In this document: positions 1 to 64,000 of the stretch, piece after piece
Layout of the letters: every line of letters begins with the position of its first letter
Numbering within the stretch: position 1 is the stretch's first letter
DNA from: Phycisphaerae bacterium RAS1
GTDB taxonomy: Bacteria; Planctomycetota; Phycisphaerae; UBA1845; Fen-1342
DNA: 64,000 bases
Direction: 5' to 3'
Assembly: GCA_007859745.1 (NCBI GenBank)
Contig: SMLU01000004.1
Location: 310,001 to 374,000, forward strand
The notes under the pieces: generated by a model
Told to the model about the DNA's origin: nothing
The model's database searches: none
Seen by the model: the letters and a program-made list of their open reading frames with translations, nothing else
Translations under genes and position numbers: made by a program

Positions 1-1347
1 CAGCAGGTCGGCGCGCTCTTGGGCGAAATCAACATCGGCGAAAAACTGCGGCTGATGCTCGAGGCCCAGATCGCCGCGGGCGAGTGCTTCGCGCAGATCT
101 CGCGGAACCCGAGGCTGCGCAGCGCGGTCAAGCTGGACCTGGCGATCATCGAGGCCGATCAGATCGCGACGCCCGACCGGCGCGGCCTGGATGACAGCCG
201 CCAGCAGGTGGACGGTATCCGCTTCGATCGCTGGGGCAACCCGGTCGAGTACCACGTTCTGAAGCAGCATCCGGGGGACCTGGGCCTGGGGCTGATCGGC
301 TTGCACGAGTATGACCGGGTCGATGCCCAGTGGATGGTCCATCTCTTTCGTCCGCGGCGCCCGGGTCAGCGGCGCGGCGTATCGCGCCTGGCCAGTTCAC
401 TGCAACTCTCGGCCCAGAGGCGTTCGATGCGCGCCTCGGTCGTCTCGGCCGCCCGCAAGGTGGCTGGCATGGGGGCGATCACGATCGAGACGCAGCTGAG
501 CGCCGAGGAAGCCGAGCCGCCGCCGGAGTTTGAGACCCTGGACATCGAGGACGGCATGATGACCGTCCTGCCGGCCGGCGCGACCGCCCGGCAACTGGCG
601 CCGACGCAGCCGGGTACGACCTTCGGCGACTTCGACGACCGGCTGATTCGCGAGCAGGCCCGTTCGGTCAACGCACCCTTCGCGATTGCGGCCGGCGACA
701 GCTCCAAGTCCAACTACGCCTCGGGCCGACTGGATTTTCAGGCCTACGACCGCTGCAACGAGATCGACCGGGCCGACCTCGAGCGCAAGGTGCTCGATCG
801 CCTGCTGCTCAAGTGGATCGAGTGGGCGGTACAGATCGAGGGCTACCTGCCCTACCGCGCCAAGCGTCTGCTGAGCGTGGTTCCCATGCCCGGTCACGCC
901 TGGCTGTGGCGCGAGCGCGAGCATGTCGACCCGGTCAAGGGCGCTGAAGCGCGGCGCATTCGGCTGGCGACGCGGCAGTCGACGCTCTCCGACGAGTTGG
1001 CGGCCGAGGGCAAGGATCTCGAGGCGCACGTCGCCCAACTGCGGCGCGAGTCCAATCTGCTGGCGGAAGCGGGGCTGGCCAACCAGGCGCCGCTGGCCGG
1101 GCCGCAGATCGTCGCCGCGCTCGAAGTGCTCAATCGCTTGCAGACCCAGTCGCTGGCCAAGGCCGCCGCGATCGAACTGCTGGTGATGCTCGGGCTTCCG
1201 CGCGATCGGGCCGAAAAAATGGCGGCGGCGCGTGTGCCCGCGCCGCGCAGCGACGCGCCTGACGATGAATCCGACGACCGCGCTGCGCCGCCTGGGCTAG
1301 CTCGGCCGCACCGCAACGGCAACCGGTTAACGGAGGCGTGGCGATGA
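1..1347 (+). CDS. phage portal protein, lambda family (5' end outside window)
   Basis: The protein would form the dodecameric portal through which DNA enters and leaves the capsid. The frame is open from base 1, so the true start lies left of the window; the TTG at 19 is only the first internal start-like codon. Lambda-type portal hallmarks are GIRFDRWGNPVEYHVL, then a segment with FRPRRPGQRRGVSRLA, and the conserved C-terminal half with SVNAPFAIAAGDSSKSNYAS followed by RLDFQAYDR. The C-terminal tail is Ala/Glu/Asp-rich and low in complexity. The stop overlaps the start of the capsid gene as ATGA, giving translational coupling. Portal followed by protease/capsid is the usual head-module order. 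Confidence 0.9.
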   Translation, partial: QQVGALLGEINIGEKLRLMLEAQIAAGECFAQISRNPRLRSAVKLDLAIIEADQIATPDRRGLDDSRQQVDGIRFDRWGNPVEYHVLKQHPGDLGLGLIGLHEYDRVDAQWMVHLFRPRRPGQRRGVSRLASSLQLSAQRRSMRASVVSAARKVAGMGAITIETQLSAEEAEPPPEFETLDIEDGMMTVLPAGATARQLAPTQPGTTFGDFDDRLIREQARSVNAPFAIAAGDSSKSNYASGRLDFQAYDRCNEIDRADLERKVLDRLLLKWIEWAVQIEGYLPYRAKRLLSVVPMPGHAWLWREREHVDPVKGAEARRIRLATRQSTLSDELAAEGKDLEAHVAQLRRESNLLAEAGLANQAPLAGPQIVAALEVLNRLQTQSLAKAAAIELLVMLGLPRDRAEKMAAARVPAPRSDAPDDESDDRAAPPGLARPHRNGNRLTEAWR

Positions 1348-3497
1348 GGTTCGAGCAGCGAGCGTCGCGTCGCGCGTCGGAATGCCGGCGCTTCGGTGCC
1401 GCGCCGGCCTCGACCGGCCGATTCACCGCCGACGTGACCGCGACGATTACGGCTGCTGCGGCCGACGGCAAACAGCCGCGCTTTTCGGCCACGGTTTACA
1501 ACGGCGGCGTGATCCGGCCGCACTGGACCTACGGCGACAAGTGCGTCATCGACATTGCCGGGGCGGTCTTCGCCGAGCCGATCGCGGCGCTGCTCGATCA
1601 CGATCCGGAAAAGATCGTCGGGCAATCGCAAGCGGTCACCAGCGACGGCCAATCGATCCAGGTCGATGGCATCGTGACCGGGGACTGGAAGGACAAGGAG
1701 GATCCGGCCGGCAAGGTGGCGCTGCACGCCGGCAACGGGTTTGTCTGGAAGGCCTCCGTGGGCGGCGCCTATGAGCGGGTCGAGTTCATCGAGGCGGGCG
1801 GCACGATCGAGCTGAACGGCCGAACCATCGCGGGGCCGATGCATGTCATCCGCGCCTGCGTCATCAACGAGTTTTCGTTTCTGTCATGCGCGGCCGACGG
1901 CACGACCTCGGCCCGCGTTGCGGCCGCGGCCGCGAAGGAGATGCGCGTGGATTTCCACGACTGGCTGAAGGCCAAGGGTTTTGATCCGACCCATCTGAAC
2001 CCCGAGGCGCGCGACGCGCTGCTGAAGGCGTTCAACACCGAGCAGTCCGAGTTGAAGGCCAAGGCGGCCGCCGGCGGGAATGGCGCCGCGCCGCCCAACG
2101 ACCCGCTGGCGCTGATCGAGGCCCGCAATAGCCGGCATGCGTCCATCCGCGAGGAAGCGCGGAAGTTCGCCGAGCGCAACGGGAAAGACAACGACGGCGT
2201 GGTCTCGCAGGTTCGCGCGGCGATGAACTGCGCCCTGGTCGAGGATTGGACGCTGGAGCGCTTCAAGTGCCACCTGTACGAGTCGCTGGGCGCCCCCGAG
2301 CCGCCCCAGACGCGCCTGCGCGGCGGCAGCGGCCGGGACGACGCGCTCAGCGACACGCTGCTCGAAGCCGGCCTGTGCCTGTCGCTCAAGCTCAAGGACA
2401 TCGACAAGCGCTTCAGCGCCCAGACGCTCGATCTGGCCGAGCGCCGCTGGCGGCACGGCCTGGGACTCGGGCAGTTGCTCGAGTTCGTGGCGCGCGCCAA
2501 CAGCGGCGGCGGCAGCGACGAGTTCAGCCACAAGAACCCCGGGCCGCTGCTCAAGGCGCTGTTTGCACCGCACCAGAACCAGAGCCGATTCGCCGCGGGT
2601 CCCTCGACCTACGACATCTCCGGAATCCTCTCGAATACGCTCAACAAGGCGGTGGTGCAGTACTTCCTGACCGAAGAGGATCAGGCCTGGAGCCAGATCG
2701 CGGCCATCAAGCGCGTCAGCGACTTCAAGTCGATGGACTCCTACAGTCTGCAGGGCGACTTCCAGTACAAAAAGGTGGAGCCCGGCGGCAAGCTGAAGGA
2801 CGCTAACTTCGGCGAGAAGAAGTACAGCATCAAGGCCGACACGTTTGGCCGGTTGGTCGGGATCACCCGCCAGGACATCATCAACGACAATCTCGGCGCG
2901 CTGGATGACCTGGCCCGTTTCCTGGGCCTGGGCGGAATCGACGCGCTCAACGACGTGTTCTGGACGGAGTTCCTCGACAATGCGTCCTTCTTCGCCGCCG
3001 GCAACGGCAACTACATCAGCGGCGCCGATACGGCCCTGTCGCTGGCGTCGCTGGAGACGGCCCACACCAAGTTCCGCAAGCAGACCCGCCCGGACGGCAA
3101 ACCCTTCAACGCCACGCCGCGGCTGCTGCTGGTGCCGACCGAGCTGGAAGTCACGGCCAACAACCTGATGGACTCCGGTTCCGTGGTGGTCGCCGGCACG
3201 ACCGACCTGAAGATCGCCTCGGGCAATGCCTTCAAGGGCAAGTTCGCGGTCGTCTCCAGTTCCTACATGAGCAGCAGCGGGTTCAGCGGCAATTCGACGA
3301 CCAAGTGGTACCTGCTGGCGGACCCGATGCGCACGCCGGTGATCGCGGTCTGCTTTCTGGACGGCCGCGACCGGCCGACGATCCAGTCGGCGATGGCGGA
3401 CTTCGACGAACTGGGCATCAAAGTGCGCGGCTTCTTCGACTTCGGCGTCGCCAAGCAGGAATTCCGCGGCGGCGTGGCTGCCAAGGGCGCAGCGTAA
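1344..3497 (+). CDS. prohead protease / major capsid protein fusion
   Basis: This single chain of about 717 residues combines the capsid-maturation protease and the shell subunit. The ATG at 1344 is preferred because GGAGG sits 7 nt upstream; a GTG at 1338 is too close to it. Residues about 35-190 resemble HK97-type prohead proteases, with candidate catalytic His86 (LLDHDPEKIVG) and Ser138 (KASVGGAYE). A middle, helical and charged linker (about 200-330) may act as scaffold. The C-terminal half (about 380-717) resembles Mu gpT/HK97-like major capsid proteins and ends with FFDFGVAKQEF. Protease-capsid fusions of this kind are known in tailed phages. Cleavage between the halves is inferred, not seen. 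Confidence 0.85.
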   Translation: MRFEQRASRRASECRRFGAAPASTGRFTADVTATITAAAADGKQPRFSATVYNGGVIRPHWTYGDKCVIDIAGAVFAEPIAALLDHDPEKIVGQSQAVTSDGQSIQVDGIVTGDWKDKEDPAGKVALHAGNGFVWKASVGGAYERVEFIEAGGTIELNGRTIAGPMHVIRACVINEFSFLSCAADGTTSARVAAAAAKEMRVDFHDWLKAKGFDPTHLNPEARDALLKAFNTEQSELKAKAAAGGNGAAPPNDPLALIEARNSRHASIREEARKFAERNGKDNDGVVSQVRAAMNCALVEDWTLERFKCHLYESLGAPEPPQTRLRGGSGRDDALSDTLLEAGLCLSLKLKDIDKRFSAQTLDLAERRWRHGLGLGQLLEFVARANSGGGSDEFSHKNPGPLLKALFAPHQNQSRFAAGPSTYDISGILSNTLNKAVVQYFLTEEDQAWSQIAAIKRVSDFKSMDSYSLQGDFQYKKVEPGGKLKDANFGEKKYSIKADTFGRLVGITRQDIINDNLGALDDLARFLGLGGIDALNDVFWTEFLDNASFFAAGNGNYISGADTALSLASLETAHTKFRKQTRPDGKPFNATPRLLLVPTELEVTANNLMDSGSVVVAGTTDLKIASGNAFKGKFAVVSSSYMSSSGFSGNSTTKWYLLADPMRTPVIAVCFLDGRDRPTIQSAMADFDELGIKVRGFFDFGVAKQEFRGGVAAKGAA

Positions 3498-3509
3498 GCG
3501 TGAATTTGG

Positions 3510-3589
3510 GAGTGGCGAGTCGCGCGTTCAGGGCAGGGCGCTCAATGCAACAGTCCGGTCTGCAACTCGCTACTTGCTACTCGTCACTC
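3510..3589. repeat. interrupted inverted repeat in the capsid-decoration gap
   Basis: GAGTGGCGAGT (3510-3520) pairs with ACTCGTCACTC (3579-3589), with one G-T wobble, and related ACTCGCTAC/TTGCTACTCG words lie between them. It fills most of the 115-bp gap between the capsid and decoration genes, in a module that otherwise has almost no spacer DNA. It could be a dispersed repeat insertion or a weak attenuator. No poly-T run follows, so it is not called a terminator. Confidence 0.45.
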
Positions 3590-3612
3590 TGAACTCAACA
3601 GGAGCTCGAGCA

Positions 3613-4320
3613 ATGGCTCAGACCTATCAGGCGGTCAAGATCGGAGATCGGGGCCGCATTCCCTACACGCCCAGCGGGTCAGCCGTGGCCGCGGGCAAAA
3701 TCGTGGTGCAGAACTCCGTGGCCGGATTCGCCACGCAGCCGATCGCCGACGGCGTGCTCGGCGGCCTGGATACCGAGGGCGCGTTCCGAGTGGTCAAGGT
3801 CAACGGGGCGATCAACGCGGGCGCCGCGGTCTACTGGGCCGCGGCCGGCAATCCGCAGGGCGGCGTGGCCGGCAGTGGCGCGGCGACCACGACGGCGACT
3901 GGCAATACGTTCCTCGGGTTTGCGCGTGAAACGGCCGGCGCGACCGATGAGACCGTCGACCTTGATGTGCCCGGCAGCGTGGTCACGCTGCAGTCTCAGA
4001 TGCAGAACGCAATCACTGATCCGGGCAACGCCGGCGCGCTCCCGGTGACGGCGACGGGCCACGTCGACGTCGTCACGGCCGGGGCGGAGACCCGCACCCT
4101 TGCGGCGCCGTCGTTCCGTGGGCAGCAGCTCTCATTGTGCATGAAGACAGACGGCGGCGACGGCGTCATCACGTGCGCAACCGGAATCAACAACACCGGC
4201 AACAACACCATCACGATGAACGACGCCGGCGATTCGATCCTGCTGCTCGCGATCCAGAACGGCGCCAACCTGCGTTGGCGCGTGGTCTACAACGACGGCT
4301 GCACGCTCACGACCGTGTAG
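3613..4320 (+). CDS. DUF2190-type capsid decoration protein
   Basis: This 235-residue protein likely coats or cements the capsid. The ATG at 3613 is chosen because AGGAG lies about 9 nt upstream; a TTG-started extension to 3574 has no ribosome site. The first 120 residues have the Gly/Ala/Val beta-rich pattern of DUF2190 proteins (ADGVLGGLDTEGAFRVVKV, then GAAVYWAAAGNPQGG and FLGFARETAGATDETVDL). The second half (about 120-235) is a separate beta-rich segment with THV- and NNTGNNTITM-type turns, perhaps an Ig-like or head-fibre-type extension. Its position straight after the major capsid gene supports the role. Confidence 0.7.
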   Translation: MAQTYQAVKIGDRGRIPYTPSGSAVAAGKIVVQNSVAGFATQPIADGVLGGLDTEGAFRVVKVNGAINAGAAVYWAAAGNPQGGVAGSGAATTTATGNTFLGFARETAGATDETVDLDVPGSVVTLQSQMQNAITDPGNAGALPVTATGHVDVVTAGAETRTLAAPSFRGQQLSLCMKTDGGDGVITCATGINNTGNNTITMNDAGDSILLLAIQNGANLRWRVVYNDGCTLTTV

Positions 4321-4380
4321 TGGGAAGCGTCGCGTACGGCGTGAAGAGCGACCCAGGATGCCACGCACGGCGAAATCGGC

Positions 4381-4758
4381 ATGAACCTGCAAGCTGCATT
4401 GGACCTGCACCGCGACACGCTGCGCGACCTGTCGCAGAAGGTCACGTACGGGCGCGGCGCGGCGCGTGTGATCGTGACGGCCTTTCGCGATGCGACCCGC
4501 AGCGCCGAAGGCGACGAGTCCGGCGGCGTCGTGAGCGTGCGGACCGACGATTGGATTGTGGATAAGGCGGACCTGGTCGTGGAGGGCGCGTTGATCGAGC
4601 CGCGCGCCGGCGACGTCATTCGCGAAGCCGTTGACGGCGGCGTGAACGTGTATGAGGTCGTCGCCGTTGCCGGAGAGCCGCCGGCCCGTCCCTCGGGCAA
4701 CGACCCGCGCCGCCTGCGCATCCACACCCAGTGGATCGCCACGGAGGCGCCGTCGTGA
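4381..4758 (+). CDS. hypothetical phage protein, possible head-tail connector
   Basis: This 125-residue protein begins with a helical MNLQAALDLHRDTLRDLS segment and continues as a beta-rich domain (RTDDWIVDKADLVVEGALIE, then GDVIREAVDGGVNVYEVV). The segment order, with the decoration protein before it and the tail tube two genes after, is where head-completion or neck proteins are encoded. The pattern 'leads to a small beta barrel describing recoverable position in the neck' is an inference from gene order, not from a recognised domain. Its stop overlaps the next start as GTGA. Confidence 0.5.
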   Translation: MNLQAALDLHRDTLRDLSQKVTYGRGAARVIVTAFRDATRSAEGDESGGVVSVRTDDWIVDKADLVVEGALIEPRAGDVIREAVDGGVNVYEVVAVAGEPPARPSGNDPRRLRIHTQWIATEAPS

Positions 4759-5198
4759 GAATCGCCCTGGCGATCACGGATGCACTGGCGGCGAGCCTGC
4801 AAGCCGCTTTGCCCGGCTGTGTGGTCGAGCGGGCGCTTCGACCGCGACACAGCCTGGCCGAGTTGGCCAGGCCGCACGTGATTGTCCAGCCGGCCTCGTT
4901 GCTCAGCGAGCGCGAGACGCGCAGCGCGTGGCGCGAGGACTGGACGGTCGACGTCTGTCTGCAGTGGAAGCTGCCGGCCGATGCGATTGACGAAGAACAC
5001 GAGCGCATCTGCGAACTGGTCGAGGGCATCAAGAGCCGGTTGCAACAGTCGTTGTCCTTACAGCTCGACCTGCAGACGGCGTCGCTCGAACCGACGTCGA
5101 TCGAAATCGACCCGCTCTTCGACGACGAGCAGCTGGTGATCGCCGGCGTGTGGGTGACGCTGCTGCGCGCGACCTACAAGCTCCTGAGGGAGAACTGA
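4755..5198 (+). CDS. hypothetical phage protein, possible neck/tail-completion protein
   Basis: GTG at 4755 is chosen because GGAGG is 7 nt upstream and it overlaps the previous stop as GTGA; an upstream GTG at 4731 would sit inside the previous gene. The 147-residue product is alpha/beta (RIALAITDALAASLQ at the N-terminus, VIAGVWVTLLRATYKLLRE at the C-terminus). Between connector-like and tail-tube genes one expects a tail-terminator or completion protein, which have this size. The family is not recognised directly. Confidence 0.5.
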   Translation: MRIALAITDALAASLQAALPGCVVERALRPRHSLAELARPHVIVQPASLLSERETRSAWREDWTVDVCLQWKLPADAIDEEHERICELVEGIKSRLQQSLSLQLDLQTASLEPTSIEIDPLFDDEQLVIAGVWVTLLRATYKLLREN

Positions 5199-5202
5199 TC
5201 CC

Positions 5203-5625
5203 ATGCCGACCTACAAGCTCGGTTCCGAAGGAAAGGCCTACTACAACAGCAGCGGCATCGGCGGCGGCGGTTCGTGGGTCGAAATGGCCAACTTTCGCAA
5301 CGGCTCGTTCGACCTAAGTGCCGAGTCGGCCGATCTGAGCACCCGCGCCACGGGCGGTTTTAAAGCGCTGGTTCCGGCGCAGCTGGTGTTGAAGTTCAGT
5401 TGGGAAATGGTGGTCGATTCGGCTGACGCCGCCTATGCGGCGATTCGCGCCGCGGCGTTCGCCCGCTCCACGCTCGGACTGCGCTTTCTCGACCCGAGCG
5501 AGGGCCCGCAGGCGGATGTCTTTATCTCGAAGTTCGAGCGCAACGAGGATCTGACCGAGGGCATGAAGGTCTCGGTCGAGGCGGAGGTGGTCTACTCGAG
5601 CACGCCGCCGAGTTGGTATCCGTAG
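5203..5625 (+). CDS. phage tail tube protein
   Basis: This 140-residue product probably polymerises into the tail tube. Start ATG 5203 follows GGGAGAAC. The sequence has the tail-tube pattern of an N-terminal beta strand with Gly-rich loop (YYNSSGIGGGGSWVEM), then FDLSAESADLSTRATGGFK and late strands with a charged turn (FISKFERNEDLTEGMKVSVE). Tail-tube proteins commonly carry this region describing the offset or reference value and end with an aromatic tail, here PSWYP. It lies upstream of the chaperone and tape-measure genes, as expected. Confidence 0.75.
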   Translation: MPTYKLGSEGKAYYNSSGIGGGGSWVEMANFRNGSFDLSAESADLSTRATGGFKALVPAQLVLKFSWEMVVDSADAAYAAIRAAAFARSTLGLRFLDPSEGPQADVFISKFERNEDLTEGMKVSVEAEVVYSSTPPSWYP

Positions 5626-5655
5626 TCAAAACGCACATTCGCTGGGAGACACAAC

Positions 5656-6063
5656 ATGGCGGATTTTTCGATCACCGCGGCCAACGTCATCGCCAGCGGC
5701 GCCGTGCCGACCAAGACGGCCGGCGAAGCGCTGGTCGCCGGCGAGGCCGTCTACAAGAAGGTCGCAGACGGCAAGTACTACAAGGCGCAGGCGGACGGCA
5801 CCGAAGAGGAGGCCAAGTTCGCCGGCGTCGCCGTGAACAACTGTGCTGCCGGTCAGCCGTTTTCGCTGGTGGAGGCTGGTGAGCTTACGGTCGGCAGTGC
5901 CTTGGGTTCCGCCGGTAAGGCCGTGGTGTTGTCGGCGGCGGCCGGCAAACTCGCACCGATCGCTGATCTGCTGACGGGCAATCGGCTCACGATCGTTGGC
6001 TACTCCAAATCGGCCACGGTTCTTGTGATTCAGAGCATCGTCACCGGAACGCAGGTGCCGTAA
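5656..6063 (+). CDS. second decoration-like (DUF2190-like) phage protein
   Basis: This 135-residue beta-rich protein has repeated GEALVAGEAVYKKVADGKYY and AVNNCAAGQPFSLVEAGEL segments, resembling the first half of the decoration protein at 3613 in style (alternating small residues, AxGEAVY turn, FAGVA-V strand). It may be a capsid cement protein or a tail-surface homologue, since it sits after the tail tube. ATG 5656 lies 10 nt after GGGAGAC. Its last base overlaps the next start codon. Confidence 0.55.
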   Translation: MADFSITAANVIASGAVPTKTAGEALVAGEAVYKKVADGKYYKAQADGTEEEAKFAGVAVNNCAAGQPFSLVEAGELTVGSALGSAGKAVVLSAAAGKLAPIADLLTGNRLTIVGYSKSATVLVIQSIVTGTQVP

Positions 6064-6572
6064 TGAAAAAGTTCAGCGACGCGCTGCAGCGCGAATGGGC
6101 CATCGACCTGACGGTACTCGACCTGGAGCGTGTGCAGAAGGCCGCCGAGTTCGACCTGATGAGCGTGGCCGTCGGCGACGGCGCCGCGGAGCTGCAGCAT
6201 CCGGTCCAGCTGCTGGCCGTCCTGTGGGCGCTGCTCGAATCGCAATGCCGGCAGCGCGACGTGACGTTCGAGTCCCTCTGCCACGGGTTCTACGGCGACG
6301 CCCTGCACGACGCGCTGCTCGCCCTGCGAGCGGAGCTCAACCGTTTTTTGCCGGCGAGCCAGCGGGCGCTGGCGGAAGCGATTCTGGAGAAGAGCGCGGC
6401 GACCAGTGCGGCGATCACGCGGGCCGGGATGGAGAAGCTGGCCGCGATCGATCCGCAGCAGCTCGCGGCTCAGGTGATGGCCGACCTTCTGCGCAGGAAC
6501 TCTGGCGCAAGCTCTACGAGTTCGCCGGAATCGTCGGCGTCGATCCCGGCCGCTGGACCTTCCACGAGCTGA
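6063..6572 (+). CDS. tail assembly chaperone, short form (gpG-like)
   Basis: This 169-residue helical protein precedes the tape-measure region. Tail assembly chaperones coat the tape measure during tail growth and are often made in two lengths by a -1 frameshift. Residues 1-140 look genuinely coding (DLTVLDLERVQKAAEFDLM, QLLAVLWALLESQCRQRDVTF). The last 30 residues become a Ser/Pro/Ala run (SGASSTSSPESSAS) with shadow-frame character, while the -1 frame at the same place becomes protein-like. This supports recoding near 6480-6510. The start overlaps the previous gene as TAATG. Confidence 0.6.
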   Translation: MKKFSDALQREWAIDLTVLDLERVQKAAEFDLMSVAVGDGAAELQHPVQLLAVLWALLESQCRQRDVTFESLCHGFYGDALHDALLALRAELNRFLPASQRALAEAILEKSAATSAAITRAGMEKLAAIDPQQLAAQVMADLLRRNSGASSTSSPESSASIPAAGPSTS

Positions 6573-6760
6573 GGCTGGCGGCCGAGGCGCGCGCTTACGC
6601 CCAGGCGGCGCCGATCTACAGCCTTATGACGCTCGTGACGCAGCTGCTGACCGGCAAGCGGCACAACTTCGATCCGCGGCGGAAGGAAGCTGAACCGACC
6701 ATGACGCTGGGCGAGGCGCGGCAGCTGTTCGAGGCCTGCTGGACCAGGAAGGGAAGATGA
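6482..6760 (+). CDS. -1 frame extension of the tail assembly chaperone (gpGT-like)
   Basis: In the frame one base behind the short form, the translation becomes protein-like from about 6488: AQELWRKLYEFAGIVGVDPG, then RWTFHELRLAAEARAYAQA and EAPTM-type helices ending at 6760. No ATG, GTG or TTG occurs in this frame between about 6380 and the start of this segment, so independent initiation before the conserved part is unlikely. ELWRKLYEFAG-type segments are typical of the second half of such phage proteins. I see no canonical X XXY YYZ slippery heptamer, so a sequencing indel or an unusual recoding site remains possible. ATG at about 6626 would give only a fragment. Confidence 0.55.
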   Translation, partial: RPSAQELWRKLYEFAGIVGVDPGRWTFHELRLAAEARAYAQAAPIYSLMTLVTQLLTGKRHNFDPRRKEAEPTMTLGEARQLFEACWTRKGR

Positions 6761-6987
6761 TCGAGACGGCGCTTGCGGCGATTGGGGTGGCCGCCACGGT
6801 CCTCGGCCCGTGCTTTGGAGCCATTCTGTGGCTCTTCTGGCGCTACCTGGACTCGCGATTCGACGCGATTGAGGAGAAGTTGGGTCAATTTCACCGCGCG
6901 GACGTCGCGGCCGTCGAAATCCAGAGTTTGCGGGATGAGATTCGGTCGCTGGGCGATCGTGTGGCCTTGCTGGAGACATCGGAATGA
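6757..6987 (+). CDS. small phage membrane protein with coiled-coil tail
   Basis: The 76-residue product has one strong hydrophobic helix (residues about 5-28, ending GAILWLFWRYL) followed by a charged heptad-like helix (DAIEEKLGQF, SLRDEIRSLGDRVALLE). It overlaps both neighbours by ATGA. Size, topology and position beside two further membrane/lipoprotein genes resemble a lysis (holin or spanin) cluster, but no family is recognised and no endolysin is next to it. Confidence 0.6.
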   Translation: MIETALAAIGVAATVLGPCFGAILWLFWRYLDSRFDAIEEKLGQFHRADVAAVEIQSLRDEIRSLGDRVALLETSE

Positions 6988-7571
6988 GAAACATTAGAAC
7001 GATCCGCGGGCTGGCCTTGGCTGCACCGCTGCTGTTGTCGCTGTCCGGATGCGCCCTGCTGGCCGGCGGCAAGACGGCGGCCGATAAGCCGGGCTTTGAG
7101 ATTCAAGTGCCGAACTTCTGGCGCGCCGGCAGGCTGGCCATTACGTCGGATGCGAACCTGCGGGCCCGAAGACTCACCGTCAGCGTGCCGCTCGCCGACG
7201 GGCGGGTCGCCTTGTTCGAGGCCCACGATTTGGAATATGGCCAAGCCGTGGTCGCAGCGATCGACGCGGAGGCCCGCAAGGTGCGCGCCATCGGCCAGCT
7301 GCACGAGGCCGTTGGGCGCGGCGTGGCGAATGTGGTTGCATCGGTCGGGCAGGCGATCGCGACCGCAGCGCCGGCGCTCTCGCCCCTGATGGCTGCCCTG
7401 GCCGCGGCCGAAATGGTGACAACCGAGCGCGGCCTGCAGCTCACGCTGCCGGGTGGATTCTCGATCGGTGGGACCACGGTCACGCGCGCCGATGAGGCGC
7501 GCGCCATCCTGACGGCGCTGGCCGAGGCAGCCCGCGCCGCGCCAGGAGCGGAGTCAAGGCCCAGCGAGTGA
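6984..7571 (+). CDS. phage-encoded lipoprotein, function unknown
   Basis: A positively charged start and hydrophobic stretch end in a lipobox LSGC (Cys23), so the protein is probably lipid-anchored after signal peptidase II cleavage. The mature part has a beta segment (FEIQVPNFWRAGRLAI) and an Ala-rich helical half (AVGRGVANVVASVGQAIATA), then LTLPGGFSIGGTTVTRADEA. The gene is coupled by ATGA to the membrane protein before it and by GTGA to the one after, so the three are made together. An outer-membrane spanin-like or superinfection-exclusion role is possible but only inferred. Confidence 0.6.
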   Translation: MRNIRTIRGLALAAPLLLSLSGCALLAGGKTAADKPGFEIQVPNFWRAGRLAITSDANLRARRLTVSVPLADGRVALFEAHDLEYGQAVVAAIDAEARKVRAIGQLHEAVGRGVANVVASVGQAIATAAPALSPLMAALAAAEMVTTERGLQLTLPGGFSIGGTTVTRADEARAILTALAEAARAAPGAESRPSE

Positions 7572-8137
7572 ACTCACGGTGCGCGCCCCGCGAGAGCCTC
7601 TTCGAGATGCGCCGAAAAGTCGCAAGACGGTTCGTTTGGAGACAGGATCGAATGCGAAACCACCGGTCCAGCGAAGGTCGCCGCGGATCGGCCCCGACGT
7701 CCGGCGGTCGTCGGGCCTTCGTGGCGCTGCTGATTTGCGCGGTCGCCGTCGCGGCGATCGCGCTGGCTGCGTGCATGGCCGCCAACCGTGTCGACGGGGG
7801 AACGGACGTCGAGTTGCCGGCCCCGGCGCCCGCGGCGACGCAACCGGCGACCCCGGGTGGCGCTGGATCTGGAAACGCCGGGAAGGCGACCGCCGGCCAG
7901 TTCGCCGCGGTGATCCAGGGACTGACCGGCCTGCATTTTGAGTCCGCCCTGCCCTTGGGCGTGGCCGCGTTGATGGGGCTGGTGCTGCTGGCGCAGGTGC
8001 TGGTGATTTTCGGCCTGCTGCTGGTGAATCGCGGATACCGCGTGGCGCTGGACCAGGCCCGCGACGACTACCGCGCCAGCGAGAACAAGCTGCTGGACAC
8101 GATCGTGGAGCTGGTGAAGCCCAGGGGCATGGCATGA
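7568..8137 (+). CDS. two-helix phage membrane protein
   Basis: A basic N-terminus leads to a first membrane segment (AFVALLICAVAVAAIALAA), a Pro/Ala-rich linker, and a second segment (AALMGLVLLAQVLVIFGLLL) with a charged C-terminal helix. The basic start and the position in the small-membrane-protein cluster fit a holin-like protein, but the 189-residue length is larger than common holins. GTG 7568 overlaps the previous stop. A later ATG (7652) giving a shorter product is possible. Confidence 0.5.
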   Translation: MNSRCAPRESLFEMRRKVARRFVWRQDRMRNHRSSEGRRGSAPTSGGRRAFVALLICAVAVAAIALAACMAANRVDGGTDVELPAPAPAATQPATPGGAGSGNAGKATAGQFAAVIQGLTGLHFESALPLGVAALMGLVLLAQVLVIFGLLLVNRGYRVALDQARDDYRASENKLLDTIVELVKPRGMA

Positions 8138-8223
8138 CACCGACCTGTACGCCAGAGTTTTTGACCGGCGTCGCAACCATGTCCGAGCGCCAGAAGGCCA
8201 TTCCGCGAGGAGCTTCGCGATGA
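8134..8223 (+). CDS. 29-residue coupled small ORF
   Basis: ATG 8134 overlaps the previous stop as ATGA, and its own TGA (8221-8223) overlaps the ATG of the next gene in the same way. The product is MTPTCTPEFLTGVATMSERQ plus nine residues. It exactly fills the only gap in this stretch, and the GAGGAG ribosome site of the next gene lies inside it. It may be a real small protein or only a coupling leader for the gene at 8220. Confidence 0.4.
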   Translation: MTPTCTPEFLTGVATMSERQKAIPRGASR

Positions 8224-8531
8224 AGAACCAGTGCTACACGCTGGCGATGGATGGTTCGGAACAGCCGATCGCGGTTCCGGCCGACGCGTTGTCGATCGAG
8301 ATCATGGCGCTGGGTGCAGACGTGATCTACTCCTGGGATTCGGGCGGAACCAGCAGCGCTGCCGCGCCGATCCCGCGGCGAACGCTGCTGGCGGGCAGCT
8401 CGAAAGCCTGGGATGGCCTGGGTCGATCCGGTGGGACTGCGCACGCCTGCATCGGCGGCTCGACGCTGTACGTCAAAGGCACAGCGGGCGAGCACCTGGA
8501 AGTCGAATTTGAGGTTGACCGCCGGGAGTAG
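8220..8531 (+). CDS. hypothetical phage protein
   Basis: A 103-residue beta-rich protein (EQPIAVPADALSIEIMALGA, then GSTLYVKGTAGEHLEVEFEV). The start at ATG 8220 follows GAGGAG. The pattern of paired strands with a Gly/Ser-rich middle resembles small tail or fibre-associated beta-sandwich proteins. No family is recognised; the conserved spacing with the next gene suggests a structural role. Confidence 0.5.
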   Translation: MKNQCYTLAMDGSEQPIAVPADALSIEIMALGADVIYSWDSGGTSSAAAPIPRRTLLAGSSKAWDGLGRSGGTAHACIGGSTLYVKGTAGEHLEVEFEVDRRE

Positions 8532-8534
8532 GCC

Positions 8535-9464
8535 ATGTCTCAGCGCTTGCGCTCCAGTCGATTCTCGGCGCTGAGCCTTGCCAACGGCGTCTTGACGCTT
8601 TCCAAGAGCGGCGATGGCGAATTCCTCGAGCGCGTCGGGCTGAGTTTTCCGCCGCCGGTCGGCGTCCCGGGCGTGATCAATGCGCGTCCCTTCAACCTGG
8701 CGCGGGCCTCGGTCGGCAACGACGTCGGCATCGAGGCCGACACGTGCTATTGCCTGGGTTACAACAGCGACGGGTTCGGGAACCCGGCTGATGCCGCCGA
8801 GCACTGCGTGGCGCTGCGGCACGAGGTCTATTTCAGGCCCGGCCTCGATTTCGGAGGCCTGGCCGTGCCGGTTCACGAGACGCACATCCAGGTGACGCCA
8901 GCCGCCGGCGACAGTTTCAGTGGAAGCGGCTGGAGCGGCGCGTTTCGTCGCAAATTCTCATCCGTCTGTGAACGGAAGGTCTACGGCGGGTCGAATCGCT
9001 CCGGGCTGAAGATCAACACCTCGCTGGACTGCACATTCTTCTCGCTGATCGATCCGAATCGCAACAACGCGACGGCGCAGCTTCTCAAGACGGATGCCAC
9101 GTTGCTCACGATGCAGTTGTTTGAGGGGATGAAGATTCAGACCGAGAAGGCCGCATTCGACACCTACGACGTGATCAAGCTCAAGAACGCGGCCGGGTCG
9201 AACTACATTCGCGCCATATCCATTGATGCAGGCGATCGCGTTTACATCGGCGGCATGTTTGCGGGCGGCCTGGATGCGGCCGTCCTGGCGCTGGGCGGGG
9301 CGGCGACCAAGTTGCGCTTCTTCCCCGCCTCCGGCGCGGAGGTCAGCACCAATGCGGTCGGAAAGCAGACGGTGACCGGCTCGCGTGGCGGCAACGCCGC
9401 GATTGCGAGCCTGGCTGCGGCGCTGGCCGCGTACGGGTTGATCGTGGACAGCACCAGTGCGTAG
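8535..9464 (+). CDS. hypothetical phage structural protein
   Basis: The 309-residue product starts at ATG 8535, 3 nt after the previous stop, with GGGAG upstream. The sequence mixes beta strands and loops with several Cys (EADTCYCLGYNSDGFG, SSVCERKVYGGSNRSGLK, then TSLDCTFFSLIDPNRNN). A Gly/Ala-rich C-terminal part ends in LAAALAAYGLIVDSTSA. There is no membrane segment. Placement upstream of gp10-like and tape-measure genes suggests a virion component; no fold could be assigned by eye. Confidence 0.5.
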   Translation: MSQRLRSSRFSALSLANGVLTLSKSGDGEFLERVGLSFPPPVGVPGVINARPFNLARASVGNDVGIEADTCYCLGYNSDGFGNPADAAEHCVALRHEVYFRPGLDFGGLAVPVHETHIQVTPAAGDSFSGSGWSGAFRRKFSSVCERKVYGGSNRSGLKINTSLDCTFFSLIDPNRNNATAQLLKTDATLLTMQLFEGMKIQTEKAAFDTYDVIKLKNAAGSNYIRAISIDAGDRVYIGGMFAGGLDAAVLALGGAATKLRFFPASGAEVSTNAVGKQTVTGSRGGNAAIASLAAALAAYGLIVDSTSA

Positions 9465-9473
9465 GAGCCTTTC

Positions 9474-9698
9474 ATGTTGAAGGAACATGTATCCGTCGAA
9501 GGCAGCGTCTGCACGCTGCAGCTTTGGGATGAGGCGCCCGGCGGCGCCCAGACGCCGCTGTGCACGGTCGCAATCGACGTCGGCGCCTCGCGCGCCGCGC
9601 TGGACAACAAGGGCGAGACGTTCTCGCAGGCGGCGCAGCGCGTGTACCACTACCTGTTCAATCCGGTCGTGCCGACGCGGCCGGTCCCGATTGGGTGA
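9474..9698 (+). CDS. small hypothetical phage protein
   Basis: A 74-residue protein, ATG 9474, directly after the previous gene and 3 nt before the next. It has VEGSVCTLQLWDEAPGG-type strands, a central alanine/serine helix and a helical C-terminal part (FSQAAQRVYHYLFNPVVP). Nothing identifies its function; it belongs by spacing and orientation to the structural operon. Confidence 0.5.
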   Translation: MLKEHVSVEGSVCTLQLWDEAPGGAQTPLCTVAIDVGASRAALDNKGETFSQAAQRVYHYLFNPVVPTRPVPIG

Positions 9699-9701
9699 CG
9701 C

Positions 9702-9941
9702 ATGCAGATCGCAATTGAGAAGCCGGTGTTCGATGCCTTGCTGTCGGTCGTGACCGCGGAGCACGCGGCGGCCGAGCAGAGGATGACCCTCATGGAAACG
9801 ATCCTGAACGGTGCGCGGAGCGCGAAACAGGTCGATTTTGAGGAGCGCCCGGCCCCGCAGCCGACGCCGCCGGCCGGGCAGCCGAAGCCGAAACCCGGCG
9901 ATGGGCCGCCCGCCGGAAAGCCGCGTCGCCACAAGCGCTGA
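9702..9941 (+). CDS. small hypothetical phage protein with Pro/Lys-rich tail
   Basis: The 79-residue product has a helical first half (PVFDALLSVVTAEHAAAEQR) and a disordered, basic C-terminal tail (PAPQPTPPAGQPKPKPGDG, then PAGKPRRHKR). Such a tail could bind DNA or another virion protein. ATG 9702 is 4 nt after the previous stop. No family is recognised. Confidence 0.45.
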   Translation: MQIAIEKPVFDALLSVVTAEHAAAEQRMTLMETILNGARSAKQVDFEERPAPQPTPPAGQPKPKPGDGPPAGKPRRHKR

Positions 9942-9944
9942 CCC

Positions 9945-10370
9945 ATGTTCATTGTGCAGTTCAAGGCCGGGTTCTTTGATCGCCGCCGCGTGACCGGCGC
10001 GGTCGACCGTACGTCGCGCCGCGCGCTTTCGCGCGGCGGCGCGTTCATTCGCACGTCGGCGCGCAGCTCGATTCGCACGCGCAGGCGCGCCAGCCGACCG
10101 GGCCAGCCGCCCAGCTCGCACAGCGGCCTCCTGCGGCGCTGGATTCTGTTCGCGTACGACCCGGCCCGAAAGTCGGTCGTCATTGGCGCGGCAGCCTTGA
10201 ACGGCACGCGCCGTCTGCGCAATCCCGTGCCCAGCGTCCTGGAGTTCGGCGGAGAGGCGCGGATCGGCAAACGCAGCGTGTCAATCGCCGCGCGACCGTA
10301 CATGCGCCCGGCGTACGAGAAGGAACGGCCGAAGCTGCCCAGACGCTGGGCGGCTTCGATTTCGAGGTGA
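9945..10370 (+). CDS. HK97 gp10-like tail component candidate
   Basis: A 141-residue very basic protein. The N-terminal half is Arg-rich (DRTSRRALSRGGAFIRTSAR), and the C-terminal end has VSIAARPYMRPAYEKERPKL. The closing 'ARP-[FY]-MRPA...' motif is characteristic of gp10-like tail-completion or minor-tail proteins of HK97-type phages. It lies just before the tape-measure gene. The overall composition is divergent, so the assignment is tentative. Confidence 0.5.
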   Translation: MFIVQFKAGFFDRRRVTGAVDRTSRRALSRGGAFIRTSARSSIRTRRRASRPGQPPSSHSGLLRRWILFAYDPARKSVVIGAAALNGTRRLRNPVPSVLEFGGEARIGKRSVSIAARPYMRPAYEKERPKLPRRWAASISR

Positions 10371-10373
10371 TTC

Positions 10374-12311
10374 GTGGCCGCAGCGAGTGGAATCAAGGCC
10401 GGCCAGGCCTACGTCGAACTGCTCACAAAGGACGATCGTTTTCTGGCCGGGCTGCGCAAGGCGCAGGCGACGTTGGCCTCGTTCGGAGCGCTGGCGACTA
10501 CGACCGGCCTGCGGCTGGCCGGCGCCGGTGCCGCGGGTGTGGCTGGGTTCCTGGGAATCACCACCATCTTCACCGACGTGGGTTCAGCGCTGAATGACAT
10601 GGCCGAGCGCACCGGCATCGCCGGTTCGTCGCTCTCCGAGCTGGCCTATGCCGCCAAGCTGACGGGCACGGACATGGCGTCGGTCGAGACCGCCGTCCGG
10701 AAAATGCAGGTCACGCTAAGCAAGGCCGCTGCCGGATCTAACGAGGCCGCCCAGGCGATTTCCAGCCTGGGCATCCACGTCGTCGACCTGCTGCGTCTGG
10801 AGCCCGAGCAGCAGTTCAACCGCATCGCCGATGCGATCGCGGCCATCGACGATCCCACGCGCCGAGCGGCCGCGGCCGTGGCGCTCTTTGGTCGTTCGGG
10901 TACGGCGCTGCTTCCGATGATTCAGCGCGGGGCGGCCGGCCTGGCGAAGTTGCGCGACGAGGCCCAAGCGCTGGGGCTGACGATTGACGACCAGACGATC
11001 GCCGCCGCCGACAAGCTGGGCGACACGTTCGACACTTTAAAACTCCAGTTACGACAGGCGGCCGTCATCGCTGGCGCAGCGCTGGCGCCGACGCTGCAGA
11101 TGGTCGCTAATGCGGCCGTGCGGGCCGCGGCAGGCGCCAATCAGTTCATCCGCGAAAACGGGGCGCTGATCGTCGGCGCCTTTGGCGTCACGGCCGCCTT
11201 GGGGGTTGCCGGGGCGGCGCTGGTCGCGGCCGGCGTGGCGGCGAGCAGTCTGGCGTCGGTGCTCGGTCTGGCGCGGGCCGGGTTCGCACTCCTCGTCAAC
11301 CCCGTCGGACTGGTCTCGGCGGCCCTTGTTGGAGGCGTCAGCGCGTTTGTCTATTTCACCGAGACCGGCCGCGGCGCGCTGGCCTACTTGATGGATCGGT
11401 TCAACGACCTGGCCGGCTTCGTCGGGGACGTCTTGGGCGGCATTCGCGATGCGCTGGCCGGCGGCGAGCTGAAGTTGGCGGCCGAGGTTCTGTGGGCCGG
11501 GCTGAACGCAGCGTGGCAGGCGGGCGCCCTGCAACTCGCCAGAGTCTGGAAAACGGTCAAGTTGGCGATGATCGGCGCCGCCGTCAACGCGTTTGATGGC
11601 GTGCTGGCGACCGCCAACATCGTCTGGCGCGGCCTGCAGGCAGGCTGGACGCACGTCACCACGTTCATCGGGAACGCGATCGCGCAAGCCGCGGCGTTCA
11701 TCGTGCTGCAGTGGGAGACGATCAAGGCCGTCGCCGCCAAGGCCTACCACTACATTCGTGGTCTGTTTGATTCGGGGTTCGACGTGGCCGCGGCCAATCT
11801 GGCCGTTGATCAGGCGTTGGTCGAGGCCGAAGCGCGCATCGGGGCCGATCTGACGCAGACGCTCCGCCAGGCGCTGGACGTTCGAAATGACCGCCTGGCC
11901 GAGATTCAGCGCGAGTCGGACGCGGGACTGGCGGAAATTGGCGCGCTGAACCTGGCGACACAGGACGCGCTTGGGCGGGCGGCCCAGGAGCGGATTGTTC
12001 AAGCCAGAACCGAGGCCGAGCAAGCGCAGGCAGACCTCGATGCGGCCATCGCGAGCGCTCGTGACGCGCGTGCCAAAGCGCCTCCTGGCGCCGCGCCCTT
12101 CGCGCCGCCCCGGCCGCTCGTCGATGAATTCCCAGGCCTGGGCGAGCAGCTGCGCGCCGCCGGCCAGTTCGGCGGGCGCAATGCGCTGCTACTGTCGGCC
12201 GGACCACTGAGCGGCTCGCCGGTCGAGCGCAAGCTGGACGGGATCAAGGAAGCGCTTAAGGACATCAAGCAGGGGATCGAACGCCACTGGGCGGCGAAAT
12301 TCGCGAGGTAG
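10374..12311 (+). CDS. phage tail tape measure protein
   Basis: This 645-residue protein sets tail length and helps deliver DNA through the envelope. GTG 10374 lies after AGGTGA. TP901-type core features are seen: GSALNDMAERTGIAGSSLS, KLTGTDMASVETAVRKMQ, and FNRIADAIAAIDDPTRRAA followed by ALFGRSGTALLPMI. A hydrophobic Ala/Gly/Val region (about residues 260-330) follows, then long helical coiled-coil segments (LVEAEARIGADLTQTLRQAL). It is shorter than many siphophage tape measures, implying a short tail or divided function. Confidence 0.88.
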   Translation: MAAASGIKAGQAYVELLTKDDRFLAGLRKAQATLASFGALATTTGLRLAGAGAAGVAGFLGITTIFTDVGSALNDMAERTGIAGSSLSELAYAAKLTGTDMASVETAVRKMQVTLSKAAAGSNEAAQAISSLGIHVVDLLRLEPEQQFNRIADAIAAIDDPTRRAAAAVALFGRSGTALLPMIQRGAAGLAKLRDEAQALGLTIDDQTIAAADKLGDTFDTLKLQLRQAAVIAGAALAPTLQMVANAAVRAAAGANQFIRENGALIVGAFGVTAALGVAGAALVAAGVAASSLASVLGLARAGFALLVNPVGLVSAALVGGVSAFVYFTETGRGALAYLMDRFNDLAGFVGDVLGGIRDALAGGELKLAAEVLWAGLNAAWQAGALQLARVWKTVKLAMIGAAVNAFDGVLATANIVWRGLQAGWTHVTTFIGNAIAQAAAFIVLQWETIKAVAAKAYHYIRGLFDSGFDVAAANLAVDQALVEAEARIGADLTQTLRQALDVRNDRLAEIQRESDAGLAEIGALNLATQDALGRAAQERIVQARTEAEQAQADLDAAIASARDARAKAPPGAAPFAPPRPLVDEFPGLGEQLRAAGQFGGRNALLLSAGPLSGSPVERKLDGIKEALKDIKQGIERHWAAKFAR

Positions 12312-12314
12312 GTT

Positions 12315-13127
12315 GTGGGTCGCTGCATCGAGTTGCTCAAGTCGCGCCGCACACTGCTGGGTCGCAGCCCGGCGGCCGAGTTGTTCTACTTCATTGACGA
12401 GGTCGCCGACGAGGTCGAAGCGCAGACGCTTTTGCGGTCGACCTGCGGCGCGGCATTTGATCCGTGGGGGACCGGCCTGCTGCTGATCCCGCGAATCGAC
12501 AGCGAAGTGATTCCGATCGGCTCAGACCACCTCGACCCGACGCGCGTCTGTTTTGAGGGCCGGGTGACGTATGGCCTGGCCCCGCCCTCCGGCTCGACGC
12601 GGCGGCGCGGGACGATCGGCGCCAGCACGCAGCGCGTCAACGCCTCGCGGCGACTGGTGGCCGAGTACGCGGCCCCCGGAGAAACCATCCCTCCGCTCGG
12701 GCGGCTGCTTCACAAGGGTGACGGGCTGGACATCGGCGTGGGATCCTCCGAGTGGACCGAAGAGGCGATGTTTTCCGCCGCCCTGATCAATGACGCCTAC
12801 CTGAATGCCCTCGACGACCTGGCCTGGCACGTCAACGACGCGCCCTTTCGCAACAAGCAGCCCGGCGAGGTGCTGTTCAAGGGCGCCACCTTCACGCAGC
12901 GCGGCGACGGCAACTGGGAATTCGAGTTCGGCTTCCAGTATCAGAAGAACCGCACCAACCTGACCGTCGATCCGATCAGCGGGATCAACGTCCGCGGTTG
13001 GGAGTACCTCGAGACCCTCACCGAGGACCGCGACGACGAGCCGTCCAGCAAGCTCATCAAGAAGGTCATCGCCGTTCGGATTCATGAGCTCTACGAACCC
13101 GGGTCCTTCGGCTTGCTGGGAATCTGA
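12315..13127 (+). CDS. hypothetical distal-tail-like phage protein
   Basis: A 270-residue product starting at GTG 12315 after CGAGGTAGG. Its N-terminus GRCIELLKSRRTLLGRSPAA, middle PLGRLLHKGDGLDIGVGSSE and C-terminal LTEDRDDEPSSKLIKKVIAV segments are soluble alpha/beta. Directly after a tape measure, tailed phages encode the distal tail protein or tail hub; this gene has the position and a suitable size. No recognised domain confirms it. Confidence 0.5.
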   Translation: MGRCIELLKSRRTLLGRSPAAELFYFIDEVADEVEAQTLLRSTCGAAFDPWGTGLLLIPRIDSEVIPIGSDHLDPTRVCFEGRVTYGLAPPSGSTRRRGTIGASTQRVNASRRLVAEYAAPGETIPPLGRLLHKGDGLDIGVGSSEWTEEAMFSAALINDAYLNALDDLAWHVNDAPFRNKQPGEVLFKGATFTQRGDGNWEFEFGFQYQKNRTNLTVDPISGINVRGWEYLETLTEDRDDEPSSKLIKKVIAVRIHELYEPGSFGLLGI

Positions 13128-13128
13128 C

Positions 13129-14328
13129 GTGGCAAAGAACTCCTACATCGGCCTGGCCCCGGCGCTCGCGCAGGTGTGGAAGGGCGCGCTCAATTCGAAT
13201 GCCGTGGGTGAGACGTTTACGGTCACTCTGACCGATCTGGACGACGGCGCTGGATCGATCACCCAGGCCTTCACCTACACCGTCACGTCGGCCGATACGA
13301 CCACGACGCTGGCCGCGGCGAATTTTGCGGCGGCGTGGAACAAGGATTCGCGCCACCTCGTGAGCCGCATCACCGCGAGCAGCTCGGGCGCCGAGATCAC
13401 GCTGACCGCGGACATCGCCGGCCAGCCCTTCAGCGCTGCGCATGGCGGAAGCGGGACGTGGACGGCGACGCCGGGCGTAACGACTGCCAGCGGCGGCCCA
13501 CACGACATCGGACTGCCCGGCAACTGGTCGGAGCGAGCGCTGCCCGTGGCGGCCGACGACATCTGCCTGCCGGCCGGGGCGCCGTCGCTGCTCTACAACC
13601 TCGAGCTGCTGAACGCATTCACGGCCGGCAAGTTCTACAGCGAGGCGGGTTTTTCCGGCAATGTCGGAAGGCGCGAGAACGGGCGCGAGTACAAGCTCAA
13701 GCTCAAGCCGACCCTCTGCGAAATCCGCGGTCGCGGATCCTGCTTCCTGCTCAACCTCGGCGCGCAGGCCATCGAGGTGGTCTGCGAGCACAGTGGCAAG
13801 CCGACGCTCAGCGACCAGCCGGTCATCAACATCGTCGGCAGCGCGATCACCAAGGTCAGCGGTTGCGGCCATGTCGGCGTCGCGGCCGCGGCGGGCGACA
13901 CGGCCACGGTCACGGGGAGTTTTAACCCCAGCGGCGGCCGCTGGTTCATCGGGCACCCGCTTTCAACGCTCACCGTGGCGGGCGTTTCGATCCGCAATCA
14001 GGACGCCGTGGTGACGTCGTGGGCCGGCATTGCGACCGTCACGCAGATCGAGGTCGCCGGCAAGGCCGAGTATCGCGAGTTCAAATCGCCCTGGACCACG
14101 GGCGCGTTCTACGACGGGAAGGCCTTCATGAACGTGGCCGGCACCTACGCGAACACCACCGTCGAGAACGAGGCCGTGCTCGACACGGAGTTCCCCCAGC
14201 AGGCGCACACGCTGACCAACTCGACCCGCCGCGGGCGGGCGCAAATCAGGTTGCCGGCCGACACGACCATCTACACCAACCCGACGTCGCCCATCGGCGC
14301 CAAGGGCGGCCCGGGCTGGGAGGCGTAG
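13129..14328 (+). CDS. hypothetical beta-rich tail/adhesion protein
   Basis: The 399-residue product probably begins at GTG 13129, one base after the previous stop; an ATG at 13084 would overlap the upstream gene by 44 nt. The first 130 residues are Thr/Ser/Ala beta strands (ETFTVTLTDLDDGAGSITQ, TYTVTSADTTTTLAAANF) as in repeat-built fibre domains. A middle part with FYSEAGFSGNVGRRENG and YKLKLKPTLCEIRGRGSC follows, then a NFS-type beta-helix-like end with TLTNSTRRGRAQIRLPAD. It may be a fibre or baseplate protein. Confidence 0.5.
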   Translation: MAKNSYIGLAPALAQVWKGALNSNAVGETFTVTLTDLDDGAGSITQAFTYTVTSADTTTTLAAANFAAAWNKDSRHLVSRITASSSGAEITLTADIAGQPFSAAHGGSGTWTATPGVTTASGGPHDIGLPGNWSERALPVAADDICLPAGAPSLLYNLELLNAFTAGKFYSEAGFSGNVGRRENGREYKLKLKPTLCEIRGRGSCFLLNLGAQAIEVVCEHSGKPTLSDQPVINIVGSAITKVSGCGHVGVAAAAGDTATVTGSFNPSGGRWFIGHPLSTLTVAGVSIRNQDAVVTSWAGIATVTQIEVAGKAEYREFKSPWTTGAFYDGKAFMNVAGTYANTTVENEAVLDTEFPQQAHTLTNSTRRGRAQIRLPADTTIYTNPTSPIGAKGGPGWEA

Positions 14329-14329
14329 C

Positions 14330-15136
14330 GTGGGCACGCGCGTGCGGCCGGATGACCGGTTGGTCATCAAGGCATCCGAGTTCAACAGTTGGCAGGATGC
14401 CGCCGACGATCTGAAGGCGCGCCGCGCCGCCGGCTGGACCGGACGGGCAACCGCGCCGCCGGTGGATACGACGACCGTGGTGCTGTGCAAGAACGCCTCG
14501 GGCGCCGCGCGCCGGCGTTTTGACGTGCTGGGAATCGCCGGGCCAATCATCGATCCCGCCGACAACCTCGAGGGATTTAAACAGGGCGTAGCGGTACGCG
14601 GGATAACGCCCACTGAAGCGCAGCGCGATGCCTTTGTCGTGTTGCAGGCGCCGGCCGCTCCCGACACGGTCGTCCCCAGCGTGATCTCCGGCGCCACGAT
14701 CGCGCGCGTCTATGTGGCCAGTGAATCGCACCGCTTCGCGGTCGCCGCCGCCGGCGCGCACGCCGACATTCTGAACAGCTCGACGGCCGGGATCGCCCAG
14801 CTGTTGTGGATTCAACCGCTCGCCGACCGAGAAATCGCGGAGATCGCGCTGTGCGTCGTGCGGATGGGCGGCGGCGGCGGCGATTCGTCCGCCATCGAAA
14901 TCGCCGATGTCGTAGCGCTCCCGACCACGCCGCCGGCCGAGGGCTTCGACGCCCGCTTGCGCGACGAGAACCAGACCCTCATTCGCGTCAACGTCTTCGG
15001 CGCTTTCCTACCCGGGACCTGGACCGACACCGGTCCGACGACGTTCCCACCGCTTCTGGTCGGCATGGCGGTTCCCGTCACGCAGATAGACGACGCGTGG
15101 TACTCGCTTTGGTTCTACACGAGGCTCTGCCTGTGA
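14330..15136 (+). CDS. hypothetical phage protein
   Basis: A 268-residue product starting at GTG 14330, one base after the previous stop, with GGGAGG upstream. It carries alpha/beta segments SEFNSWQDAADDLKARRAAG, VVLCKNASGAARRRFDVLG and a beta-rich C-terminal half with NQTLIRVNVFGAFLPGTWTD. It is followed by a GTGA-coupled Cys-rich gene. The late position in the module suggests a baseplate or fibre role; the family is not recognised. Confidence 0.5.
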   Translation: MGTRVRPDDRLVIKASEFNSWQDAADDLKARRAAGWTGRATAPPVDTTTVVLCKNASGAARRRFDVLGIAGPIIDPADNLEGFKQGVAVRGITPTEAQRDAFVVLQAPAAPDTVVPSVISGATIARVYVASESHRFAVAAAGAHADILNSSTAGIAQLLWIQPLADREIAEIALCVVRMGGGGGDSSAIEIADVVALPTTPPAEGFDARLRDENQTLIRVNVFGAFLPGTWTDTGPTTFPPLLVGMAVPVTQIDDAWYSLWFYTRLCL

Positions 15137-16296
15137 TCGCGACCTGCCTCGACGGTCAATACGGCCTGCGCCCCTGTGACGATCGCGAGGGCCTGGTCGG
15201 CTGCGGATCGCAATGCTGCTTCGAGGGAGTGTATCAGACTGACCTGGGCAGCGACCCACAGAACGCGGTAATGATCTACGATTGCGTCAGGCCCTATTCC
15301 GTGCCCGACGGGTCGAATCGCTACCTCGGCGAATACGTTGAAATCGAGCTGGCGTACGGCGGTGATACCTACGTTCAAACGCCGGCGAGCATCGGGCAGC
15401 CCGGCAGTAGCGCCCCCTGGCTCTATCGCGCCCACTCATTGTATGAGCTGGACCTCTGGCCCGACCCGACCGTGTGGCGCTCCACGCTGGCCCGAGGCCA
15501 CGTGTCTGGAGCATACCCGCACCTTGGCAGCAATCTCGCACATCGGATCATCGTCGGCCGGGCCGGAGGCGGCCAGGGCACGCTGGTGTCACAGACGTGT
15601 GCGAGGTTCAAGTGCCGGCCGCTGAACGCCACGCCCGCCGGGCTGTGGCCGGGCGTCGTCGGCAGCGCCGTGGACCGCGGATTCCACTTTGTGCGGTACG
15701 AAGACGAGGAGGGCGACTACCCATCCGGCCGCTCACAGAGTCGCTGCGAAATGGTCAAGGCCCCGCCAAGCTGGTTCAACATTCCGGCCACGATCCCGAC
15801 CTACTGCCTGCCGCTCTACTGGCACCGCGGGCAGTACTACGCCAGCGGCGGCCAGTTCGTACCACAGACGCCGCCGGCGGACATTCGCTTCAGCGTGTCA
15901 GGCGCGTGCAACCAGACGCACCCGATTTTCGGCCCCTCCCTGCGCCACTGGCTGGCCGTGGGCGCCATCAAGGAAATCGGCATACAGCCGCAGTTCTGCT
16001 TCGTCATGCCGTTGGTGTTGATCCCCGCCGCTTCGGACGGCAGCGCCTGGGTGCACGAGACCTTTCAGCTCTCCACGACGTTCGTCCTGCAGGCCGGTCG
16101 CGACCTCGTTGGGAATGGACCCGCCGCCGGCGTTTCGGCCCAATACGAAGACATCTTCTACTTCCTGACCATGGCGCAAATGGCGGACGACGGCGCCGGG
16201 AACCCGCAGCACCTTCAATATCCGTACGGCAGCGGGTGGGCGATCGAAGGCAACGAGCCGTCCGTGCTGCGCGTGGATAGCGCCCAGGTGCTGTAA
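15133..16296 (+). CDS. cysteine-rich hypothetical phage tail protein
   Basis: The 387-residue product starts at GTG 15133 (GTGA overlap). The N-terminus is strikingly Cys-rich (CLDGQYGLRPCDDREGLVGC, then SQCCFEGVY), and pairs continue (YDCVRPYS, TCARFKCRP, SRCEMVKAPPSWFN, YCLPLYWHRGQYY). No signal peptide is present. Such paired Cys are unusual for a protein assembled in the cytoplasm and could bind metal or form disulphides after release. It forms a coupled pair with the next Cys-rich gene (TAATG). Confidence 0.55.
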   Translation: MIATCLDGQYGLRPCDDREGLVGCGSQCCFEGVYQTDLGSDPQNAVMIYDCVRPYSVPDGSNRYLGEYVEIELAYGGDTYVQTPASIGQPGSSAPWLYRAHSLYELDLWPDPTVWRSTLARGHVSGAYPHLGSNLAHRIIVGRAGGGQGTLVSQTCARFKCRPLNATPAGLWPGVVGSAVDRGFHFVRYEDEEGDYPSGRSQSRCEMVKAPPSWFNIPATIPTYCLPLYWHRGQYYASGGQFVPQTPPADIRFSVSGACNQTHPIFGPSLRHWLAVGAIKEIGIQPQFCFVMPLVLIPAASDGSAWVHETFQLSTTFVLQAGRDLVGNGPAAGVSAQYEDIFYFLTMAQMADDGAGNPQHLQYPYGSGWAIEGNEPSVLRVDSAQVL

Positions 16297-17375
16297 TGCC
16301 GGACTTCCCCTGCTACGCGCCCGAGCCAAGGCCGCCAGCGCCGCTGCCGTGCGCACCCTGCAGCGCCCCGGCCGATCCGCTCTACGTGCGCGTCGTGATT
16401 TCAGGGGTGTCTTCGTGCGGGTGCGCGATCCTGTTCGTAACCGGCGGGATTGACAGCATTTCGTCAATCCGCGGCGTGGCGCCGGTTGACAACGACACCT
16501 TCTGCGGCGCGTGGCTCTCGTGCGGTATTCTGCACGACTACCTTCCGTTTCAGCACATCAAGGCCTTCACCGGGCGTCGCCGCATCACGCTGCCCGGCGG
16601 ATTGCAGTGCTGCGCCGCGTCCGGAAGCTGCAACGAGGCACTGGACGAGTATGGCAAAGTCTACTGCGCAACGCGCGTCATGCTGCGGCCCATCGTTGTC
16701 AACGGCCAGGCGAAGCTCGTAGTCAGACAGGCGCTCCGAATGCGCACCGGCTTCGTCACGATCTTCAACGGCGCAGCCATTCTGGCGACCGGCCCGGGAA
16801 ACTGTCTCGACGAGACGCAGACCGTGGTTGTTCAAAACAGCTTCGTTCAGTGTTCGCAAAGCGGTCTTGTCGTCAGTCCCGCCCACGGCGGAACGGCGAC
16901 CGTGACGTTCTTCCGCGGTGCCGGCGACTGCGTCGGCAGGCAGCCCGAAGTCTCGTTTTTGATCCCGGAAACGACGATCCACAATCCGTGCACCTCCCAG
17001 CCGTGCCGCCCCAGTGATCCGCCCGACCCGGGCGACACGCCGGCCGAAGACTGCCTGACCGAGCCGACGATTCCGCTAGTGTGCGCATGCCTGCGACGGC
17101 TTGGCATCCACCCGGAGTGGTGCGCGCCATTCCCGGCCCCGGCCCCGGCCGCGCCGGATGGCGCGCCCGGCGATTATCCGGTTTTCGATGTCTGCGACGA
17201 CTGCGACGCTCAGGTGTTGATCGACTCCTACCGCGCGTGTGCCCACGTTCCCAACGGCATGGGGCGCCCATGCCTTCCACGATTCCAGCGCCTCGTAGCG
17301 GCCGGCGTCCGCACCGGCCGAGGCTGCCCTTACCCAACCGGCGACAAGTGGGCGAGAGAGTTCTGGCGCCGGTAA
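16296..17375 (+). CDS. second cysteine-rich hypothetical phage tail protein
   Basis: A 359-residue protein with at least ten Cys pairs or near pairs (PCAPCSAPADPL, SGVSSCGCAILF, GGLQCCAASGSCNEALDEYG, TIHNPCTSQPCRPSD, VCACLRRLGIHPEWC, VCDDCDAQVLIDSYRAC). The C-terminal half after about residue 245 is Pro-rich and then has a compact helical Cys domain. ATG 16296 overlaps the previous stop. The regular Cys spacing suggests metal-binding knuckles or disulphide-stabilised receptor-binding domains. The family is unknown. Confidence 0.55.
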   Translation: MPDFPCYAPEPRPPAPLPCAPCSAPADPLYVRVVISGVSSCGCAILFVTGGIDSISSIRGVAPVDNDTFCGAWLSCGILHDYLPFQHIKAFTGRRRITLPGGLQCCAASGSCNEALDEYGKVYCATRVMLRPIVVNGQAKLVVRQALRMRTGFVTIFNGAAILATGPGNCLDETQTVVVQNSFVQCSQSGLVVSPAHGGTATVTFFRGAGDCVGRQPEVSFLIPETTIHNPCTSQPCRPSDPPDPGDTPAEDCLTEPTIPLVCACLRRLGIHPEWCAPFPAPAPAAPDGAPGDYPVFDVCDDCDAQVLIDSYRACAHVPNGMGRPCLPRFQRLVAAGVRTGRGCPYPTGDKWAREFWRR

Positions 17376-17431
17376 CACAGGCACCGGCCGCTCCCGATGG
17401 CGGCGACAGGTACTAGCAGACCGACCGCTGA

Positions 17432-17716
17432 TTGGGCGATACGGTCAAACGCATGGTTGACCCCATCGCACGCTTCCTCACGGCGACTCTTGGGGTTGAA
17501 CTGCCGGCCAACTGCGGCTGCGAACAACGGCGCGGCTGGCTCAACGCCAGATTCCCCTACAAGCAGAACAAGGGCAGGATGAGGACGGTCGGCTTCTTGT
17601 CGTACAGCGACCGGGCAATCATCGACGACCGAAAACGGCGAGTCCCGTGGTCGTCGCCGGACTTGGCGTCCGACGCACTTGAACAGGAAGTAATTGTCGG
17701 CGTGTCCATCCGCTGA
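17432..17716 (+). CDS. small C-x-C-type phage protein
   Basis: A 94-residue product whose first half (TVKRMVDPIARFLTATLGVE, LPANCGCEQRRGWLNARFPY) matches a recurrent small phage protein style: a helix, then a Cys-Gly-Cys, then RR-x-WLN. TTG 17432 retains the conserved-looking GDTV start; ATG 17453 would give 87 residues. It is the last plus-strand gene of the prophage and ends 12 nt before a convergent host-type gene, so the prophage structural operon stops here. Confidence 0.5.
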   Translation: MGDTVKRMVDPIARFLTATLGVELPANCGCEQRRGWLNARFPYKQNKGRMRTVGFLSYSDRAIIDDRKRRVPWSSPDLASDALEQEVIVGVSIR

Positions 17717-17727
17717 TCAACGCCGCT

Positions 17728-18885
17728 CTATGTCCGCCAGCGTCGATGTGCAACGCCGAAAGCCACTATGAGGAGAGCCAGCGTCGCCGGTTCCGGGATG
17801 ATCGCCATCCAGGCTTCGGTGTGGCCGTCCGGGTTAATCCCGTAGCCGGCGATCACTGTGCCATCCGCGGAAATACCCTGTGCTCGCGACAGCCGCCAAC
17901 CGGTCAAATCCAGACCATGCTGATTCACCAGCACATCGTGGAGTGATCGAAACCCGCCGCTGGCGTCCCAGATAAACGCCGCCTCTCCGAGCGTATCCGT
18001 ACCAAAACCAACGATCGTGGTCCCGTCGTCCGTGACTGAGAAAGCCGCGCTTCGTTCGTTTCCGCCGGCGAAATCTCCCAGAGCGACCATCCCGCCGTCC
18101 GCCGTCCAACGAAAAGCGAATTGACCGTAACTTGCTGGACCGACGCCGAGTGCCTGCCCGACGACCACGGCCCCGTCACCGGAAACCGACACGGCTTGAC
18201 TCCAGTCGCCGGCGATTGGAAGAAACCCGAGACCGACCATTCCGCCGGCCTCGGTCCACCGGAAGGCCTCCACGGGCCCGCCCGCTGGAGAGCCGCGCCC
18301 GACGATGACCGAACCGTCGGCGGACACCGCCGTCGCGGTGCTGTCGAACGCTCCACCCGGCAGATCCCCAAGCCCGAGCATGCTGCCGGCGGCGGTCCAG
18401 CGGAAAGCTTCAGTGCCACTCGCCGATACACCGGCCCCGACGACGGTTGAACCATCATACGAAACTCCGAGCGCGGTGCTGTGCATGTCGCCGCCCGGCA
18501 GGTCCCCCAACCCGACCATGCCCTCCTGGGCCGTCCATCGGAAAGCCTCCGTTCTGGTCGCGCCGCCACTCAATCCGACCACCGCTGTGCCATCCGCCGA
18601 AATCTGCTCACCCCAGCTCGACGTGTCGCCGGGAAGAAGGCCCAGCCCCTGCATTCCTGCAGACGGGGTCCAGCGAAACGCCTCGAAGCCGGCGCCGCTG
18701 CGCCCGACTCCCGCAACGCTCGGTCCATTCGCACTGATCCCCTCCGCAGCGCTCAAGAACGGTCCTCCGGGCAGGTCGCCCAGCGGCGTAAACGTCCCGG
18801 CGCCCGCCAAGACCGCAAGTGCCTTGGTTGCAACGGTTTGGCAGACGAAGCGAACACCGCCGCGCCAGAGAGTACACGACATCAT
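17728..18885 (-). CDS. HAF-repeat PEP-CTERM exported protein
   Basis: The 385-residue product has about seven imperfect repeats of EAFRWTAxxGMxGLGDLPGG followed by SADGSVIVG-type strands, the extracellular HAF repeat pattern that can form a beta-propeller-like structure. The C-terminal PEPATLALLIVAFGVAHRRW is a PEP-CTERM sorting signal (PEP, hydrophobic helix, basic end), so the protein would be processed at the surface by an exosortase. The N-terminus (VATKALAVLAGAGTFTPLG) is only a weak signal peptide; the start at 18885 is not certain. It converges on the prophage end and is likely host DNA. Confidence 0.8.
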   Translation of the reverse strand: MMSCTLWRGGVRFVCQTVATKALAVLAGAGTFTPLGDLPGGPFLSAAEGISANGPSVAGVGRSGAGFEAFRWTPSAGMQGLGLLPGDTSSWGEQISADGTAVVGLSGGATRTEAFRWTAQEGMVGLGDLPGGDMHSTALGVSYDGSTVVGAGVSASGTEAFRWTAAGSMLGLGDLPGGAFDSTATAVSADGSVIVGRGSPAGGPVEAFRWTEAGGMVGLGFLPIAGDWSQAVSVSGDGAVVVGQALGVGPASYGQFAFRWTADGGMVALGDFAGGNERSAAFSVTDDGTTIVGFGTDTLGEAAFIWDASGGFRSLHDVLVNQHGLDLTGWRLSRAQGISADGTVIAGYGINPDGHTEAWMAIIPEPATLALLIVAFGVAHRRWRT

Positions 18886-19173
18886 CGGCGAACCTCGAAC
18901 GGCGAATCAAGGACGTCCGCCGGGCACTCCCGGAACGGGACTCGATTAATCCTAGTTTCTCCGCGCGCGCAAGGTCAAGCAGCAAGCACTACGCTTGACG
19001 CGCCGGCAAGCTGGCCGCGGACCGGAATCCTCAGACGTTTGCGACGTGCGCTCCCTCGGAAGAACTCGGCGGCAAGGCCCCACGCATCCTGGGCCCCGGG
19101 TTGCCGTCGTCCGCCTGTGCTACCCGCCGGCGGAAGAACCGCCTAGACGGCCACGACGGCCACGGAGTCGAAG

Positions 19174-19202
19174 TTGACCCGTCGACTTTGCGAGACTACG
19201 AT
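19174..19202 (+). promoter_or_regulatory. sigma-70-type promoter for the RHS gene
   Basis: TTGACC (19174-19179) and TACGAT (19197-19202) are separated by exactly 17 nt, a strong match to -35/-10 spacing. Transcription would begin near 19209, about 45 nt before the ATG at 19254, leaving a short leader with a hairpin and GGGAGG ribosome site. Confidence 0.5.
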
Positions 19203-19215
19203 CCCGACACAAACG

Positions 19216-19235
19216 CGCCCGCTTGCGAACGGGCG
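19216..19235 (+). other. leader hairpin before the RHS start
   Basis: CGCCCG (19216-19221) pairs with CGGGCG (19230-19235) across an 8-nt loop, between the predicted transcription start and the GGGAGG ribosome site. There is no T run, so it is not a classic terminator. It could modulate translation or mRNA stability. Confidence 0.4.
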
Positions 19236-19253
19236 TGACGAGGGAGGTCCGAC

Positions 19254-22200
19254 ATGCCCGCTGCGAACATTGCCCGCCTCGCGGCACATTCAGCTCTTTT
19301 GCTATCGCTCACGACTGGGCTCGCCGCGCGCCCAACGGCGGCGCAACAGTGCCTGCCGACTTGCCAGGAGGAAACCACGCACGATCCCTCCTGTGGTAGG
19401 CCGCACCCAGTGGAGGAGTGCCTCCACCTCGTGATCGAGCCGATGGAGGTCAGCCTCTCACCGGCCATCGCCACGGCATGTGTAGGGGATACCGTGACGA
19501 TCACGGCTACATGGCTCGACGGTGATTCCTGCCACACGTGCGATGATCCCGATTGGTGTTACCCACCTAACGACCCAAGATATTTCTGCTGCAGCGACGA
19601 TATCCAGTGCCGAACAATGGAAGGCGTCACCTATAAATGGTCGATACAGTCGGATGGCACTTTTGAGTGCTGCAAGTTCACCAGTGCAAATCCACACATT
19701 GACACAATACAAATCACGGGAACTCAGTCGTCGCGAGTTGTCGTTCAATGCACCATAAACGACCTTCCGTGCGATGAGTGCTCGGGCGCTTTTGACGATC
19801 CACCTGAGCGTCTCTATGCCGTGATCGACTTTGGCTGCGCATTACCGCCTAATATTACCTTCGACACGGATGAACTCTGCCCAGATGGACGCAGTACGAC
19901 AACGGCAAGCGTGCTCTTCTCTAATTGTCCCGGCGCTTATTCTATCGACTGGTCCATCAAGGGCGACGCCGTCTTTGATCCACCGAATCCGGATGGATTT
20001 GCGACGGCGACCATTCGCGCGGGCGTGCATGGCGGCCTTGTCGAAGTTGAGGCAGTTCGTACGGACACGCTGGCTTGCGTCGCGCGCGGCGTGTTGACCG
20101 TCGGATGCGCATCGTGTGCTTCCGGGGAGTGCGGCCCGGGGCAGGGTACCGCCAGCCTGGCTGAGCAGCCTACCCTCGCGTTTCCGATGGGCAAGAGCTG
20201 GAGCGAGCAATCGGCGGGGCGCCTCTATGTGGATCTCGATGAACTCAGCCGGTCATCGCCTCTCTCCCTTCGTTTCAGCGGCTCCACTGGCTCGGTCTCG
20301 AACGAGCGGCATGCCGTGTATGATCCCGCGGGCATCCTCCGCCAAGTCAAGACTCGCGAATGCCTCGCGGACATTCGTTTCGGCGGCAACCCAGCCGCAC
20401 CGAGCGCCGCCCATGCCGGTTACGAGATTTGGTTCTTCCGCCCTCCCGCCAGCGGCGTATGGCCGGATGCCAACCAGGATGGCATCTATGATGTCGCATC
20501 GGCCACGCCGTTCGCAAAGTGGCGCGTTGATAGCGGTGATCCGCCTGAATCCGCCGTTGTCCGCGTAGCTCGAATAGACGGGGATACCAAATATGAGTTC
20601 AGCAATTCCGTCGGCGCCGCTGCCTGGACTCTCGCGACGTATGAAGCCGACGAACTTCTACGGACCGATACCCTCTCGCCGGAGCTGGACGGCAGCCTCC
20701 AGCGAGAATCGCGAGATGCTGCAGGACGATTGCTGAAGCGAACAAAGACCTACTACGGCACATACGGCTGGCTAGAGCGGCGCGAGTATACCGATGAGAC
20801 GCAATTTCAAACCTGGTTTCGAGAGTACGAGTCCGCGCCCCAACAGCCGTGGTTGCTGAAAGTCGAGCGAGTTCCCAACGGCGCCTGGACTTTCTATACA
20901 TACGACGCCGATAGCCGCGTTCTGTGGCAGGGTGGTCCATCGTCCGGTTACCCATCCTGCCCCACCGTTCCGAACACGTCGCAGGGACGATGGACACACT
21001 ACAGTTACGATCAGTTGTCCGGCGACAGCGGCGATGATGACAACATGCCGCGCACCACGTCGACCTATGTCGATGGCACTTGGATTGCAAAGACGTATCA
21101 GTACACGCAGCTAGCGGGTACGGAGTTGACGTTCATTCGCGAGGAATGTCTGAGCGAGTCAGCGTCGGTCAGTAGTCCGACCAACCTCACAACGCGCACG
21201 ACGTATCGCGATTACGGCAATCGCGTACTGAAGTCCTTGGCGTTTCCGGATGGTCGCGTGGACAGGCACGAGTACGACACGCCCGACTGGGCCCTCAAGC
21301 ACGTGTGGCACTTGTATGCATCCGGCGGTAGCGAGCTTGCGGCTGACGGCAAGTCCACGGTCGAGGCGATAACCCGTGACGACAATGGACGAACCACGCT
21401 GACGCAACTGTGGCTGGCGCCGCTTTTCGGAACGCAGCTGACCAATGAACTGTCTTCGACGTCATACGATTATGATTCGGTGACAGGGAGACTGACTGAC
21501 GTTGCTCATTCAAACGGAACTCATGCGAACACCGTGTGGAGTGGATGTTGCGGAACGCGCACGCACACCAGCGAGCTCGGGCTCAAGGAGACCACTGAGC
21601 ATGATATTTTCGGTCGCCAGGTGTTGCACCGCCTGCACGGGTACGACGGAACACCCGATGTCGATACCGTCTTCGACTATTCCCAGTTTGTCGACGGATT
21701 CTCCGCGGTGGTGACCACGCGTTCCGGCGCCGTGACGAACCTCACGTCGCTCAGCACTACCGATCTCTCCGGGCGCGTGAAGAAGCACGTATCGGAGAAT
21801 GGGGTGACGACGGATTACTTCTACGATACGCTTCCCGCCGGCGGGGTCGCGGTGACGGCGCTTCGGTCCGATGGAAGTGGAGAAAAAACCGAGTATTTCG
21901 CCGACGGCCGTGTTCACAAGGTGCTCAGCAGAAACAGCGACGGCAGCTATCGACTGGATCGCCAGTACGAGTACGGCGTCGAGGCGCTTCCGGGCACCGA
22001 CTGCACTTACACGCGCGAATTCGACGGACCGCTCGGTGGAACGTCACCGCGATGGCGAACGACGTACTACGACGCGTGCGGCCGTGTCCGACGAGAGGCC
22101 CGTCCTTCCGCGGACGGCTCCTCCGCGGAGATCGTAACCGATTATTATTACTACACGGATAATGAGGGCTTTGGTGTAGGACAGGGGCGCGCAGCCCGTG

Positions 22201-25200
22201 GAAAACTGCGGCGCGTGGTGCGTCCCGGGCAGGCAGACCTTGTCTATGTGTATGACGAACTCGCAGACGTGTTCCGAACCGGCCTCGATTGCGACGGCGT
22301 CGCCGGACTGCAACGCGCCTCGGCGCACGATCGGATTACGGAAACGGAAACCAAGTTCGACGGAGACTGGCGTAAGACCACGACGACGCAGTATCTGAGC
22401 AGCGGTAGCAGTGACTCGACCGTAATCGGTATACGCCGCGAGAGGGTGAAGAACTGGCTCGAACCCAACCTCGTGAGGGAAACAGAGGAAGTGAGTGTCT
22501 TCGGCACCGGCGGCACCACTATCGCAAAGCAGTACAAAGTCGCCGACGCTCCGGTCGTTAATGACGTCGTCGATTATCCCGATGCAGCGACGAACGCTGT
22601 GCAGGTGACTGAGAACGGTCTGCTGAAGTCCACGACGTCCAAGAGCGGCGTGACCCAGACATTCGAGTATGACGATCTGAGGCGGCGCAAGTCATCGGCC
22701 GACTCTCGCACGAACTGGGCGACCTTCACCGCTTACAACGGCGCCGACGTTGACGCTGTCTACACGACTGTAGACAACCAGCCGGGCGGCACACGCCTTA
22801 CAGACACGGTTTACGAGTATGACCCCACTACCAAGCGGCTTTCCGCGACGAAGCAACTTGACACGTCGGTCCAGCCGGCCGCGTATCGGTACACGCGATA
22901 CGAGTACGCCTCTCGCGGTCAGGTCAAGCGCATGTGGGGTGACATACCGCAGCCGGTCGAATTCAGCTACGACGAGTTCGATCAGCGCACATCGCTGACC
23001 ACGTTCCGTGGCGACGCGGCATGGAGTGGAGCGACCTGGCCGTCCGGAGTGTCCGGCGACACGACGACGTGGATTCTCGACGACGCGTCGGGCGTGCTGT
23101 TGCGCAAGGAGTATGCAGACGGGGAGGGGACAGACTTCACGTACCTCGCCGACGGACGGTTGAAGATCCGAACGTGGGCGCGCGGCGTCACAACCACGTA
23201 CACCTATTTCGGAGAGTCAGGCGCTCCCGCGGGCGACGGAAACGAGCTTTGGAAAACCGACTATTCCGACGCGACGCCCGATGTGACGAACGTTCGTGAC
23301 CGCGCCGGTCGCTTACTGAGCTCGTCGCAAACAGGCGGCCCAACCCACTCGTTCGATTACTCAGCCTGGCCGGGGATCGTCAAGGAGGTGATCAGCGGCG
23401 GCCCGTTTACGCGCGACTACGTCATCACGCGCCAGACGCCTGAAAACGAGTTTGGCAAGCTGAACGCGACGAAGGTCGGCACCACCGGCGATGAGAGCGC
23501 GGACTACTCCGCCAGTTATCTCTACGATGCCTCCACCGGCCGCATGAACCGCATCACCGGTCCGGGTCTGCCGGCGCAGAACGGCGGCGCGTTCTATTCC
23601 TACGTCGCCGGCAGCGACCTCGTCGGCACGCTTGAAGTGCGCGACACGAACGGAACCACTGTCAAACAGCGCACGACGCGGCAGTACGAGACGCCGCGCG
23701 ACCTGATCGATTACATTGAAAATCGCTGGCAGCCGGCCGGGGCGAACGTGCTGGTCTCGAAGTACGACTACGTCAACGACTCGCTCGGCCGCCGGACCGA
23801 TGTGGTCCACACCGGCACGGCTTTTTCCGCCGGGGCGCGGAGCGCGTGGGCGTACAATGACCGCCACGAGCTTGTTGGCCAGGACCGCTTCGCCAACACA
23901 ACAATCGGCGATTCGTCCAACCCGGTCGATGAAGAGTTCTTCGACTACGACTATGATCCCATCGGCAGCCGCGAGACGGCCAGCAAGGGTCAGCAGACGC
24001 CGGCGATGGTGACGTACGCCCGCAACAACCTGAACCAGTACGTGCAGATCGACTCTGCCCAGGCCGCGCCGCGGAAGAATTTCACGCACGACGCGGACGG
24101 AAACCTGTCCGGCGAGTGGCTGACGGGCGACATGAATTGCGACGGCGTCGTAGACATCCTCGATCTGAACGCCTTCGTCCTGGCGATTCTCGACCCGGCG
24201 GCGTACGCCGCGCAATACCCGAACTGCAACCTGACCAGCGGCGACATCAATGGCGACGGGCTGGTGAACGTGCTCGATATCAATCCGTTTAACGATCTTC
24301 TGGGGTTGAAGGACGCGCCGACCGGTCTGAACATCCGCTACGTCTGGGACGGCGAGAACCGGCTGATTGAGGCCCGCCCGGCCGATGATGCCGCGATTCC
24401 CTCGGGCACGCTGCGCAGCTTCTACCGGTACGACTACGCGGGCCAACGCATCGAGAAGGAGGTCAAGACGTATGACGGTTCGTCATGGGGAACCTCGCCG
24501 GTAACGACGCGCACGCGCTACGTTCATGACGGCTGGCTGCTGCTGCTCGAACTTGACGGCCTGGCCAGCAACGCGATTGCGCGCAAGTACACCTGGGGCT
24601 TGGACCTCGCCGGGCTGAACGGCTCGGAAAACGACCGCACGTCCGCCGGCGGCATCGGGGGGCTGCTGGCGATGGAACAAGCCTCCGGCGTCCAATCCGG
24701 CTATTCCGGTGGTTATTTGTATTGCTACGACGCCAACGGCAACGTAACGCAGGTGCTCGACGCCGACGATGGCTCATCCGCCGTTAGGTACGAATACGAT
24801 CCCTACGGCAATCGCGTGAACGCGTCCGCTAGCCCCGAACTCGACCAGCCATTCAGATTCAGCACGCGGCCGTTCGACACCGAGACCGGCTTTGGTTCGT
24901 GGCCATTTCGATACTACGACCCGAGGACGGGGAGGTGGTTGAGTCGCGATCCGCACCATGAACACGGCGGGGCGAACTTGTATCGAGACGTCGAGAACTC
25001 GCCGACCGATCTGATCGACCCGCTTGGCTTGGAAGCCATCGAGGTTGAATTCAACGCCTTCATTCCTGGGAGACTTGGGACTTGGCTACCCGAACCGGGC
25101 GGGGCCTTCGAGCTAGCTGAAGGCGGCGTGTTCTTCAAAACCGATGAACGGAGCTTTGGCGGCGGCGCATCCCGATTATTCACTCGCGTGACGATCGACT

Positions 25201-25697
25201 CCGACTCGATTGGGGCGGCTGCGTGCAAGAAATCAGGACCCACGATTGTAACGGATACGGGCACATCTCACCGCAAGATAACTCGGCGACTCACAACAGG
25301 GTATGGTCATGAATGGGACACTACATACTACGAGAAAAAGGCGGTGCAGACGTCCTCGTCTTCAACATTCCAGGGGAAGTGCAGTACGATAGTCTGTGTC
25401 ACGGCCGCAGCGTCATATCCGTTCTCGATCGTGGCTCCGAATATAGACTACAGCATTTGTTGGCGGTTTACCGTCGCCGCGCGCAATACAGTCACAGTTT
25501 ACGTATGGGGTAGCCATGACAAGTTTCCAAACTACGAAGCACTGATCAACCGACCCGCGTCATTAGGCCAGTACCGGTACGACACGCCGGGGAAAGGACC
25601 TGGTTTCTCCAATTTGTGGCTGGCAGGTCCAGTACGGTTCCAGGGTAGCGGTTACTCGATACTCGTTGACAATACGCCGGAGTGTTGTCCTGAATGA
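19254..25697 (+). CDS. giant RHS/YD-repeat protein with embedded dockerin-like repeats
   Basis: The 2147-residue protein begins with a signal peptide (IARLAAHSALLLSLTTGLAA). A Cys-rich N-terminal part (to about 290) follows, including CDDPDWCYPPNDPRYFCCSD. YD repeats then run from about 480 to 1840, forming the RHS cocoon. Inserted at about 1625-1685 is a dockerin-like pair (GDMNCDGVVDILDLNAFVLA and SGDINGDGLVNVLDINPFN). The RHS core follows (GFGSWPFRYYDPRTGRWLSR, then SPTDLIDPLGLEA at about 1923). The last about 220 residues are the variable tip: FIPGRLGTWLPEPGGAFELA, then GRFxN-free beta segments, loosely resembling DUF3238, with four C-terminal Cys. It starts at ATG 19254 after GGGAGG. The tip is either a toxin or a surface-effector domain. 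Confidence 0.88.
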   Translation: MPAANIARLAAHSALLLSLTTGLAARPTAAQQCLPTCQEETTHDPSCGRPHPVEECLHLVIEPMEVSLSPAIATACVGDTVTITATWLDGDSCHTCDDPDWCYPPNDPRYFCCSDDIQCRTMEGVTYKWSIQSDGTFECCKFTSANPHIDTIQITGTQSSRVVVQCTINDLPCDECSGAFDDPPERLYAVIDFGCALPPNITFDTDELCPDGRSTTTASVLFSNCPGAYSIDWSIKGDAVFDPPNPDGFATATIRAGVHGGLVEVEAVRTDTLACVARGVLTVGCASCASGECGPGQGTASLAEQPTLAFPMGKSWSEQSAGRLYVDLDELSRSSPLSLRFSGSTGSVSNERHAVYDPAGILRQVKTRECLADIRFGGNPAAPSAAHAGYEIWFFRPPASGVWPDANQDGIYDVASATPFAKWRVDSGDPPESAVVRVARIDGDTKYEFSNSVGAAAWTLATYEADELLRTDTLSPELDGSLQRESRDAAGRLLKRTKTYYGTYGWLERREYTDETQFQTWFREYESAPQQPWLLKVERVPNGAWTFYTYDADSRVLWQGGPSSGYPSCPTVPNTSQGRWTHYSYDQLSGDSGDDDNMPRTTSTYVDGTWIAKTYQYTQLAGTELTFIREECLSESASVSSPTNLTTRTTYRDYGNRVLKSLAFPDGRVDRHEYDTPDWALKHVWHLYASGGSELAADGKSTVEAITRDDNGRTTLTQLWLAPLFGTQLTNELSSTSYDYDSVTGRLTDVAHSNGTHANTVWSGCCGTRTHTSELGLKETTEHDIFGRQVLHRLHGYDGTPDVDTVFDYSQFVDGFSAVVTTRSGAVTNLTSLSTTDLSGRVKKHVSENGVTTDYFYDTLPAGGVAVTALRSDGSGEKTEYFADGRVHKVLSRNSDGSYRLDRQYEYGVEALPGTDCTYTREFDGPLGGTSPRWRTTYYDACGRVRREARPSADGSSAEIVTDYYYYTDNEGFGVGQGRAARGKLRRVVRPGQADLVYVYDELADVFRTGLDCDGVAGLQRASAHDRITETETKFDGDWRKTTTTQYLSSGSSDSTVIGIRRERVKNWLEPNLVRETEEVSVFGTGGTTIAKQYKVADAPVVNDVVDYPDAATNAVQVTENGLLKSTTSKSGVTQTFEYDDLRRRKSSADSRTNWATFTAYNGADVDAVYTTVDNQPGGTRLTDTVYEYDPTTKRLSATKQLDTSVQPAAYRYTRYEYASRGQVKRMWGDIPQPVEFSYDEFDQRTSLTTFRGDAAWSGATWPSGVSGDTTTWILDDASGVLLRKEYADGEGTDFTYLADGRLKIRTWARGVTTTYTYFGESGAPAGDGNELWKTDYSDATPDVTNVRDRAGRLLSSSQTGGPTHSFDYSAWPGIVKEVISGGPFTRDYVITRQTPENEFGKLNATKVGTTGDESADYSASYLYDASTGRMNRITGPGLPAQNGGAFYSYVAGSDLVGTLEVRDTNGTTVKQRTTRQYETPRDLIDYIENRWQPAGANVLVSKYDYVNDSLGRRTDVVHTGTAFSAGARSAWAYNDRHELVGQDRFANTTIGDSSNPVDEEFFDYDYDPIGSRETASKGQQTPAMVTYARNNLNQYVQIDSAQAAPRKNFTHDADGNLSGEWLTGDMNCDGVVDILDLNAFVLAILDPAAYAAQYPNCNLTSGDINGDGLVNVLDINPFNDLLGLKDAPTGLNIRYVWDGENRLIEARPADDAAIPSGTLRSFYRYDYAGQRIEKEVKTYDGSSWGTSPVTTRTRYVHDGWLLLLELDGLASNAIARKYTWGLDLAGLNGSENDRTSAGGIGGLLAMEQASGVQSGYSGGYLYCYDANGNVTQVLDADDGSSAVRYEYDPYGNRVNASASPELDQPFRFSTRPFDTETGFGSWPFRYYDPRTGRWLSRDPHHEHGGANLYRDVENSPTDLIDPLGLEAIEVEFNAFIPGRLGTWLPEPGGAFELAEGGVFFKTDERSFGGGASRLFTRVTIDSDSIGAAACKKSGPTIVTDTGTSHRKITRRLTTGYGHEWDTTYYEKKAVQTSSSSTFQGKCSTIVCVTAAASYPFSIVAPNIDYSICWRFTVAARNTVTVYVWGSHDKFPNYEALINRPASLGQYRYDTPGKGPGFSNLWLAGPVRFQGSGYSILVDNTPECCPE

Positions 25698-26593
25698 CCG
25701 GTGCTTGTCGGCAGTTCCTGGTTGATAGCAACGATCGATACTGCATTCACTGCGCGTATCGCCTCGCCGGATTGCCTGAGCCTCGCTGCCCCGAGTGCGG
25801 CACCCCGTTCGACGTGAATGACGCGCGCACTTGGTCACGGGCTCCAGGTCAGCTGCGAAGCCACGCTCCGTTGGCGGCGTCATTTGCTGGTGCAGTTGTT
25901 GGTGGAGCGCTCTCGCTCGGGCTTGGTCTCCTCTACGAAGGGTATAATTCCACATATGGACACGTTACGGACCACGCGAACCGTCTCTTCACCGCTACAG
26001 CTCTGAATCTCGCATCGTGGTTTGTTGTGGTCGTCAGTTTCCTTGTTGACAGAGGACGCGTGCTTTTTCGCTCGATGCTGGCGGCAGCCTTGTCCGGAGC
26101 GATGGCTGCAGCTGTAGTCCTGTGGACTTGTTTCAGCCTGGAGCTGTGCCCTGCGCAGCTCGCCCACAGTACTTGGCACACGATGTTCGCCATGATGGGC
26201 GGGGCGATTACAGGGGGCGCCGCGCGCGCAGCAATGAGGCAATCATGGGTTCGCTCCGCCGCCGGGCCGACGTTTCGCGTGGTTGTGCTGCTGTGGTTCG
26301 TGGGACCGATGGTCGTAGCTACTTGGATAGTATGTGCCTGGCCAGTCATTTGTCGCCTGTTCCCTGACTTGGCGTATCGAGTCGGAAGCGACGAAACGCG
26401 GCTGTGGGCGGTCCGGTTCGCGCTGCGGAACGTAGAAGTCGGTGACTCGACTGAGGTGATCCATCGCCGTCTTCCGGGGCTCTTTGGAACACAGCCTTTG
26501 AGCGGCGAAGACAAGACCTGGAACTTCGGACAGAACGGGGCGATCGTGCATCTCCGAATTGAGGACGGGCGAGTCGTTGAGCTCCGCTACTGA
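25694..26593 (+). CDS. zinc-ribbon multi-spanning membrane protein; candidate RHS partner
   Basis: A 299-residue protein beginning with CIHCAYRLAGLPEPRCPECG, a four-Cys zinc ribbon followed by TPFDVNDARTW. This module is common in planctomycete membrane proteins. Four or five hydrophobic helices follow (AGAVVGGALSLGLGLLY, LNLASWFVVVVSFLV, FRVVVLLWFVGPMVVATWIV), and the soluble C-terminus ends with IVHLRIEDGRVVELRY. ATG 25694 overlaps the RHS stop as ATGA. Gene order makes it the natural immunity or export partner, but zinc-ribbon proteins of this type are also widespread without any RHS neighbour. Confidence 0.6.
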   Translation: MTGACRQFLVDSNDRYCIHCAYRLAGLPEPRCPECGTPFDVNDARTWSRAPGQLRSHAPLAASFAGAVVGGALSLGLGLLYEGYNSTYGHVTDHANRLFTATALNLASWFVVVVSFLVDRGRVLFRSMLAAALSGAMAAAVVLWTCFSLELCPAQLAHSTWHTMFAMMGGAITGGAARAAMRQSWVRSAAGPTFRVVVLLWFVGPMVVATWIVCAWPVICRLFPDLAYRVGSDETRLWAVRFALRNVEVGDSTEVIHRRLPGLFGTQPLSGEDKTWNFGQNGAIVHLRIEDGRVVELRY

Positions 26594-26605
26594 GTCGCGT
26601 AGCGT

Positions 26606-26870
26606 CGCGCGGGTCCACCAGCGCGGGTCGAACATGTCGGCGGTCCCTGATTCACTGTTGGAGTCGCCGTATACTCGATTGTCCAACCGCGAACGGGACG
26701 TTCGGCCGGCGCCGAATCGCTCAACGTGCGTACCGGCCGCGCGAGTCCACGAGAACAGGCCCCAAATGTCGGCGGCTCCTGATTCGCGTGTCGAAAGCGC
26801 AGTACTCGAATGTGCTGCCGTAATGCGACGTAGTGCTGGCGCTCAATCGCACGCGGGTGCGCATCGGCGC
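26606..26870. repeat. two diverged tandem copies of a dispersed repeat
   Basis: Copy 1 (about 26606-26730) runs from CGCGCGGGTCCACCAGCGCG through GGCGGTCCCTGATTC to GAATCGCTCAACGTGCG. Copy 2 (about 26737-26870) is a weaker version (CGCGCGAGTCCACGAG, GTCGGCGGCTCCTGATTC, ATCGCACGCGGGTGCGCATC). A close relative is at 35326-35460. The stretch 26594-27023 holds no credible gene; the open frames here read in opposite directions with Arg/Pro-rich noise. Confidence 0.6.
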
Positions 26871-27023
26871 GCGTGCGCGCGCTGGGATTTGCCGGACTGT
26901 GCCTCTTGCGTCCCGCCGCGCCCTCATCAAGCGGAAAGCGGCGCAACATGACTCCGGCCGACTCTCGTCTTCGCAGGCACACGACACCGCGGCGTACGAT
27001 TCCGGATGACCGTACAGTTGCCA

Positions 27024-27422
27024 TCATCCGTTCGTCGACTGGCGTTGTCGCGTATGGACCTCCGGCTCGGCTTTCTCACCGGCGGCGCCTGTGTACTCGA
27101 GGTCCCAGTCGTCATTGTGCATGATCCCCCGGCCGTCGGAAACCGAAACGAAGGAAAAACGCTTGCCGATTCCGCTGAAGCCGTGCGGTTCTCTGGGCGC
27201 CTTGACGACAACGTCCCCTTTGCCTACCACCCGCTCGTGGGTACCCAGCGCGCGCGCTTCCCCTTCCACGATCACCATCGTCGCCGCGCAGTCATGAACG
27301 TGAATCGGGATCTCCCCGGCAGGATCGACCTCAACCAGCAACACCTGCACGTCGCGGCCCGCGAAGAGCTCTTGTACACGCGTCCCCCTGCAGCCCGGGA
27401 CTTCCTTTTTCTCGACAATCAT
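27024..27422 (-). CDS. single-domain cupin protein
   Basis: A 132-residue protein with the cupin barrel motifs: EIPIHVHDCAATMVIVEGEA (metal ligands probable at His41 and His43, Glu53 in EGEA) and the second motif GKGDVVVKAPREPHGFSG (His80). The C-terminus is charged (EKAEPEVHTRQRQSTNG). Cupins of this type bind a metal and a small ligand or isomerise or oxidise it. ATG 27422 overlaps the AdoMet-decarboxylase-like stop by ATGA, so the gene is coupled to the operon above it and is its last member. Confidence 0.8.
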   Translation of the reverse strand: MIVEKKEVPGCRGTRVQELFAGRDVQVLLVEVDPAGEIPIHVHDCAATMVIVEGEARALGTHERVVGKGDVVVKAPREPHGFSGIGKRFSFVSVSDGRGIMHNDDWDLEYTGAAGEKAEPEVHTRQRQSTNG

Positions 27423-27811
27423 GAGATCTCCTTTAGGTCGCCCGACGCGTACCGAAAACGACGCACGCTCGGACCGGTATCACGCTGAATCAGCAGAACA
27501 TCCGCGGACTCCACGCGCCAAAACGCGTCCAACTGCCTAAGCACCGCGCGAAGGTGGTATGACTTGCAGCTGTAGACGTCAAAATGAAGCGTCTGGCCCT
27601 CGTCAAAATAGTGAAACGCGATGTGCGAGGTCACGATCCCGACGATCCCAGTAAACCCGAACTTTCCCTTGATCGCGATGGGCTCAAAAAGCTGAGTCAT
27701 GTCGATCGCCCGCACAAAGCCGGATAGAAACGCTCGAAGATCATCGCATGTGATTTCGTCCGGCCTTCGAGCGACCGTCGCAATGACGATTCCGTGTTGG
27801 TGTACGATCAC
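27419..27811 (-). CDS. S-adenosylmethionine decarboxylase-like protein
   Basis: A 130-residue protein with the SpeD-type pattern: Ser62 in GIVTSHIAFHYFDEG, where the canonical proenzyme self-cleaves before Ser to make a pyruvoyl group, and FDVYSCKSY with Cys82, the position of the catalytic Cys. In true SpeD the serine follows a Glu (ESHI); here it is Thr (TSHI), so self-cleavage is uncertain. The product would be a decarboxylated-AdoMet synthase for polyamine synthesis or a repurposed pyruvoyl-type enzyme. It is ATGA-coupled on both sides within the operon. Confidence 0.7.
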   Translation of the reverse strand: MIVHQHGIVIATVARRPDEITCDDLRAFLSGFVRAIDMTQLFEPIAIKGKFGFTGIVGIVTSHIAFHYFDEGQTLHFDVYSCKSYHLRAVLRQLDAFWRVESADVLLIQRDTGPSVRRFRYASGDLKEIS

Positions 27812-28278
27812 GCAGACACCTCGTGCGGCGGTGCATCGAACACTCGCACGCGCATCACCACGCGCGCATCGTCGAAGTCGCCAAGCTTGTTCTCATCCCA
27901 GTAGCGCCCATATTGAAGCGGATCGCGCCCAAGAAAGAAAGCCCTCGCGAGTTTCCGCGCCTGCTCCACGAAGCCCGCCGGCAGGCAGTGGGCCGCGTCG
28001 CACTCCCCGACGCAAAAAAGCCAGAATTCTCCCGCGACGACGCGCGGAACGAACGGAAAAATCCGGCAGATCAGCGGCTTGACGTCCTGGACGGAGCAGC
28101 GTCCTTCCTTGAGATACGGGCAGGCGCCGCGTTCCAGGAAGTACACGTCGTCCGCCCAATAGTGCATCGCATCAAGCCGCGTGAATTGGATGATCCGTTC
28201 CCGCTCCGTCCCCAATACGAGCGTGCGGCCCACGCAGCACTTCCCCCCGCACGTCCGGCACACATCGAGCAGGCTCAT
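27808..28278 (-). CDS. YkgJ-like Cys-cluster (CxxC) protein
   Basis: The protein starts MSLLDVCRTCGGKCCVGRT and contains CPYLKEGRCSVQDVKPLICR, then WLFCVGECDAAHC. This is the Zn/Fe-chelating Cys cluster family (YkgJ type), about 156 residues from ATG 28278. An ATG at 28359 would add 27 residues overlapping the ATPase gene and lacks a visible motif; the shorter form starts directly at the Cys cluster. The role in this family is unknown; oxidation-sensitive metal binding is typical. It ends in an ATGA overlap with the AdoMetDC-like gene. Confidence 0.75.
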   Translation of the reverse strand: MSLLDVCRTCGGKCCVGRTLVLGTERERIIQFTRLDAMHYWADDVYFLERGACPYLKEGRCSVQDVKPLICRIFPFVPRVVAGEFWLFCVGECDAAHCLPAGFVEQARKLARAFFLGRDPLQYGRYWDENKLGDFDDARVVMRVRVFDAPPHEVSA

Positions 28279-28337
28279 CTCGTCCGGCCGGCACGGCTGG
28301 CAGCTTCCGCCGCCGCTCTCCGTTTGGCTGATGCATC

Positions 28338-29456
28338 TCAGGCGGGATGGTCGGTGCATCGCTTGTCGATCCTCAAGCCGGTCTTCACGTCAAAGAACCG
28401 CAGCGCCGAGGCCGAACAACTGAGCCGGACGTCGCCGCCCGCAGGTCGGCGGGGGGCGCGAACAAGGGCGATTCCGCCCGGACTTGCGCAATGTACCACA
28501 AGGTCCGGCTCCACGCCCTCCACTAACTCAACCCGGGCGTTCCAGGCCAAGGTATCGGTGTCCCGCTCCGCTGCCGTCGAGCCCGCCTCTATCGAAATCT
28601 CATGCGGCCGAGCGCCCACCGTCACGCACTGGCCCGGGTAGACCGTAGGGCAGCGTTGAAGCGCGAGCTCGGTCGCCCCGCCGCCCTCCAGTTCGATCGT
28701 GACGACGCCGGCGTCCACGGCGCGAATGCGCCCCGGCATCAGGTTCATGGGCGGGTCGCCCACGAACGACGCAACGAAAACGCTGGCGGGATTGGTGAGT
28801 ATCTCCGTTGGCGTGCCGCACTGTTCCACTCGGCCCTGGTTCATCACAGCAATACGATCGGCGAGCGCGACTGCATCGTCCTGGTCGTGCGTAACATAAA
28901 CCGTGGTCACCCCGAACGTCCGCTGGATGCGCCTGATTTCCGCCCGCCCGGCGACGCGACGCTGGGCGTCGAGGCTGCTGAGCGGCTCGTCGAGCAGGAA
29001 ACAGGAGGGGCGGCGCACCAGGGCGCGGGCCAGCGCTACACGCTGCGCCTCGCCGCCGCTGAGCCGGCCGGGCCAGCGATCGAGCAGTTTCTCGATTCCC
29101 AGCAGTCGCGCGACCTCCTCCGCCTGCGCGGCTCGCTCAGCGCGTCCGATTCCGGCCACGCGAAGCGGATACTCGATGTTGCCCCGCACCGTTCGATGCG
29201 GATAGAGCGCGTAGCTCTGAAACACCATCGCGACGTTCCGCTTCTGCGGCGGCCATGCGGTGCGATCCTCGCCGTCAAACAGCACGCTGCCGCTGTCAGG
29301 CGCCTCCAGTCCGGCAATAATGCGCAGGAGCGTCGTCTTTCCACATCCGGAGGGACCAAGGAGGACGACCAATTCGCCGGCGGATGCCGCGAGCGAACAC
29401 TCGGCTAGCGCGCGGAGACTCCCGTAAATTTTTGAGATGAAATTGCATGTCACCAC
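28338..29456 (-). CDS. sugar-type ABC transporter ATPase (MalK/UgpC family)
   Basis: The about 372-residue ATPase powers the importer. Walker A GPSGCGKTT, Q loop VFQSYALYP, signature LSGGEAQRVALARAL, Walker B CFLLDEPLSSLDAQ and H loop VTHDQDDAVALADR are intact, followed by the C-terminal regulatory OB-fold domain (VTVGARPHEISIEAGS). GTG 29456 or 29453 places the typical short N-terminus before FISKIYGSLRAL; an ATG at 29483 would overlap the preceding gene by 22 nt. It lies between an unrelated membrane gene and the YkgJ-like gene in one polycistron. Confidence 0.88.
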   Translation of the reverse strand: MVTCNFISKIYGSLRALAECSLAASAGELVVLLGPSGCGKTTLLRIIAGLEAPDSGSVLFDGEDRTAWPPQKRNVAMVFQSYALYPHRTVRGNIEYPLRVAGIGRAERAAQAEEVARLLGIEKLLDRWPGRLSGGEAQRVALARALVRRPSCFLLDEPLSSLDAQRRVAGRAEIRRIQRTFGVTTVYVTHDQDDAVALADRIAVMNQGRVEQCGTPTEILTNPASVFVASFVGDPPMNLMPGRIRAVDAGVVTIELEGGGATELALQRCPTVYPGQCVTVGARPHEISIEAGSTAAERDTDTLAWNARVELVEGVEPDLVVHCASPGGIALVRAPRRPAGGDVRLSCSASALRFFDVKTGLRIDKRCTDHPA

Positions 29457-29461
29457 GTTGC

Positions 29462-30538
29462 TCAAGAAAGCGTCTCGATACACCCGTTGTAGGTCTCAGC
29501 AAGGAACCACACGTTTAACACCGACACACACGCAGTGACTAGCATGAAGACCAAGATCAGCGCGAGTTCGTAGTAATTGGGGCTGTCGGAGAAATGTCTA
29601 TACAAGCACAGGAACACAGAGATCACAACGAGGTCGATGCTGTCCCAGATCCAATATTTCAACACATGGCTGTGCTTCTTCCAGACTTTTGCAAAAGCGC
29701 CTTTCACCGGCCGCAGACATGACGCCCCCGCGGGCTGTTGGCTCGAAGCGTCGGTCTGGGCAGGCTTGCCAGAAACGATCTCGAGCATGGCAAAGTAGGT
29801 CATCGGAGATAGGATAATGAGCATGTCGACAATCGGCAACCACCACAGCAATTGGAGCCATTGCCCGGCCTGTGGCACAGCAACGGCAGCGTGATACAGC
29901 AGTCCAAACTCGGCCAATACGATCGTGCTCACCCACACGCACCTTCTCGTCTGCATGGTTGCCTTGTCGCAGCGCCAGAGCGGATCAACGGCACACACAA
30001 GGTAGCGCCCAACCAAAAGTAGCGTAGCAAGGACCTGACACCATCCCAGGGCATATAGAATCCATGGTATCCAACAGTTACTACACTTCACATTCATCGA
30101 ACACTGTGGACACTGCCCGGGAGAACTCGCTCCAGCAACCCGACTCCATACTCCATCAAACGATTTTTCGAGGATCAACGCAATGAGCACTAGATAGGAC
30201 CAGCGGACCGCCTTTGCAAACCGGCGCCGCAGACTGCTCGTCTGCTCTGTTGCGCGGGCGCAATCGCGAAGTCGCGCGAGTGCCTGCGTGGCTTCATCGG
30301 CAACGCGAGCCGCGCTAAGTATGGCCGTTAGTGCTTCGTAGTCTTCTTCTCGGAAGTGACCGAGGAACACAAGTTGTTTGTTCGCGCTAACGTACCACAG
30401 TTTCCTCTCCCAACGTAGCGGAATGGCCTTCAAGAGCGCCTTTGCGCTATCCTCGCTGCAGGCCGTGCGATAGCACACAATGCGGAGCATGGTTCCCGCT
30501 GCGCTCACATCGACCGCGGCGGCTTCGCTCATGACCAC
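29462..30538 (-). CDS. multi-spanning membrane protein of unknown function
   Basis: The 358-residue protein has a soluble N-terminus (ERKLWYVSANKQLVFLGHFR) and six or so hydrophobic helices (WSYLVLIALILEK, ILYALGWCQVLATLLLVGRYLV, WLPIVDMLIILSPM, LALILVFMLVTACVSVLNVW). A Cys-rich loop CPQCSMNVKCSNCWIPW lies between the first two. It has no ABC permease signature, yet it sits between the MalG-type permease and the ATPase, overlapping the permease stop by 10 nt. Lower-GC codon use compared with its neighbours is visible by eye (CAA, AAT, ATA, TTT more frequent). It may be a recent insertion or a regulator of the importer. Confidence 0.6.
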   Translation of the reverse strand: MVMSEAAAVDVSAAGTMLRIVCYRTACSEDSAKALLKAIPLRWERKLWYVSANKQLVFLGHFREEDYEALTAILSAARVADEATQALARLRDCARATEQTSSLRRRFAKAVRWSYLVLIALILEKSFDGVWSRVAGASSPGQCPQCSMNVKCSNCWIPWILYALGWCQVLATLLLVGRYLVCAVDPLWRCDKATMQTRRCVWVSTIVLAEFGLLYHAAVAVPQAGQWLQLLWWLPIVDMLIILSPMTYFAMLEIVSGKPAQTDASSQQPAGASCLRPVKGAFAKVWKKHSHVLKYWIWDSIDLVVISVFLCLYRHFSDSPNYYELALILVFMLVTACVSVLNVWFLAETYNGCIETLS

Positions 30539-31356
30539 ATTCCTCCCTGTAGCTCCCGGACGGCAAAGCGGCGTGCTGCAATCGCGAACAACAGGCCGGG
30601 AACCACGCTAATGGTGCTGATCGCCGCGACCTCGCCCCAGTACGTTCCGTGAGGAGTAACGAGGCCAGGGATGGCGACGGTGAGCGGCCGTGACTGGTAG
30701 CCGGTCAGCATCAGGGCCAGGAAAAACTCGTTCCAGGAGTTGACGAAGCAGAAGGCTGCGGTGGCAACCAGGCCGGGAAGGCAGGCCGGCAGAACCTGTG
30801 CGAGCAGCGTCATGAGCCGGCCGCTGCCATCCAGCAGGGACGCTTCGTCGATGTCCGTGGGAATCTCGTCGAAGAACCCCTTCATGACCCAGGTCGCCAG
30901 CGCCAACCCCACGGCAGCGTGGACCAATATGATGGCTGCATAGGAGTCGATCAGTTGCAAGCGCGTGAAGATCAGAAACAGCGGCAGCGCGATGGTCGTC
31001 GCAGGCGCCATGCGCACGCTCATCAGCGCCAGCAGAATGGTGCGCGCCCCGCGGAAGCGGCGGCGTGACGCGGCGTACGCCAGGGGCACGCCGAGCAGAA
31101 GGGCCAGCGCGGCGCTGGCGGATGCGATCAGCAGTGAATTCAGCAGCGGGCGCAGTTGGCCGCTCTGGGCTAGGACCGCGCGGTAATGGGTCAGGGTCGG
31201 TTCGAAGAGCCACCGCGGCGGGCTGGCCAGTGCGTCGGCGCGCGTTTTGAGCGACGTCAATGCGCCCCAGACGATCGGAAAAAGGACGCTCCCGGCGAGC
31301 AGCGCTCCGAAGAGCGCCGCCGTCACGCCGCCCAGCGTACCCGCCCGCCGGCTCAT
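30529..31356 (-). CDS. ABC transporter permease (MalG type)
   Basis: A 275-residue inner-membrane permease with six predicted helices. The cytoplasmic EAA-loop region is DIDEASLLDGSGRLMTLLAQ, just after the motif GFFDEIP. The conserved NSWNEFFLALMLTGYQSRPL lies near the C-terminus, as in MalG-type partners. ATG 31356 overlaps the MalF-type stop as ATGA; an upstream extension to 31431 would overlap that gene entirely and is rejected. It forms the heteromeric channel with the next gene up. Confidence 0.88.
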   Translation of the reverse strand: MSRRAGTLGGVTAALFGALLAGSVLFPIVWGALTSLKTRADALASPPRWLFEPTLTHYRAVLAQSGQLRPLLNSLLIASASAALALLLGVPLAYAASRRRFRGARTILLALMSVRMAPATTIALPLFLIFTRLQLIDSYAAIILVHAAVGLALATWVMKGFFDEIPTDIDEASLLDGSGRLMTLLAQVLPACLPGLVATAAFCFVNSWNEFFLALMLTGYQSRPLTVAIPGLVTPHGTYWGEVAAISTISVVPGLLFAIAARRFAVRELQGGMWS

Positions 31357-32240
31357 CTTAGAACTCCAGCCCGCAGGCGCGGCATGGTTGCACTCGCTGC
31401 GACGTACGTAATGAGATACAGGATCACGCACAAGGCCGCGGCGTAGCCGAAGTCCCAGTATTTGAACGCCACGCGCCAGACGTGAAGGCTGACCAGTTCG
31501 GACGCTGTTCCGGGGCCGCCGCCCGTCAGAACATACACCTTGTCAAACTCTTTGAACGACTCGATGGCGCGGATAAGGGCGACCGTGAAGATCGCCGGCG
31601 CGAGGCGGCGCAGCGTCACGTCGAAGAACGCCCGAATTCGCGAGGCGCCGTCGGCCCACGCGGCTTCGAGCGGCGGCTTTGAAAGCGCACCGCGCGCCGT
31701 TAGCAGGAAAAAGCAGACGAACGGCCCCCACTGCCACAGGTCGATAAGCGCCAGCGTGACGAGAATTGTCTCTGGCGAACTCAACACCCCGCGCGCGCCG
31801 GCGAATCCGAGTTGCGCCAGATAGTGGCTGACAGGGCCGAACTCGCCTTGAAGCAGGAGGCGCCAATACAGTCCAACCACGACCGACGGCAGGAGCAGTG
31901 GGAGAATCAGGATCGGCGAAAGCCATCGCTGCAGGCGCTCGCGTTCGACGAACAGCTCCGCGAATAGCAAGCCAATCACCACCTGCGGAAACACACACAG
32001 AGCAGCGAAAAGCAGGGACCTACCGCTGCTAGCCATGAATGTGGATTGCCGCGAAAACGCCCGCGCATAGTTCTCTATGCCGATAAACTCGCCAGACCCT
32101 TCGGGTGTTGCGAAGCTCAAATTCGTGAACGAAAGCCACAGCATGTAGATAAACGGTCCCAGAAACACTGCGCAAAGAAAGAGCATGCATGGACCAACGG
32201 TCCACCAAAGCGAAACGTCGCCTCCTGGTCGCCGGCGCAT
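31353..32240 (-). CDS. ABC transporter permease (MalF type)
   Basis: The about 295-residue product starts with MRRRPGGDVSLWWTVGPCML and has six helices. The cytoplasmic coupling motif is EAAWADGASRIRAFFDVTLRRLAP, followed by the typical SFKEFDKVYVLTGGGPGTAS. ATG 32240 (or GTG 32243) starts just after the binding-protein stop. It pairs with the downstream MalG-type permease. Confidence 0.88.
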   Translation of the reverse strand: MRRRPGGDVSLWWTVGPCMLFLCAVFLGPFIYMLWLSFTNLSFATPEGSGEFIGIENYARAFSRQSTFMASSGRSLLFAALCVFPQVVIGLLFAELFVERERLQRWLSPILILPLLLPSVVVGLYWRLLLQGEFGPVSHYLAQLGFAGARGVLSSPETILVTLALIDLWQWGPFVCFFLLTARGALSKPPLEAAWADGASRIRAFFDVTLRRLAPAIFTVALIRAIESFKEFDKVYVLTGGGPGTASELVSLHVWRVAFKYWDFGYAAALCVILYLITYVAASATMPRLRAGVLR

Positions 32241-32248
32241 CACGCATC

Positions 32249-33685
32249 TCAACGTGGCGGGTATTTGAGTTCGGCTTTCTCGCCAAGCAGCGCCTTGATT
32301 TGGAGGGCCGCGGAGTCCAGCGAGTCCTTCACGCTCTTCTGGCCGGCCAACGCCTCTGAGATCGCGGTCTTTATGACCTCGCCGATCTGCAGCGATTCCG
32401 GAATCGTGTAGAGCATTGCTGGATGGGTGTTCTTGAGCGCGTCGATGCTGGTCCGCGTCCACGGAAGCGAGACGACTTCGCTGTCCTCATACGTCGACTT
32501 TCGCGGCGAGGCGCCGCCGAGCTTCTGCTGTCGAACCTGGCTGTCAGCCCGGAGCATCCACTCGACAAAGAGATAGGCGGCCTCCGGAGACCGGGAAGTC
32601 GCCGGAATGTAGTAGGATTGGCCGCCGATCTGATGCATGCGCCCCGCGCTGCCCGCTGGGATCATGCAGTATCCCATCTTGCCGGCGACTTTTGACTGCT
32701 GAGGGTCTTCGAGCGTATACGTCGAGTCTGTCCACATGAGGCACATTGCAACTTTCCCCTGCTGCATGAGCGCTAGGGCGTCGTCCCAGGTGAACGAAAG
32801 CGAGTCGGCCGGAGCGTATTTCAGAAGGGCCTTGTAATACTCCGTGGCCGCAATCGCCGCCGGGGAGTTTATGACGATTGGACCATACTTGGAAGGGTCG
32901 CGGGTGTCGAGAATCGCTCCGCCAAATGAATACAGGAAGTTGATGTACTCCTGCCAGAGCGCCATATGCTTCTTTCCCTGAATCAGCGTACCGTACAAAC
33001 CGCGTTCGGGGCGCGTAAAGAACTCGGCGATGTCACGATATTGCCGCCAATCTGAGGGTGCAGCGAGCTCATAACCGAACCTCTCGCGAAATCGCGCGCG
33101 TTCAGTCTGATCCTCAAAGAGGTCTTTTCGGTACCAGGTATACATCGTGAGAACCATCATTGGGTAGCCAAATGGTTTTCCGTCGTACCACCCCATCGTC
33201 TTCCAGACCGGGAAAAGATCTCCATCAGGATTGAATAACGGATCATGCAGCTTGGAGTCAGCCAGGAACTCGGTGAGCGGGCGCAACTGCTGCTGCGTTA
33301 CGAGACGTCCCATGTCAAAGTAGACTTGGACAATGAGGTCGTAGTGGCCTGCTTTTGAGTTGAGGTCGAAGGCGACTTTCTGTAGGACGGCTTCCGCCTC
33401 GTACCGCTCCACTTCAACCTTGATTCCTGTGGCGTTTTCGAAGTCCCCTTTCATCTTGTCGATCGCCTGGAGTGGAGCGTAGTCCTCTCCGATCATTCGA
33501 ATCGTCCGGCCGCGAAACGGCTCCGCGGCCTTCTGAAGGGACCATCCCGCGTGCGTCGCCGGTTGGCTTGCGGGGCTAGTTGCCGACCGCGCGGAGTCCG
33601 ATTCTCGGCATGCGGCCGGGAGCAGAAGCAAGAGAAGGGAAAGCACAGGAGCAACGAACGGAATCTGAAAGCGGTGCCGAGACAT
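32249..33685 (-). CDS. extracellular solute-binding lipoprotein (family 1)
   Basis: ATG 33685 gives a signal peptide with lipobox LPAAC (Cys26), so the 478-residue protein is lipid-anchored. The mature region begins with GRTIRMIGEDYAPLQAIDKM and has the family 1 features of sugar-binding proteins: FENATGIKVEVERYEAEAVL, GKPFGYPMMVLTMYTWYRKD, GKVAMCLMWTDSTY and KMGYCMIPAGSAG. It captures substrate for the permeases encoded just downstream. The ligand is unknown; related proteins bind sugars, polyols or glycerol-phosphate. It heads the operon. Confidence 0.88.
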   Translation of the reverse strand: MSRHRFQIPFVAPVLSLLLLLLPAACRESDSARSATSPASQPATHAGWSLQKAAEPFRGRTIRMIGEDYAPLQAIDKMKGDFENATGIKVEVERYEAEAVLQKVAFDLNSKAGHYDLIVQVYFDMGRLVTQQQLRPLTEFLADSKLHDPLFNPDGDLFPVWKTMGWYDGKPFGYPMMVLTMYTWYRKDLFEDQTERARFRERFGYELAAPSDWRQYRDIAEFFTRPERGLYGTLIQGKKHMALWQEYINFLYSFGGAILDTRDPSKYGPIVINSPAAIAATEYYKALLKYAPADSLSFTWDDALALMQQGKVAMCLMWTDSTYTLEDPQQSKVAGKMGYCMIPAGSAGRMHQIGGQSYYIPATSRSPEAAYLFVEWMLRADSQVRQQKLGGASPRKSTYEDSEVVSLPWTRTSIDALKNTHPAMLYTIPESLQIGEVIKTAISEALAGQKSVKDSLDSAALQIKALLGEKAELKYPPR

Positions 33686-33859
33686 GGCTGGCCTTTCGAG
33701 GTCCATCGAGTGCCACTGCAGGCGTTCTCGGCCGCCCAAGGAACACTACCTCAAGCCGTTGCCAGAGAACCAGTCCGCATCACGCTGAGGCGCCGGCGCA
33801 CTCGTACGATACCCGTCCAGTGCAGCCGCAACAAGCTGACCCGGGGCTCGATCTTGCCG

Positions 33860-33890
33860 GGGGTCGGCGTCACAATTGTGGGTAAGTCAC
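33860..33890. repeat. left terminal inverted repeat of the insertion sequence
   Basis: GGGGTCGGCGTCA begins the left end; the matching start of the right end read on the minus strand is GGGGTGGGCGTCA. The shared positions total 23 of 31. Confidence 0.75.
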
Positions 33891-34591
33891 GCGGCGGCGA
33901 GCGGGTGGGTTTGCCAGAGGCGCTCCCAGTCGCCGTTGAGCCAGGCGCTGCGAAGCGAGAGCACGGCTTGCGAGCCGCGTTCGGACCAGCGCATGCCGCT
34001 GCGTTTCATGCGCAACGCGACCACGTGCTTACAGGCCGCTTCCACGCGACCCGAGCCGATGTCCAGCCCGGCCGCCCGGAAGCGGTCGTAGGCCAGTCGG
34101 CTGTCCTGGTTGCTGAGGTAGGTCAGCAGTCCGTCCAGGGCGAGGCGCTTGGCGCGGCCGCGCAGGCGCGCACGCTGCTGTCGCAGGCGCTCCAGAATCG
34201 CGCGCACGTTGCCATCCCACAGCAACAGCTCGATTTCCTTGACCCAGGCCGTAGTCGCCGGCGTGCCTTCGCCATGCAGCAGGCGCCCGCAAGTCCAGAC
34301 GTGCTGCAGCGCGTGGTACCAATCGACGATGCAGATCGCCTCTTTGAGCAATCCGCCGATGTGCTTCCAGATCCACTCCGCCCCGTCGCCCAGCAGCACG
34401 ACCCGTTGGGCGCGCTCCAGCCCGCAGCGGCAGGCCAAGGCCCACACAAAGCCCACGAACTCCGCCGCACTCTCGAAGCGCACCGCGTAGCGCGTGGCCC
34501 GCGGACCCGCCGGCGGATCGCTATAGCACGCCACGCACTTGGCCTCATGCCAGCCGCTCTCTTGATGGACTTGCACTCCGTCCGTCAGCAC
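33887..34591 (-). CDS. ISKra4-type transposase, C-terminal part
   Basis: The second frame carries the catalytic core: VLTDGVQVHQESGWHEAKC, LLGDGAEWIWKHIGGLLKEA, and the C-terminal AAGLDIGSGRVEAACKHVVA with LRMKRSGMRWSERGSQAVL. Asp in DGVQVH and in GDGAEW and Glu in GRVEAAC fit a DDE triad. In this frame the open reading continues upstream of the ATG at 34591 (SPAPAPEAAPHTCYVLTDG), so it is normally reached by frameshift from the upstream part. Some ISKra4-family elements are reported to use a -1 programmed frameshift. Confidence 0.8.
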   Translation of the reverse strand: MLTDGVQVHQESGWHEAKCVACYSDPPAGPRATRYAVRFESAAEFVGFVWALACRCGLERAQRVVLLGDGAEWIWKHIGGLLKEAICIVDWYHALQHVWTCGRLLHGEGTPATTAWVKEIELLLWDGNVRAILERLRQQRARLRGRAKRLALDGLLTYLSNQDSRLAYDRFRAAGLDIGSGRVEAACKHVVALRMKRSGMRWSERGSQAVLSLRSAWLNGDWERLWQTHPLAAA

Positions 34592-35157
34592 GTAACACGT
34601 GTGCGGGGCGGCCTCGGGTGCAGGCGCCGGCGACTCAGCGCCGCCGCCTGTTGCTCTTCCTGCTGGGCCGCCACGCCGCCCACCTTTTCGGTCAGCCGCT
34701 GAACCGTGGATTCGCTCAGCCGCTGCCCGGTCAAACGCTGCAGCGTGGCGGCGGCGTTGGCGAAGGTGTCATGCACGCCCAGCAGAGCGGCCGCCTGAGC
34801 CAGCCCAACGCTCTCGGGACCGGCCCCCAGGCCGATGCGTTGGTCGTAGGGCAAAGCCGACTGACCGCAGTGCCGGCAACGGTAATAGGCCCGGCGGATC
34901 GCAAGCGTGCCCATCTGCGTGGCAATCGTCTTGGGCCGGTGTTCGACGAAACGCTGCGTTTGGCCGCACGAGCAGGGGCGATGCGGCCCTTCGTAGCCCA
35001 GCTTGCGCCCAGCCAGATGAATTTCGAGCGCCTTGACGCCAATCCGCCGCACCACGGATAGCAACGCCGGCTCCAACTGCGTCAGATCATCCGTCAGACC
35101 GACGCCATCCGCCGCACACAACGCCAACACCGCCTGCGCAACCTCGCTAAAATCCAC
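34585..35157 (-). CDS. ISKra4-type transposase, N-terminal part
   Basis: The 190-residue frame has the N-terminal zinc-finger and HTH half: CSCGQTQRFVEHRPKTIAT, RRAYYRCRHCGQSALPYDQ and ALLGVHDTFANAAATLQRLT with LSESTVQRLTEK. It ends QQAAALSRRRLHPRPPRTRV then TC-stop. The last about 15 residues are out of frame relative to the true protein, which continues in the -1 frame from around GAGCAACAGG. A -1 shift between about 34620 and 34680 (minus strand) would fuse the two parts into one about 420-residue transposase. Confidence 0.75.
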   Translation of the reverse strand: MDFSEVAQAVLALCAADGVGLTDDLTQLEPALLSVVRRIGVKALEIHLAGRKLGYEGPHRPCSCGQTQRFVEHRPKTIATQMGTLAIRRAYYRCRHCGQSALPYDQRIGLGAGPESVGLAQAAALLGVHDTFANAAATLQRLTGQRLSESTVQRLTEKVGGVAAQQEEQQAAALSRRRLHPRPPRTRVTC

Positions 35158-35223
35158 GATGGCCCTCCTTCGCCAATGGCTCGCTCCAAACCACAGGCCA
35201 TTGAAACCAAGCGCAGGGCCTTT

Positions 35224-35254
35224 GTCATTTACCCCTTATGTTGACGCCCACCCC
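35224..35254. repeat. right terminal inverted repeat of the insertion sequence
   Basis: Read on the minus strand it is GGGGTGGGCGTCAACATAAG followed by GGGTAAATGAC. It borders the transposase start with about 65 bp of non-coding DNA between them. Confidence 0.75.
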
Positions 35255-35625
35255 TTGCCGGACAAAACGGCGCCGTGGCGGCCGACCCTTGAGTCGGCCG
35301 AGATTCCGCCGCCGCATCGGCGGCCTCGCGCGGGTCCACCAGCGCGGGTCGGAAATGTCAAAGTCTCGGCGGTCCGTGATTCCCTGCCGGAATTGCCGCT
35401 AATTCTGATCGTGCCACGGCGAACTGGACGTTCGGCGCTCGCTGAATCGCTCAGCGTGCGCATCAGCACCTGCACGAGCGCGCGATAATACTCGATTTTT
35501 TGCAGAACCGGCTCTGGGTGTCCACGCTCGGCTTCGCGCCGCATGCACAGGAACTTATCATCTGGGCCGCGCGACCGAGAGATCGGCGTGCTAACCAAAC
35601 ACCTGTTGAACATCGAGCGAGCGTA
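35255..35625. other. intergenic region upstream of the methylase gene
   Basis: Contents from left to right: one target-site duplication, a hairpin GGCCGAC-CCTTGA-GTCGGCC (35280-35299), a second Gly/Cys-free stem around TCCGCCGCCGCATCGGCGG (35305-35324), a dispersed repeat copy (35326-35460), then about 160 bp to the proposed GTG start. No small gene is evident. Any promoter for the methylase lies here and is not clear by eye. Confidence 0.5.
35326..35460. repeat. third copy of the dispersed repeat
   Basis: The unit begins TCGCGCGGGTCCACCAGCGC and continues through TCGGCGGTCCGTGATTCCCT and TGGACGTTCGGCGCTCGCTG to AATCGCTCAGCGTGCG. It matches 26606-26730 in the same order and orientation, with indels. 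The two loci are about 8.7 kb apart, and the other copy sits next to RHS-associated DNA. It carries no ORF. Confidence 0.65.
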
Positions 35626-38600
35626 GTGCAACTGACGGCGGACATCGATCTTACGACGAAGGACATCGCCGGCCTGGCGTCGCTCGACGCCGTGGCCGGG
35701 TTTCTGGCTCGGCTGGGCTATCCGACCGACCGCCGCGCGGAGCTGTCCGCGACGGCGCTCGGACTCCCGCCGGACACCGCCGACGCGATTCGCAAGATCG
35801 AGCTGCTCGCCGAGGACGCCGAGCGTTTTTTCCGCGTCCTCTTCGTCCAGCTTCGGTCCGTCACGGCCAAGGCCCGCAACGAGCTGGCCCGCAATCTGGG
35901 CAGCCGCAACGCCGACCATCTTCTCATCCTGGCCAAGGACTTTGACGTGCTCGAGTTCGTGCTCATCGACAAGGAAACACGTCAGCGGCACGCCCCCGGC
36001 GGCGGCCCGAGTGTGCGGGTGATCCCGCGCGTCGTCACGGTGATGCGGAAGGCCAGCACGCACCTCGATCGCCGCGTCCTTCGTCGCCTGACCTGGACGG
36101 GTAAAGACGGCCTCGACCAATTCGACAAGCTCCGCAGCGTGTTCGAGGCGGCCCACTACAGCGGTCAATACTTTCAGAACCGGGCGCTTTTCGCCGACCA
36201 CTATCTCGAAACTCGCCTGCGAGAGGACGCCGCCTGGCGCGACGATCCGTCCACGACGTTCGCTTCCGTCCGCGACCTGCTCAGCAACGCCCGCGGCCGC
36301 TGGAGCGGCAAACCTGAGCAAACTGTGCGCGGCGAGCTGTTTGAGCCGCTCTGGAAGCTGCTCGGATTCAAGCCGAAGGTCGCCAAGGCCGCGAACAAGG
36401 ATCACCTGACGCCCGATTACGAGCTTCACGGCGCCGACGGCGCGCTGCTGACCGTCGCCTTCTGCTACCGCTGGGATCGCTGGCTCGACGGTCCCGACCT
36501 GAACGACCCCGACACGCCCGAGGAAAACCCCGGCGCCGCGGTCGTCTCCGCGCTCGCCGAGGGCAAGGCGCGCTGGATCATCGTCACCAACGGCAAGTAT
36601 TGGCGGCTCTACAGCCGCGACGCCCACTCGCGCTCGACGAACTTCTACGAGGTCGATCTCGAAGAAGCGCTGCTCGCGTCCGGCGAGACTGACCCCAACG
36701 AGGCGTTCCGCTATTGGTGGCTCTTCTTCCGGCGGCCCGCGTTTGAGACGCTGACGAGCACAGGCTCGACGGGCGAGACGCCCATCCCACCCTGCTGGCT
36801 GGACATGATCGTCCGGGGCAGCCGCGATTACGCGAAGCGCTTGGGCGACCGCCTGAAGGACCGCATCTTCGTCGAGATCTTTCCGCACCTGGCGCAGGGG
36901 TTCTTACTGGACCGGAAGAAGCGGCTCGGCCTCACACGTGCTCCGAGCGACGACGAGCTGCGGGACACGTTCGAGGCGACGCTCACGCTGCTCTATCGGC
37001 TGCTGTTCCTGCTCTATGCCGAGTCCCGCGACTTGCTGCCCGTTCGCGAGGCCGCGTACAAGGCCGCCAGTCTGAAAGAGATCAAGGAGGAAATCGCCGG
37101 GCACGCCGGCGTCGCGGAATCCGAGGCTGCGAGCAAACTGAGAGCCTATTCCGACGCCGAGGCGACCATCTATGACCGGATGACGCGCCTGTTCGCCGTC
37201 ATGGACCAGGGCGATGTCGTGCTCAACGTCCCGTGCTACAACGGCGGCCTGTTTCTCACGCAGCCGGACCGCCAGTCGATCGAGCGCGAACATCGCATCG
37301 CCCGTTTCCTGCTCGAGCACGAAGTTCCGGACCGCCATCTCGCTTTGGCGATTGACCGCCTGGCCCGCGACGTGGACGACAAGACGTTCTCGCTCTCCTT
37401 CATCGACTACAAGTCGCTGGAAGTGCGGCACCTCGGCAGCATTTACGAGGGCCTGCTCGAATTCAAGCTGAAGATCGCCGAGGAGGACCTCGGCGTCACG
37501 ACCGAAAAGAAGGCTGAGAAGTACATCCCGCTTTCGCAGGCGCGCCCCGGCCGCGGTCGCCGCCGACTGGCGGGCGGGGACGCCCACCCCACCCCCTTCG
37601 TTCGCAAGGGCGAGGTCTACCTGTCGAACGACAAGGCCGAGCGCAAGGCGACGGGCAGCTACTACACGCCGGACCCGATCGTCGAATACATCGTCGAGCA
37701 CACGGTCGGCCCCGTCCTCGCCGAGAAGCTGGATGCACTGCGCCCCGATCTGAACGCCGCCGGCAAGACGTACCACCGCCATCTGACCAACGCGAAGAAC
37801 AACCCCGGCTTGGTCCCCAAGGACGCCGATCCGCGGGCCTTCGCAGCCGCGAAAACCTACGCCGAGCACCGCGACCTGGTGGACCGCGTCTTCGACCTGA
37901 AGGTGCTCGACCCGGCCATGGGCAGCGGGCACTTCCTGGTCGAGGCGGTGGACTTCATCACGGACCGGCTGCTCGACTTCCTCAACCGCTTCCCGCACAA
38001 CCCCGTCCAGTTCGCCCTCGACAAAACGCGGCGGAGCATCCTGGACGCCCTGGGCGAGCAGGGCGTTACCGTCGATCCCGACAAGCTGACCGACGTCAAC
38101 CTGCTCAAGCGCCACGTGCTCAAGCGCTGCATCTACGGCGTGGACCTGAACCCGATGGCGGTGGAGCTGGCCAAGGTAAGCCTGTGGCTCGACGCGTTTA
38201 CGCTCGGGGCGCCGCTGAGCTTCCTGGACCACCACCTGCGCTGCGGCAACAGCTTGATCGGCGCCACGTTCGAAGACCTGAAGAAGGCGACCAGCGGGCA
38301 GCTTTTCGCGATCGACTACGAGCCGCTGCTGCGCGCCATTCGCCACGTGCTCTTCGTGAACGAGATGGCCGACGCGACGGCCGCGGAGGTCCACAAGTCC
38401 GCCGACGAGTATTCGCATGCCCGCCGGGAGCTGTCGGGCTATCAGATCGTGCTTGACCTGCTCGTGGCCGACCACTTCGTGGACTGTGGCACCGGTTTCC
38501 AACCGGTGAAGGGTGGTGCGGGCGTCTCGCCCGCCGATCCGAGCCGCGACCGCGAGGGAGCGAACGAAAAGGCCAAAAGACGCAAGCGCGGGACTTCTCC

Positions 38601-40203
38601 CGCGTCCTTCAAGCCCTCCGACCTTCTGCGCCAGGCCAGCGACCTCGACCTGACCACGCGCGCGAAGCTGCTCGCGTCTCTCGATGAGAAAGCCGCGCTG
38701 CTGGTCGAGCAGGTCGAAAACGTCGCCCGCCGTTCGGACCTGCGCTTCTTCCACTGGGAGATCGAGTTCCCGGAAGTCTCTTTCGGCTTCGCTGATCCGG
38801 ATCGGCGCCAAATCAAGCACAGAAACGACATCACCGATGGCTCGGCAGGATTCGACGCGATAGTCGGTAATCCACCCTACGACGTCCTTGCCGAAAAGGA
38901 GCTTCAGTTAGACCTCACTGGGCTTCTCGGCTACTTCGACGCCCAGGTCATCTTCGCCCCCGCCAAGCGGGGCAAGCAGAACCTCTACAAGCTCTTCATC
39001 TGCTGTGGGCTGCATGTCGCTCGGCAAGGCGGCAACATCGGCCACATTGTGCCGATGCCGCTGCTGGGCGACGAACAGGCGGTTGGATTGCGACGAATGC
39101 TACTCTCATCGGCGTCGCTCCGTGCTGTGGAGGCGTTCCCACAGAAAGACGATCCCAGCAATCGGGTATTCGAAGAGGCCAAGCTTAGCACGTGCGTCTT
39201 TGTTGCTGCGAAATCAGGTGACCGACACCCGTTTCGGAGTCGTGTGCATCCTGGCAAGGACATCGTAGAGCGTTCTCCTTCGATGGTGCTCGATCCCGCC
39301 GACGTAGGGCTCTACGATCCAGAGAACCAGCCCCTCATCGCGTGCGGCCAAGAAGACTGGGACGTGGCCGTCCGCATTGTGAAGTCGGGGCGGGTGCGAC
39401 GACTCGGCGATTACTGCCATGCATTTCAGGGCGAGGTCAACGAGACGACCGATTGGGCCAAGGGTCACCTTACAGACGAACCAAGGACTGGACCGCTCGT
39501 GCTTCGCGGCTCGAATGTCTGCCTGTATCTGCTGCGCGATGCATCACAGGGCGAGGCCATGTATCTACGACAACGAACCTTCCTGGACAGCAAGCGGCCC
39601 GATTCGAAGGCATGGGATCATCGGCACGAACGTGTCGGGTTTCAGAGGAAGTCGCCCCAGAACAACTTCCGCCGATTGGTGGCCTCTCGCGTGCCCGTCG
39701 GTGAGTTCTGCTGCGATTCCATAAGCTATGTTCCTGCACCCGATTCCAAGCTGCCGCTTAACGTCGTGCTGGCGCTGCTGAACTCACGGCTGCTCGACTG
39801 GTATTTTCGCCTTGGAAGCACAAACTCGTCCGTCAACGACTACCAGTTCCGAATGCTGCCCGTTCCTGTGTTTGAGTTGTCGGGGCCGCGTGATTCGAAG
39901 CTGCCTGAGCGGGTTCATCGTGCCATTGCCGCAGGCGACTGGCAATCGGCACGGGCGCTTACCGACCCACTGCTGACGAACCCGCCCTTTGGAGCGGCGG
40001 TCATGGACTGTATGGACTTGCTCGTGCAGAAAATCATCGACATCGAATCCGGCCGCGGCAAGATCGCTCGGGCCGAGCGCTCCGCCCTGGACCCGCAGGC
40101 CCAGCCGCTCCAAGACGTGCTCGACCACATGATCTACCGCATGGCGGGCCTGACCGACGCGGACGTTGAGGGCCTGGAGGAGCGACTCGCCAGAATGCTG
40201 TGA
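35626..40203 (+). CDS. very large Eco57I-type DNA methyltransferase / restriction-modification protein
   Basis: The product from GTG 35626 is 1525 residues; a TTG at 35500 would add 42 residues of a poor N-terminus. The first 160 residues are helical. At about 265-420 lies the segment [20 protein letters not shown] with [20 protein letters not shown], seen in type IIG/ISP-like proteins; the usual PD-(E)xK catalytic pair is not visible. The central methylase region has motif [16 protein letters not shown] (about residue 762), NPPYDVL (1082-1085, motif IV) and the Eco57I-type helical body. The C-terminal target-recognition region has [21 protein letters not shown] dispersed repeat is translated in frame at about 955-985. 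It likely methylates adenine; nuclease function must come from another protein. Confidence 0.8.
36771..36792. repeat. dispersed GGGCGAGACGCCC element inside the methylase gene
   Basis: GGGCGAGACGCCCATCCCACCC is a compact palindrome plus a CCCACCC tail that recurs elsewhere in the window (49594-49605, 51424-51445, 63756-63780). It is translated as TGETPIPPC between the ...FETLTSTGS and [14 protein letters not shown] segments, keeping the reading frame. Confidence 0.6.
38485..38560. repeat. in-frame dispersed repeat inside the methylase gene
   Basis: TGTGGCACCGGTTTCCAACC (38485-38504) opens a composite of planctomycete-style repeat words: CACCGGTTTCCAACCGGTG palindrome, GGGCGTCTCGCCCGCC (38520-38535) and CCGCGACCGCGAGGGAGCG. 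It is read as [20 protein letters not shown] then DREGANEK, a segment that looks unlike the rest of the protein. The same words occur at 49559-49605 in the RHS fragment ([19 protein letters not shown]). Confidence 0.6.
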
Positions 40204-40212
40204 GGTCTCGGT

Positions 40213-41643
40213 ATGAACCATTTCATGGAGGGCTTCTATCCCTGCGACGATCTTGTCCGCCGGCGCCAGGCGTCGCGTTGCCTTCCTCTCGATCCACCGC
40301 TTGACTCGTTCACCGCATACTTGCACGAGGAAATGCGGCAGTGCTATCTCAACGGCCTTGACCATGCGGCCATTCTTGCCGCGTGCGCATTGATCGACAG
40401 TGCCGTCAAGGCTTCGATCTACGTCGAGGACTTTGTCAGCGCGGACGGCGAATTCAAGGCCGAGGACTGGGACAAGATCGATGCGCTGGAGTTCGGGCCC
40501 GCGATCAACCTCGCGAAGAGCCGTGGCATCGTCACAAAGGACGAGCATGAGAAACTGGAGTGGTTGCGTGTGCACATCCGCAACCCCTACATGCATGGTG
40601 AGACCCCGCCGTGGAGCAAGGAGTTCGTTCCCGATGGCGTGATGATCGCGGACCTTCAGAGCGGCGAGGCGAAGGAGTGGAAGGGAAAGCTCCGCGACGA
40701 CATCACGCTTCAACGGCGCATGCGGCTCGTGGCTGACCGTAACGCGTGCTGTGAGGTCGTTCCGCTCGTGGACGGCCTCGTGCGCGTCATCGGCAAGCGC
40801 GCGCTCGACAAGCTCCATGTGTGGAGAGCGAAGGAAGGCGACAAGGTCACGAGCGACGAGATCAAAGCGGCGCTCGACAAGATGCTCGACCAGGGTTTTG
40901 TCCCTGATCAAATGATCACGAGCGGTATCCCAGACGAACTTATGCCTACGGCGGCAGCGTTGCCATCAATCGAGGATGTCACGATGAGCATTCGAGCCCG
41001 CGTCGAAGACTCCCAGGCGCTCATGTCCTTGGGGCGGGCGGACGGTGCGCTTCTGTCCACGCTTGTGGCGGTCGCGGCAACTTCGCGAAAGCGGTATCCA
41101 AAGTCCGTCGAACCCGAAGATGGGAAGGCCTTCACGCGGTTCCTAGGCGAGGAAATGCGCGTCCTGACGGCCGGCGCGATTGTGAATGTCAACGTCGCGT
41201 ACCGGGGTGCCGACCCCGCCAAGTACCCGGACAGGCTCATGCCGCTTCAGGATGTGCTGTACAAGTTCGTTCGATGCGCCCTGATTCACGAAGGCGGGCT
41301 GCCCGGCCAGGTCGAGTTCATCCCGGTCAACGGGCTTCGGTTCCAAGTCCTCCCTGACAAGCTGATACTGACGCAGTGGCTCATCCAGCGCCTTCACGTG
41401 CTGGTTCAGCACGCCCCCGAGAACATCGACGAGTTCCCCGAGATTGCCGAAGTGCCGGCCGACGTGATCGGCTGGGTGCTCTTTGGACCAAGGCGGCCGA
41501 ATCATGCCGACTATTTGGCCGCTCGCGAAGAGCGCATGAAGGCCGTGAAGGCCTCACTCGTGCCGCTGGACGCGGCAGGCCAGCAGCCGCTATCTCAGCA
41601 CGTGCAAGAAGTTGGCGATCCGAACGTGCGCGAATCGTCTTGA
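40213..41643 (+). CDS. protein with two HEPN-like RX4H motifs
   Basis: The 476-residue protein has no membrane segment. The helical first third has the HEPN-like pattern (CYLNGLDHAAILAACALIDS) ending in RNPYMH (Arg123-His128); a second similar unit ends in RCALIH (Arg354-His359) with EGG following. RX4-6H is the catalytic motif of HEPN nucleases, and two motifs in one chain could give an intramolecular active pair. The gene follows the methylase with GAGG 9 nt after the stop, so it is probably translated from the same mRNA. It could be the effector of the island, degrading RNA on infection; the family is not known to me. Confidence 0.6.
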   Translation: MNHFMEGFYPCDDLVRRRQASRCLPLDPPLDSFTAYLHEEMRQCYLNGLDHAAILAACALIDSAVKASIYVEDFVSADGEFKAEDWDKIDALEFGPAINLAKSRGIVTKDEHEKLEWLRVHIRNPYMHGETPPWSKEFVPDGVMIADLQSGEAKEWKGKLRDDITLQRRMRLVADRNACCEVVPLVDGLVRVIGKRALDKLHVWRAKEGDKVTSDEIKAALDKMLDQGFVPDQMITSGIPDELMPTAAALPSIEDVTMSIRARVEDSQALMSLGRADGALLSTLVAVAATSRKRYPKSVEPEDGKAFTRFLGEEMRVLTAGAIVNVNVAYRGADPAKYPDRLMPLQDVLYKFVRCALIHEGGLPGQVEFIPVNGLRFQVLPDKLILTQWLIQRLHVLVQHAPENIDEFPEIAEVPADVIGWVLFGPRRPNHADYLAAREERMKAVKASLVPLDAAGQQPLSQHVQEVGDPNVRESS

Positions 41644-41668
41644 TGCGCGCCGGTGATCGGGGCCGCGC

Positions 41669-41938
41669 CTACGCCGCGTTGCTGACCACACGGATGCCCG
41701 CGCGCACCGATCCTGCGTGTCCGCCGAGGTCGATCACGACGTGCCAGTGGCCCGTGTGCGGCGGCCGAAGGACGACCGGCGAGCGCCGGAAGTAGCCGCC
41801 GCGGTAGTGGAACGAGCGGTCGGCGCGATAGTTCGAGAAATCCAGATCGTCGAGAAGTTGTACGTTGGCGGCATGGTCGAGCGTGACGACGATCGCGTCG
41901 CACGGGCCAGCCGACCCTTCCCAGTGCAGGAAGTTCAT
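41669..41938 (-). CDS. DUF1883-domain protein
   Basis: An 89-residue protein starting MNFLHWEGSAGPCDAIVVTL and continuing LDDLDFSNYRADRSFHYRGG, YFRRSPVVLRPPHTGHWHVV and IDLGGHAGSVRAGIRVV, the full DUF1883 pattern (HW/H-x-V near the end). AAAGGA lies before ATG 41938. A longer frame to 42214 is a shadow. DUF1883 has been seen linked to TIR-domain proteins, so a defence role is plausible. It lies convergent with the HEPN-like gene, 25 bp apart. Confidence 0.85.
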   Translation of the reverse strand: MNFLHWEGSAGPCDAIVVTLDHAANVQLLDDLDFSNYRADRSFHYRGGYFRRSPVVLRPPHTGHWHVVIDLGGHAGSVRAGIRVVSNAA

Positions 41939-41972
41939 CTGCGGAGTCCTTTCTGGCGATCCGATCGGATTC

Positions 41973-42221
41973 TCAATGTTCGCGATCCCGCGGCGGGTTC
42001 GGATCATTTCCCGGCGGGATCGTGTCTTTGCTGCGGAACCGTCCGTCCGTTCCCTGAATCGTGAGCTCGCCGCCGCCCTGGTGCTGAAGGTTCTGCTTCG
42101 CGGCGGCGGCCGCTTCGCCCTGCGTATCGTGGACGCTGGACGCCTTGTCCGCGTCGTTTCGCTTGTTCGCCCACTTCCCGTCGTCGCGACGGAACACCGT
42201 TCGATCTCGACCATTGCTCAT
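41973..42221 (-). CDS. DUF2188-domain protein
   Basis: An 82-residue protein: MSNGRDRTVFRRDDGKWANK then RNDADKASSVHDTQGEAAAA and HQGGGELTIQGTDGRFRSKD. The W-x-x-K-x8-A-S-x-x-x-x-T-x-x-E-A pattern and the GRI/FR ending are DUF2188. ATG 42221 is chosen over an upstream frame to 42293. The downstream DUF1883 gene is 34 bp away on the same strand. Function unknown; both families are often small companions near toxin or TIR genes. Confidence 0.85.
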   Translation of the reverse strand: MSNGRDRTVFRRDDGKWANKRNDADKASSVHDTQGEAAAAAKQNLQHQGGGELTIQGTDGRFRSKDTIPPGNDPNPPRDREH

Positions 42222-42437
42222 GCCCAAACTCCTGACCGCGCTCGGAACGGCCGTCGACACTGGTGCTTGCAGAAGCACAAGCCATTGCGCCAACCGCCCG
42301 GTCCGTTCCCAACAGATTGGGCGGGTCTATAATCTCAACATAGCAGACGAATAACCGTCGGTCAAGAAAAACTTCTGAAATTCAGAAGTCGCACTTGCTT
42401 CTGCCGTGTGATCCTGCGATAATCCTTCGGAGGCGAT
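42222..42437. other. divergent promoter region
   Basis: This 216-bp region separates the DUF2188 gene (minus) from the XRE-ImmA gene (plus). It contains a perfect palindrome listed separately. The segment GGGCGGGTCTATAATCTCAACATAGC at about 42324-42349 includes TCTATAATC, a likely -10 (TATAAT) for the plus strand, some 90 bp upstream of the GTG; the palindrome lies between it and the start. Confidence 0.55.
42371..42389. promoter_or_regulatory. perfect 9+1+9 palindromic operator
   Basis: ACTTCTGAA-A-TTCAGAAGT is a perfect inverted repeat with a single central base, about 48 bp upstream of the XRE-ImmA start and downstream of a TATAAT hexamer. Such sites are typical targets of dimeric XRE regulators, so autoregulation by the following gene is the likely use. 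A partial echo (GCACTTGCTTCTG) follows. Confidence 0.7.
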
Positions 42438-43577
42438 GTGCCTCGCCACGCGGAACGAGGTGCGCAAGTGTCAATTGGTGAACGACTTAGGCATGCACGT
42501 GAGCGCTCCGGGCTGACGCTCCGTCAGGTCGTGGAGCGCACTGACATTGGCGAATCGTCGCTTTCGGAGTACGAAACCGACAAACGCGAGCCGCGACTGA
42601 GCCAGCTTCAAGCTCTCGCTCAGGTGTACCGGCGTTCTGTCGCGTTCTTCCTCGGCGAGGGCGATGTGCCCCACGAGGTTGTGCTCTGGCGCGAGCAGCC
42701 CGCGCCGGAGGTCGCGGCCGACATCGGGGCCGAGTTTCGGAAACTCGCCGAGCAGTATCACGTACTCGAGCAGCTCTGCGCCGATCGCCGACCGGTCCGG
42801 CTTGCAGAGCCCGACGCGACAACGCCGGTGAGCGGCTTTGGAAAGGCCGAGACGCTCGCGTACCAGGTGCATGCGCAGTTGCAGCTCGGCGACCGCCCAG
42901 GCCAGGCGCTGCTCCGCGTGCTCGAGGAAGTGAGCGGGCTGAAGATCTTTCACATGGATTTTCAGCCGACCGGAACCGCCGCCTGCACGGTCGGCGAGAC
43001 GTTCGGGCCGGCCATTCTGCTGAACAGCGGCTCGGCGCGCTGGCGCCGCAACTTCGATCTCGCGCACGAGCTGTATCACATCCTGACCTGGCGGCACTTC
43101 CGATCGCCGGCCGAGGAGGACGGCCGGGTCGCAACGCCGGACGAAGAAAAGTGGGCAAACAAGTTCGCGAGTGTGCTCCTGATGCCTGAGCGCGCGCTGC
43201 GATCGGCGGTCGGAAAGGTGATCTGTGACGGCCGGCTGCAATTCGCCGACCTCGCGGACATTGCGCGCGAGTTCGACGTCTCCGCCGACGCGCTCGTGTG
43301 GCGAATGGTGCAGCTCAATCACTTCACCGCGGACGCCGCACGGGAGCTCCTGGCCCACTACAAGGTCAACGCGGAGCTATGGGAGAGCCAGCGCGAGCGT
43401 GACAATCCGCCTACGCTTCCCGAGCGCTATCGGGCGCTGGCGTTCCGGGCCCTTCGGGAGGGTCAACTGTCAATCGGCCGTTTCGCCGAGTACCTTGGGA
43501 TCAGTCGATCGCGCGCGATGCGCATCGCCGAGGGCGAGGTTCCCGACGATGAGCCGATTGCGGTTAGTGATTCTTGA
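42438..43577 (+). CDS. XRE-family regulator with ImmA/IrrE metallopeptidase domain
   Basis: The 379-residue protein has an N-terminal HTH (SIGERLRHARERSGLTLRQV then TDIGESSLSEYETDKREPRL). A middle linker leads to a zinc-peptidase domain with HELYH (His210-His214) in NFDLAHELYHILTWRH and a WANKFASVLLMPERA helix. ImmA/IrrE proteins cleave repressors or toxins. GTG 42438 has GGAGG 4 nt upstream; GTG 42468 is an alternative. It overlaps the PIN-like gene by 29 nt and is preceded by the operator palindrome. Likely to control the PIN-like toxin and perhaps the island. Confidence 0.88.
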   Translation: MPRHAERGAQVSIGERLRHARERSGLTLRQVVERTDIGESSLSEYETDKREPRLSQLQALAQVYRRSVAFFLGEGDVPHEVVLWREQPAPEVAADIGAEFRKLAEQYHVLEQLCADRRPVRLAEPDATTPVSGFGKAETLAYQVHAQLQLGDRPGQALLRVLEEVSGLKIFHMDFQPTGTAACTVGETFGPAILLNSGSARWRRNFDLAHELYHILTWRHFRSPAEEDGRVATPDEEKWANKFASVLLMPERALRSAVGKVICDGRLQFADLADIAREFDVSADALVWRMVQLNHFTADAARELLAHYKVNAELWESQRERDNPPTLPERYRALAFRALREGQLSIGRFAEYLGISRSRAMRIAEGEVPDDEPIAVSDS

Positions 43578-44097
43578 CGCGAACATCGTCATCTATCTGC
43601 ATCAACTCGGCATCTGGTCGCAGGTCGTGGACCGGTGCGAGGTCGTCCTCGCTCGAACCGTCGCGGAGCAAGAGGTGCTCTTCTACGAAGTGGACGACGA
43701 GCGGCACGGGATCGATCTGACGACCGACGTCGCGGCGAGCCGCGTGCGGGTCGTCGACGTGCTCGCGTCGGAGGTCTTGAAGTTTCGGTCGCGGTTCGAC
43801 CCGCTCTACCTGGAAGCGCTTCACGTCGGGGAGACGGAGTCACTCGTGCATCTGGCGTTGAACCCGGAAACTGGGGCGAGCGTGTGTTCTGCAGACAAGG
43901 TTGTCTTTCGAGTATTGCCTCACCTCGGCTTGACGGACCGAGGCATCTCGCTCGAAGAATTGCTCGCGAAGGTCGGGCTGGGGCGTTCGCTGCCGCACAT
44001 GTACTCACGCGCGTTCCGTGAGTATTGGACGCGCCGCGGCGAGCAGGACTGGATCGGCGGCATAGGGACCCAGCGCGGTGAAGGCGGCAGCTCGTGA
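43549..44097 (+). CDS. PIN-like domain protein (putative toxin RNase)
   Basis: ATG 43549 lies inside the end of the XRE-ImmA gene with GAGG 9 nt upstream. The 182-residue product opens with LRLVILDANIVIYLHQLGIW, the first PIN Asp within a beta strand. Glu in LARTVAEQEVLFYEVDD, then HVGETESLVHLALNPETGAS and VCSADKVVFRVLPHL provide further conserved acids. PIN proteins are Mg-dependent RNases and common toxins in toxin-antitoxin pairs. Its partner may be the upstream XRE-ImmA protein or one of the other island proteins. It is GTGA-coupled to the helicase gene. Confidence 0.75.
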   Translation: MSRLRLVILDANIVIYLHQLGIWSQVVDRCEVVLARTVAEQEVLFYEVDDERHGIDLTTDVAASRVRVVDVLASEVLKFRSRFDPLYLEALHVGETESLVHLALNPETGASVCSADKVVFRVLPHLGLTDRGISLEELLAKVGLGRSLPHMYSRAFREYWTRRGEQDWIGGIGTQRGEGGSS

Positions 44098-47000
44098 TTC
44101 CGTTCGTAATCGACAACGACCAGCATCGCCTCAGCGACGTGCTCAACGCCTTGCTGGCCGAGAGCCACGGCACGCCTTTCGATGTAGCCACCGCCTACTT
44201 TTCAGTCTCGGGCTATCGGCTGGTCAAGAACGAACTGCACAAGGTCGGCGCATTTCGGCTGCTGCTCGGGGCCGAGCCGGAATCAGGGAAGGACATCGGT
44301 CTGCGACCCGACGAGCGGAGGGTGCTGCTCGCCAGACTGCGGGGAGACCTGGAGGCGTCACCGTTCAACGCCGGGACGCTGAAGCTCGTTGAAGATCTGA
44401 TCGCGTTCCTGCGGGCCGACAAGGTCGAAGTCCGCCTGTACGAGCGCGGCTTCCTGCATGCCAAGGCGTACTTGCTTCACCACGACGTAATCGGCCAGCA
44501 CAATCGGTCGGATCGCCTGCGACCCTACGCGGCCATCGTCGGGTCGAGCAACTTCACCGGCCCGGGCCTGACCAGCAACCGGGAGTTGAACATCGTCCAC
44601 CGAGTGTTCACGCAGGCCGATGAGCCGACTGACCACGCGGCAGCCGAACGCGTCGCCTATTTGGCTCGTGAGGCGACGAGCGAACGAGCGACAGACCTGC
44701 AACCGAGCGGCGCCGCGGTGCCCGCGACCGCCCGGCGGCTGATCAAGAGCGAGGTTGGCGCAAGGGCGATCTCTGACCTCACGCAGTGGTTCGAGCGACA
44801 GTGGCGCGACGCAGGCGACTTCAAGCAGGACCTGATCGAGCTGCTTGATGCGAGCAAGTTTGGAACGACCGAGTACACACCGTATCAGGTCTATCTGAAA
44901 GCGCTCTACGAGTACTTTCGCGACGAGCTCGGTGAAGAGGCTCTGGATGCAGGCCGCAGCGCCGTCGCGCTGGCGGAGTTCCAGGACGACGCGGTCAAGC
45001 GCGCTCGCCGCATTCTGGCGCGATACGACGGTGTGCTGATCGCCGATTCGGTGGGACTCGGCAAGACTTGGATCGGCAAGAAGCTGCTGGAAGATTTCGC
45101 CTACCACCGCCGTCAGAAGGCGATCGTGGTGTGCGCCGCGTCACTGCGCGACATGTGGCGCAAGGAACTCGCGACCGCGACGATCGCCGCGCAGATGCTC
45201 GGCATGGAAGAGATGGGGCGCGAAACGTTTGATCCGAAGCCGTGGGGCGACGCCGATGTGATCTTGATTGACGAGAGCCACAACTTTCGCAATGACAAGG
45301 CGAACCGCTACCTCGGCATCGAGCAGATCATCCAGTTGAACGGCGGACGCGGGCGCGACGGGGACAGGAAGAAGGTCATCCTTCTCTCGGCCACGCCCAT
45401 CAACAACGATCTGTATGACTTGCTGAACCAGATTCGCTTGTTTACGCAGGCGGAGCCTGACTATTTCCGCGACATCGGCATCGGCGACTTGAACCTGTAC
45501 TTCCGCCGTGCCCGGCAGCAGATGCGGCAACAGGACGCTTCCGCGGGCACCGTCTTGTTCAACCTGCTGGAGGAGATCGTCGTTCGCAATACGCGGCCGT
45601 TCATCCGCGTGGCCTACCCGAATGCAACGATCAATGGCAAGCCCGTTCGTTTTCCTGACAGGAAGCTCCGCACCGTGCAGTACAGCCTCGGGGCCACATA
45701 CGCGGGGCTCTATGATGAAATCGTCGCCGCCATCGACCACCTTTCCTTGGCGCCGTACAAACTCGAGTTCTACCGCAAGCCTGAAACCGTCCTCGACAAG
45801 CAGGACCACGAGTGGGAACAAGGCCGTGAACAGGGTTTCGTCGGAATATTCAAGACTCGCTTCCTCAAGCGCCTGGAATCGAGCATCGAGGCCTTTCGGC
45901 TCAGCTTGCACCGGGCGTTGACGTTCGAGTCGACCTACCTCGACTACCTCCTCGACGGAAAGGTTGTCTCATCTCGCGACTTCCAGAAGGCGATGCGGTT
46001 CCTCGAACGCGACGCGGAAGATGAATCAGATCCTGGTAGCGTTGCCGATCAGCTCGACACGGTTGCGGAGGCGAAGGCGTACATCGACGGCCTGCTGCGT
46101 GTGGACCTGAATCAATACGACCTTCGCCGGTTGCGGCACGACGTGGAGGCCGACATCTCGCTCCTCAAGCGGCTGTACGACCGCACGGCGCCGCTGGCGG
46201 CCGACGACGCAAAGCTGGAAGCCCTGAAGGAAGCGCTCGCGACTGACCTGAAGGGCAAAAAAGTACTGGTGTTCAGTTCCTTCAAGGACACGGCTCGATA
46301 CGTCCACCGGACGCTGTCGAATGATGCGGAATGGCTGAAGCGCATTGGACAACCTACGATCCGTCGCATCGACAGCGGTAACCATCCAAGCGAACGAGGC
46401 CACATTCTCGGGCTGTTCGCGCCGGTCGCGAACCAGGCGGACGCCAAGCCGGAAGATCAGATCGACATTTTGATCAGCACCGACGTGCTGTCGGAGGGTC
46501 AGAATCTCCAAGACTGTGGGATCATCGTCAATTACGACCTGACGTGGAATCCGATTCGCCTTGTGCAGCGAAATGGCCGTATTGACCGCATTGGCAGCCC
46601 ACACGAAACGGTTGTGATTTGCAACATGTTCCCCGAGGATGAGCTCGAGCGGTTGCTCCGGCTGGTTGAACGGCTGACCGACCGCATCGCGCAGATCGAC
46701 GAACTCGGCTTGCTGGACGCGAGCGTCCTGGGCGAGGTTGTCCATCCGCGAACCTTCAACACGATCCGCCGGATTCGCAACGAAGACGGAGCCGTGCTGG
46801 ACGAAGAGGAGGAGCGCGCGGAATTGGCTGGGCCGGAGACGCTTCTCAGGCAATTGAAGGAACTGCTGAATCGTCAGGGGAAGGACTCGCTGGCGGCGTT
46901 ACCTCACGGCATCCACTCCGGTTTGCGGCGGGACAAATGCCACGGGATGTTCTTCTACTTCCAGGCTCCGCGGCCTGACGGTTCGGGCCAGCGGCATTTC

Positions 47001-47498
47001 TGGCGCTATATCGACGCCAAGACCTATGACGTGCTCGACAACCGCTTTCAGATCGCGCAGATGATCGCCTGCCAACCGGATGAACCGCGCTTCATCGGCG
47101 ATCAGGACGTGTTCTTGCTCCAAGAAAAAGTCATCGACCACATCCTGCGGTCCGAGAAGGAGGCCGAAGCTAAGGCGGCGGCTCCGAAGAGTGTTGATCC
47201 CGCGCAGCAGGCCGTGGCTGAGGAATTGAAAAACGCTCTGCGTCGCGGCACGGTCGAACGCGACGCGACGAAGGCGGCCATTCGCTACCTTGGCCAGCCG
47301 ATGGGTCGCTTCGCCGTCAAGCGTCTGAAGGCATCCTACGCGGAATGGACCAAGGACCGTAGCGACCAGGTGCTTCTGTCGTCGGTGCAGTCCCTCGCGG
47401 TGGACTACGGCAAGGAGGCGGCGGATTCTACGTCCCGCGAACTCACGCTTGCCCGCGAGGACCTGGAGCTGATCTGTTTCGAATACGTGTCCCGCTGA
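44094..47498 (+). CDS. PLD-domain / SNF2-type helicase fusion
   Basis: A 1134-residue protein from GTG 44094. The N-terminal phospholipase-D-like domain has HAK (His122-Lys124, GFLHAKAYLLHH) and GSSNFTGPGLTSNRELN (about 150-166). The helicase follows: motif I DSVGLGKTWIGKKLLE (Lys324), motif II DESHNF (393-398), LLSATPINNDLYDLLNQ (motif III), then the C-terminal RecA lobe with VFSSFKDTARYVHRTL, ISTDVLSEGQNLQDC and LVQRNGRIDRIGSPHET (about 825). PLD-SNF2 helicases occur in restriction and antiphage loci. It would translocate on or remodel DNA, with the PLD domain as nuclease or sensor. It starts with GTGA coupling to the PIN-like gene. Confidence 0.85.
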   Translation: MIPFVIDNDQHRLSDVLNALLAESHGTPFDVATAYFSVSGYRLVKNELHKVGAFRLLLGAEPESGKDIGLRPDERRVLLARLRGDLEASPFNAGTLKLVEDLIAFLRADKVEVRLYERGFLHAKAYLLHHDVIGQHNRSDRLRPYAAIVGSSNFTGPGLTSNRELNIVHRVFTQADEPTDHAAAERVAYLAREATSERATDLQPSGAAVPATARRLIKSEVGARAISDLTQWFERQWRDAGDFKQDLIELLDASKFGTTEYTPYQVYLKALYEYFRDELGEEALDAGRSAVALAEFQDDAVKRARRILARYDGVLIADSVGLGKTWIGKKLLEDFAYHRRQKAIVVCAASLRDMWRKELATATIAAQMLGMEEMGRETFDPKPWGDADVILIDESHNFRNDKANRYLGIEQIIQLNGGRGRDGDRKKVILLSATPINNDLYDLLNQIRLFTQAEPDYFRDIGIGDLNLYFRRARQQMRQQDASAGTVLFNLLEEIVVRNTRPFIRVAYPNATINGKPVRFPDRKLRTVQYSLGATYAGLYDEIVAAIDHLSLAPYKLEFYRKPETVLDKQDHEWEQGREQGFVGIFKTRFLKRLESSIEAFRLSLHRALTFESTYLDYLLDGKVVSSRDFQKAMRFLERDAEDESDPGSVADQLDTVAEAKAYIDGLLRVDLNQYDLRRLRHDVEADISLLKRLYDRTAPLAADDAKLEALKEALATDLKGKKVLVFSSFKDTARYVHRTLSNDAEWLKRIGQPTIRRIDSGNHPSERGHILGLFAPVANQADAKPEDQIDILISTDVLSEGQNLQDCGIIVNYDLTWNPIRLVQRNGRIDRIGSPHETVVICNMFPEDELERLLRLVERLTDRIAQIDELGLLDASVLGEVVHPRTFNTIRRIRNEDGAVLDEEEERAELAGPETLLRQLKELLNRQGKDSLAALPHGIHSGLRRDKCHGMFFYFQAPRPDGSGQRHFWRYIDAKTYDVLDNRFQIAQMIACQPDEPRFIGDQDVFLLQEKVIDHILRSEKEAEAKAAAPKSVDPAQQAVAEELKNALRRGTVERDATKAAIRYLGQPMGRFAVKRLKASYAEWTKDRSDQVLLSSVQSLAVDYGKEAADSTSRELTLAREDLELICFEYVSR

Positions 47499-47507
47499 GG
47501 ATTCGGA

Positions 47508-47921
47508 TTGAACAAGAAACGCGGAAAGCCGAAGAAGCCCAAGCTCGAGTCGCTTCAAGTGGACCGGCTACGATCGGAGCCGAGACCCCACGGGCCGTGG
47601 CCGAGTGGAGAGGGCATCGAAAGGCATCAGCATTCGGCCGACTTCGGCCATACGCAGATCTTCTTCAAGTGCCAGGGTTGCGGCTTGGAGTTCATGCTGA
47701 TGACGTGGCGCAACGCGCGGGAGATTCCCGAGGCGTTTGGCGTCGGCGCCCCCGTCGGTCCCGCTGAAAAGATCACCTGCCCAGAATGTCGTCAGCGGTC
47801 CGTGTACTGTATCGGCTGGGCAGAAGTAGATGGCGCGATCTCGACGTACGTGAATCGCCGGGTCAGGAAGGCGCGGAACCGACTGCTGGATCGAAATCCG
47901 GATGGAGCACAGGATGACTAG
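47508..47921 (+). CDS. small zinc-ribbon protein
   Basis: A 137-residue protein with a basic N-terminus (KKRGKPKKPKLESLQVDRLR), a CxxC (FFKCQGCGLEFMLMTWRN) and CPECRQRSVYCIG, forming a probable zinc ribbon, and a basic C-terminal helix (NRRVRKARNRLLDRNPDGAQ). TTG 47508 is close behind the helicase stop. Position and charge suggest a nucleic-acid-binding accessory of the helicase. It ends 4 bp into the convergent neighbour. Confidence 0.6.
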   Translation: MNKKRGKPKKPKLESLQVDRLRSEPRPHGPWPSGEGIERHQHSADFGHTQIFFKCQGCGLEFMLMTWRNAREIPEAFGVGAPVGPAEKITCPECRQRSVYCIGWAEVDGAISTYVNRRVRKARNRLLDRNPDGAQDD

Positions 47922-48373
47922 ATTAGCTTGTGAGCCCAGTCGTCCGTTTCTCCGATCAACGTCCTGAATGCGGCAATCTGTGCGTCGCGGTCCGTCAGCC
48001 TGGCGACGGGGCGCAGGGCGAGTTCTGTCAGCGCGGGGCGATGAACTGTCTTCGGCATCGAGACGATGTGCTCGTGAATTTCGGGAACAAGACGCAGAAG
48101 TCCCATGACCTGAGTTACGCGGGCACGGGTGACGCCTTCGCGACGGGCAATGTCGGCCTGATTGGCGGCCTGGCCAGCGTCCAGGAGCGCCCGCCACGCG
48201 ATGGCTTTGCGGAGCATTGCGACCGCGCCGGGAGCCTTGGGCTCCCGCGGCGGCTTCGGCTTGCCCCTGAGGGGCTGGGCACCCGTGACGACGCGGTCAG
48301 ACGGTACCCGGCGCTTCAGGGTGCCGACGTGGCCCGCCGGAAACGTCGGGTTCGGCCCGAGGGCGACCTGCAC
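47918..48373 (-). CDS. truncated recombinase-associated HTH protein
   Basis: The 151-residue frame has HTH AIAWRALLDAGQAANQADIA then RREGVTRARVTQVMGLLRLV and ends HKLI. The frame stays open upstream to about 48555 (EVVFRIVHLAATDDQPPAAY) without a good start, and then a TGA breaks it, so the GTG at 48373 is an arbitrary start and the gene is probably a decayed C-terminal fragment. This HTH type is common near planctomycete site-specific recombinases. Confidence 0.5.
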   Translation of the reverse strand: MQVALGPNPTFPAGHVGTLKRRVPSDRVVTGAQPLRGKPKPPREPKAPGAVAMLRKAIAWRALLDAGQAANQADIARREGVTRARVTQVMGLLRLVPEIHEHIVSMPKTVHRPALTELALRPVARLTDRDAQIAAFRTLIGETDDWAHKLI

Positions 48374-48631
48374 GGCCTGCTCGCGGTACGCGGCGGGCGG
48401 CTGGTCGTCCGTCGCGGCGAGGTGGACGATCCGGAAAACGACCTCCGGCTCGGCCCACCCCGGCCGCCGGCGGTGCGGCGGGCGGCCCGCCGTCGCAGTT
48501 CGAGCAGTGTTACATTCGGGGAGTTCTTGTCGGCCTTCGCATCTTGGGGGAAAGCCGTATTGCCGCCGTCACGACCGTTTCCGGGACCTCCTGGCAGCGT
48601 CGCCACGTCACCTTGAGTTCGCCCGGCGGCG
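48374..48631. other. degenerate region before the RHS fragment
   Basis: Contains the upstream continuation of the HTH frame and part of a copy of the 48517-48695 repeat block. Other frames here (AADKNSPNVTLLELRRRAAR and similar) switch repeatedly, as in decayed sequence. No complete gene is called. Confidence 0.5.
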
Positions 48632-48790
48632 ATGCGGTTAGCTGGTCGGGCGGCGGTTTTTTCTGGCGGGCGGGCAGTCCGACGGGTACGATCGGTGTGT
48701 CGTTCGTCGTGGATTCCGCGGGGACTGGGTAGCGCCGGCGCCTCGCCGGCGGGGATGTGCGGTATGACCGGCAAGATGCCGATCCCACCC
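48517..48790. repeat. repeat block A, first copy
   Basis: CGGGGAGTTCTTGTCGGCCT to about 48695 matches 51901-52080 over about 180 bp. AGCGCCGGCGCCTCGCCGGC through CCGATCCCACCC (48728-48790) matches 52109-52172. The second copy is followed by a jump to sequence matching 49116-49180. Confidence 0.8.
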
Positions 48791-50680
48791 AACAGATTCA
48801 AGTGGAACGGCAGCACGTCAACGTCGCCAGGGTTCCTGGTGCGCTGGCTTGATCCCGGCAACTGGCTGGCGGTCTACATCCAGAGTGATGACGGCAAGGC
48901 GCGGCTCGACCAGCGCAAGGACGACGGGGCCCAAAACAATCTCGTCACCGCCGGCAGCGCGGTGTCGCTCACCGCGACCAACTGGTACACGGCCAAAGTC
49001 GTCATCGGCGACGACCTGGGTAACTCGGCGTTGCAGCGCCTGCGGTTCTTGGGTGGGGTGGGCGTCCCGCCCGCCAGTTCGTGGCCGATTGACCGGCAGG
49101 ATGCCGATCCCACCCGCTTCGGCAACGACTCGGCGTTGATTGACACGACCGTGGTCGATGACGACTGGTCCGGCGGCTACGTCGGCCTCTTCCGCTCGAC
49201 GCTCTACGCCGATGTGCAGCAGTTCGACGACTTCAAGGTCGGCTACGACAACAACGCCGACCTCGACATCGACGACGGCGGCGACGACATCCAGATTGAT
49301 GATGATTTCAACAGCGGCGTGATCTCGTTGACGTATGACAACAACGGCAACCTGACCGATGACGGAATTCACAAGTACGCCTACGATTCCTGGAACCGGC
49401 TGATCCTCGTCAAACGCATCCCGGACGCGACCACCACCCTCGCGACCTACGCCTACGACGGCCTCATGCGCCGCATGTCGAAGGTCGTCGCCAACTGCGG
49501 CACGGAGCGCTACGCCAACGACGGCGGCAACACGACCGTGCACTTCTACTACGGGGCCTGTGGCACCGGTTTCCAACCGATGGGTGGGATGGGCGTCTCG
49601 CCCGTCACTCCCTGGAACATCTTCGAAACCCGCAACGGCTCGAACTACGCCACCCGCCAATGGGTCTGGGGCACGCAATACGTCGATGAACTCGTCCTCA
49701 TGGACGTGAACTCCTCCCCCGGCGCCTCCGACTCCGACTGCGACCCCGACACCACCCCCGGCGGCGACGGAACCGACGCGCGCTACTTCTACCACCAGGA
49801 CCGCAACTGGAACGTCGTGGCGCTGACGGGGCACGATACGACGTACAGCTCGAGTGCGAATGGGAAGATCGTGGAGCGGCATGTCTATACGCCGTACGGC
49901 GACGTCTCAGTCTACAACGGGTACTCATCTGCGGCTGGCGGCGAAGTGGCCGCTCCGGTGTCTCAATCGGGAAACATGATCTCATCACAGGGCCATCCCC
50001 TGGACGCCGAAACGCGCGCCGTGCTCGCTCGGCGGCGCTATTTGGCGACGACACACGCGCGGTTTATGCGAAGAGACCCGCTATTCAATAGCCCGATCAG
50101 CGCCTACGTCGCCCAAGCGGCGCAGCCCACTAGCGTCCTCGATTCCACTGGTCTTGTACCAGTCATCTATGAGTTTGAGCCTTTAGCAGCTCTTCAGGCA
50201 GATGGAAAGATGGGGCGCACTTTCTTCGGAAGCGCCGACGGCCGTAGCCAAGGACCGCAGACGATCGTCGCGCCAGATGCGCAGTGTTACGAAAGCCAAT
50301 GCTGCTATGTTGCATGCTTTGACCGTATCCGAGAGGTAGATATCACAGCGACTGTGACTCTGCCTGAACTCGGTACAATCGTGAAGCTACGTGGCAGCGT
50401 CGTGGCGGTAGTTGACGTGGAATTTATGACTGAAGTAGCGGAACACGAACAATGCCACGTAGAGCTTGGATCAGCGCTATTCGCGATCGAACTCATTGCA
50501 TACGCGAATGCCTTCCCATCCTGCACTGAGCTAAATAGGGCGAAGGACGTGCTTCAGTACGGTCAGGAGGACTATTTGTTTGTTGGGCACAGCCAAGGCG
50601 CGAACATTCTGCTGCATGTGCTAAACCACATATGTAATCGACGAGGGATTGATGTTACAGCCGACGGCGCACCGCTGTAG
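48632..50680 (+). CDS. RHS-family fragment with possible HExxH toxin tip
   Basis: The frame begins at an arbitrary start; upstream it is repeat DNA, so the gene is 5'-truncated or a silent cassette. Residues from about 53 contain a laminin-G-like segment (RWLDPGNWLAVYIQSDDGKA). Residues 230-420 have YD-type strands (YDNNGNLTDDGIHKYAYDSW) and the RHS core (HQDRNWNVVALTGHDTTYSS, RRRYLATTHARFMRRDP, TSVLDSTGLVPV). The tip from about 510 has EVAEHEQCHVELGSALFAIE, matching HExxH with a following Glu candidate. A dispersed repeat is translated at about 310 (GTGFQPMGGMGVSP). The stop overlaps the next gene, a possible immunity partner. Confidence 0.6.
   Translation: MRLAGRAAVFSGGRAVRRVRSVCRSSWIPRGLGSAGASPAGMCGMTGKMPIPPNRFKWNGSTSTSPGFLVRWLDPGNWLAVYIQSDDGKARLDQRKDDGAQNNLVTAGSAVSLTATNWYTAKVVIGDDLGNSALQRLRFLGGVGVPPASSWPIDRQDADPTRFGNDSALIDTTVVDDDWSGGYVGLFRSTLYADVQQFDDFKVGYDNNADLDIDDGGDDIQIDDDFNSGVISLTYDNNGNLTDDGIHKYAYDSWNRLILVKRIPDATTTLATYAYDGLMRRMSKVVANCGTERYANDGGNTTVHFYYGACGTGFQPMGGMGVSPVTPWNIFETRNGSNYATRQWVWGTQYVDELVLMDVNSSPGASDSDCDPDTTPGGDGTDARYFYHQDRNWNVVALTGHDTTYSSSANGKIVERHVYTPYGDVSVYNGYSSAAGGEVAAPVSQSGNMISSQGHPLDAETRAVLARRRYLATTHARFMRRDPLFNSPISAYVAQAAQPTSVLDSTGLVPVIYEFEPLAALQADGKMGRTFFGSADGRSQGPQTIVAPDAQCYESQCCYVACFDRIREVDITATVTLPELGTIVKLRGSVVAVVDVEFMTEVAEHEQCHVELGSALFAIELIAYANAFPSCTELNRAKDVLQYGQEDYLFVGHSQGANILLHVLNHICNRRGIDVTADGAPL
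49048..49112. repeat. composite dispersed repeat in the RHS fragment
   Basis: GGTGGGGTGGGCGTCCCGCC (49050-49069) followed by GGCAGGATGCCGATCCCACC (49095-49114). Its CCGATCCCACCC end is the direct-repeat copy that, with 48779-48790, could have produced the 325-bp deletion seen in the second block copy. Translated in frame as GGVGVPPASSWPIDRQDADP. Confidence 0.6.
49559..49605. repeat. CACCGGTTTCCAACC-type dispersed repeat in the RHS fragment
   Basis: TGTGGCACCGGTTTCCAACC then GGTGGGATGGGCGTCTCGCC. Same family as 38485 in the methylase gene. Read as [20 protein letters not shown]. Confidence 0.65.
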
Positions 50681-51137
50681 ACGGAGCAGTGTGATAAGCG
50701 TCAGTACCCTGGTCGTTGGACTAAGCGCCTGGATAGTATATACACTGCGCCCGCTGCCAAATGTTGCCAACATCACTACCGAACGGCAGTTGATTGGCGC
50801 GGTTGATCGAGCTGTCGCCGACGTCGCATGGTCACGGTCATTGCAAGCTAGGGAAACCGCCGAGAGGTATCTTGAGGCGATCGTGTTCCGCTTAATGAGC
50901 GGCTGGCCCGAACTCCGCGCATCAGACTACCATCCAGCCGGGTTTAGTGAGATGGACGTGTTAGGGCATGTGTACGCGAAGCTTGCGTGGTACGCGGAAT
51001 CGAACGCGCGGAATAAGGATGCGCTCGCGAAGGTGTTATACGCAATTGCTCCCGCCGAGGATGACTTGGTGTATGGCAGTTGGAGGCGCGCGGTTGTCTC
51101 ATGTGGCTTGCCTTTGCCCACTAGTGCGCGACCATGA
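50652..51137 (+). CDS. membrane-anchored hypothetical protein; candidate immunity partner
   Basis: ATG 50652 overlaps the end of the RHS fragment by 29 nt. The 161-residue product has one N-terminal hydrophobic helix (SVISVSTLVVGLSAWIVYTL) and a helical soluble part (ITTERQLIGAVDRAVADVAW, EMDVLGHVYAKLAWYAESNA). A small membrane-anchored protein directly after and overlapping an RHS-tip gene suggests an immunity protein, but no family is recognised. Confidence 0.55.
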   Translation: MLQPTAHRCRRSSVISVSTLVVGLSAWIVYTLRPLPNVANITTERQLIGAVDRAVADVAWSRSLQARETAERYLEAIVFRLMSGWPELRASDYHPAGFSEMDVLGHVYAKLAWYAESNARNKDALAKVLYAIAPAEDDLVYGSWRRAVVSCGLPLPTSARP

Positions 51138-51259
51138 GACGCGGTTGGCTTATCCGCAACGGGGTGGGCTTGGTGGCGCGGAGTCGTCGATGCCTTCGCA
51201 TATCGCCCATGCCAGGCATCTGAACCGCTGGAAACCATGCGGCATGCAGCACCCCGGCT

Positions 51260-51683
51260 GCGCGGTGATCGGGGCCGATATCAACGGCGACGGGCAGGTG
51301 AACGTCCTCGATGTCAATCCGTTCGTCGAGCTTCTGCTGGGCAAGTTCAGTAGGCTGGGCTGAGTATTCGAAGCCCAGCAATTCCGCTGCGGCATCGTCT
51401 TCGGCTACGGGCATATCGGATTCGCGGGCGAGACGCCCATGCTACCCGGGTGCGGCTGTGGAGCAAGGCGCAGCAGAAGGTGCTGACGTTCGAGGTGAGC
51501 AGCGGCACCTGGACGCAGCGGCTGTCGCAGAACGCGACGATCACCAATGATGTCGGCTTCACGATGTTCGATCACGTCCGCGGCAAGCTGGCGACCTACG
51601 TCGAAGACGACGTGCCCGCCGGGCAGGTCGGCCTCTGGTGCAGCCACGGCTCGGCCAACGAGTTCGACAACGCCGCGCGATAG
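51260..51683 (+). pseudogene. RHS/dockerin remnants
   Basis: 51269-51363 encodes GADINGDGQVNVLDVNPFVE, a dockerin-like half repeat matching one in the giant RHS gene, ending at a stop. In another frame 51450-51683 encodes a jelly-roll-like fragment LTFEVSSGTWTQRLSQNATI with DDVPAGQVGLWCSHG. Frames change and no start is present, so these are pieces of a former RHS gene. A dispersed GGGCGAGACGCCC repeat (51424-51445) lies between them. Confidence 0.6.
51424..51445. repeat. dispersed GGGCGAGACGCCC element
   Basis: CGGGCGAGACGCCCATGCTAC. Same compact palindrome as at 36771 and 63756; the tail differs (ATGCTACCC instead of ATCCCACCC). It separates the dockerin and jelly-roll remnants. Confidence 0.6.
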
Positions 51684-51900
51684 TGCTGCCGCGGAAAGAC
51701 CGCCCCCTCACGGTCGCGGCTCGGACAGAGCGCGACATCGCCGGGCCGTCCGAAGTGGGCGGGCGCGGGCTCGTGGAACCGGGAATGGCCGGAATCGACC
51801 TCGCACCGGGCGAACCCCGACGCAACCGCCGCCGGTTAACAGGTCGAGAGCGCCGCGACGAAGAGAGAGCGCCGCCGCGCGAGTTCGAAACGGTTCGGCT

Positions 51901-52237
51901 CGGGGAGTTCTTGTCGGCCTTCGCAACTTGGGGGGAAAGCCGTATTACCGCCGTTACGACTGTTTTCGGGACGTCCTGACAGCTTCGCCACGTCACCTTG
52001 GGTTCGCGCGGCAGCAATGCGAGTAGCTGTTCGGCGGCGGTTTTTTCTGGCGGGCGGGCCGCCCGAAGGGTACGATCAGTCGGTTGTCACAAGAGGCTTT
52101 CGCGCGGCGGGTAGCGCCGGCGTCTCGCCGGCGGGGATGTGCGGTATGACCGGCAAGATGCCGATCCCACCCGGTTCGGCAACGACTCGGCCCTGATCGA
52201 CACCACTCTGGTCGACAACGACTGGTCGGGCGGCTAC
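51901..52237. repeat. repeat block A, second copy, internally deleted
   Basis: Matches 48517-48695 and 48728-48790 and then jumps to sequence of 49116-49180 (TTCGGCAACGACTCGGCC then GACGACTGGTC-type), lacking the 325 bp in between. The junction falls on CCGATCCCACCC, present at both ends of the missing part in the first copy. This is a signature of direct-repeat-mediated deletion. Confidence 0.8.
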
Positions 52238-52749
52238 TGCTTTAGCTCGAACGCGACGACGCTCTTCTTCCCGTCCTTGCCTTCGATTTCGACCCACAGC
52301 TTGCCGCCGGCGGGCAGCGGGTCGGGCACTTCCGCGTGCGTGTGCCACTTACCTTCTTCGACTTCCGCCTTTGCTTTGATCGAGCCTTTCGCATCCTCTG
52401 TGCCGATCCAGAAGCGCACAGCCGCGGCATTTCCGAGGCCGCCATCGATCCACACGTCGATCGCTGCGTCGCCGCCGGCTTTGATATCGCCTGCGTCGCG
52501 CGCGGCTTTGACCTTCATGCCGTTGACGGTTCCCTCGCCCAGTTCAATCGAAGGGCCGTGAGCACTGTGCGTGTCGGCTTCCTTGCCGTGATCGTGATCG
52601 TCTTTCTCGCCGGGCTTGTGGTCATGCTCGTCCTGCTTGGCCGCGCCGGACGACCCGCCGGTCGCGGGTTTGCCGGATTCCGGCTTGCGTTCGCAGCCTG
52701 CCAACGCGACGGCGACGGTGCCGCGCTTCGGGGCCGGTGCGAGCGCCAT
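52234..52749 (-). CDS. chimeric ORF: RND relic joined to a His-rich lipoprotein domain
   Basis: The first about 15 residues (MALAPAPKRGTVAVA) read as a remnant of a CusA-like RND pump. Then LAGCERKPESGKPATGGSS resembles a lipobox and mature start of a lipoprotein. A His-rich linker DEHDHKPGEKDDHDHGKEAD and a beta-rich domain (AAIDVWIDGGLGNAAAVRFW, GKWHTHAEVPDPLPAGGKLW) follow. No convincing signal peptide precedes LAGC, so the gene was probably truncated by the deletion that created the junction. The His-rich domain fits a metal-binding periplasmic protein. Confidence 0.55.
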   Translation of the reverse strand: MALAPAPKRGTVAVALAGCERKPESGKPATGGSSGAAKQDEHDHKPGEKDDHDHGKEADTHSAHGPSIELGEGTVNGMKVKAARDAGDIKAGGDAAIDVWIDGGLGNAAAVRFWIGTEDAKGSIKAKAEVEEGKWHTHAEVPDPLPAGGKLWVEIEGKDGKKSVVAFELKQ

Positions 52750-52900
52750 GTCCGCGACCTGGGAGCGCCGTTGTGGTACTTGATAATGGTGTTCTTGATG
52801 TCGTCCACGCTCTGTACGCGGGCGGTTTGGCGCAGCGGCAGTTCCAGCCGGTCCACGTTCGGCAGATATCCGGCGCTGGCTGCGCTATGCGCCGAACGAG
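52740..52900 (-). pseudogene. relic of a CusA/CzcA-type RND efflux pump
   Basis: On the minus strand the frame reads AGYLPNVDRLELPLRQTARV then QSVDDIKNTIIKYHNGAP, then after a one-base shift VADMALAPAPKRGTVAVA. This matches the conserved porter-domain segment of heavy-metal RND pumps (...RQTGRVQSVEDIxNTVVxxxNGxPxxVxDVAxVxxGPxxRxG). Only about 50 residues remain and the frame is broken, so it is a fossil of an efflux operon. Confidence 0.6.
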
Positions 52901-53030
52901 CGGCCGCCACCACGTCGTGCGTGCTTTGTCGCCGGGGTCGGCGCGCAGTAGCCGCTTCTTCCGTAACCGCGCGTGTATCCGCCGCTCGAACACTGAGCGT
53001 TGGCCGTAGGGATTATCGAACCGGCTGCGA
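52885..53030 (-). pseudogene. relic of a small exported Cys/Tyr-rich protein
   Basis: The reverse frame encodes ANAQCSSGGYTRGYGRSGYC after a hydrophobic run, near-identical in pattern to ANAQCSSGRYSAWYGGSGYN of the intact gene at 56916-57290. The DNA around CGCTCGAACACTGAGCGTTG is shared by both places. A frame-broken, shortened paralogue is the simplest reading. Confidence 0.5.
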
Positions 53031-53123
53031 GGACGGACAGGTCGGCCGCGCCGACCGGCAAGCGGCTTGTACGATTCTGTCGCGGGCGCGGAATTTTCCG
53101 GCGGAGCCCGTTCAGCATCGTGC

Positions 53124-53129
53124 TATAAT
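53124..53129 (+). promoter_or_regulatory. -10-like element before the Gly/His-rich gene
   Basis: TATAAT at 53124-53129 lies 59 nt before ATG 53188, with GGAGG 8 nt before the ATG. No good -35 hexamer is seen at the usual distance. Confidence 0.4.
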
Positions 53130-53187
53130 AGGATTCCAGCGACCGAAGGCCTCGGCCGCTTCGGACCGTTTTGCGGAGGTGTGGGCC

Positions 53188-54132
53188 ATGCGTGCCCGCC
53201 CAAGCAGCTACGTAATTGGCTGCGGTTGTGTGGTCGTCGTCTTGTCCTTGCTTCTGCCGAGCGCAGCCCGAGGTCAGCACGGTCGCGGTGCACTCGGGGG
53301 TCACGGAGGGCATGCGGGGCGCGCCGGTCATTCTGGACACTCCGGCCATCGTGGGGGCGTCGGGCATGGTATTTCAGGCCATCGTGGGGGCAGCCATATC
53401 GGGAGCACCATCCAACATTTGGGCGGTCACGGTTCCAGGCTGGCGAGTGCCCACCGACCGGTGGCGCCGGCCAGCCATGGCGCGTCGACGCACGGCGCGC
53501 ACCAACGTCTGGTCCCCGGCATCGTCCACGAACGGGGGCGTTTCGGCGGACATCAACCCGGGCTGTTGCACCACCTCCGTCAGAGCGTCAGTCATCACTC
53601 AACTCACGATGTCCCTGCACATATTGACGGCCTTCACGGGCATCACGGCCATTCGCTGGGATCGCGCTTCGGCTATTACAGCACGTACTACCCGTATTCG
53701 TCGGCATACTACCCGTATTCGTCGGCATACTACCCGTATTCGTCGGCATACTACGCCCCATACGTTTTGCCGGTGTACGGCGGCAGCACGTACGGCTACC
53801 CCTCCGGATATGTTGATCCCAGTTACATTGATCCCAGCTACATTGATCCCCGGTACATTCAGCCGCCGCTCGTCGAGGAGCCATACTTCGAGCCGCCCTA
53901 TGATGGCTCGATCGTTTTGCCAGCGGACGAGCCGGGCACGTACCTGCCGCAGGCGCAACCCCCCCGGATTCCCGACGGCGTCGCGTTGGCTCGACCGCTG
54001 GTGCATGCACCACAGGCGCCGGAGGTCCTGCCGTCCGAGACCCAGCGCCCGGCGCCGGAGCAACCGCAGGATGACGATGATCCGGCGACGCCCCACTCCC
54101 ACGATCATGAGCCAGACCGGAGCGGCCCGTGA
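53188..54132 (+). CDS. exported Gly/His/Tyr-rich protein with YYPYSSA repeats
   Basis: The 314-residue protein has a signal peptide (YVIGCGCVVVVLSLLLPSAA), a Gly/His-rich low-complexity segment (GHGGHAGRAGHSGHSGHRGG), three exact YYPYSSA repeats (about residues 167-187), three D-P-S/R-Y-I units (about 212-226) and a Pro/Asp-rich C-terminus. Its His and Tyr composition suggests metal binding or a surface matrix role. It is coupled by TGATG-type overlap to the VWA gene. The upstream part of the open frame (from 52336) is a shadow of the preceding relics. Confidence 0.7.
   Translation: MRARPSSYVIGCGCVVVVLSLLLPSAARGQHGRGALGGHGGHAGRAGHSGHSGHRGGVGHGISGHRGGSHIGSTIQHLGGHGSRLASAHRPVAPASHGASTHGAHQRLVPGIVHERGRFGGHQPGLLHHLRQSVSHHSTHDVPAHIDGLHGHHGHSLGSRFGYYSTYYPYSSAYYPYSSAYYPYSSAYYAPYVLPVYGGSTYGYPSGYVDPSYIDPSYIDPRYIQPPLVEEPYFEPPYDGSIVLPADEPGTYLPQAQPPRIPDGVALARPLVHAPQAPEVLPSETQRPAPEQPQDDDDPATPHSHDHEPDRSGP
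53686..53748 (+). repeat. 21-bp tandem repeat (3 copies)
   Basis: TACTACCCGTATTCGTCGGCA repeats exactly three times and begins a fourth (TACTAC). It encodes YYPYSSA. Exact identity at the DNA level implies recent expansion; copy number may vary among strains. Confidence 0.85.
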
Positions 54133-55610
54133 TGCCGTTTCGTTTTGGCAGGCCGTTTTACGCGGTGGTGTTGCTCTGTCTCGCCTCATGTCGAAGCGGC
54201 GCGCGTTCTGAAGCCTTCGCTCTGACGGCGCCGCCGGTCGTGCCGCAGGACGGTCCGGGAGCGTCATCGGAGGTTGCCAAGGACGGTTCACAGACAACCA
54301 CCAGCTCCGCGTCCAGCGAACCCGTCGACCTGCGCGTAGCGCTCAGCCACTCGTCATACAGCGCTTCTGCTCCGGAGAGATTGGTTGCCAAGATCGACCT
54401 GTTCGGTCGCGCACGCACGGCATCGACGCGGCAGCCGCTCAACCTGGCCTTGGTGTTCGACCGATCCGGCTCGATGGCCGAGGATCAGAAGTTCACGCAC
54501 GCCCTGCGAGCCGCGCAACTGGCCGTCGAGAATCTCTCCGACCGCGACATCGTGTCGCTGGTTGCGTTCAACCAGGACGCGGTCGTCCTTTCGCCCGCCG
54601 GCCGGGCCGTCAACAAGGAGTTCCTGCGCCACCGCCTGGGAGAGTTCAGCCCGGAGGGTTGGACGAACCTCAGCGCCGGCCTGCTCGAAGGTCTGGCGCA
54701 GATCGATTCGCAGGGCAAGGCTGACCAGCTCAAGCAGATCATCGTACTGACCGACGGGCTGGCCAACCGCGGCGTCACGGACCCGGACAAGCTGCGCAAG
54801 CTCGCCGCCAGCGCCAACCAGCGTGGCATTGGCATCTCCACGCTGGGCGTCGGGACAAAGTTCGACGAAAAGCTGCTGACCGCGCTGGCCGAGGCCGGCG
54901 GGGGCCGCTACACGTACGTCGCCTCGCCCGAACAAATCCCGACGGCGGTCGCCGCGGAACTGCGCGGCCTGCTCGACGTGGTCGCCCAGAACGCGCGGCT
55001 CGAGCTGCGCCTCAACCCGGGCCGGATCAAGCGCATCTACGGCCGTCTGCTGGACGCCCCGGTCCCGTCGTACACGTTCGATCTGGGCGATATTCGCGCC
55101 GGCGAGCGGAGCATTCTGCTGGTCGAGCTCGCGCCCACGGCGCTGGCCGCCGGCGGCGTCACCGCGCTGGACGTCGCGCTGACGTTCGACGACCCCGACC
55201 AGGGCGCACGCCGGCGGTTCGAGACGCGCCAGGAAGCCCGCTTCGCCGAGAGCGCAGACCAGATTCGGACGGGCGAAAAACCGGAAGTGGTCGTCTGCGC
55301 GCGGCTTTGCGACGCGATGGAGAAGGCCGAGGAAGCCCTCGAAGGGCTCGATATCGAACGCTTCCGCGAGCTGACGCGCACCTTCGACGCTTTGTATGAG
55401 CAGGCCCGCCGCCTGGCCCTCGACTCGCGCGACCAGGAAATGCTCAACGAGACGTTCCTGCTCAAGCACTTCATGACCGACCTGGCCGCCGCCAGCCAGG
55501 AGTCCCTGCTGCACGGACACGACGAGGCGAAACGGCGAATCCAGAAGGACGTGGATTACAGGCGCTACCTGCTCGAACACCACCGCGGCGGCGGCCAGCC
55601 GCACCGCTGA
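54132..55610 (+). CDS. VWA-domain lipoprotein
   Basis: The 492-residue protein has a lipobox LASC (Cys20). The vWA domain carries MIDAS DRSGSM (from Asp110, then Ser112 and Ser114), with Thr in WTNLSAGLLEGL and Asp in IIVLTDGLANRG. A beta domain follows (ILLVELAPTALAAGGVTALD) and then a helical C-terminus (EKAEEALEGLDIERFRELTR). VWA lipoproteins bind protein partners through metal. ATG 54132 overlaps the previous stop. The pair with the Gly/His-rich gene suggests a cell-envelope complex. Confidence 0.85.
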   Translation: MPFRFGRPFYAVVLLCLASCRSGARSEAFALTAPPVVPQDGPGASSEVAKDGSQTTTSSASSEPVDLRVALSHSSYSASAPERLVAKIDLFGRARTASTRQPLNLALVFDRSGSMAEDQKFTHALRAAQLAVENLSDRDIVSLVAFNQDAVVLSPAGRAVNKEFLRHRLGEFSPEGWTNLSAGLLEGLAQIDSQGKADQLKQIIVLTDGLANRGVTDPDKLRKLAASANQRGIGISTLGVGTKFDEKLLTALAEAGGGRYTYVASPEQIPTAVAAELRGLLDVVAQNARLELRLNPGRIKRIYGRLLDAPVPSYTFDLGDIRAGERSILLVELAPTALAAGGVTALDVALTFDDPDQGARRRFETRQEARFAESADQIRTGEKPEVVVCARLCDAMEKAEEALEGLDIERFRELTRTFDALYEQARRLALDSRDQEMLNETFLLKHFMTDLAAASQESLLHGHDEAKRRIQKDVDYRRYLLEHHRGGGQPHR

Positions 55611-55665
55611 TCCGATTTCTCAACTTGGCCCCCCGCAGACCCCGGTCAGCAGCGCGCCGGACGCG

Positions 55666-56661
55666 TTAACGATATGGCGCGTAGTCGCGCTTCCAAACTG
55701 TCATGCACTGCTCGGCCAGCCCGCGGACCCGTCGCAGCTCTTCGGCCGCGCGTTTTTCTTTGGCGTTTGTCCAGAAGTTATCGGATTTGGGTTGCGGGAC
55801 TTCGCAGATCCGGGTGATGGCTCGGTAAGCCGCCAGACGGATCGCCGCGTTATCATCGTCCAAACGATCAAGGAGGAACTCGGCAGCTCCCACAGGCGCG
55901 GAAGCGAGCGCCTGGCCAGCCAATCGGGCTGTCGCGGCGTCTGGGCCGGCGGCGTCCTCGACCAGCCGTTCAACGGCGGCGCTCGTCCCCAGATCAGCGA
56001 GCGCCTGGTAGGCCGCTACGCGCAGTTCCGTGGGGAGGCCTGGCCGGTCCAGAATGGCCAGAACGTCGCCGTCCGCTTGCTCTACCACCATCTGCGCGAC
56101 TTTTCTCAGGACGTCGCGCGTTTCCTGGACGGTCGCGTTCGGATCGCCGAATTTTGCCTTCAACTCATCCTTGTAGAACTGTGCCCGGTACGAGCGGAAG
56201 GCCATGGCGATCTCCGGCGCTAAGCGAGCCGGGTCTTCGAGCGCCGCTGACTCCCCTAATTTCGCCCCGTCCGGTGTGATGAAAACGCCGCGGTAGCCAG
56301 CGTGCGGCCCGATGCCGAGTTGCTGGAAGAGGCCGCTGTACCGGCTGTCGCCGCGCTGCGCCGCCACGGGCACAAAGTTGCGGGCGGCGTAGATCACGCG
56401 CCGGTCCGAGAACGCGAGCTGGCGTCCTTGAACGGAGCTATGACTGTAGAGATGCCGTCCACGACCACCGCCGCGCCCGCTGGTTCCCTCGACCAGAAGC
56501 AGAATCGGCCGCTGCGTCTTCTTCGCCTCGGCGATGGCCTGCTCGACATTGCGGGGCCACGCGATCCCCTGGCCAACCTGTGCGTGCGCTGGGCGGCCGA
56601 GCATGGCCAGCGGCGCACCGGCCAAAACCATCAAGCGGAGTAAGCGGAGCGAAGCCGCCAT
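55666..56661 (-). CDS. exported thioredoxin-like / HEAT-repeat protein
   Basis: ATG 56661 gives a signal peptide (LRLLRLMVLAGAPLAMLG). A longer frame to 56733 exists, but a TATAAT at 56732-56737 would then overlap its start. Residues about 30-140 have a thioredoxin-fold pattern (WPRNVEQAIAEAKKTQRPIL, LGIGPHAGYRGVFITPDGAK) without CxxC, so it is not a redox enzyme. The C-terminal half is HEAT-like (VAAYQALADLGTSAAVERLV, AIRLAAYRAITRICEV). It probably binds proteins outside the cytoplasm. Confidence 0.7.
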   Translation of the reverse strand: MAASLRLLRLMVLAGAPLAMLGRPAHAQVGQGIAWPRNVEQAIAEAKKTQRPILLLVEGTSGRGGGRGRHLYSHSSVQGRQLAFSDRRVIYAARNFVPVAAQRGDSRYSGLFQQLGIGPHAGYRGVFITPDGAKLGESAALEDPARLAPEIAMAFRSYRAQFYKDELKAKFGDPNATVQETRDVLRKVAQMVVEQADGDVLAILDRPGLPTELRVAAYQALADLGTSAAVERLVEDAAGPDAATARLAGQALASAPVGAAEFLLDRLDDDNAAIRLAAYRAITRICEVPQPKSDNFWTNAKEKRAAEELRRVRGLAEQCMTVWKRDYAPYR

Positions 56662-56731
56662 TGACGCGGTGTTTGTCGAGCCGATTCCGCGGCCGAACAA
56701 ACGGGCTGGAGGCGCGTTTCGCATAATGCGC

Positions 56732-56737
56732 ATTATA
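56732..56737 (-). promoter_or_regulatory. -10-like element for the thioredoxin-like gene
   Basis: TATAAT on the minus strand lies 70 nt upstream of ATG 56661. This makes 56661 the sensible start and leaves a 60-nt leader. No clear -35 is visible. Confidence 0.4.
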
Positions 56738-56915
56738 CCCGGTCCGAGCTGAATGTTCCGCGTGGCGATGTAACGCCGATGACCCGGCCAGCAGACCGGA
56801 GAACGTTATCAGCCGCAGCGCCGGGCGGGGGACTACCATCCGCCCCCGCTCGACGCTCGAGGCCGCGCGCGACAGGTTTCTGCCGCGCGCGGCATGCGCG
56901 TGTGGCGGGTTCGAA
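56738..56915. other. 178-bp intergenic region
   Basis: Between the thioredoxin-like gene promoter and the end of the Tyr/His-rich gene, both on the minus strand. It contains CGC-rich stretches (CCGCGCGCGACAGG) and no gene or clear terminator. Confidence 0.4.
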
Positions 56916-57290
56916 CTAATGGTGCCGGCGCCCGTGGTGGCTGTCCCGGCCGCGGCGATCTCCGCCGCGATGTCGGTAGTCGCTGTGCCCTGATCGCCGG
57001 ATTCCATCTCGGTGGCCGCCGATCCCGAGATTCAGCGAATACGACCGATACGGCGGCTGGCTGTAGCGATACGTCGGCTGGCTGTACCAGACCGGCGGCG
57101 AATAATACTGCGGCAGGGCGTACGACGGCGCGTAGTACGTCGTCGCCGGGGGCGGCGCGTTGTAGCCGCTCCCCCCGTACCACGCCGAGTATCGGCCGCT
57201 CGAACACTGAGCGTTGGCCGTAGGGGTTGCCGACACGGCGGCGAGCACGGCCAGGCCCGCCAGCGCCGTGAATCCGAGATGCAGTTGCAT
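56916..57290 (-). CDS. small exported Tyr/His-rich protein
   Basis: The 124-residue protein starts at ATG 57290 with GGAGGT 8 nt upstream. Signal peptide LGFTALAGLAVLAAVSATPT ends at ANAQ, after which QCSSGRYSAWYGGSGYN and a Tyr/Pro-rich part (YYAPSYALPQYYSPPVWYSQ) lead to an Arg/His-rich end (HRDGIRRSGHSDYRHRGGDR). It is probably an envelope or matrix protein. A decayed paralogue lies at 52885-53030. Confidence 0.65.
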   Translation of the reverse strand: MQLHLGFTALAGLAVLAAVSATPTANAQCSSGRYSAWYGGSGYNAPPPATTYYAPSYALPQYYSPPVWYSQPTYRYSQPPYRSYSLNLGIGGHRDGIRRSGHSDYRHRGGDRRGRDSHHGRRHH

Positions 57291-57407
57291 CGCACGTACC
57301 TCCAATTGGCTCGGGTCCAGCGTGTCCCGGCTCAGCCGCGGCTCGCATGGACCTATCGTCATAGACACGTAACAGCCGGGAACGTCGAACTATTCAACCG
57401 CAGTATC

Positions 57408-57990
57408 TCAATTGGCGTGTGAAAACGGTTTCCCAGACAGATTTCGACGATCTTTATGAGGGCAGACGCGCGACGGAGGCGCATGCAGGTCGAACTTCGA
57501 CGGCACGGCGACGGGTTCGACGGTTCGCTCTTGCGGGTCGGCGCTCGGACCCACGATCAACTTCGCCTCCCTCGTGTCCTGCAAATCGACCGACCCGCCC
57601 TTGGGCGGAACGACTCGCGCGGAAAGCCCGTCTCGCAGGCGCGTGAGATGCGCTGAGTGTGCGTTCATCCGTCCCGAGCAGCGTGGCCGCGGTCGATAGC
57701 AGCAGCCGGAAGCGCGCGTGAGCAGCGTCATGCTGGGCCTGTGCGTCCGCACTTGGGGCCTGAAGTTCGGCTTCCTTTTCCAGGGTCTCCGACAACTGCG
57801 CCCGGCGCGATGCAAGCGTCGTCTGTGCGACGGTGTACTCCTCCGCCGTCACGACGCCGGAAGCACGCGTCTGGTCCAACTGTTCAACCCGTTTCTCCCA
57901 CAACGCAACGCTGGTTCTCAGGCTTGCCTCGTGCTGCTTGCGGGCACTAAGCAGCGTGGGAATCGATGCGGCGGCGTGCCGCGCGACCTG
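57408..57990 (-). pseudogene. frame-broken coiled-coil gene relic
   Basis: On the minus strand one frame gives SARKQHEASLRTSVALWEKR and VEQLDQTRASGVVTAEEYTV then AQTTLASRRAQLSETLEKEA, a regular coiled-coil. Another frame downstream gives AHLTRLRDGLSARVVPPKGG then SVDLQDTREAKLIVGPSADP. A TGA interrupts the frame just before the first segment. The two pieces look like one gene broken by at least one indel. Its genomic neighbours suggest a metal-efflux locus component; identity unknown. Confidence 0.5.
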
Positions 57991-58340
57991 GACAACGGGT
58001 CAGTCGGTTCGCGGGCGTCAGCGCGATGCTGCGCTGAAACGACATTGACAGAGGCGACGAACGAGTCATCCGCGGCGATGGCCGCTACCGGCACCAGCGA
58101 AGGAACCTGCAGGGCCGCTCCGGGCGGCATGCCGGTAGTGCACAAGCATGAATGGTCACCATGCGGTACGGGATCGCCGGTCGGATCGTGCTGGTGGTGC
58201 GGGACATGCGTATCATGATGTTCGTGCGCAGCCGCCGATCGATCCCGCCCCTGTTCGTGTAAATCCCCATGTGTACCAAGCTCCGCCATGCAGATCACAG
58301 GGCAGAGGACGGTGATGATGCAAACAAAACTTCTGGACAT
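57918..58340 (-). CDS. His-rich exported protein of a metal-related locus
   Basis: From ATG 58340 the 140-residue product has a hydrophobic segment (SFVCIITVLCPVICMAELGT) and then His-rich motifs (HEHHDTHVPHHQHDPTGDPV, HSCLCTTGMPPGAALQVPSL). The HSC-LC-TG-style end with PVAAIAADDSFVASVNVV resembles small planctomycete proteins found next to cation-efflux genes. It overlaps the coiled-coil relic, and the end of the frame (HRADAREPTDPLSR...) loses character, so the C-terminus may be altered. Confidence 0.5.
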   Translation of the reverse strand: MSRSFVCIITVLCPVICMAELGTHGDLHEQGRDRSAAAHEHHDTHVPHHQHDPTGDPVPHGDHSCLCTTGMPPGAALQVPSLVPVAAIAADDSFVASVNVVSAQHRADAREPTDPLSRSRGTPPHRFPRCLVPASSTRQA

Positions 58341-58441
58341 TCGACCCGAACACATGCCGCGCATTCTGGCGACAGGTGGTGGTTTGTCTATCCGCCACGC
58401 TTGCGCGTCTCGCCCCGAACTCGGAAAGCAGTAAGAAACGA

Positions 58442-58474
58442 AGCCCCGGCGAGTTGAAGCGGCTCGCCGGGGCT
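58442..58474. terminator. strong intrinsic terminator (bidirectional)
   Basis: AGCCCCGGCGAG (58442-58453) pairs perfectly with CTCGCCGGGGCT (58463-58474), with a 9-nt loop, followed by TTAATTT on the plus strand and preceded by a T-rich run when read on the minus strand (TTCGTTTCTT). It would end transcription of the minus-strand PEP-CTERM gene at 58569. Confidence 0.8.
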
Positions 58475-58568
58475 TTAATTTCAGGGGAGCGGCAGACAAT
58501 TAAATCGAATATCAAAAAGACCGTCAAAAGTGGTCAAAGGCCGTGCATAAACGGCAGCCCGCCGCGCA

Positions 58569-59300
58569 CTAGCGGCGGCGTAGCATCGCGAGCGCCCCGA
58601 GCGACAGCAGCGCCAGCGAAGCGGGCTCCGGAACCGTGTCGATGACAAGGTCCAGACGAACGGCCGTCGTCCCACGACCGGTAGCATTGCTGACCACAAC
58701 CCCGATCACGCCGTTCCATGGGTCGCTGAGCAACCCCGTGATATCAAACGGGCCGAGCGGCGGCTGAGAGCCTACGAGACTCATGGTCGCGCTGCGGACC
58801 GAATGGGGGCCGGGCCAGGTGAGCGGGTCCACGCCGCCGAGGATCGCGGGGAGACCGATGCCGATACCGATGCCCGCGCCCGTGAGGGACTGCCCGCTGC
58901 CGGAAAAACCGGAGGGGAACAGCTCTCCGTCGCCGGAGACGCTGATCTGCACCGTGCTGGTCTGGTCTTTTACCACGACGCTCTCGACGACCGTCCGCTG
59001 CACACCACCGGCGACAGCAAGGTAGTCGTTGATCAATTCCGACGCCGCGTCAAACGTGACGATGTCGTCGCGGATGGGCGGGGTGGTCGGCTCGATCAGA
59101 AACAAGTTGTTGGCGGCATCCGCCAAGCCCGTAAAAACGCTAAAAGACGTACCCGTGGGAGAGGCGATACCGCCGGCTGTCAGCACGCGTCGGCCGTCCA
59201 AAGTAAAATAGCCGTCCGCGTGAACAGGGGTCAGCACGCTCGAGGCATGCGCCGCCATAGGCGCAGCGATCGACGCGGCGAACCCTAATATTCTCCGCAT
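58569..59300 (-). CDS. PEP-CTERM exported protein
   Basis: ATG 59300 has AGGAGG 6 nt upstream. The 243-residue protein has a signal peptide (RRILGFAASIAAPMAAHASS). The beta-rich mature domain includes AGGVQRTVVESVVVKDQTST and SGDGELFPSGFSGSGQSLTG. A C-terminal PEP-CTERM signal VPEPASLALLSLGALAMLRR ends it. It would be sorted by an exosortase. The strong terminator follows. Confidence 0.85.
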   Translation of the reverse strand: MRRILGFAASIAAPMAAHASSVLTPVHADGYFTLDGRRVLTAGGIASPTGTSFSVFTGLADAANNLFLIEPTTPPIRDDIVTFDAASELINDYLAVAGGVQRTVVESVVVKDQTSTVQISVSGDGELFPSGFSGSGQSLTGAGIGIGIGLPAILGGVDPLTWPGPHSVRSATMSLVGSQPPLGPFDITGLLSDPWNGVIGVVVSNATGRGTTAVRLDLVIDTVPEPASLALLSLGALAMLRRR

Positions 59301-59700
59301 GCAATCCTCCTGCCCAAAACCGAGACGGCGCCAATAAGCCGTCCGCGCGAGCAACCTGCGCCCCGGGGGAACGGGGTCAGCAAAGGCAAGCGCGTCGAGG
59401 CACTGATCGGAACTTACAGATTTGCCACGATGAGCCGGAGCGTCGGCCTGCAGACCTCAAACGCCAGCGATGGAGATTTCGTTAGCGCTATTTGCCGACG
59501 GACCACGTCCTCGGACGACGCGACCGCCAGGAGGATCCACGTGCCGGACAATCTCACAGTGCTCGTCGCGCAGACCTGAAGTGCGCGAGCAGATTCGGGA
59601 TTAGCTCCTTTTCCGCTCCTAGAACCTCGATTCAGCCGTTAGTTTAGCTCTTACCCACCTTAACTGTCAATTGAATATGTGGCCGGGGAGACTGGATGCG

Positions 59701-59724
59701 TTCGAATCCCGCTGGGGCCGCACC
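59701..59724 (+). other. tRNA 3'-end-like fragment
   Basis: TTCGAATCCCGCTGGGGCCGCACC has a T-loop (TTCGAAT), the 3' half of a T stem (CCCGC) and a 3' acceptor-like TGGGGCC, like the end of a tRNA-Glu. The 5' half of the T stem (GCGGG) is missing and no D-arm or anticodon arm lies upstream, so it is not a tRNA gene. Such fragments mark sites where an element integrated into a tRNA gene. Confidence 0.35.
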
Positions 59725-59885
59725 CAGGCATTGGAAGTCAGCGGCTTTTCGTTAAGTCGCTGTCGCGATGGGCCTTACGCTCCTGGTCAAGTTGGGCGCC
59801 ATACCCACGACTTTTGCGTTGGAATGCCGACGCAGAGGCGGTCGGCCATGGCACCCATGGCACCCACCGGCGAACTTGACGATCA

Positions 59886-59992
59886 GTACTGGTCAAGTTT
59901 GCGGGGAGCATCGGCGTCCCGCCGGTGCAATTCTGCACTCGCACCGGCGGGACGCCGATGCTCCCCGCGCCGGGTTCAAACTTGACCAGTAC
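59886..59992. repeat. long inverted repeat with 28-bp perfect core
   Basis: Core arms 59901-59928 and 59941-59968 are perfectly complementary (left arm begins GCGGGGAGCATCGGCGTCCC) with a 12-nt loop. Outer arms GTACTGGTCAAGTTT (59886-59900) and AAACTTGACCAGTAC (59978-59992) extend it, interrupted by a 9-nt bulge on the right. A MITE-like element or large transcription-blocking hairpin would look like this. Confidence 0.85.
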
Positions 59993-60068
59993 CTGACGAG
60001 CGACTCTGTTTGACACGCGCCACCGAGCACGTAGAATGCGCGATCTCGGTTGGGCTCGCGGGCCCGCT

Positions 60069-60142
60069 GGGGACGTAGCTCAATTGGTTAGAGCGCCGCC
60101 CTGTCACGGCGGAGGCTGCGGGTTCGAGTCCCGTCGTCCTCG
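60069..60142 (+). tRNA. tRNA-Asp (anticodon GTC)
   Basis: A 74-nt cloverleaf: acceptor GGGGACG pairs with CGTCCTC; D-arm GCTCAATTGGTTAGAGC; anticodon stem-loop CCGCC-CTGTCAC-GGCGG with anticodon GTC; T-arm GCGGG-TTCGAGT-CCCGT. The discriminator is G, and the CCA is not encoded. The gene stands alone between the long hairpin and the flippase-like gene. Confidence 0.95.
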
Positions 60143-60170
60143 TTCGATTCGCCGGTGCCGGCCGGCTGGT

Positions 60171-61496
60171 TCAGCCGGCCGCGTGGGCTTCCGGGTCCGG
60201 CGCCAGGGCCCCGGGCGGCCCGGCAATCACCCGCTTCGAGCGCCACACCAATCCGCCGGCGACACACCCTGCGTAGAGAACGAACTGCACGACGGCGCGG
60301 GTCAGGGCCGTCAGCGCCGCGCCGCGCAGCGGATCAGCGGGGATCCACGCCAGCGCCGCCACAAGCGTCGCTGCGAGCACGAGCGCCTGCATCCACGACT
60401 GCACCATGAAGAGGCGCATCTGGGTCGCTGTGACGCCCAGGACGTTCGTCATCAGCGCCAGGCTCTGCGCCGCGATGATGATCATGAACTCGGAGTGGTG
60501 AGCGGCATAGTCGGAGCGGTAGAGCACGCGCAGAAACCACTCGCCCGCAAACCACGCCGCCACGCACAGCCCCGCTCCCAGCGTCAACGCCGTCGCCAGC
60601 AGTCGCGCGAGCAGCCGCACAAAAGCCGCCCGATCCTGCCAATAGTAGAGCGAGAGGCGATTGGCGGCGGCGTTCGAGGCCTGGATTGCGACCAGGTTGC
60701 CGGCGAGCGTGACATATGCGAGGGCCGCGTAATAGCCCAGCGCCTCGCGCCCGCCGGGCTGAGAGGCGATCAGCAAGCGCGGCAGGCTGTCGCACAGATT
60801 GACGACCGTGGCGACGACGCCCAGCGGCAGCGTCTGCCAGGCGAGCCGCCGCACATCACGCCACGGTGCGGGCCGGCCGGATTCCGCGGCCGGCGCGGCC
60901 CGGCGCCGTTCGAACATCGGCAGGATCAGCCACCAGCTCGCGGCCCAGATGCCGGCTGCCAGTGCGGTCGCGGTCGCGGGGTTCCATCCGGTGTATGCCG
61001 CCGCGGGCAGCAGCACGGCAAACGGCGCGAGCAGCGCCAACCCGCGCAGGGCGGCGGCGGCCGCGACCAGGTCGAGCCGCTCGCGCCGTTGAAACGCGCC
61101 CCAGTCCAGCTCGGCCAGTTGCCACGCGATCTTTGCGGCGCAGATGCATGCCAGAAGAGCGACCGCGGGCGCGTCCACATCGCGCAGTGCGCGCCACGCG
61201 ACGACGAGCGCGAGGCAAACGGCCGCCGCTGCGGCGGCCGCGTTGCGAAGCCGACGATAAACGGAGTAGGGAAACTCGCCGCCCACGTCGGCGACGAACG
61301 CACCGCGCAGCTCGAGCGAAAACAGCAGAACCACGGGTGAGGAAACAGCCAGTCCGTAGGCGTAGTCGCCCACCGCCCGAGCAGACGCGAACTTGGCCAG
61401 GAGCGCCGTCACCAGCAATTGGCACAGGCTGTACAAGCCCATGCCGCCGATGGCGAACAGCATGTTTACGCGGAGCGAGCGCGAAGCGTGATTCAT
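60171..61496 (-). CDS. polysaccharide biosynthesis flippase-like protein (Wzx type)
   Basis: A 441-residue integral membrane protein with about twelve hydrophobic helices (MLFAIGGMGLYSLCQLLVTA, TLPLGVVATVVNLCDSLPRL, FMIIIAAQSLALMTNVLGV). The start MNHASRSLRVNMLFAIGG and the GYYAALAYVTLAGNLVAIQA segment are typical of oligosaccharide/lipid-linked-glycan flippases, which move undecaprenyl-linked glycan units across the membrane. It stands near no other glycan gene in this window, so its substrate is unknown. The converse strand shows only Arg/Gly-rich shadow frames, including one that runs across the tRNA. Confidence 0.75.
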   Translation of the reverse strand: MNHASRSLRVNMLFAIGGMGLYSLCQLLVTALLAKFASARAVGDYAYGLAVSSPVVLLFSLELRGAFVADVGGEFPYSVYRRLRNAAAAAAAVCLALVVAWRALRDVDAPAVALLACICAAKIAWQLAELDWGAFQRRERLDLVAAAAALRGLALLAPFAVLLPAAAYTGWNPATATALAAGIWAASWWLILPMFERRRAAPAAESGRPAPWRDVRRLAWQTLPLGVVATVVNLCDSLPRLLIASQPGGREALGYYAALAYVTLAGNLVAIQASNAAANRLSLYYWQDRAAFVRLLARLLATALTLGAGLCVAAWFAGEWFLRVLYRSDYAAHHSEFMIIIAAQSLALMTNVLGVTATQMRLFMVQSWMQALVLAATLVAALAWIPADPLRGAALTALTRAVVQFVLYAGCVAGGLVWRSKRVIAGPPGALAPDPEAHAAG

Positions 61497-61533
61497 GCGG
61501 ACGCTCGCGGCGTTGATCGGACGCGGCGCGCGG

Positions 61534-62451
61534 CTACGGCAGCGGGACGTCGTCGAGCGACACGGGCACGTTCACGTCCTCGACCGCCGGGAAGACCTGT
61601 ACGACGAGCTGTGCGTCGGCATTCAGATCGCCGCCCAGGACGGTGAAGACGGTGCAGGACTTTCCGTCCTTGGTCGTGCCGGCCGCCTCGCGAACGCGGA
61701 TCGGCTTCATCCAGCCGTCGAAGAGCGCGGCGCTGCGCACCAGCTCCGCTTTCGTCTCGTAGCGCAGCGCGATGGCCTTGCCCGCTTCGTAGGGCTTCTC
61801 GAACTCTTCCGGCGCCACCAGGCGCACGTTGATGCCCAGGTCCTTGAGGCGCGGATCGTCGATTGATTTGCCGACAAACTGCGTCGGATTCGAGACCGTG
61901 ACCTCGACGTATTCCTTCGAGAGGATCAGGCGCACGCTCCCGCGGATCCGCTTGAGCGTCACGGCGCCGCGTGTGCTGGCGCTGGCGCGGGTCACCAGCA
62001 GCAGGCCGGTCTCCTTCAGCTTTTCCGCCGGGCCGGCCACCAGGCGCGTGTTTTCGCGGTCTTCCGCCGAGTAGGTGGAAGGGTCGAAGAGCGACCGGCC
62101 GGTGTCATCGACGACCTCGCTGAGAATCAACTGGCCGTGCCGCTGAATCTGCGTGATCTTCTCGCCCACCAGGCGAAACTGCATGCGCAGCTCCGACTCG
62201 CGCGGCGCGCCGGGGGCCGGGTCGCTGAAACGGTAGCGACCTTCCAGCATCGCGACGCAATCCACCTTCAGCTCGCCGACGGCATAGTTGGGCGGGGGCG
62301 TCGGCGGCGACATTGGCGGCTGATCGGGCGCCGGCGGCGGGGTCGCCGGCGGCGCGCCGTGCTGATGCGGATCGCCCCCGGCCGGCGGATTCTGCGGCGC
62401 GGCGGGGTTCTGCAGGAAAAGCGCGGCGAGCAAACCAAGCGAAACGATCAT
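61534..62451 (-). CDS. exported hypothetical protein with Pro-rich N-terminus
   Basis: The 305-residue protein has a short signal peptide (IVSLGLLAALFLQNPAA) and a Pro/Gly-rich linker (PQNPPAGGDPHQHGAPPATP). A beta-rich domain follows with VDCVAMLEGRYRFSDPAPGA, GEKITQIQRHGQLILSEVVD, LKRIRGSVRLILSKEYVEV and VFTVLGGDLNADAQLVVQVF. No family is recognised; related exported proteins of unknown role occur in planctomycetes. It lies in the same direction as the flippase, 37 bp upstream of its start. Confidence 0.55.
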   Translation of the reverse strand: MIVSLGLLAALFLQNPAAPQNPPAGGDPHQHGAPPATPPPAPDQPPMSPPTPPPNYAVGELKVDCVAMLEGRYRFSDPAPGAPRESELRMQFRLVGEKITQIQRHGQLILSEVVDDTGRSLFDPSTYSAEDRENTRLVAGPAEKLKETGLLLVTRASASTRGAVTLKRIRGSVRLILSKEYVEVTVSNPTQFVGKSIDDPRLKDLGINVRLVAPEEFEKPYEAGKAIALRYETKAELVRSAALFDGWMKPIRVREAAGTTKDGKSCTVFTVLGGDLNADAQLVVQVFPAVEDVNVPVSLDDVPLP

Positions 62452-62499
62452 GGCGCGACCCTCCTCCAGGTCGATTGGTCACAGGCCAGGGCGGCGAAG

Positions 62500-63264
62500 C
62501 TACCCACGCCGCGCCGCGGTTGCGAGCGAGTCAATATATTCACGAGCCTGGCGCATCCCGTCAACGCCGGGTTGCCGCCGATGAATCACCAGTTCGCCGC
62601 GATAGTCGCCGGCGGCCAGTTCAGCGAGCAGCGCGGCGAAATCCACATCGCCGCCGCCGAACCGCGTCTCCTCGACGCCGCCCCCCGAGCGGTGCACGTC
62701 GCGCAGCGTGACGCTGGCGATCTCGACGCCGCCGGCGCAGGCGGCGGCCGGCGCGATCCCGCGGGCGGCCGAGTCGATCGCCAGCCCGAGATTTGGACAG
62801 CCGAGCGTTCGCACGGATTCGAGCACACGGGTCGGATCGTCATCGCCGGTCGCCAGCGCCACACGAACTCCGGCGCGGTCGGCCAGGTCGGCGAGCTGCG
62901 AGGCGACCTGCGACGCGACCGATCCACCCGTCGCGTCGCCCAAGCCGCGCAGCGAGACCACCGCGACCGGCAGCCGCATCTCGGCACACATTTCGAGCGT
63001 CGCCCGAACGTGCGCCAGGCGTGCGTCGGCGGTTTGCGGATCACCCAGACCCAACCCCGGAAACTCCGCCGACAGCCCTGCCAGGCGCAGGCCCAGGTCG
63101 GCGAGGTATTTCGACAGGTGCCGGCGGGCGCTGTGCGAGAACCGCGCCGGGTCGAGCTCCGTTTCGACAGTGCCGGCGTGCAGCAACCGATAGCCGTCAG
63201 CCGCCGAGGCCTGAAGGGCCTCGCGGAGTCCGCGGCGATACGAATCGATGTGGGCGGCGATCAC
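62500..63264 (-). CDS. sugar phosphate isomerase/epimerase-like (TIM barrel) protein
   Basis: A 254-residue barrel-like protein: MIAAHIDSYRRGLREALQAS, LGLRLAGLSAEFPGLGLGDP, EMRLPVAVVSLRGLGDATGG, LGLAIDSAARGIAPAAACAG and VEETRFGGGDVDFAALLAEL then YRGELVIHRRQPGVDGMRQA. The xylose-isomerase-like barrel family acts on sugars or sugar phosphates; specific metal ligands cannot be assigned by eye. ATG 63264 overlaps the response-regulator stop as ATGA, so the pair is co-translated. The gene ends before a short gap and the exported protein. Confidence 0.75.
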   Translation of the reverse strand: MIAAHIDSYRRGLREALQASAADGYRLLHAGTVETELDPARFSHSARRHLSKYLADLGLRLAGLSAEFPGLGLGDPQTADARLAHVRATLEMCAEMRLPVAVVSLRGLGDATGGSVASQVASQLADLADRAGVRVALATGDDDPTRVLESVRTLGCPNLGLAIDSAARGIAPAAACAGGVEIASVTLRDVHRSGGGVEETRFGGGDVDFAALLAELAAGDYRGELVIHRRQPGVDGMRQAREYIDSLATAARRG

Positions 63265-63644
63265 TTCGACAGCAGCTTCTCGGTCAGTTCCAGAAGCCGC
63301 TCCATGCGGAAGGGCTTGTTGAGGTATTCGTCGACGCCGAGCGCTTCGGCGTATTGCTTGTGGCGCTTGCCGGCGTTGCCGGTGATCATGATGACGCGCG
63401 GGGCCGCGCCGCGCGGCTTGCCCTGGCGCAGGCGCTCGAGCACCAGGAAGCCGCTCTTCTGTGGCAGCATGATATCCAGGATGACCAGGTCGGGCGCGAA
63501 TTGCTCGGCGACGCTGACCGCCGCGGCGCCGTCGCTGGCGGTTTGCAGGGTCGCCCGCGTATCCGCCAGTCCGGCGGAGATGGCGGTGACGATGTCCGGA
63601 TCGTCATCGACGACCAGGATCTTCTTGCCTTCAAACGTCGCCAC
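63261..63644 (-). CDS. single-domain response regulator
   Basis: A 127-residue receiver domain: acidic pocket VVDDDP (Asp13-Asp15), phosphoacceptor Asp57 in LVILDIMLPQKSG, Thr88 in MITGN and Lys110 in YLNKPFRMERL. No output domain exists, so it acts by protein contact or phosphotransfer. It is coupled by ATGA to the isomerase-like gene downstream. No histidine kinase is seen in the window. Confidence 0.9.
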   Translation of the reverse strand: MATFEGKKILVVDDDPDIVTAISAGLADTRATLQTASDGAAAVSVAEQFAPDLVILDIMLPQKSGFLVLERLRQGKPRGAAPRVIMITGNAGKRHKQYAEALGVDEYLNKPFRMERLLELTEKLLSK

Positions 63645-63914
63645 GGACAGCTCCTTTCGCTGACGCAGCCGATTGTAGTACGCGACTCACCGGCGCACAA
63701 CGAAGCGCCGGGCGCGGCGGGTGGAACGTGCACCTTGCCCGTTCCTGAGACCGCGGGGACGGGCGAGACGCCCGTCCCACCCGATTTTGCCTTGGCCGAT
63801 CAGCGTTGGAGAATTGGCTTTCACGCGCCTCACTGGTGGCACTAACATTAGGGATGAGAAGAATCAGGAACGCCGCCTGCGGAACGCCGCAGCGCCTATG
63901 GAACGGAGCAGATC
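63645..63914. other. divergent intergenic region
   Basis: Lies between the response regulator (minus) and the plus-strand gene cut by the right edge. It contains the hairpin at 63756-63778 and no convincing gene; an open frame at 63721-63981 is an Arg/Pro-rich shadow. Confidence 0.5.
63756..63778. repeat. GGGACGGGCGAGACGCCCGTCCC palindrome
   Basis: GGGACGGGCG pairs with CGCCCGTCCC around AGA, with a CACCC tail. It is the same dispersed element as at 36771 and 51424, here in an intergenic region. Confidence 0.65.
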
Positions 63915-64000
63915 ATGGCAGCCCGGAAGAAACTCAGACTCTGCGCGGACATGTCGGTCGCTGAGACGGTGGACTATCTGAATGACCTGATCCGCGGGCT
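63915..64000 (+). CDS. small protein, 3' end outside window (amphi-Trp-like?)
   Basis: ATG 63915 has GGAG 7 nt upstream; the frame is open to the window edge. The visible product is MAARKKLRLCADMSVAETVD then YLNDLIRG. The S-x-x-E-x-x-x-x-L-x-x-L-x-x-G pattern loosely resembles amphi-Trp-domain proteins, but too little is visible to decide. Confidence 0.45.
   Translation, partial: MAARKKLRLCADMSVAETVDYLNDLIRG

Follow-up and report, generated by a model that had tools for sequence, protein, structure and literature searches.

A probable SpeD-derived pyruvoyl enzyme with a recurring cupin neighbour in a putative sugar-type importer operon of Phycisphaerae bacterium RAS1

Many SpeD homologues carry an annotation as AdoMet decarboxylase (AdoMetDC). 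The window analyzed here, a stretch of 64,000 nucleotides from Phycisphaerae bacterium RAS1, raises the question why such a gene lies in an operon of ABC importer genes, and whether it has the role that its name suggests. The reading-frame list and the junction analysis confirmed the eight-gene operon of the initial annotation, entirely on the minus strand and running from position 33685 down to 27024 in the order solute-binding protein (SBP), permease 1, permease 2, membrane protein, ATPase, CxxCxxCC (YkgJ-like) protein, SpeD-like protein and cupin. Seven of the eight genes have a Pfam match, the membrane protein being the one without any. All seven junctions are tight, each being a 4-nt overlap, a 22-nt overlap or an 8-nt gap. 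The gap separates SBP and permease 1, ATGA overlaps join permease 1 to permease 2 and permease 2 to the membrane protein gene, and 22-nt overlaps follow between membrane protein and ATPase and between ATPase and YkgJ. The SpeD-like gene begins with GTG in a GTGA overlap with the YkgJ gene and is joined to the cupin gene by ATGA. Thus, of the ATGA overlaps that had been described as joining the YkgJ, SpeD and cupin genes to the importer, the one between SpeD and cupin stands, whereas the other two junctions are of the 22-nt and GTGA kind. Promoter- or terminator-like sites at the operon did not rise above shuffled sequences. Frames of an ISKra4-like transposase lie just upstream.

The SBP (32249..33685, minus strand, 478 aa) is an extracellular solute-binding protein of the sugar/polyol class SBP_bac_1 (Pfam PF01547, E 5.6e-34), and its N-terminus, read by eye, resembles a lipoprotein signal. 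The nearest solved chain is 5iai ('Sugar ABC transporter'), followed by the sorbitol binding protein 4rya, and the nearest chains carry the names of sugar, sorbitol and maltose binding proteins. Its three NCBIfam matches are MalE, NgcE and GanS; none of them reaches the cut-off and none is a PotD model. Permease 1 (31353..32240, minus strand, 295 aa, MalF/UgpA-like, PF00528 E 9e-18), its start set at the ATG 8 nt past the SBP stop, has GlcT and UgpA as best NCBIfam models, both under the cut-off in a scan of a frame with a longer start. Permease 2 (30529..31356, minus strand, 275 aa, MalG/GlcU-like, PF00528 E 4.7e-14) scores 54.8 bits against the PotC model (cut-off 326). The ATPase (28338..29483, minus strand, 381 aa) is of the MalK/UgpC type with an OB_MalK domain (PF00005 E 1.1e-34, PF17912 E 3e-6) and reaches 350 bits with the NCBIfam model UgpC (cut-off 432) and 291.5 bits with PotA (cut-off 482). 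The operon therefore holds the parts of a CUT1 ABC importer, namely SBP_bac_1, two permeases and a MalK-type ATPase with OB domain, whereas the PotD-type binding protein and the Pot equivalog scores of the polyamine importer PotABCD are lacking. A polyamine importer was discarded on the SBP class and the Pot model scores. Judged by these family assignments, the importer looks like a CUT1 type for a sugar- or polyol-like solute, with no feature that points to polyamines or AdoMet in particular, and the earlier description as a sugar-type ABC importer is upheld by SBP_bac_1 and its nearest sugar- and polyol-binding chains.

Between permease and ATPase lies the gene of a membrane protein (29462..30532, minus strand, 356 aa) which, by hydropathy, has a soluble N-terminal part and five hydrophobic segments above the threshold used; it also has a CPQC...CSNC pair. 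It gave no Pfam or NCBIfam match at E ≤ 0.1 and no match in PHROGs, PADLOC, PDB sequences or plasmids. A check for the gene in other genomes, proposed with the initial annotation, found it solely in the window's own among 120 genomes searched, own included; in the same set the SBP, at the strict threshold of E ≤ 1e-60, likewise matched only its own genome. The gene had been described as a low-GC interruption of the permease-ATPase order. Its position and a GC content under the window mean (55.6% against 64.3%) bear this out, but it is not alone in this, as the SpeD-like gene has 55.5% and the SBP gene 58.0%. The reading as a low-GC insertion was dropped because the GC of the membrane gene equals that of the SpeD-like gene (GC3 0.65 and 0.67, respectively). 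The YkgJ-like protein (27808..28359, minus strand, 183 aa) is a member of the CxxCxxCC zinc/iron-chelating domain family, with PF03692 at 32 bits over the gathering cut-off of 23.

The SpeD-like protein (27419..27811, minus strand, 130 aa) is a pyruvoyl decarboxylase proenzyme by family match (PF02675, 41 bits, cut-off 25). Its structure model (pLDDT 96.4) has the class 1b AdoMetDC fold and matches the structures 2iii, 1vr7 and 1tlu, with Foldseek TMt values of 0.80 to 1tlu_A and 0.72 to 2iii. The predicted pyruvoyl Ser62, together with His67 and Cys82, aligns to the pyruvoyl Ser and the catalytic His and Cys of 2iii; the corresponding residues of the T. maritima AdoMetDC are S63, H68 and C83. 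Ser, His and Cys are invariant across a 32-sequence alignment of SpeD homologues. Against the AdoMetDC equivalog TIGR03330, however, the protein scores 26 bits and thus fails the cut-off of 75.65, as does the SpeDC-type protein L161 with 30 bits. Where 2iii has HTWPE it has HYFDE, without the Pro; phiN3 likewise has no Pro there. In the accessible part of Li et al. (PMC10407285, Fig. 8) a conserved Pro separates AdoMetDC from ADC, the Pro of HTWPE being presumably the one marked in that figure. The same source gives Gln, Thr, Phe and Tyr as SpeDC-diagnostic residues. At positions placed by comparison with L007, L148 and L161, Thr is the only one of these four in the SpeD-like protein, and the label of a classic SpeDC was not retained. 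Residues 61-64 read TSHI in place of ESHI, a motif common to many phage and bacterial SpeD homologues, including that of pelagiphage HTVC201P. The proposal that TSHI marks an altered pyruvoyl enzyme is strengthened by the score under the AdoMetDC cut-off and by the grouping with TSH-type homologues that include the HTVC201P protein. The sequence comparisons thus support a SpeD-derived pyruvoyl enzyme changed from AdoMetDC.

The HTVC201P protein is 32% identical to the SpeD-like protein. According to the accessible part of PMC9992855 it decarboxylates L-arginine but neither ornithine nor lysine, and a strain deleted for speD did not regain spermidine with it; the accession is AXH71538 in the record and is printed there as AHX71538. 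The phage proteins LBP and UCP01-04, described there as similar, decarboxylate ornithine; a search of the phage collection did not yield their sequences. In the tree, window, Kaiserbacteria and HTVC201P proteins fall into a TSH-type clade of 37 rows with a support of 91/97, slightly short of the tree program's star. With groups named after tree inspection, joining the window pair to the ESH-type rows was rejected (p-AU 0.015), whereas joining it to the SpeDC-type rows was not (p-AU 0.284). TSH alone is no proof, since the clade leaves out the TSH rows L010 and L133, and phiN3, which lacks the ESH glutamate and is a validated AdoMetDC in the part of PMC9992855 at hand, sits with the SpeDC-type rows. 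Moreover, relatives were fetched in part with search patterns containing TSH, so that the search itself accounts in part for its invariance in this set. The Kaiserbacteria protein is 54% identical and the other 30 aligned relatives are 26-36% identical, which makes a transfer of substrate from HTVC201P weak; no assayed close member of the divergent lineage was found.

When contigs were scanned with only the SpeD-like protein as query there was no hit, whereas a scan with the SpeD alignment gave 18 loci. On viral contigs, two-sequence alignments of SpeD and cupin detected no relative, and a broader SpeD alignment found one encoded in at least 452 of 600 candidate stretches, of which 80 loci were kept. 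Several numbers denote the same place (L002/L014/L030, L003/L015, L005/L016/L043, L028/L130 and L131/L160). In the SpeD loci outside the operon, neither SBP, permeases and membrane protein nor YkgJ had a match (phmmer, E ≤ 1e-4). For most of these loci the flanks span 1.5-6 kb, and a contig end truncates some of them, so that the absence of the importer holds to that distance. Conservation of the whole operon found no support.

What does recur is the neighbouring cupin. This Cupin_2 protein (27024..27422, minus strand, 132 aa; PF07883 27.7 bits, cut-off 27.2) has HVHDCA and PHGF motifs. The fold nearest to its model is the manganese cupin TM1459, a weak guide because the model is moderate (pLDDT 66, residues 102-132 under 50). 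In contig VGJQ01000003.1 of a Candidatus Kaiserbacteria MAG, which encodes the closest SpeD relative found, a cupin is followed 53 nt downstream by the SpeD-like gene on the same strand, and the two cupins are 52% identical over 113 columns. Compared with the operon, the order is swapped and the gap replaces the ATGA overlap; a PrmC-like gene follows, and there is no importer or YkgJ within the 12.4 kb examined. The MAG also has a SpeDC-type homologue and gave no DHS match. By blastp the cupin adjoins no other SpeD in 159 loci; phmmer gave 14 cupin matches among the compared loci, eight of them listed. In the phylum, matches came from 54 of 343 genomes; apart from the own cupin the top score was 36.6 bits, against 257.7 for the own, a score that is high by construction since the window and Kaiserbacteria cupins were the two sequences behind the model. 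The cupin had no match in phages at E ≤ 0.01, and among plasmids the Kaiserbacteria cupin matched one Treponema cupin at 30%, with no annotated SpeD up to 4 kb away. SpeD and cupin are the recurring unit, in two genomes only, and the importer, the membrane protein and YkgJ seem to have been added locally.

Which substrate might be expected can be approached from the polyamine genes of the own genome. It has a single SpeD homologue, an agmatinase (248 bits, cut-off 174), an arginase-like protein under its cut-off (213.8 and 227.6 bits) and a DHS/SpeY-like protein. LysA is its only PF02784 protein, this being the family that the decarboxylase search covered. There are also three spermidine-synthase-like matches, in open frames 1265, 876 and 492 residues long; two of them exceed the Pfam cut-off. 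In the accessible text of Li et al. 2023 (PMC10407285), SpeD homologues of genomes with SpeB or AguA/AguB are linked to arginine decarboxylase and those of genomes without them to ornithine decarboxylase. Given agmatinase, the SpeY-like protein, no second SpeD and LysA alone in PF02784, arginine decarboxylase is the first choice and ornithine decarboxylase the second. In the explanation we consider probable, a CUT1 importer is followed downstream by a small SpeD-derived module for decarboxylation of a basic amino acid with a cupin partner, YkgJ, membrane protein and importer being additions of the own genome. Rather than being an AdoMetDC, the proenzyme would cleave itself between Thr61 and Ser62 and convert most likely L-arginine to agmatine, or else L-ornithine to putrescine. 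From this product, SpeB and the SpeY/deoxyhypusine-synthase-like protein, whose genes lie outside the operon, would lead to homospermidine-type polyamines. The cupin would be a functional partner, probably a metal-binding accessory or a downstream enzyme, and the imported solute may be linked to the enzyme.

That the module makes putrescine directly, as a pyruvoyl ornithine decarboxylase, is doubtful: LBP and UCP01-04, the arginase-like protein and the unrejected grouping with SpeDC-type rows favour it, but only Thr of the four diagnostic residues (PMC10407285, as far as accessible; positions inferred) is present, and the agmatinase speaks against it. A true AdoMetDC that feeds spermidine synthesis through one of the encoded spermidine-synthase-like proteins would agree with these proteins, with the fold and with the catalytic Ser, His and Cys, and phiN3 shows for its part (PMC9992855, accessible text) that an AdoMetDC can lack the ESH glutamate. 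Nevertheless we regard it as very unlikely in view of the score under TIGR03330, the change of Glu to Thr, the missing Pro, the rejected ESH-type grouping and synthase-like matches in such long frames, the best of which passes the MFS_SpdSyn cut-off only (42.3 against 40).

The first proposal, a pathway that takes up and converts a compound related to polyamines or AdoMet, could draw on the SpeD-derived gene inside the operon and on the ATPase's sub-threshold matches to PotA models; the SBP_bac_1 class with its sugar/polyol neighbours, MalE, NgcE and GanS models instead of PotD, and SpeD loci elsewhere without SBP or permeases leave it quite unlikely. It is a tentative possibility, and one that overlaps with the importer-plus-module explanation without excluding it, that the YkgJ, SpeD and cupin genes came in independently of the importer, e.g. 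as phage- or CPR-derived cargo behind it, and share no pathway with it. The other SpeD loci without importer, membrane protein or YkgJ, the restriction of SBP (E ≤ 1e-60) and membrane protein to one of 120 genomes and the upstream transposase frames are in line with such a mosaic; the tight overlaps throughout the operon and the recurrence of SpeD and cupin in another phylum with swapped order argue against it.

Overall, the window SpeD belongs to a divergent lineage whose cupin neighbour recurs in another phylum. One further reading is that SpeD-derived pyruvoyl decarboxylases include a separate lineage to which the cupin is dedicated as a partner, in a mobile pair wired here to an importer; this seems rather unlikely at present. 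As a partner, it may promote self-cleavage, control enzyme activity or have the reaction product as its own substrate. On this reading, the separate SpeDC-type gene that the Kaiserbacteria genome has besides the pair suggests for the latter a role or substrate other than plain ornithine decarboxylation. For SpeD-derived decarboxylases of prokaryotes, no earlier partner protein is known to us, and a literature search, judged by search terms and titles, found no paper on such a SpeD-cupin pair; if the two work together, the cupin would be the first one known to us. A promotion of self-cleavage would be analogous to the action of PanZ, the activator of the unrelated pyruvoyl enzyme PanD (PMC3496974). 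A mobile two-gene module would then be common to candidate phyla radiation bacteria and planctomycetes, and its wiring to the importer would let amine production follow solute supply. The locus is also a warning that names alone mislead into a spermidine/AdoMet reading of the importer operon.

When compared with known systems, the importer resembles the CUT1 importers MalEFGK and UgpBAEC in its SBP_bac_1, two BPD_transp_1 permeases and MalK-type ATPase with OB domain, but stays under the cut-off of each NCBIfam model listed and has a membrane protein without relatives between permease and ATPase. The cupin shares the Cupin_2 domain with single-domain manganese cupins of the TM1459 type, the nearest fold to its moderate-confidence model; at about 22% identity and with an extra C-terminal tail, their function is not transferable. 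Both papers of Li et al. (PMC10407285, PMC9992855) describe, in the parts accessible, a number of SpeD homologues with changed substrate. With these SpeDA and SpeDC proteins the SpeD-like protein shares the class 1b AdoMetDC fold and the retained pyruvoyl Ser, His and Cys. The nearest assayed protein compared, that of HTVC201P, has the same TSHI, and the own genome encodes an agmatinase, a SpeY-like protein and a single SpeD. In contrast to the SpeDA and SpeDC clusters with speB, speY, speE or hss described in the accessible part of PMC10407285, the gene is found here in an importer operon, together with a cupin and YkgJ.

The SpeD-like protein of the operon was modelled by AlphaFold2 from a 32-sequence alignment comprising the window protein, planctomycetes, a gamma proteobacterium, a Neomarinimicrobiota MAG, a Kaiserbacteria MAG and viral contigs, and the model reached a pLDDT of 96.4. 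All five of its Foldseek matches at E <= 0.001 were class 1b AdoMet decarboxylases (2iii, 1vr7, 1tlu, 1tmi). In the alignment to 2iii, Ser62, His67 and Cys82 are the equivalents of T. maritima S63, H68 and C83, given as processing and catalytic residues in PMC10407285. Window-type SpeD proteins are described by the pattern IAI-x-GK-[FY]-GFTGIVGIVTSHIAFHY; T-S-H is invariant across the 32 aligned sequences, partly by construction because the fetching patterns contained TSH. The initial annotation had taken TSHI in place of ESHI as a sign of a changed pyruvoyl enzyme. This was supported, as the protein scores 26 bits against the AdoMet decarboxylase equivalog TIGR03330 versus a cut-off of 75.65, and a topology forcing the window and Kaiserbacteria proteins into the ESH-type rows was rejected (p-AU 0.015). 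Forcing the same pair together with the SpeDC-type rows, i.e. SpeD-derived ornithine decarboxylases, was not rejected (p-AU 0.284). In the 59-row tree, the window and Kaiserbacteria proteins fall into a clade of 37 rows together with the protein of pelagiphage HTVC201P (support 91/97, just short of the level starred by the program); the TSH rows L010 and L133 lie outside it.

The SpeD-like gene is rare in the phylum. Any SpeD match was present in 11 of 392 phylum genomes, with 285 bits for the window's own genome and 31 for the next best, and in two of the 61 genomes near it, the second at 42 bits. The closest relative in the collections searched is encoded on contig VGJQ01000003.1 of a Candidatus Kaiserbacteria MAG and is 54% identical over 129 residues. 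On this contig a cupin gene, whose product is 52% identical to the operon cupin, is located 53 nt directly upstream of the SpeD-like gene on the same strand, the gene order being swapped (cupin-SpeD there, SpeD-cupin in the window). The operon cupin looks unlike a common cupin found nearby by chance, because the best other match in 343 phylum genomes scored 36.6 bits versus 257.7 for the window's own, a value raised by its inclusion in the model. Among 159 SpeD loci (blastp, E <= 1e-3) the cupin was matched nowhere but in the loci from the window itself and at the Kaiserbacteria place (L028/L130); matches to the YkgJ-like protein were confined to the former. The pair is probably not simply the ornithine decarboxylase of the Kaiserbacteria MAG, since that MAG encodes a further, SpeDC-type SpeD homologue on another contig. 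A description of a SpeD-cupin pair was not found in the open-access literature searched (subscription journals were outside its scope), and the word 'cupin' is absent from PMC10407285.

In the Kaiserbacteria class some SpeD match occurs in 78 of 383 genomes, exceeding 67 bits only in this MAG (G452) and in G602. The latter, a bin of the same class, carries a TSH-type SpeD on the 3.7-kb contig 127 (locus L160, 2189-2635) which groups with the viral-contig forms; no cupin was seen on this contig, and by eye the neighbours look phage-like. At six further loci of the class (L137, L142, L143, L153, L156 and L157) two SpeD matches lie close together, and the SpeDC-type match of L156 is situated inside a 469-residue open frame, possibly a fusion. 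In Microcystis phage MaAM05 (L024, 911-3249) two SpeD homologues stand next to each other, with genes annotated as speE and speB after them; together these may form a pathway from arginine to spermidine carried by a phage.

The operon consists of eight co-directional minus-strand genes. ATGA overlaps had been proposed to join its YkgJ-like, SpeD-like and cupin genes to the importer; the junctions are indeed tight, with three ATGA overlaps, and the remaining four comprise one GTGA overlap, two 22-nt overlaps and an 8-nt gap. This spacing fits a single transcript, and no promoter or terminator patterns above the shuffled-sequence level were detected at the operon. Pfam matches were obtained for seven of the eight proteins, the exception being the membrane protein, which at the limits used also had no match in NCBIfam, PHROGs, PADLOC, PDB sequences or the plasmid collection. 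Its gene is low in GC as first described (55.6% versus a window mean of 64.3%), a property equally found in the SpeD-like gene (55.5%). The membrane protein was matched in the own genome only (120 genomes, own included; E <= 1e-3). Directly upstream of the operon and on the same strand lies an ISKra4-family transposase (33887-35157, minus strand), which appears frameshifted or split, with overlapping frames at 34591-33887 and 35157-34585 scoring 184.5 and 71.4 bits (cut-off 205); no obvious pair of terminal inverted repeats was seen. Past the transposase, a 1567-aa protein (35500-40203, plus strand) resembles type IIG restriction-methyltransferases and DrmMI, its top PADLOC score being 256 bits. 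A 2147-aa YD-repeat (RHS-like) protein with apparent dockerin-type repeats, as judged by eye, is encoded at 19254-25697 on the plus strand.

The proposal that the importer takes up a polyamine- or AdoMet-related compound was not supported: its solute-binding protein is of the SBP_bac_1 class, with sugar, sorbitol and maltose binding proteins as the three nearest solved relatives, and the PotA and PotC model scores of the importer proteins are far under the cut-offs. The ATPase has a MalK OB domain and its top score, under the cut-off, is UgpC. We read the importer as CUT1 type, with a solute that by homology may be a sugar or polyol. To a loose or chance tie between importer and SpeD-like enzyme we give a third of the weight. 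The solute-binding protein was matched only in the own genome at E <= 1e-60 (120 genomes, own included), a limit that misses distant relatives; for this protein and the membrane protein, acquisition here and loss elsewhere would fit equally. In a later set of loci (phmmer, E <= 1e-4), of which 116 carried a TSH-type SpeD (three the window's own, several duplicates), solute-binding protein, permease, membrane protein and YkgJ-like protein had no matches beyond the operon itself. The operon's ATPase was matched by four ABC ATPases, and in two of these cases (TSH loci L034 and L040) the gene lies about 5 kb from that for SpeD.

Pyruvoyl formation and assistance by His and Cys are established for class 1b AdoMet decarboxylases. 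By analogy, putative self-cleavage most likely occurs at Thr61-Ser62, with Ser62 becoming the pyruvoyl group; the substrate, a basic amino acid and probably arginine, would then form a Schiff base and lose CO2, with His67 and Cys82 assisting in the class 1b manner. The cupin, which carries HDCAAT, might assist the enzyme's activation or use its product as substrate. Two conserved His in HxHDCA and one in PHGF form a possible metal site, and the nearest folds, from a moderate model, are TM1459-like manganese cupins. The family name of the YkgJ-like protein points to possible zinc or iron binding; no tie to the cupin's metal was found.

With regard to the substrate, PMC9992855 reports that the HTVC201P protein fails to bring back spermidine in a strain deleted for speD, that it decarboxylates L-arginine, not ornithine or lysine, and that phage proteins described as HTVC201P-like decarboxylate ornithine, one of them also arginine. 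Of the four residues named as diagnostic for SpeDC in PMC10407285 (Gln, Thr, Phe, Tyr), the window protein has only Thr, the positions being inferred from L007, L148 and L161 (form QLIETS...HF...Y[LI]D.FSC). Li et al. (PMC10407285) report that canonical SpeA or SpeC is missing from genomes that encode such SpeD homologues. They treat the homologue as a possible ornithine decarboxylase if SpeB and AguA/AguB are lacking and, apparently, as an arginine decarboxylase if these are present.

The own genome, for which the tool gives 99% completeness, contains a single SpeD homologue, and its only PF02784 protein is LysA. It encodes an agmatinase that passes its cut-off, an arginase-like protein that falls short of its own, three spermidine-synthase-like matches (two above the Pfam cut-off) and a deoxyhypusine-synthase/SpeY-like protein under all cut-offs (best PRK00805, 230/434 bits; NF002699, 160/500 bits). 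The deoxyhypusine synthase family is also found in three of four other genomes with TSH-type SpeD (G453, G454 and G455, not Kaiserbacteria G452). Arginine might be converted to agmatine by the SpeD-like enzyme, followed by agmatinase and a SpeY-like step. Such a homospermidine route would be similar to that of the speDA-speB-speY clusters in section 4 of Li et al. (PMC10407285); an agmatine-coupling route as in Thermus (PMC10981699) is a further possibility. The SpeD-like enzyme belongs to a known kind, of which it is a divergent representative placed in a new gene context.
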